This document shows, one piece after another, positions 1 through 64,000 of a stretch of DNA of 64,000 nucleotides (position 1 is the stretch's first letter; every line of letters begins with the position of its first letter). The position numbers and the translations under genes were made by a program. The notes beneath the pieces are model-generated. The model worked only from the letters and a program-made list of their open reading frames with translations, was not told where the DNA came from and ran no database searches. The DNA is taken from NCBI GenBank assembly GCA_030272155.1, contig CP126198.1, positions 434,001-498,000 on the forward strand, given 5' to 3'. Source of the stretch: Tetradesmus obliquus (Eukaryota; Chlorophyta; Chlorophyceae; Sphaeropleales; Scenedesmaceae).

Positions 1-59
1 TGCTACTTACAAATGGAGACGCAAAGCACACTCCAGCACAGCACTCTCAGCAACCCCCG

Positions 60-340
60 CACCTGAATGCTGCCCTGCAGCAGCATCACATGGCTCCCAG
101 CAGGTTCAAGTATCATCCAATTGTCCGCACATAATAATGACGCTTAGTATCAAAGTGCCCCCCCCCCCCCCCCCCCCGCACCTGTATGCTGCCCTGCAGC
201 AGCACCACGTGGCTCCCCAGCAGGGTCAAGTATCATCAGATTGTCCGCACATTTCAATCACGCTTACTCTCAACGTGCCCCCCCCTCCGCACCTGTATGC
301 TGCCCTGCAGCAGCATCACATGGCTCTCCTGCGCCACAGC
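60..340 (-). repeat. Exon-edge tandem array: donor side of exon 293-476, 3 copies
   Basis: The exon end encoding ESHVMLLQGSIQ plus its gtgcgg donor recurs near 58 and 178, at periods of about 120 and 111 bp, with the same intronic spacer. A run of about 17 C precedes the middle copy (161-178). The last copies lie against the window edge, so the array may be longer. Confidence 0.8.
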
Positions 341-3300
341 ACAGCCCGCAGGCAGCACCAGCAGCTCGCTCTTCACCAGCTGCTGCTTCAGGTGGCTCCG
401 CAGCGCAGCAAGGTGGCCCCGCACCCACGCCGCACGCTGCTGCCGGCTGGCACGTTTGTGGCGCGCACCGCCAGGCCTGCGGCAGGCAAAGAAAGGAACA
501 GACAACAGCAGACATGAGAATGCAAGACACATCGTACACGGCCGGCTTGTATGCAAGCTGCTGCCGGCTAGCGCGCTTGGGGCGCGCCGCGCCAGGCCTG
601 CGGCAGGCACAGGAAAAGGCAGCAAGGGCAGCAGGCATGAGCATGCAACAAGCACCCCACTCGCCCCACTTGTGGCGCGCGGCACCTTGCCTGCGGCAGG
701 CACGCACAGACATTGAGTGTAGCAGGCATGAGAACACCTGCCGTCGCTGCGTGCGTGCGGTGGTGCCTTGCTGGTTTCTGGCTGCTGTGCATAATGACAC
801 GTGTAACATGTTATTAACATAACCGACGCACCTGCCGTCGCCGCGCACATGCAGTGGTGCCAGGCGTGCCAGCGCCTGGCTGGTCCCTGGCTGCTGCAAA
901 GAACACGTGACGAAATGACAAAATGACAAACTGACGCACCTGCCGTCGCCGCGCACATGCAGTGGTGCCAGGCGTGCCAGTGCCTGGCTGGTCTCCAGCT
1001 CCACCTGCGGCTGCAGCCGCTCCAGCAGGAACAGGCCTGGCAGGTGGTGGCAGCAGCAGCAACAGCAGCAGCAGCATCAGTGTGGCATCTTGGTGAGAAG
1101 AAGTCAAAACATTTGCAAGCAGAGGATGCCATGAGACAGCTCCGCCTGTGGCTGCAGCCGCTCTAGCAGGAACAGGCCTGGGGGGTGGCAGCAGCAGCAG
1201 GGGCAGCAGCAGCAGCAGCAGCAGTGCAGTCCACATACAGGAGAGGGATTTAGAGCATGGGAGGACAGAAGATGACGCAGCAAGAGTTACACCTGCGGCT
1301 GCGGCCACTCCAGCAGGGCGAGTAGTGGATGTTGCCGGCTTGTCGTGACGGCGAGAAAGCAAGTAACAGGACGCATTTCTACTAGACTAGCTGTGACAGC
1401 ATGTCTTGAATGAGCATGCACAGGCTTTCTCACCTCCCAGGCGGTGCATGTCCAGCTCCAGCTGCTGGTAGCTGGCGTCACCGGCAGCAGCAGCAGCGGA
1501 CAGCTGGCGCAGGCCTTTGGCGCTGAAGCAGAACAGCACGGGGCCCTTGCCCAGCGCGTTGCCCTGCAGTGATAAACACAGCAGCAGCAGAAGCAGCAGC
1601 GCGAGGGCACATTCAGGCTGACGCAGAGATACACGGCAAGCGTGCCCAAGCCAAGCAGTAAGGCATTGCCACCACGGTGTACCTGTCCACGCAAAAGGTT
1701 TGCAGCATGAAGTCGCCTCACATCCGATGGTGTGATGCTAAACCGATGCAAACGGGACGGACTAATGAGTTACACACGTAAGCCGGCCCACCTGCGCCAC
1801 TGTGTCTGTCGTCCATGGCAGCTCTTCCCCTGTGAGCGCACTGTTGTACAGGTTGAACACGCTGCCCCATGATTCACAATGCATGCAATGCAAACGAACC
1901 GAACCCCAGCCCACCTGCGCCACAGCGTCTGTGGTCCCTGGTGAGTGCGCTGTACAGGTTCAACACGCCGCCGGCCCCAATGCACAATGCATTGCATGCA
2001 TTGCATGCATTGTGCATTCTGAACTAAATATTTAAACCCAGCACACCTGCGCCACCGCCCCATCTGTGGTGCCTGGCAGCTCTTCCCGCGGAGTGCGCTG
2101 TGCAGCTGACACACGCTGCCAGCCCAGAATTCACAATGCATGCGATGAGCTCTCCTAAAGCGCTGCCCACCTGTGCCACGGCTTCTGTCGTGCCTGGCAG
2201 CTCCCCTCCCCAGTGAGTGAGCTGTACAGGTTGAACACGCCACCAGCCCCATGACGCACAATGCATGCAAAGCAATTGTTTAGCATAAACAGACCCAGCG
2301 CACCTGCGCGACAGCATCTGTCGTCCCTGGCAGCTCCTCCCCCGTAAGTGCGCTGTACAGGTTGAACACGCCAGCCCATGATGCCCAATGCATGCAATGC
2401 AAACAGTGAAATGAACCACATACATAAACCCTGCCCACCTGTGCCACAGCATCTGTGGTCCCGGGCAGCTCTTCGCCAGTGAGTGCACTGTACAGGTTGA
2501 ACACACTAGCAGCCCTGTTCATGCAAAATGCATGCAATGCTAACAGTGAATGAATGTATGAACCCAGCGCACCTGCGCCACTGCGTCTGTCGTGCCAGGC
2601 AGCTCCTCCCCAGTGAGTGCGCTGTACAGGTTGAACACGCCGCCAGCGCCCAGGAAGTACTCCTGGTGAGAGCCCAGGTCAGGGGTGTAGCTGACCTGCA
2701 GCAGCAGCAGCAGCAGCAGCATGCGGTTGGTAAAGTGGCATGCCAGTTGCCACCCTGCTAGTCCTGTCAGCTGCCAGCGCACTGGCTGTCATGCGAGATG
2801 ATCTGGTACTGCAGTTGGTGCAGATGCGCCTGCACGCGATACCGCCTTTCACCAGCAGCTGAGGCACCCTGCACACTCCACCTGTTGGCTGCCAGGGTCC
2901 CTGTGTTGCAACAACCCCTGTTAGCAGCAAGCCAACCCTTGCCCTGCAAGCAAAACCCTGTCCTGCAAGCCAACCCCTGTCCTGCAAGCACCGCCTGTCC
3001 TGCAAGCACACGCTGTCCTGCAAGCGCCCCCTGTCCTGCAAGCGCGGGCCCACCTTGACAATGCCGCTCTGCACGATGTACAGCTGCTTGTCCTCCGGCA
3101 GCCTGCTGCCCTTGCCCAGCTGCAGCAGGTGGCCGTACCTGCGCAGCACAAACAGTGTGTATCCAGTGTTACTCCTAATGTTTCTGTGAAACGTTGTGCA
3201 GCATCAGCAGCTGGCCGCTGCCCTTGCCCAGCTGCAGCAGGTGGCCGTACCTGCGCAGCACAAACAGTGTGTATCCAGTGCTATTCCAAATGTTTCTTAA

Positions 3301-4910
3301 AAACGTTGTGCAGCATCAGCAGGTGGCCGCCGCCCTGCCCAGCTGCAGCAGGTGGCCGTACCTGCGCAGCACAAACAGTGTTTATCGAGTGTCATACCAA
3401 TTGTTTATAAAAAAACGTTGTCCAGCATTAGCAGGCAGCCTGCTGCCCTTGCCCAGCTGTAGCAGGTGGCCGTACCTGCACAGCACACATCACACGCAGC
3501 ACACACAGGATCAGCAACATTACGTAAAGCACCCAGCTGTTGTTATATGCTCACTGCCCTTACTGCCCAAACTCACTTGATGAAGAAGTCTATCACGCCC
3601 TGGCTCTGCCCGCGCATAAAAGGCAGCTGCCGCAGCACTTCTCCTAAGCTTGGGGCCTTCCAGCAAGGGCCTAGCAGCTCCAGGCGGCGCTCAGCTGCCT
3701 CAATGGGGTGCGCCAGCTGAGACTGCTCCGCTGAGTCGAGCATGCCGGACTCAAAGAGGCTCTGCAGCAGCAGCAGCAGCAGCAGCAGGCCACACCCGAG
3801 GTCCGAGCTGACCAGTTGACAGCACCGCCATGGCCACACCCACGACCTGCATGCACTGCACCTGCTTGGCAAACACCTGCGTGCATGCATACACGCACAC
3901 ACACCGCAGCCTGTGCACATGCACTGCTACAACGAAGCACCCAAGCAGCACACTATTACAAACAGCCGCTGCACTTGGTAGCGCGCTTGGTACGTCAGCA
4001 CAGCTGACCACAAGCAGCAACAGCATACAACCAGGGGTGGGGGGGGGCGGGCAATCAACAACTAGCAATGTAAGTCAGCTGCAGCCTAACTGCCACACAC
4101 TGACCGCCAAGAGAACACAAGTACTCGCAGCGGTGGCTCACCGCTGCCTAAGATTGCTGCCTATGGCAGCTGCACTGTTACCCCTCAAAACCCTGCCCCA
4201 GCAGGGTTGGTTCGCTCATGTTTCGCTATCGTGACAAGGTGCCTTTGTCTACAGGGTACTTAGGACAAAGGCATAAAGGCGCTGCTGGGGCAGCACAGCC
4301 ATCGCCACACCCCACAGCCTGCACACATGCCTACAGAGATGCACATGAAGCAGCGCACCTCCACGAATAGGCGCTGCTGGCACAGCACTGCCATGGCCAC
4401 GCGGTAGCTCTGCACCACAGCCTACATACACCACATCTGCAACTATGCAAACATGCAGCACCACCACGCACCTCCACAAACAGCCGCTGCTGCCGCAGCA
4501 CTGCCATGGCCACGCGGTAGCTCTGCACCGCGCTGTAGCGCTCGGGTGCCTCGATCTCCCTGTCCACCAGGAATCGCGCCACTGCTGCCGTCTCCACCTG
4601 GATCTCACTGATCAGCACAGCCCACACCTCACCCTCCTGCAGCGGCAGCGGCAGCAGCAGCAGTCACAGGGGTGGAACCCTAATCCCACGCAGTAGAGAG
4701 GACAACATAACAAATAATGGAAATCTTCGCAATGTGAGGGATGCCTGGCGCTGCCCAGCTGTCTCTGCCCTTTGCAGTGGCACTTTTGTAGTGTTGTTAT
4801 AACATATGTTATAACATGTCGCTGCCGCACCTGCAGCCACTCCACATAGGGGCTGGTGGTGAGGCCCATGAGGTACTCCATGGCCACCTCCACACTGGAC
4901 AGCAGCACCT

Positions 4911-5003
<93 letters not shown>

Positions 5004-8000
5004 CAACACACCAGCGCGGATGTTATTCAAGGAAGCTTCCGCCAGCGATATGGCACACTGCATTTGCCCCAACAGGAGGCTCACTCAAAGGCCGCAAGAT
5101 GGCCAGATGCGCGGCTTGCGCAGGTTCAAACTGGTGCTGCTATTCCTGAGACCAGCAGTAGCAGCCACAGCTAGCACTGCCCAGGACCTTTTCCAAAGGA
5201 GCACCTACTGCCCCTACGACAAAATAGACGCATACACACGCATGGCTGCTGCTGCAGCATGCACAGCAGCGCACACAGCAGCTACACCCCTTACTGACGC
5301 ATGCAAACATCTGATGCCGCACCTGGTTCAGCGGCCGCTGCAGCATGCGCGCCAGCACGCGCAGCGGGTAGGGCAATGCAGCAAAACCGACAGCGTGCCT
5401 GCTGACAGTGGTAACCCCAGCCAACCATACAACAAAACTACGTTGCCGCACCTGGTTCAGTGGCCGCTGCAGCATGCGCGCCAGCACGCGCAGCGGGTAG
5501 GACAGCCAGCGCCCCGCAGCGCCGATGGTGTGCAGGCCCACGGCGCCGCGCCGGCACGCGAAGAGGCACATCGTCAGCACGCGCAGCAGCAGGTTGTTGG
5601 CGGCGTCCCTGCCAGGCAGCAGCAGCGGGGGCAGCAGCAGCAGCAGCAGCATGGTCAGCACGCGCAGCAGCAGCGTGTTGGCGGCGTTCCTGAGCAGGCA
5701 GCAGCAACGCAGGAAGTGGCGGCGAGGGAGTGAGGCAGATCATCAGCAGGCAGATGTGGGATGATGTGCGTATGGTGTGCAGGCCCACGGAGTCACGCCG
5801 GCACGCAAAGAGGCACATGGTCAGCACACGCAGCAGCAGGTTAGTGGCGGCATCCCTGTCAGGCAGCAGCAGCAAAGAGAGGGAGGTAGTCAGCAGGCTG
5901 CTGTGTAGCCGATTCTGTGCGGATGCTGTGCAGTGCATAGGCTTCCTTGTTTGCTTTAGTGCATTGGATGCAGGCAGCGCATCCCGCCGATGATGCACAC
6001 ACAGAGCAACGTGAGGCGCGCTACCTGCCGTAGCTTTGAAGCCGTCTGGCAATGCAACCTCGCATACTTGAGCTGCCCCACAGCGGCAGCGGCTTGTCAG
6101 CATCACTCAGGCACTCGAAATGCACTCACCATCAGGAGGACACAACTACGGTCACACAAGCATACGCTACACACACATACATGCAGCCGCACCTGCTCAG
6201 GCTACCCCACAGCCGCAGCGGCCTTGTAGGGTCCTCCAGCGCCACCTCACAGGCTGAGTCCAGGATGCGCAGCCCGGCAGCGCTCAGCAGCCCATCCATG
6301 CGCTTGCCGTAGAAGTAGCGCTTGAGGCCTGCACAGGCAACACAAAGGGCAGGCAAATGCTACGTGTGCATGGTGTTGCAAGGCATGTGCTGGCTCAGCA
6401 GCCCATCCATGCGCTTGCCGTAAAAGTAGCGCTTGAGGCCTGCGGGGGGACGCACAATAAGTGAGTGTGCTTCGTTGGGTGATATGGCGGATCAAGCAGC
6501 GCATGGGGCGACAGCAGCGCACCCTGACAGCAAACAGCTGCGCGCACCAGCCAGCTGCTCCTCTCTCACACCACACACATGCTGCTGAGCAGCAGCAAAG
6601 CTGTTTGATAGTTGTGACAGTGCATTGGCTACGAATACAGTGAACACGTGCACGTACCTGACAGCAACCAGCTGCGCGCATCTGCCAGCTGCGCATCACC
6701 CACACCGCACGCATGGTGGTGTGCAGCACCAAGGCTGTGTAACAGCTGTTAAGGGGGAAGGATACAATAGAATTGGGTGTTTGGGCTGCGCTACCCAGGG
6801 GTGGGGTAGCCTGATTTTGCACTTTGTCTAAGTTGTTATAGCTAAGGAAGTTATTTCGGCCGTTTTGGAGGCCAGTACCGCACCCGCCTCGGCTACTGTA
6901 GTGCTTGGAGTCATCCTTGGACCCAGCAAGGAGGGTCCTGGGCGTAACAACAAGAGCGACCAAAGCAACACGGCCCAAACAGACTTGGTTGTTATCGAAT
7001 TATAAGCAGATTTTCGCCTTCCGGCCCGATTCCAAATTGCAAAAAGTGTGCACTCGTTGAGCACTCGTTTCTTGCTTCTGCTTGTGCTGCCGCGACTTTT
7101 GCAATTCACTTTTACGCCGCCTTCAGTCAAACGAAATATATAACCTTATATTTGAGTAAACCGGGAGATTGTGGCGTGGAAGACACTCTTTCAGCTGTGG
7201 CATCAGTCGTGATGCATCAGCGATTACTGTGCCCTGCCTGCACCGAAGGCGGGCGTTTCGATGTCATCAGGAGTTTGTAAGACAATCCATAGTATCAAAT
7301 AAAAGCTTTAGCGGCTTTAGATGGCTCCAGCGGAGGCCCTGGATGAAGTCTCACTGGTTGCTCCCTGGTCACACCCTGGTTGCCGCGTCAGGACCATAGG
7401 GACAGAGCTTCGCGAAAACGAGTCAGTAATGTTTTATTGTACAATGTGCTCCAGATCCGGTTTATGACGGCCTGAAGCCCCACAAAAGCTAATTGTATCC
7501 TTCCCCCTTAACAGTGCATTTGCCACCTATGAATTGTATGTGTACCCACCTGACAGCAGCCAGCTGCGAGCATCAGCCAGCTCCTCCTCACTCACGCTAC
7601 ACCAATGTTGATGTACAGCAACAAGGCTGTTTGAACGTTTCGGCAGTAAAGGCCAACACACTGTTGTAACGCACCTGACAGCAGCCAGCTGCGAGCATCA
7701 GCCAGCTCCTCCTCACTCACGCCTCCCACCCCCTGCACGCTGCCCGTGCCATAGCTGCTGTTCTTGCCAAGCCCGTGTGAGGCCTTATACATGCTGCTCG
7801 CTGCATCATCCCAGTCGCTGCTGTCCCCCTCAGGCCCCCCTGCCCTACTGGATCCGGCTCTTGCAGCAGCACCCGGCAATCCCATTGATGCACTTATCCG
7901 GCTGACGCGGCCTAACGCCTTGCTGAACACATCCAGCACGCTGCCTGGCTCCGCGCCGCCGCTCCTGATCTCGTTGCTGACGTTAGTAACATCGTTACTT

Positions 8001-11000
8001 TGGCCGGCGGCCGCCAAATCCGCGGCGCTCGGCAGCAGCCGGCCGCGCGCCGCAGCCTGCTGCTGCTGCTGCACCGGCACGGATCTGCACGCAAGGCTGC
8101 GCGCAACACCCTGCTGCTGTTGCTGCTGCTGCCGCCTGCTGCTGCCGGCGCTGTCCGCAGCCACGACGGCTGCTGCTGTTGCCATTGCCGCAGACACCCC
8201 TGGCTTGTATCCACCCAGGCCTGTGGACACCTTATACAGGCTCGACTGCATGGGAGCAACAGGAGGTATGTGTGGGTTGTTGCTGCGCGTGGCAAGGCTG
8301 CTGCTGCTGCTGCCACCAGGCCCTCCAGCCGACCTGCCGCTGCCACCTGCTGCTGCTCCTAAGCTGCTGTAAGCACCTGCAGCATACAGAGCAGCCAACA
8401 GTGCAATGCACCCCGTGCATTGACATTGATTTGACACAAGCAGGTACAAACTGCTGCACATGCTGCGCTGCTGCTGCAAGCACATCATGCAGAACAGCCA
8501 CCCCGTATCAAAATTACAGCCAGCAACAAAACGGAATGCAAACAGCTGCAGCCCTGCCTCACCTGCCATGCCCACACTCCTGCTGGCCAAGCTCCTGCCA
8601 CGACCAACCATCATCAAGATTACAGCCAGCAACGCAACGAAATGCAAACAGCTGCAGCTCAGCCTCACCTGCCATGCCCACACTCCTGCTGGCTAAGCTG
8701 CGCCCGCTGCTAGGCCTACCCAAGCCCCCTGCAGCACCAACAACACCAATGCCGCCGCTGCTGCTGCCGCTATTATTGTGATCTGCCGGCCCTGAAAAGC
8801 TTCCCGATCTCCTGTGGCCGCTGCTGCGTGCAAGAGCCACCATGTCAACAGCAGCAGCAGCAGCATCATACTCCAACTGACACCTGGGTCCTGGGCCGCA
8901 CGGCAATACTGCTTCTTGGCCCTCCGGCACATGCAAACCCTCAAAACTGAACCCTGGTGCTGCTGCTGCGGGTGGACCGGCACTATTTAAGCCGGCAGTC
9001 TGGCGGTCAACGCTGCTGCTGCCGCCGCCGCCATACATGGCCATGTTGACCGAGCGAGTAGCAAGGCCTCTGTAAGCGCCAGAAGGCCGGCCAAGTGCCT
9101 TTTCCATCGGCGTCTGCCCAGTAGCAGCAGCAGCAGCAGCAGCAGGCGGCCTCCCTGCATTCGGCGCTGCTGCTGCTACAGCCCCAAGAGCAGCAGCTCG
9201 AGGAGAGCCAGGGTCTGCATCAGCAGCGGCAGCAGCAGCAGCAGTGCCGCCGCCGCTGTTGCCAGAAGGGAGGCTCCAGCCTGGCGCCGCACCTGCTGCA
9301 TCTGCCTTGCTGCTGCTGCTGCTGCCGCCGTAAGCAATGCCAGAATCATCTCTGCCGCCGTGCGGACTAAACATTCCGCTGCTGCCGAGGGAGCTTTTGT
9401 AGCTGCTGCGCGTTGCTGCAGCGTCTGCAGTGCTGCCGCTGTCTCTATCCCCGAAGCTACCAGCATATGCCAGCGCTGGTGCTGCACTGCGTGTGGCCAA
9501 GCTCCTCAATGCATTGCCGGCACTCTTTGCCTTTGCTGCTGCTGCTGCTGTGGGTGAGCCGCTGCCAAGCTGCCCTACCGTGTCACCAGCAGCAGCGCCA
9601 GCACGGGACGCTGCTGCTGCCACAAACGCGCTCGGCAGCTTTGCAATGCCGCTGCCGCTGCCACTGTTTGGCCTGCCTGGCACCCGCAGCGGCGGCAAGC
9701 CGCCAGACACGCCTGCATTAGGCCCTGCAGGCAGCATCGGTTCATCTGCTGGCCCTGTAACAGCTGGCTGCTGCTTCTGAGGCAGCGGCTGCAGCTGCAC
9801 CTCATCTGCAGCAGCAGCATCGCCAGAGTCTGATGGCAGGGATGATTTGCGCAAGCGGCTGGGCCAAAACTTGCGCAGCAGCATTGAAGGGGACTTGAAG
9901 AGGCCTGGGCTGCTGCTGCCGCCCGCAGCAGCAGCAGCAGCAGGGTCAGCAGCAGCGCCGTTCCCTGCTGCTGCTGCTGCTGCTCCTGATGCACTGCTGT
10001 GGCTGCCGATACGGCTGGGCCCTGGGTTGAAATCCATGAAAGGGCACTCCATTGCATCTATATCGCCTGAGTCAGCAAAGCCGCTGAAAGCAGGCATCAT
10101 GTTCACAAGCAAGCCCTCTCCTGCCTCACTGCCAGAGCCGTCACTGTCGCTGCCGCTGCTGCTGCCGGCGCGGCTGCCGCTGCTGCTGCCAACACTGCTA
10201 TCCTCCTCATCTGATACAGCTCCATCTTGCTGCTGCTGCCGCTGCCGCCGCATCGCCCGCTTGCCGCTCCTAGTGCGTCTGGCGCCGCTCCTTTGCCGCT
10301 GCAATCCATCTGCTGCACTGGCGCCATTTGCTGTCGCATCCATTCCATTTGCATCCGCTGCTGCTGCTGCTGCTGCTGCTGCTATCCCTGCCTCCACATC
10401 TTCTGGTGCATTCATGGAGTGCAGCGTCTTGAGTGACCTACTGCCTGACCCCATGCCACCATCATCACCCTTGCTGTGTCTACTGTGCCGGCTGTGGTGC
10501 GAGCGGCCACCAGCGTCGTTCTGCTGCCCCTGCTGCTGCTGCTGCTTATCCAGCTGCGCCTGGCTGCCAACGCGGCAGCAGCAGCAGGCCCAGAGGCGCA
10601 GCAGCAGCTTGGAAAGCTTGCCGCGCTTGGTGGGGGTTGGCTGCCCGGTAAAGGCCCCATACTTGCGGCCATGGTCCACAAAGGATGCCACCTGGCCCCA
10701 GTCCACGCCTGCAGCAGGATACAGACATTTGCGGGCCAGCAATTTGATTTGAAAATCACTGAGACGTACATTCACTGTTGATATTCAGCAGATGCCGGGT
10801 CCGCTGCTCAAACGTTGTGTCCCGTTGAAGGTGACCAGGCCGCTGCGCAGCCGACAGCTGCGAACTTGCAGCTCATCCCCTGCATGCCTTAGCTGGCAAA
10901 GCCCCGATTTGGAGTCCACCCAACATTACTGTTGACGGATCGGCCATGCAAAATGCTACATGCGAAACTACGGCAACTCATTGTCACTTCTCACCTGCCA

Positions 11001-14000
11001 GCAGCTCATCCTCCGCATCGCGCAGCTGGTCCAGCACCTCTTGCTAAACACTACACTGATTCAAAAAGTGCCCACTGTCTATGCCCACCGCGCATAACAG
11101 CCATTGATTGAACTGTTAAGCATGCTCCCACCTGCCAGCAGCTGATCCTCTGCGTCCCTGAGCTGGTCCAGCACCTCTGCTGTGTGCGCGCCCAGCCCAC
11201 CAACTGATAAACCACATGCAAACACGAGCCGATCTGCTCTCACCCGCCAGCAGCTCGTCCTCTGCATCCCGTAGCTGGTCAAGTACCTCCGCTGTGTGTG
11301 CGCCCAGCGCAGCCACGGCACGCTGCCGCCGCGCCAGCTGCTTGGCAGGCACCTGCAGCACACCAAAACATCGTGTTAATACATCAACACCAACAGAAAC
11401 ACGCGAGCCTTAGCAGCCCGGCGCCGCCACGGCACGCTGCCTCCGTGCCAGCTGCTTGGCAGGCACCTGCACCACACCAACATCAGCAGAAAGCATACAT
11501 GCCTCAGCAGATGGGCCACGATGGCAACGTTGCTGTGGCTCAAATGGCAACAGTATGATGACCCCTCAGCAGACCCAGCGCCGCGCGGCATGCTGCCTCC
11601 GAGCCAGCTGCTTCGCAGGCACCTGCAGCATATCAACATGAACAGCACATTAACAACAACAGCACATCAACATTGACGGGTAACATGTATGCCTCAGCAG
11701 ATCCAGCGGCCGCACCGGACGCTGCTTGGCAGGCACCTGCCGGGCGCAAGACAGGTTGAATACATTGAAGCAGCTCACACAACATTTTGATCGGAGTGCT
11801 CAGGATACTTACATGCTTACCTGCCATATGCAAACTCTCTGTCAAACACACGTTTGCAATGGCCTGGCACAGCAGCGGCTGATGCTGGACAGCTTGCCAG
11901 CTGCATGCATTGTGCTCGTACGCAGTAAACTGGTAGCGATCGAGCTCCCGTCACCATGTGCCTGACAGGTTTTTATTTTGGTGAGGTGCACACACGCTGC
12001 TTCTTCTGCAAGCCTGAGACAAAGTGCAGCTGCTGCCTCAGCGGCCGTCACACAACTAGCCGTATGTATACATCAATGGGTTACGTGCATGCCTCAGCCG
12101 GCCTGCCCCTGCAACACCCCGCACCTTGGACAGCCCCGTGAGGCGCAGCACCAGCGGCAGCATTGGCGCGTTGATCATCAGTGTCAGCAGCACAAAGCCG
12201 GCAGTCCAGAACACCATCATGGCCTTGACCACCTGCAGCAGCAGCAGCAGCAGCAGCAGAAGCAGAAGCCCGTGAGACAGCGCATGGCATTCACACAACG
12301 TGGGATGCGGCTGGTTGTGCATTGGGTCTGCTCATTGCCAATGCTGATATCTTCCGAAAGACAGCACACATAGTGTTGACACATAGCATACATCAATGCG
12401 CAAATCAAAACCCTCAACAAGGGTCACATCTTGGCAGCCGGGACTCACGTTGCTGGTGTTGCTGGTGCGTGCATCTAAGCAGTGTGCTGTGCAGAAAATA
12501 GCGCACCAGCCCTCCAGCCATTCCAAATACAAACACTGACACAAAGCAGTGCAGCCGGAACTCACGTTGAAGGTGTTGCTGGTGCCGCGCAACTGAGCAT
12601 GTCGGTATGCAGATGACGGCAAACCCATCATCCCATACACAATGACAAACGCCACACAGCTCTGAAGCGGAAGTCACGTTGAAGGTGGTGCTGGTGCCGT
12701 GCACCTGAGCAGGGTGCTGTGCACATGTTACAGCATGAAAGCCCTCCCAGACGCAAACAACAACACACAAACAGCGACACACAGCTTTGCTGCGCGCTCA
12801 CGTTGAAGGTGTTGCTGGTGCCGTGCATCTGGTAGGTCACCACCGCACTGGCAACAAACAACCAGGCAACCCCCGCCCCCCCCCCCCCCCCACAAGATTT
12901 CGTGCTGCTGCTGCTCAAAGACAGACACAGCAACAGGCAGGTGACACTAGTGCACTTGCTGGTTTAGCCCACACCACAGATCTGCGGCGAGGACTCACGT
13001 TGAAGGTGTTGCTGGTGCCGTGCATCTGGTAGGTCACCACCGCACTGCCCATGATCAAACTGGCGGAGCCCCTCAGCCCCGCAGCACACACAAAGATGCA
13101 CTCCCGGAAGCTCATATCTCCCTTGATGGCAATAAACAGCGGCCGGAAGGCCATTGTCAGGCCGAAGCGCATCAGTGTCAGGATGATGTAGATGACCGGC
13201 ATCATCCACAGGGTGAAGGCGAGGTCACGCGTGCCGTCAGGGCCCTTCACTAGCTCCATGGAGGCACTGCGACAGCGGCAGCAGCAGCAGCAGCACCAGC
13301 AGCTCGCACATGGCAGAGGCGACGCAGTAATTGCGACTGCAGAAATGCCGTAATGGCATGTATGGGTATGCCGCCACAGATTATTGCAGGAAAGACAGAA
13401 GTTTGGGTCGGTACACCTGCAGCAGCTGACAGATGCGGCGGTTAAACTTCGGTCAAACTCACCGCACGAAGAAGTTGACCACGCTGGCGCCCGAGTACAG
13501 GAAGACCAGGCTGTTGACCACAAAAGCCAGTGTCTCCCAGAATCCATCAAAGGTCTCATGAGCATGTGTGGACATGTCCCACCAGTTGGTGGCAGCACCA
13601 TACAGACCCATCACTGCAACAGCCACAACACCTGGCAGCAGCAGCAGCAGCAGTGGCAGCAGCGGCAGCCTTTGTCAGTTGCTGGACATGTCCCACCAGT
13701 TGGCGGCAGCACCATACAGGCCCATCACCGCGACAGCATAACACCTGGCAGCAGCAGCGGCAGCAGCAGCAGCAGCAGCGGCAGCAGCATGGTCAGTTCT
13801 TGAGCATGCGTGGACATGTCCCACCAGTTGGTGGCAGCACCATACAGACCCATCACTGCAACAGCCACAACACCTGGCAGCAGCAGCAGCAGCAGCGGCA
13901 GCAGCGGCAGCCTTGTCAGTTGTTGGACATGTCCCACCAGTTGGCGGCAGCACCATACAGGCCCATCACCGCGACAGCCATAACACCTGGCAGCAGCAGC

Positions 14001-14744
14001 GGCAGCAGCAGCAGCAGCAGCAGCAGCGGCAGCAGCATGGTCAGTTCTTGAGCATGCGTGGACATGTCCCACCAGTTGGTGGCAGCACCATACAGACCCA
14101 TCACTGCAACAGCCACGCCACCTGACAGCAGCAGCAGCAGCAGCAGCAGTAGCGGCAGCAGCATGGTCAGTTCTTGAGCATGTGTCGACATGTCCCACCA
14201 GTTGGCGGCAGCACCATACAGGCCCATCACGGCAACAGCCACGACACCTGGCAGCAGCAGCAGCAGCAGCGGCGGCAGCAGCAGCAGCATGGTCAGTTCT
14301 TGAGCATGCGTGGACATGTCCCACCAGTTGGTGGCAGCACCATACAGGCCCATCACGGCAACAGACACGACACCTGACAGCAGCAGCAGCAGCAGCAGTA
14401 GCGGCAGCAGCATGGTCAGTTCTTGAGCATGTGTGGACATGTCCCACCAGTTGGTGGCAGCACCATACAGGCCCATCACGGCAACAGCCACGACACCTGA
14501 CAGCAGCAGCAGCAGCGGCGGCAGCAGCAGCAGCATGGTCAGTTCTTGAGCATGCGTGGACATGTCCCACCAGTTGGTGGCAGCATCATACAGGCCCATC
14601 ACGGCAACAGCCACGACACCTGACAGCAGCAGCAGCAGCAGCAGCAGTAGCGGCAGCAGCATGGTCAGTTCTTGAGCATGTGTCGACATGTCCCACCAGT
14701 TGGCGGCAGCACCATACAGGCCCATCACCGCGACAGCCACGACA

Positions 14745-14775
<31 letters not shown>

Positions 14776-16462
14776 TGGTCAGTGCTTGAGCATGCGTGGA
14801 CATGTCCCACCAGTTGGTGGCAGCACCGTACAGGCTCATCACGGCAACAGCCACAACACCTGACAGCAGCAGCAGCAGCAGCAGCAGCAGCATGGTCAGT
14901 GCTTGAGCATGCGTGGACATGTCCCACCAGCTGGTGGCAGCGCCATACAGGACCATCACCGCAACAGCCACGACACCTGGCAGCAGCAGCAGCAGCATCG
15001 TGTACAATCATGAGCATGTCACGCCCGTCCTTGTATCAAATTAAAACTGTAGCTGCACTGCACATGCCGTGACGCTGTCTGTCAGGTGAGCTGCGCACAC
15101 GTTAGTAGGAAGTTTACAAACCCACTGACCATACGGCAATTGACCTTTTGATAGCCTGTGATAGCCTTTTGTTAGCCTGCAGACCCCTGCAGACCCCTAG
15201 CTGCAGCCAACCTCCAGCAGGGTGCTCCAGTACCCGTGTACAGAATGGCATGTCTGCTGTACGACATCCAGCTCTAATTGCAACTGCCGTTTTGCGAAGT
15301 CTAATTGGCAGCCAAAATCGCCACTACTAGCGTGCTTGGTGTCGCAACGCTGTGCCGTCGCGAGCTCAAGCACGCTTACAGTGGGGACTTCAACTCTTGT
15401 CTTATCAACTGCTGTTCAGACCATGAATCAGTCACTGGTCCACATTGCGTTCAACCCATATCCAGTGCTCAAACACTGGTCTAACCCCAGCAGCAGGGCA
15501 TCCTGCTCACTGTAGCCCGTGCTGCCAACTTCTGGTCAAATGCTGGTCAAACGCTGGTCAAACGCTGGTCAAACCTGCTCACCTGAGCCCTTGCAGGGGA
15601 TGGCGGTGATCCAGTAGGCCAGGTATGCCATGCCCAGTGTGAGGGCCACCTCCTGGTCGTGGCCCGCGCCCATGTAGCGCATGAAGCGCAGGAACAGCCG
15701 CGTGAGCATGCCAAACACCATGCCCATCACAAAACCGACTGCGGCAGCATTTGAAGATGAAGCACAAAGGTGAGAATGAGCCGCAGCAGCAGCAGCAGCA
15801 GCAGCAGCACCGTGAGCATGCCAAACACCATGCCCATCACAAAGCCGACTGCGGTGAGCAAGAATGCAGAAAGAGGCAGAACCAGGCTGAGTGTCAAGGC
15901 TGGGGCCAAGAGCAACATGCCGGCAGCATGATGAGCATGCCAAACACCATGCGCATCACAAAGCCGACTGCGGTGAGCAAGAATGCAGAAAGAGGCAGAA
16001 CCAGGCTGAGTGTCAAGGCTGGGGCCAAGAGCAACATGCCGGCAGCGTGAGCATGCCAAACACCATGCGCATCACAAAGCCGACTGCAGTAACAGGCAGG
16101 GTTGCAGCAGCAGTAGCAGCAGCAGCAGCCGCGTGCGCATGCCAAACACCATGCACATCACAAAGCCGACTGTGGTGAGCAATTATGCAGAATGCGGCAG
16201 AGAGAGCGCTAGGTGTCAAGGCTGGGGCCAAAAGCAACATGCCGGCAGCGTGAGGATGCCACAATCATGCCCACCACCAAGCTGACTGTGGTGAGCAAGC
16301 AAGGTTGCAGCGGCACGCGGGATGTGGGACACCCACCCGGCGATTAGAAACAGTGGTTGGCTGAGAGCTGAGTGAGAGCATGCAAGGCAGGGCCAACTCC
16401 AAGGCCAAAAGATTGATGAAGGCAGCGGCCAGCAAGCAACACATGTAACAGGCATTCAACAG

Positions 16463-16497
<35 letters not shown>

Positions 16498-16588
16498 CCA
16501 GCAGCAGCAGCAGCACCACACTCATGCCCAGCTGGAAGACCGCCAGGAACACATGCAACACAGGCAACATGCATTCTGTTCACACATT

Positions 16589-16632
<44 letters not shown>

Positions 16633-17241
16633 CCACTCACTCATGCCCAGCTGGAAGACGGCCAGGAACACATGGCCCACTATGGTGCCGATGGGCTCGC
16701 TGTCTTCGGGGTGCTCCATCTGCACTTGCAGCTGCAGCCGCAGCCGCAGCAGCAGCAGCAGCAGCAGCAGCACAGCAACAGACACATGCTGTATGTTGAC
16801 GGTTTCGCAGAAGCAGCGTGGGGTGAACATCCACAGTAGTTGACCAACCCCTGCTGCTGCTGCCGCTGCTACGGTCAAGCTGACAGGCTGAATGCCCATG
16901 CATGTTGTGCACAATACAGCCAGACTGCAGGACAGTCTGGCAGCCGGCATATGCAGTGCAGATGACCAAGACTTGGCTCATTCTGCTCTGAGCATATCAC
17001 TTACAGAACATGACACAGATGAAGCACGCAACAGTGTTAGCCCTGTACTGATGGCGCTCCTGATCAGGACCAGGTGCATTCTCACATAAAAAAAACCCTC
17101 AGATCATGCTGTTGACAGAGCATGCAGTGCAAACAATGTGCCGCGTCCGCTGCTGCTGTTCTTCCTTCCTCACCAGGTGGAAGAAGACCTCGGTCTTTAC
17201 ACATCACAGATTACCATATCACACAGAGCATGCAACATGAG

Positions 17242-17280
<39 letters not shown>

Positions 17281-17365
17281 ATTTTCCGTTCTTCCTGCCT
17301 CACCAGGTGGAAGAAGACTTCAAACAGCTGTCCATCAACATATCACACAGAGCATGCAACATGAG

Positions 17366-17422
<57 letters not shown>

Positions 17423-19766
17423 ATTTTCCGTTCTTCCTGCCTCACCAGGTGGAAGAAGACTTCAAACAGCTGTCCATCAACATATCACACAGAGCATGCA
17501 ACATGAGCCTTGTTGCTGCTGCTGCTGCTGCTGCTGCATTTTCTGTCCTGCCTGTCTCACCAGGTGGAAGAAGACCTCGAACAGCGTCAGCCCGCTTGCG
17601 TCGTTCAGCAGCGACTCGCCCTCCAGCATCACACGCATGCGCTTGGGGCCGCCGCCTGCAGAAAGACAGCCAACGACAACAGCCAAAGAAACAGTCAGCA
17701 AGGCGGTCAGATGGTGCTTGATGCATGCCTATGCACCCTCCAGCATCACGCGCATGCGCTTGGGGTCGCCGCCTGCGGAGACAGCCCACAATACCAGGCA
17801 AAGAAACAGTCAGCAAGGCAGGCGGCTGATGCTTGATGCATGCGCATGCACCCTCCAGCATCACACGCATGCGCTTGGGGCCGCAGCCTGCAGCGATCAA
17901 AACAACGACAGCAGACATGTGAAGCAGGCAGATGAAGCGTGATGCATGCGCAGGTGCCCTGCAGCTGCTTAGGGCCGCCGCCTGCAGAGAGACAGCCCAC
18001 AATACCAGCCAAAGGCGCAGTCAGTAAGGCAGGTGATGACTGATGCATGCCCATGCACCCTCCAGCATCACACGCAGCCGCTTGGGGCCGCCGCCTGCTG
18101 TTGGCTGCATGCGTTGACTCCTTACAACTATGGTCCACGGCGCACGACAGCCTGCCACAAACTTGAAGAAGGTGGACGGCCCACACGCTGCTCTGGGCAT
18201 ACTATACTAAGAGTCTAAATCAAACAGAAGCAGTGGCACTCACTGGTCTTCATGATTGACACGATGGCCACTGCATCTGTTGACGCGATCATGGCGCCAA
18301 ACATGCACGCGTGGATCCAGTTCCAGCCAAACTGCTGCAGCTGCAGCATATGCAGCATGATGGGGATCATCAGCGCACACGTGGCGCCCACCACCACAAA
18401 CGCCAGCGTGAACACCTGGATGAAGCTCTGCGGGTGTGAAGTTCACGGCGGGAAGTTCGCGGCAGGCAGGTCGAGCAGGTGTGAAGTTGGTCAGCGCAAA
18501 CTGCACGGAAGGTGCACAGCTGAAGCGTCAAGCATTGTTTGCGCAGGGTGTGTCACAGAACACACAACATACCACACACACGCTGCTGCTGCGGCTGCTG
18601 CTGCTGCTGTTGCTGCAGGGACTCGTCGTGCTGCTCTCCTACCTGACCCAACAATGGCACCTGTCTACCACAGTCAACACTCCTGCTACCCCATCCACCT
18701 ACCTTCCTGAACATGAACCAACAGCTACCTGTCACCCACGACTTCCGATAGTTCACTGCAAACAGCCATCACTTCCCGCGCGCGCACCTTCCTGAACATG
18801 AACCAGTCGATGCGCACCGCCGCGTCCAGCAGCAGCGGCGGCAGGAACACAAAGAAGAACAGCTGCCAGGGAGAGATGCCCAGCCAGATGGCCAGGCTGT
18901 TGCCAAGCGCACCCAGGTTCACAGGAAAAGCCACGGCCATCAGCACAGCACCTGGCAGCAGCAGCAGCACAGCGTGCAGACAGATTCAGTGCAAGCGAGA
19001 TGCCCAGCCAGATGGCCAAGCTGTTGCCCAGCGCCCCAAGGTTCACGGGAAAAGCCACGGCCATCAGCACAGCACCTGGCAGCAGCAGCAGCAGCAGCAG
19101 GTGCTGAAGGTTTGTTGACACGCTTTCAGTGCCAGTTGCTGCCACAGCTGCACCAGCCCTAGCGTGGCATGCTGCCAGCAGCTGCCCCACCACTACCCAA
19201 AGCAACTGGTGCCGACGCTGCCGCCAGCAACATGGTTTTGCCAACTGTGTCCCACCTCCACTGCTTGTTATGTCGATGTTGCTGCTGCTGCTGCCTGGCT
19301 GCCTACACCTCAGTCAAAGCTACCCCAAGCTACCGCAAACTGCTGGTGCCGCCCCCGCACCTGCCACCAGAACCATGAGCATGTTGAGCTTGCCCTGCAG
19401 CACGCCACAACTACAGTGCATGGCACAACTGCTGCTGCTGCTGCTGCTGTTGCGGCTGCTGCTGCTGCTGCTGCTGCCCCCGCACCTGCCACCAGCACCA
19501 TGAGTGTGTTGAGCTTGCCCTGCAGCAGGCAGGCCAGCACCACCGCCAGCCCACCAAACAGCACCACGTCGTACGAGGAGTTGGGCACGATGCAGAAGTT
19601 GTATGAGTCTGCAGCAGCAGCAGCAGCAGCAGCGGCAGCAGCAGCAGGGTTGTAAGAGCACAGGGCAGTGCTGCTGTGTGATTGGCTTTGGAGGGTCTGT
19701 GGTGCGACAGCACCCCTTGGGCCCCTCCTATGCCTATCTTCTGCTGCGTTCGTTAACTTGTAGCCA

Positions 19767-19813
<47 letters not shown>

Positions 19814-20223
19814 GTGGTGGTGGGTTTTGCTATGACTGCCTGATGCAGCCTCCTGTATAACTGCTTTGTGCGAGCCAGGCGATAGCGGCGGCCCCTCTTT
19901 GGCACACAACCATAGAGAGAAATAGAGCATACGCATGCAGGCTGTTGCTGCGGAAGCCGTCATGCCGTGCATATGCTACGGTGGGCTCCAGCGGCATGCA
20001 TGTGTACTGCATGTTGCTGCCAGCAGTGCTGCGTGTCAACAGTTGTGTTGCTGCTGCTCCTGCTGCTGGCAACTGCCACAGCAGCAGTAGCAGGTTGCTC
20101 ACAAGGGTTGTCCACGCGGTGTTCGTTGGTAACCTCATGGGTGTGGCAGAACAGAGCCGTTTTGAGGCTCTCGGGAATCAATTCATAAGGTAGCACGTCA
20201 CCCCCACCGCCTCCTGCCCCCAT
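293..20223 (-). CDS. SOS1: SOS1-type plasma-membrane Na+/H+ antiporter with cyclic-nucleotide-binding-like region (3' end outside window)
   Basis: This CPA1-family exchanger should export Na+ in return for H+. Exons, right to left: 20103-20223, 19486-19608, 18788-18951, 18244-18427, 17561-17655, 16641-16719, 15583-15738, 13463-13631, 12999-13266, 12125-12232, 11244-11352, 8669-10708, 7675-8376, 6193-6328, 5452-5608, 4831-4908, 4472-4636, 3577-3761, 3054-3138, 2573-2695, 1434-1563, 940-1036, 293-476. All phases agree and give 1,886 codons. The start MGAGGGGGDVLPYELI was chosen because its exon ends on a gtgagc donor in the phase the next exon needs. The core (residues ~50-490) holds LPPLLLDAAVRIDW, IASTDAVAIVS, GESLLNDASG and AAGLRGSASL. 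Residues ~525-1440 are a Ser/Ala/Gly/Gln-rich linker far longer than in plant SOS1. Residues ~1440-1680 are helical, and ~1680-1790 resemble a CNBD (YIVQSGIVK, FNLYSALTGEELPG). Animal SLC9C exchangers share this order, so the SOS1 name rests partly on the algal context. Nearly every exon edge is flanked by partial copies of itself. Confidence 0.85.
430..740 (-). repeat. Exon-edge tandem array: acceptor side of exon 293-476, 3 copies
   Basis: The polypyrimidine/acceptor segment and the first codons of the exon (GGCARHKRAS-like peptide) recur near 560 and 670. The copies are diverged, and only the copy at 430-480 is continuous with the rest of the exon. Confidence 0.7.
734..1000 (-). repeat. 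Exon-edge tandem array: donor side of exon 940-1036, 3 copies
   Basis: The segment encoding LARLAPLHVRGDG with its gtgcgt donor begins near 734, 829 and 937. The copy at 829 is almost identical to the true exon end; the one at 734 is diverged. Confidence 0.75.
1000..1330 (-). repeat. Exon-edge tandem array: acceptor side of exon 940-1036, 3 copies
   Basis: The acceptor and first codons (LFLLERLQPQ) recur near 1000, 1140 and 1290, each followed on the plus strand by CAG-rich sequence. The 1290 copy reads LLALLEWPQPQV. Confidence 0.75.
1789..2695 (-). repeat. Seven-copy exon-edge array: donor side of exon 2573-2695
   Basis: The segment encoding VFNLYSALTGEELPGTTDAV and its donor begins at about 1789, 1912, 2043, 2168, 2301, 2436 and 2570, at periods of 123-135 bp. 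The spacers share a CAATGCATGCAATGC-like motif. Only the rightmost copy has the acceptor-proximal half (VSYTPDLGSHQEYFLG). Confidence 0.9.
2935..3050. repeat. Intronic minisatellite, about 18 bp period
   Basis: Five to six degenerate copies of a unit containing CTGTCCTGCAAGC lie just inside the intron downstream of exon 3054-3138. Confidence 0.8.
3127..3490 (-). repeat. Four-copy exon-edge array: acceptor side of exon 3054-3138
   Basis: Acceptor plus first codons (YGHLLQLGKGS) recur at about 3127, 3239, 3351 and 3466, with periods of 112, 112 and 115 bp. Each copy keeps a usable CAG before GTACGG. Confidence 0.85.
4262..4530 (-). repeat. Exon-edge tandem array: donor side of exon 4472-4636, 3 copies
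   Basis: The segment encoding AMAVLRQQRLFVE plus donor occurs near 4265, 4359 and 4470. The leftmost copy is the most diverged. A weaker fragment (GVAMAVL) may lie near 3820. Confidence 0.75.
4911..5002 (-). repeat. Uninterrupted (CTG)~31 at a 3' splice site
   Basis: About 31 perfect CAG units on the plus strand, that is CTG on the sense strand. They end 2 bases before the acceptor of exon 4831-4908, so the microsatellite occupies the polypyrimidine-tract position. Confidence 0.95.
5321..5880 (-). repeat. Arrays on both edges of exon 5452-5608
   Basis: The donor-side segment (YPLRVLARMLQRPLNQ) is present at 5321 and 5443, 122 bp apart. The acceptor-side segment (RDAANNLLLRVLTM) is present near 5568, 5645 and 5800. 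Confidence 0.8.
6070..6450 (-). repeat. Arrays on both edges of exon 6193-6328
   Basis: The acceptor side (GLKRYFYGKRMDGLL) is repeated at 6283 and 6394, 111 bp apart with a single difference in the coding part. A diverged copy of the donor side lies near 6070. Confidence 0.75.
6520..7740 (-). repeat. Exon-edge array: donor side of exon 7675-8376, about 4 copies, split by a transposon
   Basis: The segment encoding EELADARSWLLS with its gtgcg donor occurs near 6523, 6656, 7550 and 7675. The unit between 6656 and 7550 is interrupted by the element at 6753-7507. Confidence 0.75.
6753..7507. mobile_element. TTAA-flanked non-autonomous DNA transposon (Kolobok- or piggyBac-like)
   Basis: A 755 bp element has inverted termini. 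The first 16 bases, GGGGGAAGGATACAAT, are the exact reverse complement of the last 16. It is flanked by TTAA at 6749-6752 and 7508-7511. TTAA target duplications are known for the Kolobok and piggyBac superfamilies, and the G-rich ends favour Kolobok. No transposase-like frame is visible inside, so it looks non-autonomous. It is more AT-rich than its surroundings and sits in an intron of the antiporter gene. Confidence 0.8.
8515..8700 (-). repeat. Exon-edge array: donor side of exon 8669-10708, 2-3 copies
   Basis: The exon end LASRSVGMAG plus its gtgagg donor is repeated 98 bp away (8560-8595), with matching spacer. A third, partial spacer copy begins at 8515. Confidence 0.8.
10990..11310 (-). 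repeat. Exon-edge array: donor side of exon 11244-11352, 3 copies
   Basis: The segment encoding VLDQLRDAEDELLAG plus donor recurs near 10995 and 11130. Confidence 0.8.
11310..11745 (-). repeat. Exon-edge array: acceptor side of exon 11244-11352, 4 copies
   Basis: The acceptor and VPAKQLARRQRAVAA codons recur near 11418, 11577 and 11700. A short LINE relic lies between the second and third copies. Confidence 0.8.
11506..11562 (+). mobile_element. Relic of a LINE 3' terminus
   Basis: The stretch ending in ATGATGA matches the last ~45 bases of the LINE fragment at 54895-54945, allowing for scattered substitutions. Read on the minus strand, both give the same peptide, HLSHSNVAI. Only the extreme 3' end is present. 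Confidence 0.6.
12440..13060 (-). repeat. Five-copy exon-edge array: donor side of exon 12999-13266
   Basis: The exon end encoding TYQMHGTSNTFN with its gtgag donor begins near 12447, 12563, 12675, 12799 and 12997. The copy at 12799 keeps the longest match (AVVTYQMHGTSNTFN). The leftmost copies match only the last few codons. Confidence 0.85.
13556..15000 (-). repeat. Twelve-copy exon-edge array: acceptor side of exon 13463-13631
   Basis: Twelve units of about 113-130 bp each contain a sense-strand CTG run, a CCAG acceptor and the codons for GVVAVAVMGLYGAATNWWDM. Copies of the GGACATGTCCCACCAG core lie near 13570, 13684, 13812, 13926, 14060, 14188, 14311, 14434, 14557, 14686, 14798 and 14916. 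Only the copy ending at 13631 runs on into the rest of the exon (ETFDGFWETLAFVVNSL). Length differences come mostly from the CAG count. Confidence 0.95.
15531..15574 (+). repeat. 11 bp tandem repeat, about 4 copies (GCTGGTCAAAC)
   Basis: About four copies of an 11-mer end next to the donor of exon 15583-15738. The same GGTCAAAC word recurs elsewhere in the window (44458-44490, 57079-57110). Confidence 0.85.
15727..16300 (-). repeat. Six-copy exon-edge array: acceptor side of exon 15583-15738
   Basis: The segment encoding VGFVMGMVFGML and its acceptor recurs near 15727, 15836, 15954, 16071, 16157 and 16270. Two consecutive units (15836-16070) are nearly identical over 117 bp. The 16071 and 16157 units are rearranged. 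Confidence 0.85.
16519..16690 (-). repeat. Exon-edge duplication: donor side of exon 16641-16719, 2 copies
   Basis: The segment encoding VFLAVFQLGMS plus its gtgagt donor is repeated 121 bp away. CAG runs flank the copies. Confidence 0.85.
17160..17600 (-). repeat. Four-copy exon-edge array: donor side of exon 17561-17655
   Basis: The exon end EVFFHL plus donor recurs near 17168, 17299, 17441 and 17555. The spacer is constant and carries a length-variable CTG run on the plus strand (17244-17281, 17369-17422). Confidence 0.85.
17620..18110 (-). repeat. Five-copy exon-edge array: acceptor side of exon 17561-17655
   Basis: The acceptor and GGPKRMRVMLEG codons recur near 17640, 17750, 17868, 17960 and 18070, with periods of about 92-118 bp. 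Confidence 0.85.
18690..19110 (-). repeat. Duplications on both edges of exon 18788-18951
   Basis: The acceptor side (VLMAVAFPVNLGALGNSLA) is repeated about 121 bp away, at 18999-19110. The donor side (WFMFRK) is repeated near 18700-18720. Confidence 0.85.
19364..19520 (-). repeat. Exon-edge duplication: donor side of exon 19486-19608, 2 copies
   Basis: The exon end LQGKLNTLMVLVA plus donor is repeated 122 bp away, at 19364. Confidence 0.8.
19771..19811 (+). repeat. (CTG)~13 in antiporter intron 1
   Basis: A plus-strand CTG run lies mid-intron, where its orientation is CAG on the sense strand. It is therefore not at a splice site. Confidence 0.9.
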
Positions 20224-20783
20224 TTTGGTGTGATTTAGCTTCCTTGCTGAGGTGTACCGGGGTTGGGTTTGCTGCTGCTGTCCTGTGTGGCAGTCTGCAA
20301 CTGGCGTGGCCCACAAACACAGCAAGGATGTTTGTGCTTCACGGTCCCTTTAAAAAGCGTAAGATCACACATGCGGCCCCCATGGCTTGAACACCGAGGT
20401 ATGCGAGCTGAGGTGACACATACTGCGGATTGTCTATCAACAGACCTATGCAGCACCCTTTCCCTGTCAAAGCTGACGCGTTGTGATTGCTAAGGCTGCT
20501 TTCCAGCGGCGGCAATACTGACGAGGGTTTGGTACTGGTGTGCAGGGTTTCTCGCTCCTCTTTGTATCGAGTCAAACACGCTCCTGGGCTGAAGAAGAAA
20601 CCTTTGATGCGTTTGATTTAGTTTAAAGCCGACCATCGAGGCAACCGGCCACAAACGATGTTGTTAATGTTCGCAACACTGTTTGAACAGCAACAGCTTG
20701 CTGCAGGACGTTGGGTACGAAGCACGGTACATGGCATGTGCTGGCTAGCTGCATTTTGGCATTTTCCGTGTCAGTATTGAAGT
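20224..20783. promoter_or_regulatory. Divergent intergenic region between antiporter and coiled-coil gene
   Basis: This 560 bp separates two start codons pointing away from each other, so it should contain both promoters. A minus-strand open frame (20339-20575) has no splice context and no recognisable domain. I see no clear TATA box. Confidence 0.5.
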
Positions 20784-22361
20784 ATGCTCAAGCACCAGCA
20801 ACAGTGCAAGAGACAGCAGGAGGATGTGTACAGCCTGTTGGTGCAGGTGGAGAAGCTGCAGGTTGCCCTGCGACACGTAACTGCTGAAAGGTAAGTTCAA
20901 GGAGACAACTGCACATGCAGCTACCCTGTGGATCTGCCTCACTAGGCAGACGATACTGACACCAGCTGTTCGTGATGTCGCCTGCCAGGGATGCACTAGC
21001 TGCTCAGCTGCTGGACAGCAGCGAAACACAGCAGGAGTGCCTGCAGGCGCTGCTGGACGGAAGGGAGCAGCTGCTGCACTTCCAGGTGAAACACCTATCA
21101 TGCATTAGATACCTCAAACAGAATCCTGCAAGCATGGCTTGTGTTGGACATGTCTCGCAGCAGTCCATGGTGCTGGCACCAAATGCCGACGCATCTGAAC
21201 TGCAAATGACTGGTCAGCAACTGCATACTGTGGCAGTCAGCCAGGAGGCAATCAAACATGCATCACATGCATTTCTGAATGCAAGTTCAATCCTAGCATG
21301 GTGAAGAACCACTGACAGCTGGCCTGCACATGTTCCCCTTGTTTGTTGCGCATCTGCAGACTGATTTGCTACTTGTGCGGGACAACAATGAACAGCTGCT
21401 GCACGACAACAAGCGGTGAGCATGAAAGCAAGGCAGTCAAGAACAATGGCAGTGTATCACCATGCAAGTGACTGCAGCAGGCTAGCAGCATTGTAGTGCC
21501 GCTGGCTGCCGACAGTTGACATGCTCGGGTCCATGCTGCTGCTGGTCTGTGTTTCTGCCTTCTGGTCATGCGCCAATTGCTCTGCTGCAGGCTGCAGGAA
21601 CATGTGAAGCAGCTGCAGCAGCAGCTGGAGCAGTCAGAGAGTGCACAACGGCAGCTGGAGCAGCAGCAGCTGCAGTGGTCCCGGCAAGGTGCAGCACTTG
21701 GCTTATTGCCTGCTGGCCTGCAGCTGCTGGCGCCGCCTTCCCTGCTTGACTCTAGCAGCGTTAGTGATGCAGATGGCAGCAGTAGCAGGGCAGACACGCC
21801 CAGTACCAATGCCAGCTGGGAGCCAGCGATTACACAACAGCAAGACCAACAACACAAGCCCCCGTTATTGCGCAAGCTGCAGCAGCAGCTGCAGGAGCTG
21901 CACCTGCAGCAGCAGCAGCTACCTCTCAGTGGCCCGGGGCATGCAGTGCAAGACAAGCAGCCACTAGCACAGCAGCCTCCCGCACTGCCCTCGCAACAGC
22001 AGCAGCCAGCACATGCAACAGCAGGTAGCCCTGAAATAACGGCTGGTACGCAGCAATGCAACCTGCAGGCGCCAACAGCAGCAGCAGCAGGAGCTGGCAT
22101 GAGCATGCAACTCGCTGCATCTTCTGCGGACACTCAGCAAGCTGCATCAACAGCAGCAGCAGCAGCAGCAGCAGTAACTCCGTCTCCTGGTGGATGTGTG
22201 GTGTGCCTGACACAGCAAGACTTGGACTACATCTTGCTTGAGGTGCAGCAGCTGCAGCAGCGCCTGGCGGCTGTGGCTGCCGCCAGCCTGGGTGCAATGC
22301 CACAGCAGCAGCAGCAGCAGCATGCGCCCACAACTGGCATGCAACACTGGCAAGGTCCACC

Positions 22362-22397
<36 letters not shown>

Positions 22398-23619
22398 CGC
22401 GCCCACAACTGGCATGCAACACTGGCAAGGTCCACCGCAGCAGCAGCAGCAGCAGCAGCATGCACCCACCACTGGCATGCAACACTGGCAAGGCCCAGCG
22501 CAGCAGCAGCAGCAGCAGCAGCAACACCAGCAGCAGCACAATTATTTGCATGCAGCGGAGCAGCCGAGTCTCTGCAGCAGCTCACCATGCAGTGTACAGG
22601 CGGCAGACCTCAGGCACGGACATACTCAGCAGCAGCAGCAGCAGCACTATCCGCTGCAGCCGCCTCCTGAGGCTGCAGAAGATGCAGAAGATGCAGCACA
22701 CGTGACAGTTGCCTGCACGGCTCGCGGTGGTGCATTGCAGCGTAATGTGATGTCAGGGAGCAGCCAGCCGGCAGGTGGCACCATTGAAGGAGCTGCGCAG
22801 CCCCTGGAGCAGCGCCAAGTGCGGCGGCAGCAGCAGCAGCAGCAGCATCCATGGCAGCAGCAGCTGGGTGGTGTGCAAGTCGAGCAGTCGACTTCAAGCA
22901 GCCGGCCTCGTTGGAACTACCAGCGGCAGCAGCAGATACAGCAGCAGCAGCAGCAAATGCAGCTGCAGCAGCGTGTGCCACCGCAGCAGCAGGTGCACCA
23001 GCAGCGCCACTCTGCTGTAAGGCTGAGAGGGCAGCAGGTACAGCAGCAGCAGCAGCAGCAACATGCGTTGGCGTCAGCGCTGCCAGTAGGTGACTATCAC
23101 AGCAGGGCAGCAGCAGCACCAGCACCAGCAGCAGCAGCAGAGCCTGCGGCCACTGCAGCAGCTGCCCCAGCAGGAGGTGCCAGCTGGAGCAGCAATGCTG
23201 CAACTGCCTGTTCCAGCAGTGCTGAATTACTTGCATCCATACCAGCGGCACCCAGCTGGAAGAACGGTGCAGCTGTTGGTACTGCTGCTGCTGCTGCTGC
23301 CGAGGCAGCACATAGCAGTGCTGCTGGGTCTGCTCCTTGCGCAGCATTGCTTCAGCAGCAAGGCAGCAGCAGGCACCTGGCATCACCACAAGCAGCAGGA
23401 GCAGCAGCAGCGCAGGCTGGAGTGGCAATGGCATCTCAGGCCGCTGCAGTCAGCTTCAGTGGCAGCTGGGTCCCTGGAAGCAGCAGGAGCAGCAGCATGT
23501 TGCATGGCAGAGGCCACAGCGCTGGCAGCAGTCGCGACTGCCTGGCAAGAGATGTGCGGTACATGCAGCCTGTTAGAGCGCGTGGCCCAAGGCTGGTTCA
23601 CACGCATGTAGGCCTTTAG
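20784..23619 (+). CDS. Gln/Ala-rich protein with N-terminal coiled coil, function unknown
   Basis: Exons are 20784-20890, 20989-21085, 21360-21415 and 21591-23619. Phases agree and predict 762 residues. Residues ~10-130 form a continuous coiled coil with heptad leucines (LLVQVEKLQVAL, LLLVRDNNEQLLHDNKRL, VKQLQQQLEQ). The rest is low-complexity Gln, Ala and Ser. It includes a peptide, HAPTTGMQHWQGP, repeated three times between polyglutamine tracts (22320-22515). No catalytic domain, membrane segment or signal peptide is visible. It is divergent with the antiporter gene. Unlike that neighbour, its exon edges are not duplicated. A scaffold role is possible, but no family was recognised. Confidence 0.75.
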
Positions 23620-24420
23620 CGCCTGACTGACCAGATCTGCAGCTTGCACGGCCATTTTGGTAGGATTTTGCTGATCATCAGTGCTGCATGGTGTTGGTTG
23701 CACCGTGCAACGTGCGAGTGACGGGCGCGTCACCCCTGACCTGAACTTTTGAAGAGCATGGCATCCTGCCTGTGTGCTGTCAGGCTTGTGCTACTCGCAC
23801 CGTTATGCGGTGTTGTGCTTTGTTCCGTGGCTGTTGCAGGTCGCCCGCAGCACTTGAGCTTGCATCCTGAGCTCAACTTGATGGTCAGGGAATGTGCAAC
23901 TGTAACCAAGGTATTGGTGACACCCAGCGGAGACGCTCTGTACGAGTCCAAAGTAGTGTTGCCTAAACATAAGAACGTTTGACGCAAAATACAGCGCACT
24001 CGGCCGCTGGACCAAAGCGTGGTGGCATGTGGGTAGCCACTGCATGGTAGCTACCCCATAGGGCACCGAAACCATCAAACACCTTGAGGCACCTGCCGCA
24101 AGCTGACAATTGACTGATGCGTACACTTACGTGATGAGTAAATCGACCCGCTCGTGTAGTACCGTGCAGATCTGTAGAATTTGTGAACTGGCTCGTACGA
24201 CACGGCACAGCAGCTACGCTGGTGCCTCTTCTGCTACTTCAAGTCCGTGAATATTGATCGTAGAACGCGTCTCGTCCGAAAAGCACCGGCAGTTGCTGGC
24301 AGCACCGTTGCACGAGCAGTGCTACAGGACAGGCACACAGGCTACTGGGTGAGACACCCGCTTGGAATGCATAGCTGTACCAGCTTTCCTTTGAACGTAA
24401 AAGTACAGCCCTAGCTACAC
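23620..24420. other. Intergenic region with a possible small secreted ORF
   Basis: This is the 3' flank of the coiled-coil gene. TGTAA, the usual chlorophyte poly(A) signal, occurs near 23899. A 77-codon plus-strand frame (23749-23982) begins with a plausible signal peptide (LVLLAPLCGVVLCSVAVAG), but it lacks homology I can name and may be chance. Confidence 0.35.
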
Positions 24421-27400
24421 ATGCAGACCAGAGTGGGCCCAGGTTATGCTGCAGTGTTGCTGCTGCTGACTGTCTGCTGCAGCGCTGTACAACATGCAGC
24501 AGCAGCAGGCAAACCACCGGTGGCCAGCTCTACTACTAGCCAATCACCAACGCCAGGACAGTTAGCAGCAAAAGGGTCACCACAAACTGAGGCACAGCAA
24601 CAGGAAGTTGCAGCAGCTGCAGCAGCAGCTACTGGGCCGCTCAGCAACAGCAGCAATGCCTTGCAGGAGATTCCTGCTGCGGCAGCACCAGAGCAGGCCA
24701 ACACAGCAGGCAGATGCAGCTACCGCCAAGAGCCTGCAACAGGAGCGAAGTTCACATGCTTCTTGGAAGTCTACGGCTATGGTGATCGTGATCCAGGTAC
24801 GAGTTGTCTTGCAGCCATGCTGATGAGGATGGTTGTGGGCATGATGAATCTGGTGTCTTCCACCGATCTGCAGATCTGGTGTGTGCCGTGTAATTCTTGC
24901 CGGCCGCAACAGCTTGCAGTGGCAGCGCTGCTGGAGGCTCCTTACGGTCACGGCAGCTTCGTTTTGTCGACTTGCGCGTTTTTGGTACAAGCAGGGCTGG
25001 CAAGTGTTGGCTGTGCCTTGTGCTGCGCCTGCAGGTGTGAGGTCCCTGTACCTGAACTGCAGCTCACCCACTCACCCAGGCAGCAAGCTACCAATTGGAG
25101 TCCCACTTGCTAGCAGCAGCCAGGCTATTATGAAGGCCTCTATTGCAGCAGATATCGCACAGCAGCTGGCAATGCATTCTACAGGTGTAAGCTTTAACCC
25201 AAATGCAGCGATCCCCTGTCAACGTGAGGCAGGGCAGTTGCAGGATGAGGGCCGGGTAGGTGTGATTGGTGCCTTGCTGTACTTCTGCACTGGCAGTGTG
25301 CACTTTGTACAGCCGGTCATCCAAGGGGTATGGCTGCCAGCCAAGTCCGGCAACAGGATAGACACAGCAGTAATCTACATTGGTGGTGATGCGGATGTGA
25401 CGATGACGGAGGCGCGGGTCACTGCAAATAACGCAAGCACTGCTATAGCTGTGGATGGCAGTGCCCGGCTGATTGTGGAGAGCTCAACATTCACGCAGAA
25501 CATGGGTGATCCTGGCGCGGCGATATTCAGCCAAGGCAGCACCGTGTTAAACATCACCAACTCATCATTCACGGACAACTACAGCCGAGATTACGGCGGC
25601 GCGCTGGCGCTGCTGCTGTGCTCGCACGCCACAGTCAGCAGCAGCAGCTTTGACAACAACAGTGCTGAGATGTCCGGCGGTGCGGTGCTTGCAGAAGGTG
25701 ATGTGACAGTGCTGCTGCGGGATTCCACATTGCAGGGTAACTCTGCAGTGAGTGGTGGGGCAATCATGTGTACTGGTGCCGAGCTGCGGCTGGAGCGCAC
25801 CAACATAACTGACAATGCAGCAGTTGGGCCGCAAGGTTCGGGTGGGGGCCTGTTCTTAACAGAAGGTGCTGCTTTGGAGCTCTCGCAGGCCGTCGTTTCA
25901 AATAACACGGCACAGCAGGGCGGCGGCGCCTTTGTAGCCGCAAGCGTTGCGTTCAATGCAGCAGAGCTGACAAGCAGCGTGGTGCGCAATGTTGCAACAG
26001 TGGCGGACGATAACCTCTCCACCAACCCGACGTTGCTGGAAGTGCTGGGCAGCCGATACATCAGCAGGTTTGTGGCAGGTTCAGATGAGGATGCTGGGCT
26101 GTTGAAAGTGCGGCTGCACCTAAGTGGACATAACGGCCTCATTCCTTGTGGCAATCAGCGCGTGGAAGCCTTTTGGCAAAGCTCACTGCCCGGTGCAGCA
26201 CCGAAAGACCGGCAGCTACCATCTGGTGACTGTGAGGCAGGCAGCGGCGCCGCAAATGCACTGCCTAAGGCGACAGCGCTGTTGCTGCGGAATGGCACAG
26301 TGGACTTTGCGCTGAGGTTCAGGCAGCCGCCAGGCAACCATACCATTGTGTTCCAGGTTGTGCTTGAGGGCGGCTGCCCGGTTGCCACGAATATTACTGT
26401 CAATGTGCGCGCCTGTGAGCCGGGGGAGCGAGAGGTGGGCGCTGACGATGTGTCGTCGTTGTCACATGCGCTGTTAGTAACATGTCATAAACATGTCAGC
26501 TGTGCGGGACCCAATCCCAGCTGCTGCACCGAGCATCATCATGCGTAAACTTTACCTAAATTAAAAATTTGTGCAGAAAGCTGCATGAACAGGAAGACTG
26601 CCTTCTGCATGTCAGGCGCACCTGGCGCGCATCCATTCTCGTACAACCAATGCAGAGCACTGCATGCCGCCAAGTGGCTAAGCCTGTGTGACAGGCATGT
26701 AATACCAGTCTGTGCTACAGCAGCACCTGTGTTGGTGCTGCAGACCCGCCCACTAGCACAGCGCTCTCCGCGAATCCACATAACAGTGCCACCTGTGCCC
26801 CCTGAAACCTGCGCCCCTGCAGGTGAAGGCTAGCGTGTGCGACCCCTGTGCCCCGCAGAGCTTCAGCTTTGTAGCGCTCAGCAGCAGCGGGGCCTGCGAG
26901 CACACATAGCGGTGTCACATACGTTCAAACCTGTGCATCCTCTGCCTCTGCAGGTGAAGGCTGGTGTGTGTGACCCATGCGCCCCTCAGAGCTTCAGCTT
27001 TGTGGCTCTCAACAGCAGCGGGGCCTGCACCGCATGCCCGGAGGGTGCGGAGTGCCCCGGTGCTGATGTGGTTGTGTCCAAGCCAGGCTGGTGGCAGTCG
27101 TCACTGGGCTCTGGCCAAATGCACAGGTGCGCACTTGTAACGCATTTGCACCCACGCACAATGGGCACAGCGCACTCACGTAGTTGCAGAGTCCAGTGCA
27201 TCACCTTCTCTGTTCCTTCCTCGGCAGTGTAACCTTGTTGCGGATGACAGCAGATAGCCCTGGCCCGGGCAGCAGTGCACACATCGGCATGCGAATGCTG
27301 CATGAAGGATGTGTGCGGTGCATGCAGCAGCAGCAGCAGCAGCAGCAGGTGCACGTACGTTGTGCAGGCAGCAGTGCTGTGCTGATAGCTTAGTATGGTG

Positions 27401-29443
27401 TGGCGGCACAGTGTGATGTGTCACATTCACAGGCTGCTTGGAGCCCAGGAGGTCCCTACAAACAACTGCTGGCTTTGCTGTATGGCATATCCGTTGTGCT
27501 AAAGTTTTGCAGCAAGGCTTCACATGCCGCACGCTTGCTTCCATGTGGCAGGATCATCAGTCGCCTGTGCCACCTCCGCTGGCCTGCTGCTGTGCTCCCT
27601 GCTGTCGCGCAGGTGCCCAAACCCCGAGGCATGCTCGCGCAACCGATCCGCATTCATCCAAGCCTGCGTGGCCAAGGACGCCTCACAATGCAGGGACAGC
27701 AGCTTCATCCCTGCTCAGTGTGCCCCTGCAGCAGCAGATGCGCCAGCAGGCTCTGCACAGCCATCTCCTTACACTGGCAGCCTCTGCGGCATGTGCAGCA
27801 CTGGCTATGGCTCTAGCAAGCCCTTTACATGCACCAAATGCATGCACAAGGGTGCAATGCTGGCAATATATGCAGTGGGTGCTGCAGGCTTGCTGTTGGC
27901 AATGAAGCTGATGTGTCACTTCACTCTGAAGGAGAGCCAGAAGCACGGACGCATCCTGGCTGAAAACGAAGGCCTGAAAGCACCCCAGGAACTTCCAGAG
28001 TTCACCACTACTAGCAGTTTCACTGCTGTTGCTGCTGCTGGTAGCAGTGTGGCAGGCGCAGCTGCCGCTGCCGCTGCGGCAGCAGCAGCAGCAGGCAGTC
28101 CTGCAGAAACAGCAAGTGTGCGTGCCACGCACCTGGTGCGGCACCTGGTGCTGCACTGTCAGTGGACGCTGCTGCTAGGCAGCATCCAGCTTGCAGAGGC
28201 ATGGCCAGGCAGCATTGCCTGGGCTATGCAAGTGCTTGCATGGATGTGGGCACCTGCTTCACCAGCAGCACTTGCTCCCGAATGCCTCAACACCTCTGGC
28301 AGCACTCCTGCAGCCATCCAAAAGATTGTCTTCTTCCTTGCAGTGCCTCTGGCCATGTTATTTGTCATGCTGGCGGTTGAGATGGTGTCGACGCGGTTAG
28401 GGTTTTCAGATGCAAAACAGGAGCACCTCGGGGACCGGCTACTTGCCACAAGCTTTATAGTGATGTTCTTCTTCCTGCCAACCATTGCCTCCACTGCTTT
28501 TAGCCTGTTTGCATGCATTGAGCTAGATAGGCCAGCTGGTGCTGTTGCAGTAGCACCTGGCTCCAGGCCTGCGGCGGTAGGGTGGTATTTTATGCACGAT
28601 TTGGATCAGGTGTGCTTGTCAACAGCAGGTGGATGGCACAGGAGGCTTGCCCTGGGTCTAGGCATTCCTCTAACAGTGCTGGTGGTTGCTGTGCCAGTAT
28701 CTATAGTGGCTGTGATGCTGCGGAACTGGCGGCGCCGCAGCGATGCAGCGTTCCTGCAGCATTACTACTTCCTGGTGCAGTACTACTCACCGACGTACTG
28801 CTGGTATGAAGCGGCTGTGATCTGCCAAACCCTAATGCTGGTGTTCCTTAGCGTGTTTGGGTACACCTTGGGGCCCTATAGGCAAGCCCTTGCGATGAAC
28901 ATCGTGATTTTGTCATCTGGCGTGCTGCTGCTGTTTCTGCAGCCGCTGCGGCATCGCGAGGCAAAAACTGTAGCTGTGTCCAGCATGGTCTGCCTGTTCC
29001 TCACTAGTTACACAGCCTTGACTTTTGCGCAGTTTGGTGTGGGGCTGTCAAGCAAGGAGTTGATTGCTGTGTACATGGGCCTGGTCGTGGTGGTTGTGAA
29101 TGCCGCATTCGTGGCGTCGGTGCTGTGGCAGCTGTGTCGTATGATCGACTGGAGGGGCGCATGGCAGCAGGCAGTATGGATCTGCAGGGCTGTTGCAGCG
29201 TGTGACCTGGCAGCAGCATGTGCTGAGCAAAAGCTGGCAGCAACTGCAAGTGCTGAGATGGCCGCAAGGGAGGCAGCATTGCACGCAGCAAGCATGACAG
29301 GCCGTGGCGATGCCAGTATCACTGTGTGTGAGTCCCCCATCAAGTTTGTGCAGCGGCAGGGTGATGTGCACCGCACACCGAGTGCGTCATGCAGTGACTT
29401 GCAGGCGAGCAGTGATCAGCAGCCGCAGCAGCAGCCCCTGTAG
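24421..29443 (+). CDS. Beta-helix, multi-pass membrane receptor-like protein
   Basis: Exons are 24421-24796, 25035-26434, 26954-27126 and 27613-29443. Phases agree and give 1,259 residues. A signal peptide (YAAVLLLLTVCCSAVQHAAA) precedes a large extracellular part. Residues ~290-440 carry Pmp-like parallel beta-helix repeats (GGALALLL, GGAVLAEGD, GGAIMCTGAE, GGGLFLTEG) with many N-glycosylation sequons. Then come Cys-rich modules (VCDPCAPQSF, CTACPEGAECPG, CPNPEACSRN, CGMCSTGYGSS), about eight membrane helices (residues ~800-1130) and a cytosolic tail. Large algal families share this layout, and a surface-sensing or channel role is inferred only. The first copy of exon 3 at 26823 ends in a stop, so the second copy is taken as functional. 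Confidence 0.8.
26823..27030 (+). repeat. Exon-edge duplication: acceptor side of exon 26954-27126, 2 copies
   Basis: Acceptor plus the codons for VCDPCAPQSFSFVAL occur at 26823 and 26954, 131 bp apart. The first copy runs into TAG after GACEHT. Confidence 0.85.
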
Positions 29444-32185
29444 AGCTGATCAGCTCTGAGCTGTTCATGAAACAGCTCTTTGCTCTCACCGAGCGTTATG
29501 CTGTGGCAGGAAACTTTGTACAGCATACTGTTTTCAACTGCATCGACAAGCATTGGTGGTGCTTTAGGCTCGCAAAACATTGCCTGTTCTCCCCCATGCC
29601 ACCAATGCTTGGTGGGGCTGGTTCCAGCAGCTGCCATCGTTGTAAGCTTGCACCGTACACGTAAGTGTTTCAACACTTGTAAAGTTACACGCAATCCAAA
29701 CTGGAGCAGATACAACAAATTTGAACATGCACGGTTACTTATGTGAATGTTAATGCCTGCAAAACACCTAAACCTGTTGTTGCAAGCCTGCCGCACCGCG
29801 CTGCGGTGCTGCTAGCAGCAGTATTGCTGACCTTGGCAACCAACGTGACGTGCAACCTATGTGACATAGGTAGCACTAAACAACACTCCTCGGAGGCGGC
29901 TGCATGCAGACAACACACAGCTATCGCCGTCGAATCCGCCCATCTCATGGGCTCATGCGGCATGATGCAAGCCTGTACAACCCAGTTTGAAACGCAAGCG
30001 CAGTGGCGCTGCACTGGACTCACAGCCACAAACCTGGCATGCTCTATTTGGCAGGTTGACGCCAAGGCACTGAGAGCAACTGTGACACTGCACCACACCG
30101 CCAACCACTCACAGAACCAAAATGCCTGCCAGCTGCGCACTTCTGTTGCTGGCGTTCTACTGGGAGGTGTTCAAACATCTGCACAACGTGCCATACGCCT
30201 GCTGCCAGACGTCATGTGACACACCACAAAACAGCAGCGTCCTTTTTGCTGCCGCTCCACGACTCACATCAGGCTTCAGCAAAATGCCTCCTCCGTACAC
30301 GCCCCACACGCCCTGCCCCAGAACTCACAGGGCATGCATTACGTAGATACACCAAAAACCAAACGAAAGCTCTTGAACCAGCACGTGATTTGCCCAGCTG
30401 TGCCAGGACTGCAGACGCGCCATGCATGCTACCCCGCCCACCCCTATTGCAGTGCCCCACACGGGGTTGGTCTCATCCCACAGTCGCTGAAAATGCAAGC
30501 AGGTGAGGCAGTGGTGTACTCAACATACTGAGCTCAAACACCCCAGGCATTTGTTCTGATGATGATAATGAACGACAGAGCTGCAGTACGCACTCTACAC
30601 TCATGTGTCTTCCCGGCAAGCAACCTACAGCAAGGTATCCCTGACAGGCCATGTTGAGAGCCCGAGAAAAGGAGAGCTCTCCAAGTTTTCAGGGACGCAA
30701 AAGCAGCGGCGCCAAGTCAAACTGCGGCCCAGGTGTCATAGGAAGGGCCACCTTCTCACCAACCAGGCTGAGATGCCCCTGTCCGTTAGTCAGGAATCAT
30801 GGACACACCATTGTACTGCAACCTGGCATGACAAACTGCTGTGATAGGCAAAAACGGCTGCCGCCACCACCGCTGCAACTGACTTGGCAAAACAGCTGTG
30901 CAGTGCATTGTCAGTGCAGTACTAACGCGTGAGGATCGCCGCAAAAAAAAGGAACGAGCGACCGAGGGCGCAAGCAGCCGCTCAGCAAGAATCTGAGGCC
31001 TGAGTCAGACTGAGCTTCAAGTGCACACACACTGGCAATGAAAGGGAAAGTGCAAGGCACAGGCCTGCCTTGCTGAAAGGGGCAAGTCACTGCCGACACT
31101 GGTAGCAAGGAATAGGCAAAAGATCGTCCATACAAGTTCCTGCCCGACACCCAATTGGGTTGGTCACCCACCAAGCATAACATCGTCATCTTGCTCAGTA
31201 CCTGCTGCGCAGGCAGCCATGACAAAAGCACAAACCTAGCGCGGCAATCCTTGACAGCCGCCTGCGCAGCACTCCTGCTTGTCAGGTTGCTTATCGCAAC
31301 CGGTCAGGTCGGGCAATTGCCCGCTTGCATTGACTGATCCAGTCCACCATCACACAAATGCGCGCAGGGTGACGCCATACAGCCCTCAAAACTGCAGCAA
31401 GAAGGCCTGCACCCCGGCAAGCCTGTGCCACCAAAGATTTGCGGCAACAGCAAGCAAAGTGATCATGAACATGTGCAGTATCTGGCTGCCAAAACAGCCT
31501 TTGCGGGCTGTTTCAGTGTAACCCTTCCTTCAACAGATGGTGCGTGATGCAGACGCTGTGTGTAGCATGCACAGCACACCCACTGCCAAAACACCAAAGT
31601 GCTGCATGTAGCAACCGCCCTGCCACCATGCCGCCAGCTTGAAGGCGCTGCCAAAGCATTGTTGACCATGATTGATCTCACTGTCAGTGCCTGGACAAGG
31701 CATAACATGATATGCAAACATTTTTTGCGCTGCCAACACTCCCGACTTCACGCAATGCAAACAATCCATACGTAAGCACTGCACGTGCTTTTTGCAGCAC
31801 GGTGGTGTGCGTAACCACGTGCGCAGCTGCAGCCGTATGTGTGTATGGGCCGCCAGCAATATCCAGCCACTCCTGCAAATGCGCAAAGCTGTAAAAGAAC
31901 AAATGCACAACAACTAATCCTGCAAGCAAAATTTGGCGATACACTAGATGCGTGCACCAGCCCTCCAACCGCCAAGGTGATGTAGGCAGTGTCACCTCAA
32001 CCCACACTGCACTCCAGCCCCGCGTCCCCAATAACGCTGCCGGCGCTACTCAGCGTGCACAGCAAGCGTTACTGATCATACCACCCCAGGCACTCACACT
32101 CCCAGTCAGTCACTATGCAGTACCAGATACTGCTGAACCCGCCATGCCTGGTGGCAAGCTCAGCGGCAGCATCAGCGGCCTGCGC
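29444..32185. other. Largely unassigned region between two convergent genes
   Basis: It starts with the 3' flank of the receptor-like gene, with TGTAA at 29641 and 29678. Minus-strand stretches with protein-like composition and plausible splice sites occur at 30171-30490, about 31390-31460 and 31790-31872. I could not assemble them into one gene. Confidence 0.4.
30171..30495 (-). CDS. Probable 3' exons of an unidentified membrane protein
   Basis: An acceptor (TTTTCAG) near 30490 opens a coherent frame beginning RLWDETNPVWGTAIGVGG and containing a hydrophobic stretch (ELSFGFWCIYVMHA). It ends on a consensus gtgagt donor near 30331. A short exon (about 30171-30200) fits in phase and gives the basic tail RMARCADV followed by TGA. 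Upstream exons probably lie between 30500 and 32000 but were not resolved. No family was recognised. Confidence 0.4.
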
Positions 32186-33348
32186 TCAGCGCCTGTGCAC
32201 CAGCCGCACCACCACGGCCGTGATGTCGTCCACCACGCCCTCCTCCTCGTGCAGCCAGCGCTGGTGCGCCTCGTCAACCAGCTGCAGGACAGAGGAGCAG
32301 CAGCAGGTCAGCAGCAGGTGTTTAGATACCAAACTTGAGCCACGCCTGTAATCCAAGCCCTGCGGTTGCAAATGTCAAGCACATCTGCCAGCACCTGCAT
32401 GCACTGCACCATCATGCAAGCTCAATGCCCCGCCTGCCGCCTGCTCAGCTCACCAGCCTGCAGCCGTCCTCGGGCGTGTCGCAGCTGGCCACCAGCTCCA
32501 CCGCCTCCTTGCTGGAGATGAACTCCCACACGCCGTCAGACGCCAGGATGAGCAGCTTGTCCGAGGGCGTCAGCTCCAGCTGCACGTGCTGCGGCTCAGA
32601 GCTCACGCCCACACTGCACCAAAACAGCCGCAGCACAGCAGCGTCAGCAGCCACTCCAATAACTGGGATGCAGCCGAATCAAACCTGTGGCTTGCCAATA
32701 CTGCCCGGCATACAGGGTGTGCTGTCAACACCACTGAGAATATCTTCAGCGCCAAGTTCAGGTTTCTGACTTTGGCGTGATCGCAAGTTTATCGTCAAAG
32801 TCCTGCAACTCACGTGTGTGCCAGCTGGTCTCCCAGGGCTCTGCTCATGGCCAGGCCTGGGATCCACGCGTACTGCAGCCAGACGCGGTAGGGGCCCATG
32901 GGCTGGCCCATCTCATCAACCAGCCTGCCAGCAGCAGCAGCAGCAGCAGGAGATACAGCAGTCAGCCTGCCAGGTCAGGTTGCCTATTGGGAGTGACAAG
33001 CACACAATCACAAAGAGGAGCAAGCATGCACCTGCCAGGGCAACAGGTCACCTGCAGCAAACACTAAGCGCCGTCGCCAATGAAGCCGCTCACAGCAGTT
33101 GCCACAACAACAACACCGCCTGCCATGCTCCCACAGCTGAGGCACATACATACATCACATCACCCTGCACTGCGCTCACCGCTCCACGCGGCCCTGCTGC
33201 TTTAGGATGCGCGCCTTCTCGTCGGGCAGCGTGGGCTTGTGGTCATGGCTCACGTCCACGGCCTCCCAGCCGCCGCGCTTGCCCTGGCGCCCCAGCACGA
33301 TGCGGCTGTCGCCCACCCACGCAGTCGTGAGCGTGGTGCCCTGTCAGA

Positions 33349-33379
<31 letters not shown>

Positions 33380-34956
33380 TCATCGGCAGGTTCAGCTGTG
33401 CATAAACATCGCCAATCTGCTTGTCTGCAGGCATGGTGATCAAGAGAATCTGCAGCATCTCTGCTGCTGATACAGCAGAATTACATGCTTTCGTGCTGTA
33501 CTGCAGGAAGGCATGCTCCTACACCATGCATTCCTGCAAGCAGAACTTGCCCACAACACAGGTTTACCCGTCCCCCGCACTCGCGCCCACGCACCTTGAG
33601 GTGTGCCAGCGAGCAGGTGCTGCCGCTGAACTCGCAGTCCACGTTGCTGCCTGCCAGCCCCGCGTCCACCTCCAGGAAGCCGGAGCTCAGCGCCTCCTTG
33701 AGCCCCGCGCCGCTGGTCAGGTGCTGCACCAGCAGGATGGGCAGGTGCTGCTTCACAAAGCCGCTCACCAGGTGGCCTGCAGGACAGCAAGTAAAGAGAA
33801 GAGATGAGCGCAGTGTGTGAAGCGGCTTGCAGGAGATTCACGTGCGCGCAGGAAGCATGTAGGTTGTCAAGAACCGCACGTATGGCACACCATGCAGCGC
33901 CTACTTGCCATCTTGGTCGCTGAGCACCCAGAGCAAACACTGTTTCTTGCTTGCTTGCTTGCTGACATGCTGTGAACAGCTGCAGGAGCCGTGGCAGCGC
34001 TGGCTCACCATGCGGGCCGTGGCCATCCATCGCCCCAAACATGGACTGCTCCTCAGTGATGTACTTCTCAAATGCGAAGCAGTTGTCCTGGTTGGTCTTC
34101 TTGTAGCCAGGCTCCCTGCCAGCCCTGCTCATGCAGGCCACCTGCACGTCAATTGGGCGCTGCTTCTTGGCTTGCTGCTGAGCCTGCGGGCTGCCGCCTG
34201 CTGCCGCTGCTGCTGCACCCTGTTGATGCTCCTGCAGGCTGCTCTCATCTTCTGCATACATGGCGTACTCGGCCTTGATCTTGTCGGCCAGGTTCTTCTG
34301 CATGTGGGGAGAAGCAGCATCGCAGCACAATCTCACATGGGCACTTGAACAGGGCGGCTATGTTGCCTGCGTATCCCAGCTCAACTGCGGTAGAAGAGCT
34401 AAGTGCAGTGATGACCAAGCACTGCCTTGTACGCTGAATAGGTGTTGCTGTTGCTGCAGTAACTCACGTCATTGGTGACATAGCTGAGGCGCCGTCCGCG
34501 TGTGCCCGCACTGCCACCCTTGATGTCAACGGTGCCATCGGCGCCCTTGCCATTTGCGGTGATGACAGCAACTGCTGGAGGATGCTGCAGCTGTTGCTGA
34601 CGCTGCAGGCAGACACAGGAGGATAATGGGTATGTGTCAGGCCAGCAGCAGTAGCATCAGAACAAGATACAGGCGCACCCGATACACCAGCTCGCCCAGA
34701 AAGCTGCTGCTTACGTTTTTGGCCTCTATGGAATAAGATAGACGCCTTGCACGGGTGGTTTCCGCCGTGTTGGAGCCTGCAGCGTCACAGACAACCCTTA
34801 GCCTTCCTCCTACTTTAGTTGGCTGTGAGCAGGCGCTGGGCCACTGCAAGCCCCGCTCATGCAGCAAACGGCTCATTGGAGCTTACCATTGGCTGGCCTA
34901 AGGTCTGGCTCGACGATAGCGTCGTCCTCGACTTGTTTACTGGTCACACAGCCCAT
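32186..34956 (-). CDS. PP2C-family serine/threonine phosphatase, probably N-myristoylated
   Basis: Exons, right to left: 34887-34956, 34715-34776, 34468-34602, 34009-34297, 33595-33776, 33180-33340, 32814-32924, 32454-32613 and 32186-32281. Phases agree and give 421 residues. It removes phosphate from Ser/Thr using two metal ions. The metal-binding motifs are present: GAMDGHGPHG (~residue 178), GDSRIVLGR, SRALGD, ASDGVWEF and VVDDITAVVV near the C terminus. The protein begins MGCVTSK, a context for N-myristoylation at Gly2 and palmitoylation at Cys3, so membrane attachment is likely. Residues ~20-130 form a low-complexity regulatory extension. The catalytic domain looks complete. Its introns lack exon-edge duplications. 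The gene is divergent from TEF30. Confidence 0.9.
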
Positions 34957-35344
34957 TGTGCAGCCAACGCTGCAGCAAGGAGGTTGTGTAGGCCAGTGAA
35001 CAATTCAGAGGAAATACTTTCAACGTGATTAAGGACGAGAAAGAAAACAGAGAAGGGCACGAGCACAGCTAGTTAAACTTGTAGTGCTGTATTTTGTTTG
35101 TGGTTTGTTTTCAAAACAAACTTAGGCAAATTTATGGCGTTGGCCTCGACTAAAACTACACGACAATTACATGCATCAGGTGCAGCAGCTGTTTTCTGGG
35201 ATTGAAGTCCCAAGTGACTACCAAGTGCCAACAGAGGTGACAACAGCAGCACGATATCTATACAATGTTCTGAAGACCACGACGCTCTTACCTTTCTAGA
35301 CTGACTTCAAAGCATTGAGCTTTTGTTGGCAATCGAAGCAAAAG
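34957..35344. promoter_or_regulatory. Bidirectional promoter region, PP2C / TEF30
   Basis: Only 388 bp separate the two start codons, so the genes must share or abut promoters and 5' UTRs. An AT-rich stretch with TTTGTTTGTGG lies near 35095. No exact TATA box was assigned. Confidence 0.6.
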
Positions 35345-37932
35345 ATGATGCTCAAGCAGCAGCAGCGCCTCGTGGCTGGTTCCACACCAGCAAGGCCCGT
35401 CGCAGTGCAGGTTGGAATAATCTTATTAAGCTACATGTGCTAACCGTTGCTCGCAATCAGCAGTCTAAGCGATCGTGTCTCGTTGCTGTGGTTGTGCAGA
35501 GGGCAGTGCTGGTGCGCGCTGCTCAGACAAAGGTAGCCGGCGCAGCAGCAGCTACTGGCACAGAAGAGTTCATTGAGGTGAGTGCGGCAATGTGCAGCTG
35601 AATGCGTCGGCACGCACTCGGCCCTGACTTGTGCTGTCAGGGTGGCCATTGACTGGCTGGCTGTCCTGCAATCCTCAGGTGGACCTGCCAAAGCCTCTTG
35701 GCCTGAAGTTTGCTCGTGGAGCAGACGGAGGTGCATATGTGGTCACAAACGACCCAAAGCTGGGCAACACAGACCCACGCATCCAGGTAATTGTGCAGGC
35801 TGCTGCTGGCATGGCTGGCTGGGGGTTGCCATGTGCGCGTCTTGGCCCAGTAGCAGTTCCAGTGCTGTGCAGCTCGTGTGCTGCAGCAGATTGCTGCAGC
35901 ACAGCAGGTCATGCCTGCTGTATTGATTACTGTCACATGCGTGACAGCAGCATGCGCAGCTGGGCATGCCTCTGCAACCTTGCTTAATGGTGCACTGGCA
36001 ATATGCAGAAGCCTATCCTTGCACAACCTCACTTCCACATCAGCCACATCACGCCCCTGAATCTCCCACTCACATTGCCTGCCACTGCAGCCTGGAGACA
36101 AGATCGTTAAGATCTCTGCGTCATTCGGCACAGACGTGTGGGATGCACAAAACTACGGGCAGATCATGTACGCCATCCGCACACGCTCAGGCACAGTGTA
36201 CATGATGATCAAGAGCAACAAGGGCGACATGTCAGCACTGCAGGTGCGCAGCAGCACAAAGGGCGCCATGCTGTGTGGCCGTTAATACAGCAATTGCAGC
36301 AGCATCAGCATCAGCAGCAGCAGCAGCTAAGCATGCACACCAGGGCATGCAGCGCTGACAGCAGCAGAGGTGGCTTCCAGACACACCATTGTGCACTTGC
36401 ACAGGTCTCATGAGCATCAGAATTATGACTCACCTTGCCGCCGTCTTGCAGCTGCAGCCACAGGGCTCAAAGCCGTTCATATGCTTCAGCCACCCAGCTA
36501 TTATGCTCTGAGCCATCACAGGGATTGGTGTTGTGCATGCCTGCATCGCCAGCGTTGCCTGCACAACACACAGAAGCAGCCACTGTGAGCTGGCGGCCAC
36601 GACGCAAACGACTTTGTTGCGGATGAGATGGTCGGCAAATACAGCAGCAATCGTGTTGGGTGGTATTGGACTCGGTGTTATCAACCGCTCCTTTGCTTGC
36701 AGGAGGAGGAGATGGACCCTGCGCAGCGCATGGCCAAGACGGAGCGCGCGGGCGGCAACTATGGTGCAGGCACCAAGGAGCTGCAGGCGCGCAACTACGT
36801 GTCCCGCAAGGAGCAGGAGCGCAAGCGCCGCGAGCTGTTTGACGACGCGCTCGTGAAGTTCAACGCGGGCGAGATCGAGGTGCGGCGGCGAAGCCTGCTG
36901 CATAACATTATGTGGTTGGTTTAGCTTCGTACAGCACAGGTGTCTCCTCAAGCCTTTGAGACAGTATGCTGTGGTGATGCATTAAAGCAAAAAACAGAAG
37001 GCAATGATGGGCTGGTTTGCATAGGCACTTGTAACGTGTAGCCGTGAGGAGGCTGCCTAGCACCCTTTTACGTGCAAGTGAATGCCTGAGCAGTAATGGC
37101 AATGGCATTGGGCCTAGCTCCGCATGCTCTCTCTGGCCACACCACGCTCAGTGCTCATGAGGTTGGCCTCACCGTTGGGGTGAGCATGCGCTGCTGCTGC
37201 TAATGGTGGTGCTGCTGCTGCTGCTGTGCCGCAGTCTGCGCTGGTGGACCTGGAGAACGTTGCAGCGCTGGAGCCGCGCAACTATGTGGGCGACAACCTC
37301 AGCCGTGTCACCCCCATCCTGCCAGTGACGCACTACAACATCGCGTGCTGCTACTCCATGCTGAAGCAGGTGCGTGTTCTGACATAGGACAGCAGTCAGC
37401 AGCTGTTGGACATGAAGCAGCAGCTGCTGAGGACAGGTGGACATGCAGGTGTTGATGTTGAGTGGAGCAGCAATGTAAACGCGCTACTGAGGAGTGTGTA
37501 TTCAAGGCCTGGGCCTGACACACACGTGCGCATACCAACACGCAACATATAATGGTGCAGTCGCTTGAGCACCACCATGTTGTCTAACCACCGTGCTTCT
37601 TATCGGCAGCTGCACCTCATCAAACACCAGCATTTATTGTGAACCATCTACACGGTTGCTCACCCGTAGGTGGACGAGGGCCTGCGCAGCCTGGACATGG
37701 CCATGCTGACTCAGTGTCATTTCTGCAAGGTAATATTTATCTCGCCAAATCTCTCCTGCATGTCTGCAGGTGGATGAGGGCCTGCGCAGCCTGGACATGG
37801 CCATGAACTGCGGGTTTGAGGACTACGCCAAGGTGCGCTCCGACAAGAACCTGGCCGCGCTGCGCGCCAGCCCCAAGTTCCAGCCGCTGCTGGAGAAGTA
37901 CGACGAGCCAGGTGGGCATGTGAAAGGCGGGC

Positions 37933-37972
<40 letters not shown>

Positions 37973-38294
37973 AAGTTGCCAGCGCCGGCGTCAATTAGAT
38001 CTGATGTGTGGATGCTCGGCCAGCTAGCTGTTCATTGCCTGCTTGCCAGCTGCTGCAGTAGGGGCTGTGTCTGCATTTTGTTGGGAAAATGGCCCCAGGT
38101 GTGCTGGCGTTGCCCCGCACAATCTGCTGCAAGGCTGAACATGACTTCATGCCCGGTGTGCTTCGCGCTGTACTGGCATTACGTATGCTGCCCGTGCGTG
38201 CACCTGCCGTTTGTCCATGCTTGCAGTGATCAACTGGCGCGCAGTTGAGAGCACACTGGGTGTGTTCGGCAAGCTGTTTAAGAAGGACAAGTGA
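35345..38294 (+). CDS. TEF30: Thylakoid PDZ/TPR protein TEF30 (MET1/ZKT), photosystem II assembly and repair
   Basis: Exons are 35345-35410, 35500-35577, 35679-35786, 36091-36243, 36703-36879, 37235-37369, 37770-37911 and 38227-38294. Phases agree and give 308 residues. Order: an N-terminal transit-peptide-like stretch ([14 protein letters not shown]), a PDZ domain ([26 protein letters not shown]), the K-box-like linker ([18 protein letters not shown]) and TPR repeats ([25 protein letters not shown]). It ends [11 protein letters not shown]. This matches the Arabidopsis MET1/ZKT and Chlamydomonas TEF30 layout. Those proteins sit on stromal thylakoids and help rebuild PSII supercomplexes. The start could be the ATG at 35345 or the adjacent one at 35348. 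A partial extra copy of exon 7 lies at 37671. Confidence 0.9.
37671..37820 (+). repeat. Exon-edge duplication: acceptor side of TEF30 exon 7, 2 copies
   Basis: Acceptor plus the codons [12 protein letters not shown] occur at about 37671 and at 37770. After the shared part, the first copy diverges into intron sequence. Confidence 0.85.
37935..37973 (+). repeat. (CTG)~13 in the last TEF30 intron
   Basis: A perfect CTG run lies 24 bases downstream of the exon 7 donor, in sense orientation. Confidence 0.95.
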
Positions 38295-39523
38295 AGTTCA
38301 CAATGATCAGCGAAGCATACTTCACCGGGGAATATCGTGTGCTGGCAGTTCCGTGTGTGTCAGCGTTGACTTGGTGTCATGAGTCGACGGGGCGAGAATT
38401 GTTTTTGCCAAACAGCAATGGTTTGGACGCCTGTTTGTCGCTGCGGAAAGCGTGTTTTGAGCTCAGTGCAAGCCGTGCACAGTTGCGCTGCTGTGTACGG
38501 CTGAAATTTTGCACTGCATCTTTCTGCAGACGTTGCTGCTGGCAGTGCTGCACAGGTGACTTGGCCTGAGATATAGCAGGAGAGTGGCAGCAAAAGTGAG
38601 GCTGCGGCTGCTGCTGTGGGTGCTGCTGCTCATGCGGCAGTCGTCTTGTTGGCAGCTGCGGTTGCGCTGGTATGCTGCGGCAGTGAGCGAGAGATTGAGA
38701 GAGCAGTGGTGTTACATTTTTTTTGTTGTTGGCGAGTATAGGCGTACATCATACGCAGCATTATAAGCTGTGATTGCAGCTTGCAGTGTGCTAGAGTGGC
38801 TGCTGCAGGCAGGCAGGCAACCAGTGTTTGGGCTCTGTTTTGTTGCGCTGTGCAGCTGGCTGGGCAACCAGCACCCATCCTTTGTGTGGCAAGTCTACTA
38901 TGGCACTGCCGCACTTGCTGCACTTGCTGCTGCTGTGCCACCAGCCTGAGTTCTGGTAACAAATACTCGACGTGCTTGAAACGCGTCCTGTGAACGGCGT
39001 TAAATATCTGTCCAGGTCCAATGAGCTCATGTGCACTGGCAGCTTCGCTGCTCAGCTGCAAAGGCCCTGCTAGGGCAGTCCTAGTGTCATACTGTTGTAA
39101 TGTGGCACGTCTTGGCTTGCCTCCACCTATGCCTAGCTCAGCTTCCTGTGCTAGGCTAGTAATCACACGAACATTGGTGTGAAACATTGAGCTGTGTGAG
39201 ATCGTGGCAGCAGCAGCAGCAGCAGCGGCAGCAGTGACGAAGAAGTAGCAGCACCAGTAGCAAGGAGCAGGAGCTGACTGTACAGCAGAAGCACCCTACG
39301 GCTGCTGGACCATTGAATGTCTTGATGTGCACTTAAGTGCGGTGGGAAATCAATGGCCCACCACATTCCACACTCCACACTCCGCACTCCGCGTTCAAAA
39401 AAAACTAACAGTTTTGGCGGGCTACACACCCCGTGCTCAAGCCGCTTAGTACGCGTCGAGGCACCTGCAGCTCTGCATTGCTGTTTATCTTCTGTTGTTC
39501 TCGGCCGCTTTCGACGCGTCGTG
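38295..39523. other. Intergenic region, TEF30 3' flank and MCMBP promoter
   Basis: A 1.2 kb tandem-gene spacer. A TGTAA occurs near 39096. A 185-codon minus-strand frame (38630-39187) has no splice context or domain and is probably chance. An E2F-like site lies at 39413. Confidence 0.5.
39413..39420 (+). promoter_or_regulatory. E2F-type site (TTTGGCGG) upstream of MCMBP
   Basis: TTTGGCGG fits the E2F consensus TTTSSCGS exactly. It lies about 104 bp before the MCMBP start codon. The plant orthologue ETG1 is named as an E2F target gene. Confidence 0.6.
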
Positions 39524-41717
39524 ATGAACATGCAGCCCTCTATCACAGACGATCTGGCCAGGCCTCTGCATGCAATTCCAGGACTGCTTGCGAGTTATGA
39601 TGGAAGAAACCACAATCAGCTTTTCAACTCGGTTGCGGCACACTTTGGCAAGCTGGGAGCTCCTGACCATCTCCAGCAGGTGCTTGCCCAGCACAAGCAG
39701 CACGCGTTGAAAAGGGGATGAGCTGCTTCAATAAGTTTGGTTATAGTACTTGCTGTCAACATATCGCTCTAACACGGCAACTAGTGCTGCAGGTGCCGAT
39801 CCTTACGCATGAAAATGCAGAATCCATCCCTGCCAACACACTCGTGCGATTCAGGGGCATGGTGGGTGGTTTTGACTATAATCGTCGTTTGATCCATGTT
39901 TGTAGCAGCTTGGTTTCTCGTTAGCGTCCTGCATGTGCCACGTTACTCGTGCTCAGCACCAGCCTGCTGCTGTTGCTGCTGCAGTGCTGGGCTGTTGCTC
40001 CATCCCATGTCAGCGCTCAAACATACTTAAGCTAACACCTCTATAATGCATCATTAAAAATTAAACGAAAAGTCGCCTAAACGCGTCCGTGTTGCTGCTG
40101 CAGGTGGCAGACATGTTCAACCCAGAATTTTTTGTGGGGGCCTACAGGGCCCCAGGCGGCCCATGGAAGCCAGCAGCACTCTACACAGGTACCAGCATCT
40201 GGTCAAACAACAACATGCATGTGCCGCAGTACTGCACCTGCATTGTTTTGTAGCTGTGTCAGCTTGAATCGTGCGTACGACGCAGTCCAACCATTTCTGC
40301 TGCCTAGCTATATGGCCAATCCAATGGCCGCAGGCCCTCAAGCATGGTGGGCTCATAGGGCACGCTGTCCACCTCAACCGCTTGATAAAGCAATTGCAAT
40401 GCATACAGCAGCAGGGCCCATACTACGCCTGCACTGCACACACGATCTTCACATCAAAACCATAATAAACACACTATTGCGCTGCGTTGCTTGCAGATGT
40501 CGTGCCCGAGGACATCGACGCAGCAGCGGAGAGCGCCATCATGGAACGGCGGCCGCTGCTGCTGACGCCGGTGCCTCACGAGCAGCCCTGGGCAACAGCA
40601 GCATGGGCGGGCCACCCAGTGGAGCCGCCGACTCCAAGTGAGGAGTTTTTGGCAGACTGTCAGCATAGGATCAACCAACCACATACAGCGCCCGTCGACA
40701 GTTGAAAGGGTGGTAGGCACAAGTGTACCATACCGCACACACCGAGTGCCAATTGTTCTGTTGACAGGATGGTGATGGATCGTAAAACAAATTTGTGATT
40801 GTGTTTGCAGACGATGTGTGTCATGCTGCAACAAAGCCGTGTAGCATTTGCACTAGGAACTGGCGGCATGTGGCACAGTATATGGCCTCCTCACCACAGC
40901 GCTGCACGCCTACTGCTGCTATCCTTGCCGCGTGTTGCTGCAGGTGCCACTGATAGGAGCAAGCGTGCAAGGGAGCCAGGCAGCAACGACCTACTAGAGC
41001 CTGCACTGCTGCGCAGCAGCAATGCAGCAGCAGCTGACAAGGCAGATGCCGCAGCCAGCAGCAAGGCACCACGCATTGCAGGCAGCAGCGATACAGACAA
41101 GCCATTTATTGAGCCTGATGCACACCCCACCAGTGTCGCACATGATCGGGACCAGGACCAGCAGCGCCCGCAGCAGCAGCAGCAGCAGGGCAGTGCGGCG
41201 GCAGCAGCAGTGGACGAGCATGCGCAGCAGCACCCCAACTTCCAGCCTGGCGACTGCATTGTGCAGGTGCGGCGCGCTGGCCAGTACAGCTTCTGCCATG
41301 GCTTTGCATAAGCATAGTGTTCTGTGCACCTGCATGCGGAAACAGAGTGTACGTGTACAGGTGGTGTTGTACATCTGCTGGCCTTGAACTTGGTCAGTTG
41401 GGGCTAGGAAGGCTGCTACCTCCGTGTGCTCACACAGCCGCTGCTGCTGCGCTGCTGCTGCTGTTGCTGCCGTGCACTTTTCATCTGAACACAACCAGGT
41501 GTACTCCGACTTCGACGGCTTCCGCCTGCACGATGTCGTCGAGGTGCTGGGCGTGATGAGCGTGGTGCCAGTAAACCTCACACTGCTGCTGCTGCTGCTG
41601 CTGCTGCTGCCACCTGTCAACATCAGGTGTACTCCGACTTTGACGGCTTCCGGCTGCACGACGTCGTCGAGGTGCTGGGCTGTAAGGCATGACTGCCTGT
41701 AAACGTCACACTGCTGC

Positions 41718-41751
<34 letters not shown>

Positions 41752-44700
41752 ATGTGCTGCGCAGGTGTACTCCGATTTTGACGGCTTCCGGCTGCACGAT
41801 GTGGTGGAGGTGCTGGGCGTGATGAGCGTGGTGCCGGGCCTGGCAGCGCTGCTGCAGCAGCAGCAGGGCGGTGATGTGGCAGGTGCAGCAGCAGCAGCAG
41901 CAGCAGGCGGTGTGGCTGCGGGTGGCGACGGCATGGATGTGGATGATGGGGGCTTCTGGGAGCAGGATGTGGCTGCACTGCCACCAACAAGCCAGGTTAG
42001 GTGGTAGCGTGGTAGCGTGCCTTGTTTTGAGGCTGTTTTGGGACTGTTTTTGTGATGGAATCAGCTGAGGGCTACTTCTGAGCAGCTCCTTGCTGTGTGT
42101 GTCATCTAGCAATATAACCACGGCAGTGGCAATGAGTATGCTGCCCTAATGTATGTTGCCGGTTGTGCTGCAGGTGACGCGCCTGCACGCACTGGCCATC
42201 CGCAAGCTACCACCCCTGACCACCACCAGCAGCAGCAGCAGCACCGCTGCTGCAGCAGATCTGCAGCAGCAGCAGCAGCCGGCCGCGCTGCCCAGGTCCC
42301 TGCCTGGTCACCTGGCGGGCCATCTGCCGCTGCTGCGTCAGCGTGCATTGGCACTGCTGGCTGCGCCGCTGGCTGGTGACATGCTGGCGGCTGAGTACCT
42401 ACTGCTGGCTGCACTGGGCTCGGTGAGTGCTCAGCAGTGCTGTTTCTTGCTTCTTGTGTATTTGAAACACAAGCTGCAATTACTGCAACATCTAGAACAG
42501 GGTATGCTATGCACCAGACATACTTACATGACTGGTGTGGGCGGCTGTCTCCTTATGGCCATGGACAGTCAGTTTGTTGCTTATGCCTGTTGTCACAGCC
42601 TCTGTTGAGCAATTGGCACCTGAGCACTTTTGTATATTGGCCGCGCAGGCGGTGTAGCGGCTTGAGTGTAACAGTGCAATCCCTCTTCTTTTGCGCAGGT
42701 GACGAACCGCGGGGAGGCTGGCGAGGCGATGGGGCTGCTGCCCCTCATGCATGTCATATAACACGAATCACTCATTTTAAATTGAATCTGTCTGCACCGC
42801 AGGTGATGAACCGCGGGGAGGCGGGCGAGGCGATGGGGCTGCTGCCCCTCATGCATATCATATAATACGAATCACTCATTATGAATTGAATCTGTCTGCG
42901 CCGCAGGTGATGAACCGCGGGGAGGCGGGCGAGGCGATGGGCCTGCTGCAGCTCAACCTCACCCACGTGCCCAGCAGTGGGGCCGGCAGCAAAGGTGCGT
43001 GCGCTGCAGCAGCACGATGGAGTAAACGCTCTGTGTACATGCAATTCTCATGCTATCTTGGATGATGGGGAATGCTAACGCAGCGCGCTGACGCAAGGCA
43101 ATTCAAGAGGTCGAGTACGCCGCAGAACCTTGTGCGAGAGTCTGCATGGTTGGCACGACCGTTGATACACTTCGAAGCACCATCCACGTTGACGACATGC
43201 GCATCACACTGCTGCTGCTGCTGCTTCTGCTGGTGCTGCTGCTGCTGCTGCTGTCATGTGTTGCTGTGTGCAGCGCCTGGTCTGGTGCCTGGGCTGGCTG
43301 CTGCGCTGCGCAGCCTGCTGCCGCATGTGGCCCTGATGCCTCTGGACGTGCTGGCCCTCAACAACAAGTAGGCACCAAGAGTTGGACTTGATCCTATGAT
43401 AGCGCTTGCAACGCCGGACACATGACAGAACTGTACTTGACACACGCATTGTGACCGTTGTGCATGCTGACTGCTGGCGTCGCTGACAGTGCATGCTACT
43501 GTGGCGGTAAATCCCTCAGACCAGCAGTCAGCTGGCTTTTGCAATGCAATGTTGGTTAGAGCAGGCGCAACCTTTCCCTGTTGTCGGTCAGGAGTGCTTT
43601 GTGGCTGACTGTCCTATGCCCTGCAGCCCTGCATATAATTCTCCTCCTGCATCTGCCATCCCTGCTGCTGCTGCCGTCGTGCAGGCGCTGGTACCCGCAG
43701 CAGCACGCAGCCTCAGGCCGTCTGTTCCGCGGCTGCCTGCAGCTGACGGCCGGCACGCTGCTGCTGCTGGATGAGACGGCGCTGGGCCCTGGCCAGCTGG
43801 GCGATGCAGGCGTGAAGAACCTGCAGGTGGGTGGCAGCAGGGGCTGTGAAGAGGGAGTTTGCACTTTGCAAGGATACACAAGATGAAACTGGGCATCGAA
43901 ATGGGCGTCGATATTACTCATCCAACTAGGATAATGAAAGGGTGGTGTGTTCAGGTCCTGTGGGGTGTGCCAGTGTACGAGTGTGTCCTGCTGCTGTTGT
44001 CCTGCTGCTGCTTGATGAGACAGCGCTGGGCCCTGGGCAGCTGGGCGGTGCAGGCGTAAAGAACTTGCAGGTGGGCTGGTGCAGGGTTGCTGCACACATA
44101 TTTTCTTAAAGAGCAACAGCATGCTGAAGGTGGCATCCTTACATGGGTGTTCAGATTGGAGTGCGGCCACAAGGCGGTTGCAGTTGAAACCATGTGCCGC
44201 CCTCACACCATCACAGCCCTCTGCGCTGCTAGGCAAGGCTGCCGGCGCTCACAATCGGCGGACGTGCTTCTGCTGCGTGTCCTGCAGGCGCTGCGGCAGG
44301 TGCTGACGCAGCAGCAGCTGCCCTGCGGCTGCCAGGTGTACACACACAACCTCAGCGTGAACCAGCCGGCAGTCGTGCTCAGCAGCACCCGCAGCGTGCT
44401 GCGTGACAGCCTTGCGCTGTCGCTGCCGCTGCAGCCGCAGCGCCCGGTGCTGGTCAAACCCGGTCAAACCGGTCAAACTGGTCAAACCGGCAGCTTTGAC
44501 CAAGCCGGCGCGCCTGCAGCAGTAGTGGACTGGGCGGCAGCAGATGTGGCTGGCCCGGAGGCTGTTGCAGCAGCAGCGGCAGCAATGCCTGAGCTTGCGG
44601 CTGTGAGGGAGTATCTTGCTGCTGCTCGTGGCCTGGAGTGCCGGATGGATCAGGCGGCGGCTGAGGCGTGCGTGACGCGGTTTAGGGCCATGCAGCAGGC

Positions 44701-45259
44701 AAACCCTGGCATCGGCATGGAGGACCTGAACCTGATCATCACGGTGGGTGCAGCATATGCGTTTGCAGCAGGCTGAGCTTATACGCTGTGTTAGCGGCAG
44801 CTGATGTTTCAGTGTGCTCGGCCAGCCACACACATGTACGCAGGGGTGCGTTGTTGCACACAGGTTGACAGAGCAGGCAGATATCAAGCAAGAGCTGTGG
44901 CATCTGCTACACATGCTTTGGTCCTGGATGCATTTCTGGCTGTTGCTTGTATTGCATGTGACTGACTAGTCCTCGCACGTGTCCAAGGGCTCACCCTCCG
45001 GACTTCTGCTGCTGCTGCTGCTGCTGCTGCTGGGGGACCCCTTCTTGCTATGTGAGTACACATTATGTTGCATGCGATTGCATTGATTGACCTGCATGCA
45101 CGTTATAACCCTTTTATGCTGCTGCTGCTGCTGCTGCTGCAGGTGTCCAAGCTGCTGTCGGTGAGCCTGGGCCATGAGCAGTTCAGCATCGAGAGCTGGG
45201 AGCGAGCCATGCAGCTGGAGCAGCTGCGCAAGCAGCGCCTGGCAGCAGCACAGCAGTAG
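39524..45259 (+). CDS. MCMBP: Mini-chromosome maintenance complex-binding protein (MCMBP/ETG1)
   Basis: Exons are 39524-39679, 39793-39861, 40104-40188, 40497-40637, 40944-41266, 41765-41995, 42174-42422, 42907-42994, 43274-43367, 43685-43826, 44288-44743 and 45143-45259. Phases agree and give 716 residues. MCMBP binds MCM helicase subunits and acts in MCM assembly, replication and sister-chromatid cohesion. Family landmarks: IPANTLVRFRGMVADMF, PEFFVGAYRAPGG, VYSDFDGFRLHDVVEVLGV, GCLQLTAGTLLLLDETAL and the C-terminal ISWERAMQLEQLRKQ-like end. Residues ~165-250 are an acidic/Gln-rich insert, and GQTGQTGQTG in exon 11 is a small in-frame repeat. The frame stays open upstream of the chosen start, but MNMQPSITDDL agrees with the family N terminus. 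Exons 6, 8, 10 and 12 have partial tandem copies. Confidence 0.9.
41499..41840 (+). repeat. Exon-edge array: MCMBP exon 6 acceptor side, 3 copies
   Basis: Acceptor plus VYSDFDGFRLHDVVEVLG begin at 41499, 41637 and 41765, separated by sense CTG runs. The first two copies are followed by gtaaac and gtaagg, so they could behave as mini-exons. Confidence 0.9.
42699..42960 (+). repeat. Exon-edge array: MCMBP exon 8 acceptor side, 3 copies, 104 bp period
   Basis: Units begin at 42699, 42803 and 42907, exactly 104 bp apart and almost identical. Each has a good CAG acceptor followed by VMNRGEAGEAMGLL codons. Confidence 0.95.
43770..44075 (+). repeat. Exon-edge duplication: MCMBP exon 10 donor side, 2 copies
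   Basis: The exon end LLLLDETALGPGQLG...KNLQ plus gtggg donor (to 43826) is repeated, with substitutions, at about 44007-44070. Confidence 0.8.
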
Positions 45260-45720
45260 GCTCGTTGAGCTGGTTATGTTCATGACAACAGTGGCGGCAG
45301 CGCTGATGCTGTGCAGCTTGCAGGTGCTGGCGCGTCATGCAGCTGGAGCAGCTGCGCAAGCAACGCCTGGCAGCAGCAGCTGCACAGCAGCAGGCTCGTT
45401 GATGACCAGGCAACAGCGGCAGCAGCACTGCTGCTGGCAGTTGGCAACAGGCGGCGCGCCATGCAGCTGGAGCAGCCGCACAGCAGCAGGCTCGTTGAGT
45501 TTATTTGAAGTTACAGCAGTAGTGGCAGTGCTAAGTGTTGCAGCTGGCAGCAAGTGGCGCGGGATGCAGCTGGAGCAGCTGCGCAAGCAACGCCTGGCAG
45601 CAGCACAGCAGCAGGCTTGTTGAGTTGACTATTCTGATTATTACAGTGGCAGCAGCGCTGATGCTGTGCAGCTTGCAGGTGGTGTCGCGCCATGCAGCTG
45701 GAGCAGCTAACCCAAGGATA
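45200..45720 (+). repeat. Tandem array of MCMBP terminal codons and 3' flank, 5 copies
   Basis: The segment MQLEQLRKQRLAAAQQ plus downstream GGCTCGTTGAG recurs near 45208, 45336, 45461, 45563 and a truncated copy near 45692. All extra copies lie beyond the stop at 45259, so they extend the 3' UTR. Confidence 0.85.
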
Positions 45721-46456
45721 TTAGCCTCAGGGGCACCACAGGTCCGCCAACCTCAGCATTGCAACAGTGTGCAAGTTGGCTCCTGTTGTCCCAAGGTGGG
45801 AGTTGTAGCACTGCTCTCTGAGCTTGCAGGATTCCTTGTAACTGCTTCCAGAGTCTTGAGTGTGTCAGTTGCGGTGCGTATCAACACCTTACACCATAGA
45901 TGCAGCAAACAACACAAGTGCAGCCAAGAAAGGCAGTGATACATCACAGCATGGTGTGTATTGCAGGTTGAGTTTGGCGCAGCTGCTGAGTCAGCATGCC
46001 TGCCTCACCATGCACCCTCATTCGGTGCTGGCGCAAGTTAGAGGGTAAACGTTGCAAGAAGGAGACGTGGTAAAAGCATGTTCGGTGGGATCGGCTCTTG
46101 ACAGCCTGCCATGGCGCTCCTTGGCCAATGGCGGTAAGTGCATACCTTCTGAACAGAATCTGTGCTAGGGCTCAACTAAGCAACATTAACAAGTTAGAAA
46201 TGTATGGTGAAACGTTTTGCAGGCAAATTTGGGGTTTCAATCAACCACCATCATCCATTGTTTGCTTCAAGCCATCGACCTCACCATGCGATGAACTCCG
46301 TAACCTTGCTCTTGACATCGCCTCGATACTCATCAACCGTATTTACACACTAATAACCAATGTTTTATTTGCAGTAACCTCGATGGGGTCGTAAGTGCTT
46401 TGTGTTTGCGCCTGTCCCTCCCTCGGCCCCTGTCGCCTTGGACAGCAAGAACTCAA
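45721..46456. other. Intergenic region, MCMBP 3' flank to mannosidase 5' flank
   Basis: TGTAA occurs near 45836. No open frame here has gene-like character. The part right of 46130 is probably promoter and 5' UTR of the mannosidase gene. Confidence 0.5.
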
Positions 46457-53701
<7,245 letters not shown>

Positions 53702-54480
53702 ACATGGTGTGTAGAAATGTGGATGTTTGATTGCAGCTGGCGTAGCTGGTGTTTTTTTGGCACAGCTGAGCATGATTTTGATGTGCATTTTCGCTCTGCG
53801 CACTACATCAGCATGATGGTATGTTGCAACGTTTGGTGTGCTGTTCTGCCAGCTTTTTTTGTGTCCGTACGATGTGTCACAACACGTAATGTGCTTGTGG
53901 CCATGATGTGGATTTGAATGGACGTTATGGAAACGGTGTTGCATGCAATGTGCGTTTCCTGGTGCACCTGCCGCCATTATCCATTCTAGCACTGGCAGGT
54001 GTTGGTTATTTTAGCTGCCGATGGCCCGGCAGCAATCTCAGCGTTCTAGGCTGATTCTGCTGATCATTGGCCACGCTGATGAGGTTTGGGTCTGGTGTAT
54101 GCAATGCCTTCATCAAAGGTGCTGCTTTTGCACTACAGGCACATCCCAGAAAATTTGTAACGGTATACGTGCGTAAGAGATGTGGCGCGTTAGAGTGTGC
54201 ATTGATTGCTGTGGTGTCCCAATGTCTTTTTCCTGTTTCATGGCATATGTCAGTCCCTGTGGCTCATACTGTCTTCAGAAAGCACCCTGACCCGCACCCT
54301 TCTACAGCTTATCGGTAAATGGCAACACGATTATTGCACCCCATAATCTATCACACAGGACAACAATCTGGATGTTACACATGGGTGACCTCGCCCGTTT
54401 GGGGTGCCAATGACAGGCCCCAGTAAGCATAGAGAAAGAATTAAACGTTGTTTCGTTTTTTTCTTTTGGTTGGCAACCTG
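53702..54480. other. Mannosidase 3' flank
   Basis: TGTAA occurs near 54157. No supported gene; an 83-codon plus-strand frame (54067-54318) has no recognisable feature. Confidence 0.5.
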
Positions 54481-55108
<628 letters not shown>

Positions 55109-55241
55109 AGAATTACACAGCTGTTCCTGGTGGCGTTCATCAAATCCAGTGCACCAAGTGTGCGACAGCACCTCATGAGGTGCTGATCAGACTCTGTCCT
55201 AGACTCTGTCAGACTCAGACTCCTGTGTGACACCAACATGC

Positions 55242-56566
55242 TCAGCCCACAACTGCGTTGAAGTCGGCCGCACTCATGGCTGTAAACGCCTGCCGCCTGT
55301 CGAGGTATTTTGCTTTCACAGCAGCGGCTGCCTGCTGGTCCAACAGTTGCAAAGGCTTGACCCTCAGCAGCACCGCCTGAGCTGCTGGGATGTTCCCTCC
55401 TGGGTGCACAACGTACTGGTCAATCATCCAAGCCTCCCTGAAGCCAGTGACATCAAACACATCGCTGATCACCTCTCCTGTTGCCACAAATTGTGAGCTG
55501 GGTCCGGTTGTCAGCACCAGCACCTTGTCTCCGCAGGCTCGGTGTCTTGCCACCCACACGACAGGCCATCGCTGCGCAGTAGTGTGGGTCAGCGAGTGCG
55601 CCAGCAACATCAAAGCGTTTAGGGTTCCAGCGAACCAACAGGTGGTTTGCTTGCATCTCCGTGTTGCTTGAGTTCCACGGACGCTCACTATGGCTGAATG
55701 AGATGAGAGGCACGCTGAATGTCAACGGTGAGGCGGCAGCATGCACACAATTGCTTGATAGCTTCCCCAGAACTTCCTGGAAACAAAGGATGCAAGCGGA
55801 CAAGCGCCAGCTGAGTATGTACCTGTGTCATAACCGGGTACCCGTGAGAGAGACACAGCACGCCAGCAGCAGTTGAATTGGGTGCAGCCGGTGTGATAAG
55901 TGCAGCCGAGTTACATCGTGCATGCAGGTCACACATTACAAGCACAATGCATTATAATGCGTATAGCTAGAAGGGCCCCACATAGCTAGAAGGGCCCCAG
56001 GCCATCATGGCTGCTTCACAGCGTTTTTCCAGGGGGTCTGAGGGTGTGCGGGCTCCCCGCACGCGTTCTTGAAAAGCGTGCGGGAAATAAGTTAAGTTGT
56101 GCGGGGCCCAGTGCAGTATCACCGGAACTATCGTTTTTTTGTGCGGGCACCCCGCACAGAGTGTGCGGGAATTCGGCTCAAAAACCTCAAAGTGTGCGGC
56201 CCGCACGCGGGGGGAAGAACGCTGACTGCTTCACCAACAATAATCTTGCGCTGCTGCTCCTCCGTTGCGGTAACAAACTCATTACACCCGTTCTTGCTCA
56301 GCAAAGCAAGACTACTGTTACCAGCAGCAGCATACCTCACACAAAGATACTGCGGCAGCCGCCTACCAGCTGCAAGTCATCAGAGGCTTCTGCTCTTGCT
56401 GCTTAGTGATCCAGCGGTCACGCGCCGATACAGCAAGCTGCTGCTGCTTTCCTATCACAGCAGCCTTCAATGCCTCAATGGCAGCGCACTCGATGCTGCT
56501 GCCCTTGCTGCACCTTCTCAATGCCGCTGAGGAGGCTGCTGTCAAGTCAGCATGCCTGCTGCTGTC
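55242..56566 (-). CDS. Unidentified gene or element, several exons, model incomplete
   Basis: Two right-hand exons, 56367-56566 (LTAASSAALRRCSKG, ARDRWITKQQEQKPL) and 56235-56335 (SLALLSKNGCNEFVTATEEQ), join in phase. Further left, a strong acceptor (TTTGTTTCCAG) near 55790 opens a frame with SERPWNSSNTEMQANHLLVR and RWNPKRFDVAGALADPHYC. A different frame ends the region: VVWVARHRACGDKVLVL, DVFDVTGFREAWMIDQYVV, ending ADFNAVVG and TGA at 55242. The two left frames overlap at 55560-55640, so either a small intron or a frameshift separates them. No domain was recognised. It could be a host gene or a decayed transposon frame. Confidence 0.4.
55960..56210. repeat. GC-rich region with short direct and inverted repeats
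   Basis: ATAGCTAGAAGGGCCCCA-type sequence occurs twice (55966-56001). The words GTGCGGG and CCCGCAC then recur in both orientations through 56045-56210, so several hairpins can form. Confidence 0.5.
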
Positions 56567-57164
56567 CTGCAGGCTCCAAGGCTGACGAGGCGCCCAGGGA
56601 GAATGGCTGTTTGCACTTCCACTCTACTCCCACCCCCACAACACCACACCCCCACAACACCGCTGAGCATTGCACTGCTGCACTGCCACTTCCCCAGCTG
56701 CTACTGCTGCAGGTGCTTTGTTTGCCTGCTGTGCCTGGTTGGCCTTGGCCTGGGGCTGATGCAGGTTGACGACATGCAGCCTTCAAAACAAGCACTGCTT
56801 GTCAAGAGCCAAACGAAGCGATTCAACCTCCAATAGTTGCGGCTGCAGTGGCAGCGGCAGCGACACAGCTAAGCTTTCGGTCTCACGCGAAGCGCAGGAG
56901 TGGCCTGAAACCTTGGCAGCATATCAACTGCACATTGCAATGCCCTGCTACTACTTTGATCAAAGGCAAGTCCACACATTTCCAAGCCAGCAGCACACAC
57001 ATCTTCTCGTTGAGACAAGAGGCGCAACTTGGTCCGTGGCTGTAACAGTGGCGCTCACCAGGGAGACCTCAGCCAGTGCTGGTCAAACACCCGCCTGTTG
57101 GTCAAACACGCACCTGCTGAGGCGGCTCCGCAGGGCGCTGCTGGTTCCCTTCACAAATGCCGCA
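56567..57164. other. Region between the unidentified gene and the oxidoreductase stop codon
   Basis: Probably the oxidoreductase 3' UTR on the right, and upstream sequence of the minus-strand gene on the left. A CACAACACC-rich simple stretch lies at 56630-56665. Confidence 0.4.
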
Positions 57165-60100
57165 TCACCTTCTGGCCCTGCTCTGTGGTGGTGGTGCTGC
57201 TGCTGCTGCCGCCGGCAGGCCCAGCTGGGCTGCTGCTCCCAAGCCAGCCAGGCGCTGCGGCACGAGTGAAGCGATGAAAGTAGAAAGATGACGTGAGAGC
57301 CAGGTATGCAGTGTCAGCCCAGGGGCCAAGAGACCGCCATGCGCCCTGCATGTGTAGATGTTACCCCACCAGACCCCAAAGCCACATAAGCCACGGCCCA
57401 GCAGTTCACAAAGTGCTGGCCAAACCACATAAGCACTTTGCGCACTATATGCTACAACACTTAGTCACTCTGCGCCACACCTCTGTCAGCTTCAACCCGC
57501 ATCACTCACCCCGGTGACCCAGGCCCACAGGAAGTTGAAGCCGCCAATGCGCCCAAACACCTCAAGCACCTCACTTAGTGACACCAGTGACATCAGTGAT
57601 CACCACCCACCCCTGTGACGCCAGTGATACTAGTGACACCAGTGACGCCACTCACCCCGGTGACCCAGGCCCACAGGAAGTTGAAGCCGCCGATGCGCCC
57701 AAACACATCCAGAACCTCACTTAGTGACACCAGTGACTCACCACCACCCCAGTGACAGCAGTGACTCACCACCACCCCAGTGACAGCAGTGACAACAGTG
57801 CCGCTAGTGAAACAAATCACCCCGGTGACCCAGGCCCACAAGAAGTTGAAGCCGCCGATTCGCCCAAACACGTCCAGCACCCAGTGACACAAGTGGGCCA
57901 CCACCCACCCCAGTGACAGCAGTGACACCAGTGACCCACTCACCCCGGCGACCAACGCGCACAGAAGTCAAGGCCACCGATGCGCCCAAACACGTGCAAC
58001 AGTTCTCCCCATTGACCCAGCCACCAACCCAGCGACACCCGTGACACCAGTAACATACCGCTCACCCCGGTGACCCATGCCCACAGGAAGTTGAACCCGC
58101 CGATGCGCCCGAACACGTCCAGCACCTCGCCACACACGTGCAGCCCCGGCAGCAGCTGCAAGCAGCACAACACAGGTAGTCAGATGTTAGTGACCAGGCA
58201 CGTTTGCTTTCTGATTACCATGATGCAGTCTAGCTGATGCCAGAACAGCGCGAGTCAGACAGGCTGCAGTGCTGACCGAGGCAAACATGGTCATTGAGAT
58301 CACTGATATGGCTGCCACGTCCACTCACGTTGTACGCAACACAAAAGTGACAACTTTGAAACACACATCTGCACAGAACATTATTGCAGGTTTTGTTATG
58401 TCACAAAATGCCCCAAAATACATGAGGCATGCTCACCCTGCTCTCCATGGTCCTGCAGTCCACCTGCTCTAGCGGCAGGCCCCCTCCAGTGACCTCCGCC
58501 TTCTTGTAGCCCTCATGACTGCTGATAGGCAGCTGCCACGCAGTGAGCGCAGCCAGCAGGGCCTGCCTCTCCCCCTTTTTTAACTGGCTCATTTGCCGGC
58601 CTTGCACTCCAACTTCAATTGCCAGGGCAGCCGCCAGGCGCTCCTGTGTGTTATGACACAAGTTAGCAGCAGCATGTCAGAGACCTTCTTGAGCTGGCTT
58701 CATTTGCACTTTGCACTCAAACCGCAATGGCCAGGGGCAGGCACCAGGCGCTCCTACGCGCATTGTGTCACGAGTTGTGTGCAACGGCCTGGAAAAAAAA
58801 TGGCGCAAAACATGGCGCCAGAACCCATAGGTAATTACCTGTATAGGTGATGATTTAAAAAGGTAATTACCTATATGACTACCCTCTCTCAAGAAGATGA
58901 CAGCGGAGTCCATGTCACAGGGAGCAGCTTGATAGGCGGTGGCTTGACAGGCAGTGCTAACAGAAGCCGCTGCGGCTGCTGCTTAGCTCACCTTGACGCC
59001 TGCTTTCCGCAGCACATTTTCTACAGTTGCAGCGCCGCTTGCTGCTGCCAGGCGCTCTTGCCACACATCAGCACCCTCCCCTGTCCAGTCCACAAGCAAC
59101 CCTGCAGCAGCAGTAGGAAAAGCAAGCATCAGCAGGGATCAGCTGCAAGTGCAGGTGCTGCCCAAGCTATGTTGAAAGGTGCAGCGTCTGCAGCATGTTG
59201 CGCATCGTAGACGGTGCAGCAGGTGCAGGAGCACTGTTACACTCAGCGGCTATACGGCGGAGTACACAACAGCATAACAGCAGCAGCAGCAGCAGCAGCA
59301 GCGGCTCACTGGGCATGGCTGCCTGCTGCTGCTGCTGGTCCAGCTCCCGCACCAGCCAGTGGCTCAGGTCCAGCACAGCAGGCCCGCTGTAGCCCTGCAG
59401 GCAGCAAACAGAGCGCAAAAGGCCAGCAGCTCAGCAAGCAACACCGCGCAGCAGCCATGTTTGCATGCAATTGTGCAAACAGTGGCACACACGGTGCAGC
59501 CAACCAGTTGCCCAGGTCAAGCAGTGGGGGGCGGCTGCAGCGCTGCAGGGAATCAATGCAGCAGCAGCCAACATGTGTGCGTGCATTGGTGTTGCACATA
59601 TGCAGCCAGCCAGTGGCTCAGGTCCAGCACGGCGGGGCCGCTGTAGCCCTGCAGTGAAGAATAGACACAATGCAGCACGATCATGTGCATAAGTGGAGCA
59701 GCCAGAAGATGCAGCCAAGGCAGTCATATACGCATATGCTGCAGCAGACTTCATAAGGTGCACAGCAGCTCGCTACAACAGGCAGCAGCCGGCTGAGAGG
59801 TACACAGCTGCCAGGCAGCAGCGCCTGCACACCACACCTTGTATGTGAAGAGCAGCCCCAAGCTGAGGCACAGCAGTTTGCTGAGCGACAGCAGTCATCT
59901 GGCTCTGCTTGTCACTCAGCTGCGCTAACTCTGGCACGAGGAAAAGGGCAGCAAGTGCTCACAGATCTAGTCTGACTACAGTCTCATGCTTGAAGGAAAT
60001 CTGCAACTGGTTCCAACAGCATGCTGATGCATGCGGCAACCTTAGCTAGCTATTGAGGACATGTAACTCCAAGAATATACCAGATAACAAGCAGCAGACA

Positions 60101-61496
60101 AGCCTCACCTTGTGTGTGAAGAGCAGGCCCCCTCGCTGGGCCACTGCAGCAACTTTGCTGGGCTTGTTGGCTGCTGCGACGCTCAGCCGCACAGACGGCA
60201 GCGTCAGCCCTGCAGCAAGCACGCGCAGCAGCAGATTCACATACAAGACTGGTTTTGCAGTACAGTGTCTGCAGAAGCGTCAGAGCCGGCTGTATCAGGC
60301 ACACATGCGAAATGCGAGCCCAATCGATCGCCAGTGCGGCACAGCACCGCGCAGCACTGAATGCAGCAGCTTGTCTCAGCACCTGCCAGCTGCTGGCCGC
60401 CCTGTTCGTGCGCCCTTGAACCGGGGTCAGTGCCTGTTGTCGCGCACTAGCCACCAGGCTGTGTGAATGCGTGCAGATGCGGATTCGTCAGGCAGTGCGG
60501 CATACCACCACGCCTGCGCCATTACCCCTCCCCTGCCCCACCCCTGGCAGACGCGCCCACCTGCCAGCTGCTGCCTTCCTGGGTGCGCCCCCTTTAGGGG
60601 TGTGAGTGCTGCGTACTGCGCCACCAGGTTGTGTGAGCAAATGCAGATGATGAGTCAACACAACATGCAGCATATCACCGCGCCTGCATCCCATCCCACC
60701 CCACCACACATGGCAGAGATGCCCACCTGCCAGCAGCTGCCTTCCTGGGTGTGCGCCTGTTAGGGGTGTGAGTTCCGTGTACTGTCTGCATGTAGTGCGC
60801 ATGCAAGTGATACATCATTCAGCACCGAGCATGCAGCAGTTCTGAACCCGCAGCACTGCCCACCTGCCAGCTGCTGGCCCCCTGGGTGCGCTCCCTTTAG
60901 GGGTGTCAGTGCTGCATACTGGGCCACCAGGTTGTGGCCTGCCCCCTGCAGCAGGTTGAGGCCTGTGCCATCAGTCCCGACAGCAGGGAATGAACGGCCA
61001 CCTGCAGCAGCAAACAGCACACGCACAGACAGACGTTGTGACCAATGTGTGCCAATAGGCTGTACCCCCGCACCCTGCAGCAGGTTGAGCCCGGTGCCAT
61101 CGGTGCCCACAGCAGGAAATGAGCAGCCGCCTGCAGCAAAACACACAGCACAGACTTGATGAAACATTTGCGCTATTAAGTTGCGCCCAGCCTCCTGCAG
61201 CAGGTTGAGGCTTGTGCTATGGGTGCCGACAGCAGGATTTGAGCGGCCGCCTGCAGCAGCAGACAGCACCCCCCCCCACACACCTCATCAAACACTGTGC
61301 GCAGAGCCCTGCAGTGTATGCACCGTATGCAGTTGTAACCGGGAGACAAAGCACAGAAAGCCATCAAGAAGCACAGCATATTAGCAGAGCCATGGCAGCA
61401 ATGGCATGGTGAACTGTCGCTGTCAGCCCCCCTACCTGTGCTGAATATGATACGCTCAGCAGACACCTTGGCACCACTGGCCAGCAGTACAGTCCA

Positions 61497-61537
<41 letters not shown>

Positions 61538-61995
61538 GATCTTGAGTTTCCTGCAGAGCATCTGCCCCGGCTGCTGCTGCTGCTGCTGCCTGTGGCGGCT
61601 GCAGGCCCTCCACGCTTGCGTTGTACACGAAGCGCACACCCAGCTGCTGGCAGGCTTCAACCAGGCGGTCACGCACCTGCACAGCACAGCAAAGCACAGC
61701 ACGCAGCAATTTTACAAAGCACAGCACGGCACAGCACAGCACAGCACAGCGCATCAAAGCATCAAAGCATCAAATCAAAAGCATCGAACCACACAGCAGC
61801 AGACAGCAGCACAGAGGGTGAGGTGACACTGGATGATGGCATGAAGAGACGGCACGACTGCTGCACGCGCTGCTTGCGCCTGTCTCCATTGCCGCCGCCG
61901 CTGCTGCTGCTGCTGCTGGTGGTGGTGGGGTGGTCATGATGAGCCCGTTGGCTACTAGCTGGCAGCAACGCATAGCAGTAGCCATTACGCTATAG

Positions 61996-62032
<37 letters not shown>

Positions 62033-62141
62033 GCCCGCCGTGCTGCGCCTGCCGCCGCACCTCTCTGCTGCTGTTGCTGGCAGGGAACCACTTGTTGGTC
62101 TCCTGCTCCAGCTGCAGCTGCAGCCCCACATCAGACGACAG

Positions 62142-62179
<38 letters not shown>

Positions 62180-64000
62180 CAGCAGGAGCAGCAGAGAGGC
62201 TGTTGGCATGTTCAGCAGTAATAACAGTCACTGCAGTACACCACAGAGTGGCATGCGGCAAGGATCTGCAGCAGCCCGCGACTGCCTGCTAGATGTCAGC
62301 ACGCCGCTGGCGTTTGCTTTCCAACATGGCGATGCTAACAAAACTCAACCGTTAGCCCTGACAGTGATTACTGTCTGCTGGTGCAGCATTATCAAGGCAG
62401 CTGGTGGGAATTGGTGCAGATGCTGGCCATGGGTTGAGGTGCTCTGCACATCTTCAATTGCGATTGCTACTGACAACACATAAAAAAAGTGCAGCAGGCA
62501 CGGCACCTAAATGCCGGTTTGGAACGAACCAGACTCAGAGTATGTAACCGATTTGAACTGTGTCACAAACTGACAGAGTAACACCCGCACCAATCTTTAC
62601 AGTCCTGCAGCGCCCAGCTGGCAAGCACCGCGCGCAGCGCGCCCCTGCTGCTGGCAGTGAAGAAATCAATGTTTGGGTCGGCAGCCAGCGGCAGCACGTT
62701 GCAGCGGCTGCCGCCACTCATGAGAATCTTCTTGCCTGCCTCACGCGTGCGCTCCAGCACAGTGACCTGCACAGCAAGGAGTTGCATGCCATGTGTTATG
62801 TCATGTGTGACGTTATGTATGTTTGAACGTGTGCATGAAGATCTTCTTGCCTGCCTCGCGCGTGCGCTCCAGCACAGTGACCTGCACAGCAAGGAGTTGC
62901 ATGCCATGTGTTATGTCATGTGTGACGTTATGTATGTTTGAACGTGTGCATGAAAATCTTCTTGCCTGCCTCGCGCGTGCGCTCCAGCACAGTGACCTGT
63001 GCAGGCGAGGAGGTGCAGTGGTTTCTTGCGTGAAGTCAAGTGCAAAGATGTGTACAGCGGCTGATGCCACTCATAAGGATCTTCTTGCCTGCCTCGCGAG
63101 TGCGCTCCAGCACAATCACTTGCAGCGAGGTGTTACAAGTTGTTGACAGAGACGTTGCATGTGAGTGGATGCAAGCAGAATCGCAATACAGCTGACGCGG
63201 CCGACGGCTTTTTTCTTTCTTTTTTTCCAGGACATCGGTTGTGTGTTGTGTGCCGTTTGTAAGTTGTGTTAGAACATGTGCATGAGGATCTTCTTGCCTA
63301 CCTCGCGCGTGCGCTCCAGCACAGTCACCTGCTAGGCAAGGGATTGTATGCATGCAAGCGTGCTTGTGGTGTGTCATGGTATGTGTGCTTGGACTGTGCA
63401 TGGGGCCATGCTTGCCTGCCTCGCGCACACCACATGCAACATGCTGCTGTTGCTGTTGCTGCTGCTCCTAAAGGCAGTGGTCATGGCTCGCACCTTGGCC
63501 CCTGCCTGTGCTGCAAAGTAGGCAGCAGTCAGCCCAGTAGCACCGGCCCCTACCACCAGCACCTGCGCTGACGCTGCAGGCAGCACGCAGGGCAGGATGC
63601 ACACGGCAACTCAAATCCCTGTGTATAAATCATGTGAGTATTGGGACAACAAAATCACTAGGAAGGGCGAGTTCTGATTGCAGCACTAAACATCACGCAG
63701 CTGCAGCAGTACTGTTTGACAAGCTGCACACATTCTGCTAAGGACGAGATGACAACAAGTGACAACAAGTGACCTGTAAGCAGCATGCTCAGCAAGTTCA
63801 TGCTGAGCACCTGCTGCGCTATGATGATGGCTGTTGCAAAACCACAGATGGCGAATGTGGAGTGCGCAGGCACATGTGCGTCGTCGCAATCAGTCAACTG
63901 AAGCTCAGCTGTCGAGCAGCCTGCAGGTGTCACTCATGACACCGGCAGGACATTTACTGATTCAACAATGACGAAGCAGAGGCACGTGTGCCGCACCTGG
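57165..64000 (-). CDS. HI0933/BaiN-family FAD-dependent oxidoreductase (5' end outside window)
   Basis: Exons, right to left: an edge exon with donor at 63997, then 63494-63573, 62591-62766, 62061-62142, 61436-61676, 60864-61001, 60109-60209, 59310-59394, 58992-59101, 58437-58643, 58066-58155 and 57165-57254. The eleven internal and terminal exons join in phase to about 465 residues, near full family length. Landmarks: Rossmann FAD motif VVGAGATGLTAAYFAAQAG, KKILMSGGSRCNV, WFPASNSSREV, FPAVGTDGTGLNLLQGAG, GYSGPAVLDLSHWL and the C-terminal FAD signature LHVCGEVLDVFGRIGGFNF. These flavoproteins reduce NAD(P)H-dependent substrates, but the algal substrate is unknown. The sequence between 63574 and 63996 was not resolved into exons. 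Five exons carry edge arrays. Confidence 0.85.
57508..58155 (-). repeat. Five-copy exon-edge array: donor side of exon 58066-58155
   Basis: The exon end VFGRIGGFNFLWAWVTG with its gtgag donor begins near 57508, 57654, 57818, 57942 and 58062. Spacers are built of degenerate CAGTGACAC-type 9-mers. The 57942 copy is the most diverged. Confidence 0.9.
58590..58760 (-). repeat. Exon-edge duplication: acceptor side of exon 58437-58643, 2 copies
   Basis: The acceptor and ERLAAALAIEV-like codons are repeated near 58720-58755. Confidence 0.7.
59345..59660 (-). repeat. Exon-edge array: acceptor side of exon 59310-59394, 3 copies
   Basis: Acceptor plus GYSGPAVLDLSHWL recurs near 59505 (diverged) and 59611 (close match). 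Confidence 0.8.
59836..60135 (-). repeat. Exon-edge duplication: donor side of exon 60109-60209, 2 copies
   Basis: The exon end GLLFTHK plus donor is repeated at 59836-59862 as GLLFTYK. Confidence 0.65.
60381..60930 (-). repeat. Four-copy exon-edge array: donor side of exon 60864-61001
   Basis: The exon end AQYAALTPLKGAHPG...QQLAG plus donor recurs near 60381 (diverged), 60558, 60725 and 60861. Confidence 0.85.
60950..61260 (-). repeat. Three-copy exon-edge array: acceptor side of exon 60864-61001
   Basis: Acceptor plus GGRSFPAVGTDGTGLNLLQ recurs near 61070-61135 and 61190-61255. Confidence 0.85.
61499..62031. repeat. CTG/CAG tracts and CACAGCACAG simple repeat in and beside exon 61436-61676
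   Basis: A plus-strand CTG run at 61499-61534 lies inside the exon, where it codes for poly-Ser on the minus strand. A CACAG-rich stretch at 61680-61750 and a second CTG run at 61996-62031 lie in the next intron. Confidence 0.85.
62690..63435 (-). repeat. Five-copy exon-edge array: acceptor side of exon 62591-62766
   Basis: The acceptor and VTVLERTREAGKKILM codons recur near 62766, 62881, 62996, 63111 and 63329. The first three units are near-identical at 115 bp. The 63111 acceptor is altered. A sixth fragment lies near 63400. Confidence 0.9.

Follow-up and report, generated by a model that had tools for sequence, protein, structure and literature searches.

Small tandem duplications across exon edges in the introns of Tetradesmus obliquus

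Tandem arrays that span an exon-intron boundary occur 22 times in a Na+/H+ exchanger gene of Tetradesmus obliquus (gene 1), and elsewhere 76 such clusters lie at 75 distinct places, at predicted edges (the loci L028/L032 and L039/L040 overlap, which doubles one place in this edge count and another in the count of mixed clusters). We consider it probable that the arrays result from a passive process, in which short segments of about 120 bp are recurrently duplicated in tandem, are tolerated at exon edges and subsequently decay. A previous, sequence-only reading of the window (the entire 64,000-nucleotide stretch of contig CP126198.1 analyzed here) described about twenty exon-edge arrays in this antiporter gene, affecting donors as well as acceptors. 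Our count agrees with that description, and both kinds of splice site are indeed affected, but the arrays are not confined to this gene: further clusters were found by self-comparison at 22821-63426 of the window, and at least one cluster is present in 17 of 20 unselected 10-kb stretches, that of L003 being a 312-bp satellite.

The exon map of gene 1 was built by hand, with GT/AG at every intron; E5 starts at 16731, although the copy alignment had used 16719. The self-alignment proposed in the sequence-only reading was run as a self-BLAST with pairs kept at E <= 1e-3, and gave 23 clusters at 54-19530, of which 22 are tandem and one is spaced (9950-10576, copies 558 bp apart); the larger arrays were also detected by TRF (e.g. 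13559-14997, 11.8 copies of 126 bp). Each edge was then aligned to the neighboring intron with the self diagonal excluded, a copy being defined as exon end plus splice site. Tandem copies occupy the adjoining intron at 22 of the 43 mapped splice edges (12/22 donors and 10/21 acceptors; Table 1), leaving out a 33-bp low-complexity match at the E17 acceptor, and five exons (E4, E10, E16, E23 and E24) carry copies at either end. In 19 of the 22 arrays a distance of 106-134 bp separates the real splice site from its nearest copy; in the remaining three it is 81, 141 and 197 bp. At the E7 acceptor the best matches alternate along the array, suggesting growth by dimers.

Table 1 Positions of gene 1, its exon-edge copies and further arrays in the window
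Feature	Positions	Strand	Description
Na+/H+ exchanger gene (gene 1), mapped portion	293..19576	-	22 exons, joined frame without stop, Pfam PF00999
E24 donor array	54..332	-	real donor 293/292; copies 111 and 230 bp away
E24 acceptor array	432..648	-	copy 121 bp away
E23 donor array	765..993	-	copy 108 bp away
E23 acceptor array	996..1218	-	copy 141 bp away
E21 donor array	1780..2655	-	six copies, 134-781 bp from real donor; also TRF
E20 acceptor array	3097..3487	-	whole-unit copies, 112 bp, 90% alike; also TRF
E18 donor array	4277..4529	-	copy 113 bp away
E16 donor copy	5315..5504	-	129 bp away; exon part 51/53 alike, intron likeness 8 bp only
E16 acceptor array	5525..5873	-	copies 81 and 247 bp away
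E14 acceptor copy	6282..6443	-	111 bp away; exon part 46/47 alike, intron likeness 4 bp only
E12 donor, two further copies	6523..6749	-	1017 and about 1150 bp from real donor
E12 donor copy	7544..7722	-	125 bp away; exon part 48/48 alike, intron likeness 6 bp only
E11 donor array	8507..8699	-	copy 106 bp away; also TRF
E10 donor array	10989..11199	-	copies 112 and 249 bp away
E10 acceptor array	11302..11645	-	copies 114 and 270 bp away
E8 donor array	12434..13047	-	copies 197, 321, 433 and 550 bp away
E7 acceptor array	13556..14997	-	11 copies beside real acceptor; also TRF
E6 acceptor array	15688..16315	-	copies 110 and 345 bp away (229 and 547 in alignment including self diagonal); also TRF
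E5 donor array	16433..16771	-	copy 119 bp away
E4 donor array	17158..17585	-	copies 115, 257 and 387 bp away; also TRF
E4 acceptor array	17619..18098	-	copies 117 and 326 bp away (232 and 439 in alignment including self diagonal); also TRF
E2 acceptor array	18873..19098	-	copy 124 bp away; also TRF
E1 donor array	19340..19530	-	copy 125 bp away
Array at predicted acceptor of another gene	42694..42955	+	104-bp unit, 94% alike; also TRF
Array at predicted donor inside GH38 (alpha-mannosidase-type) gene	47800..48158	+	146-bp unit
Array at predicted acceptor, HI0933-type flavoprotein gene	62702..63426	-	115-bp unit; also TRF

The geometry of the units was evaluated at 96 edge clusters (49 donor, 47 acceptor; predicted edges, gene 1 included). 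The longer the exon part of a unit, the shorter its spacer tends to be (rho -0.53), and the whole unit varies less (variance 455) than the summed variances of its parts (323 and 650), which implies that whole units of near-constant length are duplicated; it is the unit length, and not the copied exon length, that is nearly constant. Units contain roughly 70 bp of intron and form tandem arrays (TRF); a minisatellite would in addition vary in copy number within the population. The previously suggested 20-60 bases of copied exon describe the typical case (median about 45-53 bp in the gene 1 arrays), but a histogram places the exon part above 60 bp at 24 of the 96 edges. The intact exon does lie at one end of each array, as was also pointed out; this is a geometric necessity of any tandem duplication that crosses an edge, rather than a special feature.

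Based on these observations, we propose that small tandem duplications with a unit of about 120 bp recur in the genome, and that those inside coding exons would mostly be purged by selection. A duplication crossing an edge would leave one exon intact and place a copy of the exon end and splice site in the intron. Tolerance of such duplications would rest on use of the exon-proximal splice site, which leaves the message normal, the pair of sites that defines the shortest exon presumably winning. The copies, being functionless, would lengthen the intron, multiply by unequal exchange and decay; they would stay visible mainly at exon edges since one copy is held constant by selection there, with homology on the intron side lost sooner, and the exon may occasionally overwrite a copy by gene conversion. 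By analogy with other organisms, the duplications could arise when staggered breaks, or opposite nicks lying close together, are repaired. In mouse and human cells, staggered breaks whose overhangs measure about 43-50 bp have been described to give small tandem duplications, with Pol alpha-primase/CST performing the fill-in (PMC8355091); judging from the available portion of that account, they are likewise short, direct and tandem, the same portion mentions no link to splice sites, and a role of this enzyme in the alga would be an analogy.

The divergence between copies and real edges was analyzed for exon and intron parts separately. In 66 of 81 pairs the intron halves resemble each other more than shuffled sequences do (z >= 2); in the other 15 (z < 2), or in 20 of 74 by another criterion, only the exon part is alike, and some pairs (E12, E14, E16 donor and L004) combine exon parts 96-100% alike with unrelated intron parts. 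The exon-only pairs had suggested mRNA-templated copying of exon ends, which was rejected in view of the intron similarity retained in most pairs. In 41 intron-anchored pairs, substitutions per 100 sites amount to 7.7 in the exon part and 15.1 in the intron part (bootstrap ratio 0.39-0.66, against an expectation of about 0.67 for constraint on the real exon alone), and gaps per 100 sites to 1.10 and 2.60 (ratio 0.16-0.83, with 0.5 expected). These values fit a decay near the neutral expectation and, together with a unit length as nearly constant as in plain tandem duplication, give no support to a need for a new mechanism. A forced global alignment had pointed to strong constraint on the copies (gaps per 100 sites 0.58 in exon versus 9.34 in intron parts outside gene 1, and 0 versus 6.33 within it); that interpretation was dropped because the intron halves held doubtful homologies and the exon extents were chosen by the alignment, and the stricter intron-anchored count removes most of the effect.

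Third-position differences are nevertheless too frequent for pure decay. As a ratio to positions 1 and 2 they reach 2.63 (2.08-3.50) in the 56 pairs located elsewhere than gene 1, and 4.11 (2.49-7.64) in 19 gene 1 pairs, where reasoning sets the neutral maximum at 2, and the excess is strongest in the least diverged pairs: in order of rising divergence, differences at codon positions 1/2/3 number 0/0/4 (11 pairs), 16/9/49 (29), 24/35/81 (24) and 23/25/56 (11). Both this excess and the pairs with near-identical exon parts beside unrelated introns speak for a reading in which old copies are kept by exon-to-copy gene conversion or by selection, the intron parts having drifted while the exon parts were refreshed or constrained. 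We regard this as possible though doubtful, given that conversion alone could not raise the ratio above 2, by the same reasoning, that 26 of 27 exon-part gaps in copies are not multiples of three and thus produce frameshifts, which argue against coding use, and that neutral decay fits the intron-anchored pairs.

Beyond gene 1, edges were predicted with an in-house HMM, for which gene 1 and segments matching Pfam served as training data; on gene 1 it recovered 16 of 22 exons exactly and 21 and 18 of the 22 edges, predicted 43 exons (some of them copies) and labelled the E21 donor array wrongly as acceptor, and errors of this kind blur every genome-scale count. In the 20 unselected stretches, copies are present at 16/207 predicted donors and 14/215 predicted acceptors (30/422), compared with 8/515 mid-intron points, and at family loci at 27/210 edges compared with 5/170 mid-intron points, a 4-5 fold excess at edges. 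In the window outside gene 1, edges show no higher coverage than intron interiors (9/107 edges, 18/130 mid-intron points); within gene 1 the figures are 20/80 mid-intron points and 21/52 predicted edges. Among arrays detectable from intron sequence, with 18 "mixed" clusters (17 outside gene 1) excluded, 15 are edge-type and 9 intron-only outside gene 1, and 7 and 0 within it; the intron-only arrays have comparable units (70-110 bp in 7/9). Random placement would give edge-type and intron-only arrays at 13,368 to 25,005, so that with 15 to 9 a residual excess at edges remains; with detectability controlled, a higher frequency of hits at edges than in intron interiors is only weakly supported.

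This excess could indicate that duplication is aimed at splice sites, with splicing, transcription (R-loops) or an exon-positioned nucleosome exposing a fixed window of about -48 to +70 around each splice site to breakage and copying. The exon part indeed peaks at 40-50 bp (25/96), with similar medians for donors and acceptors, and departs from a uniform distribution in 45 exons of 150 bp or more (KS p = 6e-6). A peak would, by reasoning, also follow from a lower detection limit for exon parts if some 45 bp of native intron must remain next to the real site, and 19 "young" whole-unit arrays are widely spread: 12 are labelled edge, with exon parts of 17-78, 4 intron-only and 1 intergenic, and 2 are unlabelled. 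The random stretches alone give only 6 edge-type to 5 intron-only arrays, one of the 6 (L010 5517) being labelled intron-only in two other tallies, and the window outside gene 1 lacks the excess altogether; we therefore find such targeting unlikely. The metaprofile of random-stretch acceptors is not clean because of exon-internal repeats (coverage 0.08-0.15 at 100-140 bp inside exons versus 0.09 at the edge). A combined model appears quite unlikely; in it, splicing marks the DNA, so that at thousands of joints the intron repeatedly receives copies of a window of about 120 bp centred on the splice site, which exon-to-copy conversion then keeps exon-like. Were it true, the introns of this lineage would expand from the splice sites outward, and former exon ends would be preserved in the genome as a fossil record.

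The exon-proximal splice site is apparently the one used, with the copies skipped. P0001, the protein of a relative (92% identical, with a name like that of an ORF from a transcript assembly), has no extra residues at the seven joints from E3/E4 to E9/E10, although the relative may itself be without arrays; beyond E10 it continues for 10 residues without a match to E11 and thus does not confirm the E10/E11 joint. PDB relatives cross the joints without long inserts. The splice dinucleotide is kept in the nearest copy at 34/38 donor-side and 34/37 acceptor-side pairs (68/75, two unaligned pairs counted as lost), in accordance with the earlier statement that tandem duplication repeatedly lengthens existing introns with decoy splice sites. 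Intact dinucleotides might mean that the copies serve in splicing, whether as alternative ends, micro-exons (cf. potato) or recursive splice points by which the intron is excised in portions of about 120 nt. However, an unconstrained dinucleotide would by our reasoning survive in some 85-90% of copies at the observed divergence, and the pairs were found through alignments that cross it. The sequence AG/GT, needed by a ratchet point, is present at the copied joint in 12 of the 22 gene 1 arrays and absent in 10. In exon duplication as known from mutually exclusive exons, a copy would carry an acceptor as well as a donor; among 14 readable pairs inspected by eye, one copy has a partner site of consensus type at its inner end (an acceptor, L015 3797), and about four more have just the dinucleotide AG or GT no further than 3 nt from that end. 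With the frameshifts in copies and the seven joints of P0001 also against it, use of the copies is very improbable. Assembly error is negligible as an explanation, since the copies mostly differ from one another and arrays occur on many contigs; in gene 1 most copies also differ from the real edge (alignment without the self diagonal), and hence are not one sequence assembled twice.

Introner elements are dispersed, related elements that create introns, and bulk growth of intron sequence occurs in algae. The arrays resemble introners in that intron sequence grows in bulk in an alga. Introners place related sequences at many unlinked introns, whereas the spacers here form no family in about 350 kb searched: among 25 spacers (24 distinct, one place having been fetched twice), 3 have matches of 24-39 bp elsewhere and one additional match lies inside its own locus. 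On the sequence searched, an origin from introners or other mobile elements was accordingly rejected. Engineered substrates with tandemly duplicated splice sites, in which identical sites compete, were reportedly used by Reed and Maniatis in 1986; the same competition would be natural and numerous here.

In potato, a single tandem duplication reaches from the 3' part of one intron into the beginning of the exon that follows, with the copied signals derived from the parent joint. The duplicated unit here likewise is direct and spans an existing splice site. According to the portion of that account available, however, the copied exon piece is kept in the potato message and a new intron arises, whereas here the copies are apparently skipped within one longer intron, donors are affected as well as acceptors, many genes are involved and there are often several copies. 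In the AGGT model of intron gain, as summarized in part in a later source, duplication of exon sequence bearing AGGT creates a new intron (Hellsten 2011, via PMC4974935). Extra splice sites from small tandem duplication are common to both; here it is existing introns that grow, and the units are not exonic segments with AGGT inside, given their intron content and the 10 of 22 joints without AG/GT.

A literature search, with subscription papers mostly outside its coverage, returned no genome-scale description of exon-edge tandem copies. The arrays offer a natural experiment on splice-site choice, with introns that line up several donors, or several acceptors, of nearly identical sequence. Intron definition has been inferred for Volvox and Chlamydomonas from their short introns, according to the part of the source available (PMC4378016). 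Simple intron definition predicts that the outermost copies win; if the exon-proximal site is used throughout, sites would instead be paired across the exon. The arrays further show a route of intron growth via unselected duplication. For gene predictors they call for caution, as copies may be read as exons: our HMM gene finder did so, yielding repeated peptide stretches.

Copies of an exon end, its splice site and some intron lie in the adjoining intron at 22 of the 43 mapped edges of gene 1, an Na+/H+ exchanger gene. Both donors (12/22) and acceptors (10/21) are affected, as the sequence-only reading had claimed, and the long introns of the gene consist largely of such copies. Spliced genes mark the window, 64 kb of contig C8 in a genome of 104.66 Mb and 17 contigs, as eukaryotic; its composition and its splice consensus (donor AG/GTG[AC]G, acceptor TGCAG/G) suggest a green alga. 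We mapped 22 exons in gene 1, whose joined frame contains no stop; PDB relatives of the protein include sperm NHE and SOS1. The start of exon E5 lies four codons earlier than first mapped, as shown by P0001, the protein of a relative, and in agreement with the gene finder.

Locations of the exchanger gene, its largest array and the partial kinesin matches
Feature	Position	Strand	Remarks
Na+/H+ exchanger gene	293-19576	minus	PF00999, 2.1e-37
Largest array, E7 acceptor	13556-14997	minus	11 further copies
Partial kinesin matches (262-289, 262-289, 260-289)	C2:7430899, 7431175, 7431313		upstream of kinesin exon matched at profile 263-326

In 19 of the 22 gene 1 arrays, 106-134 bp separate the real splice site from its nearest copy. 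Across 96 edges, the exon contributes a median of 45-53 bp to the unit and the intron about 70 bp, similarly at donors and acceptors, and class medians for the whole unit are 113-126 bp. Longer exon parts tend to go with shorter spacers (rho -0.53), which indicates that the unit was duplicated as a whole. Best matches alternate among the E7 acceptor copies, suggesting that arrays can also grow by dimers.

P0001 (GHRQ01023626.1.p1, 92% identical, and named in the style of a transcript-assembly ORF) reads through joints E3/E4 to E9/E10 with no extra residues, including those of E7 and of E8, the latter with four donor copies; past E10 it runs on for 10 residues unlike E11, so it does not confirm the E10/E11 joint. 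P0001 comes from a relative rather than this strain, and from it we infer that the exon-proximal splice site is probably used in gene 1; if so, splicing favours, at both exon ends, the pair of sites that bounds the shortest exon.

The nearest copies retain GT in 34/38 donor-side and AG in 34/37 acceptor-side cases. In 41 intron-anchored pairs, decay comes close to what is expected if the exon is under constraint and the copy is not, and 26 of 27 exon-part gaps are frameshifts. Among 19 gene 1 pairs the differences at codon positions 1/2/3 number 11/12/48, among 56 pairs outside the gene 52/57/142, and the third-position excess persists when events are counted over all gene 1 copies (28/21/84). 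This excess, together with the absence of intron likeness in 15/81 pairs, speaks against plain neutral decay. Exon-to-copy conversion acting on old duplications would yield pairs lacking intron likeness, and alleles that already differed when the copy was made could account for the third-position excess.

The arrays are not limited to one gene, as sampling of 20 unselected 10-kb stretches plus ABC and kinesin loci shows: 17 of the 20 stretches hold at least one cluster. Gene-finder labels place 76 of the clusters outside gene 1 at edges (75 distinct places), 9 in introns only, 12 in exons and 6 between genes, and class 17 as mixed. The pattern also emerges independently from a kinesin search with Pfam, which matched one exon and gave three partial matches upstream of it (table). 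Clusters average 3.35 per 10 kb (variance 12.5), and genes differ widely; five of eight kinesin loci have none and one has six. The smallest offset lies within 80-149 bp in 36 of the 62 random-stretch clusters, four of the 62 being the satellite of locus L003 (G000:C1:4500001-4510000). This 10-kb stretch, with zero predicted exons and lower GC (0.493), is a satellite array of 312-bp tandem repeats, up to 100% alike, and possibly centromeric.

In the random stretches, copies span 16/207 donors and 14/215 acceptors, and 8/515 mid-intron and 9/267 mid-exon control points; the ABC and kinesin loci give 14/105 donors and 13/105 acceptors, with controls at 5/170 and 3/144, respectively. Coverage in gene 1 is 21/52 predicted edges and 20/80 mid-intron points, and the edge excess is absent from the rest of the window (edges 9/107 versus mid-intron points 18/130). 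Coverage peaks in the last 40-60 bp of the exon, dips 20-80 bp into the intron and rises beyond about 100 bp in gene 1, the rest of the window, the family loci and random-stretch donors, and only faintly so at random-stretch acceptors. Persistence accounts for much of the exon-end peak, since masking exons and exon-like copies leaves 15 edge-type versus 9 intron-only arrays outside gene 1. The random stretches hold six and five of these, respectively, one of the six (locus L010, 5517) being otherwise classed as intron-only. Random placement of 120-bp windows predicts an edge to intron-only ratio of about 1 to 1.9 (13,368 to 25,005); a modest excess at edges thus remains, in numbers that are small and dependent on gene predictions.

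The potato RdRp report (PMC4974935) describes the same kind of event, a single time and with a different outcome. New here are the scale, the involvement of both edge types, the repeated action and the apparent outcome of longer introns with an unchanged message; our literature search, which covered a minority of subscription papers, found no such genome-scale pattern.

The gene finder called copies exons at 41430-41864, 47800-48158 and 62702-63426, giving repeated peptides, and the same artefact may sit in automatic annotations of this genome. It also took a perfect 170-bp (ATG)n run (54939-55108) as minus-strand poly-isoleucine at a predicted gene end. The 63-bp repeats at 22303-22523, in an open glutamine-rich plus-strand frame (21520-23619), are probably an exon-internal tandem repeat. 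In the E12-E14 intron, a 769-bp stretch (6746-7514) bounded by perfect 23-nt inverted repeats separates the nearest E12 donor copy from the more distant ones and is likely a non-autonomous DNA transposon.
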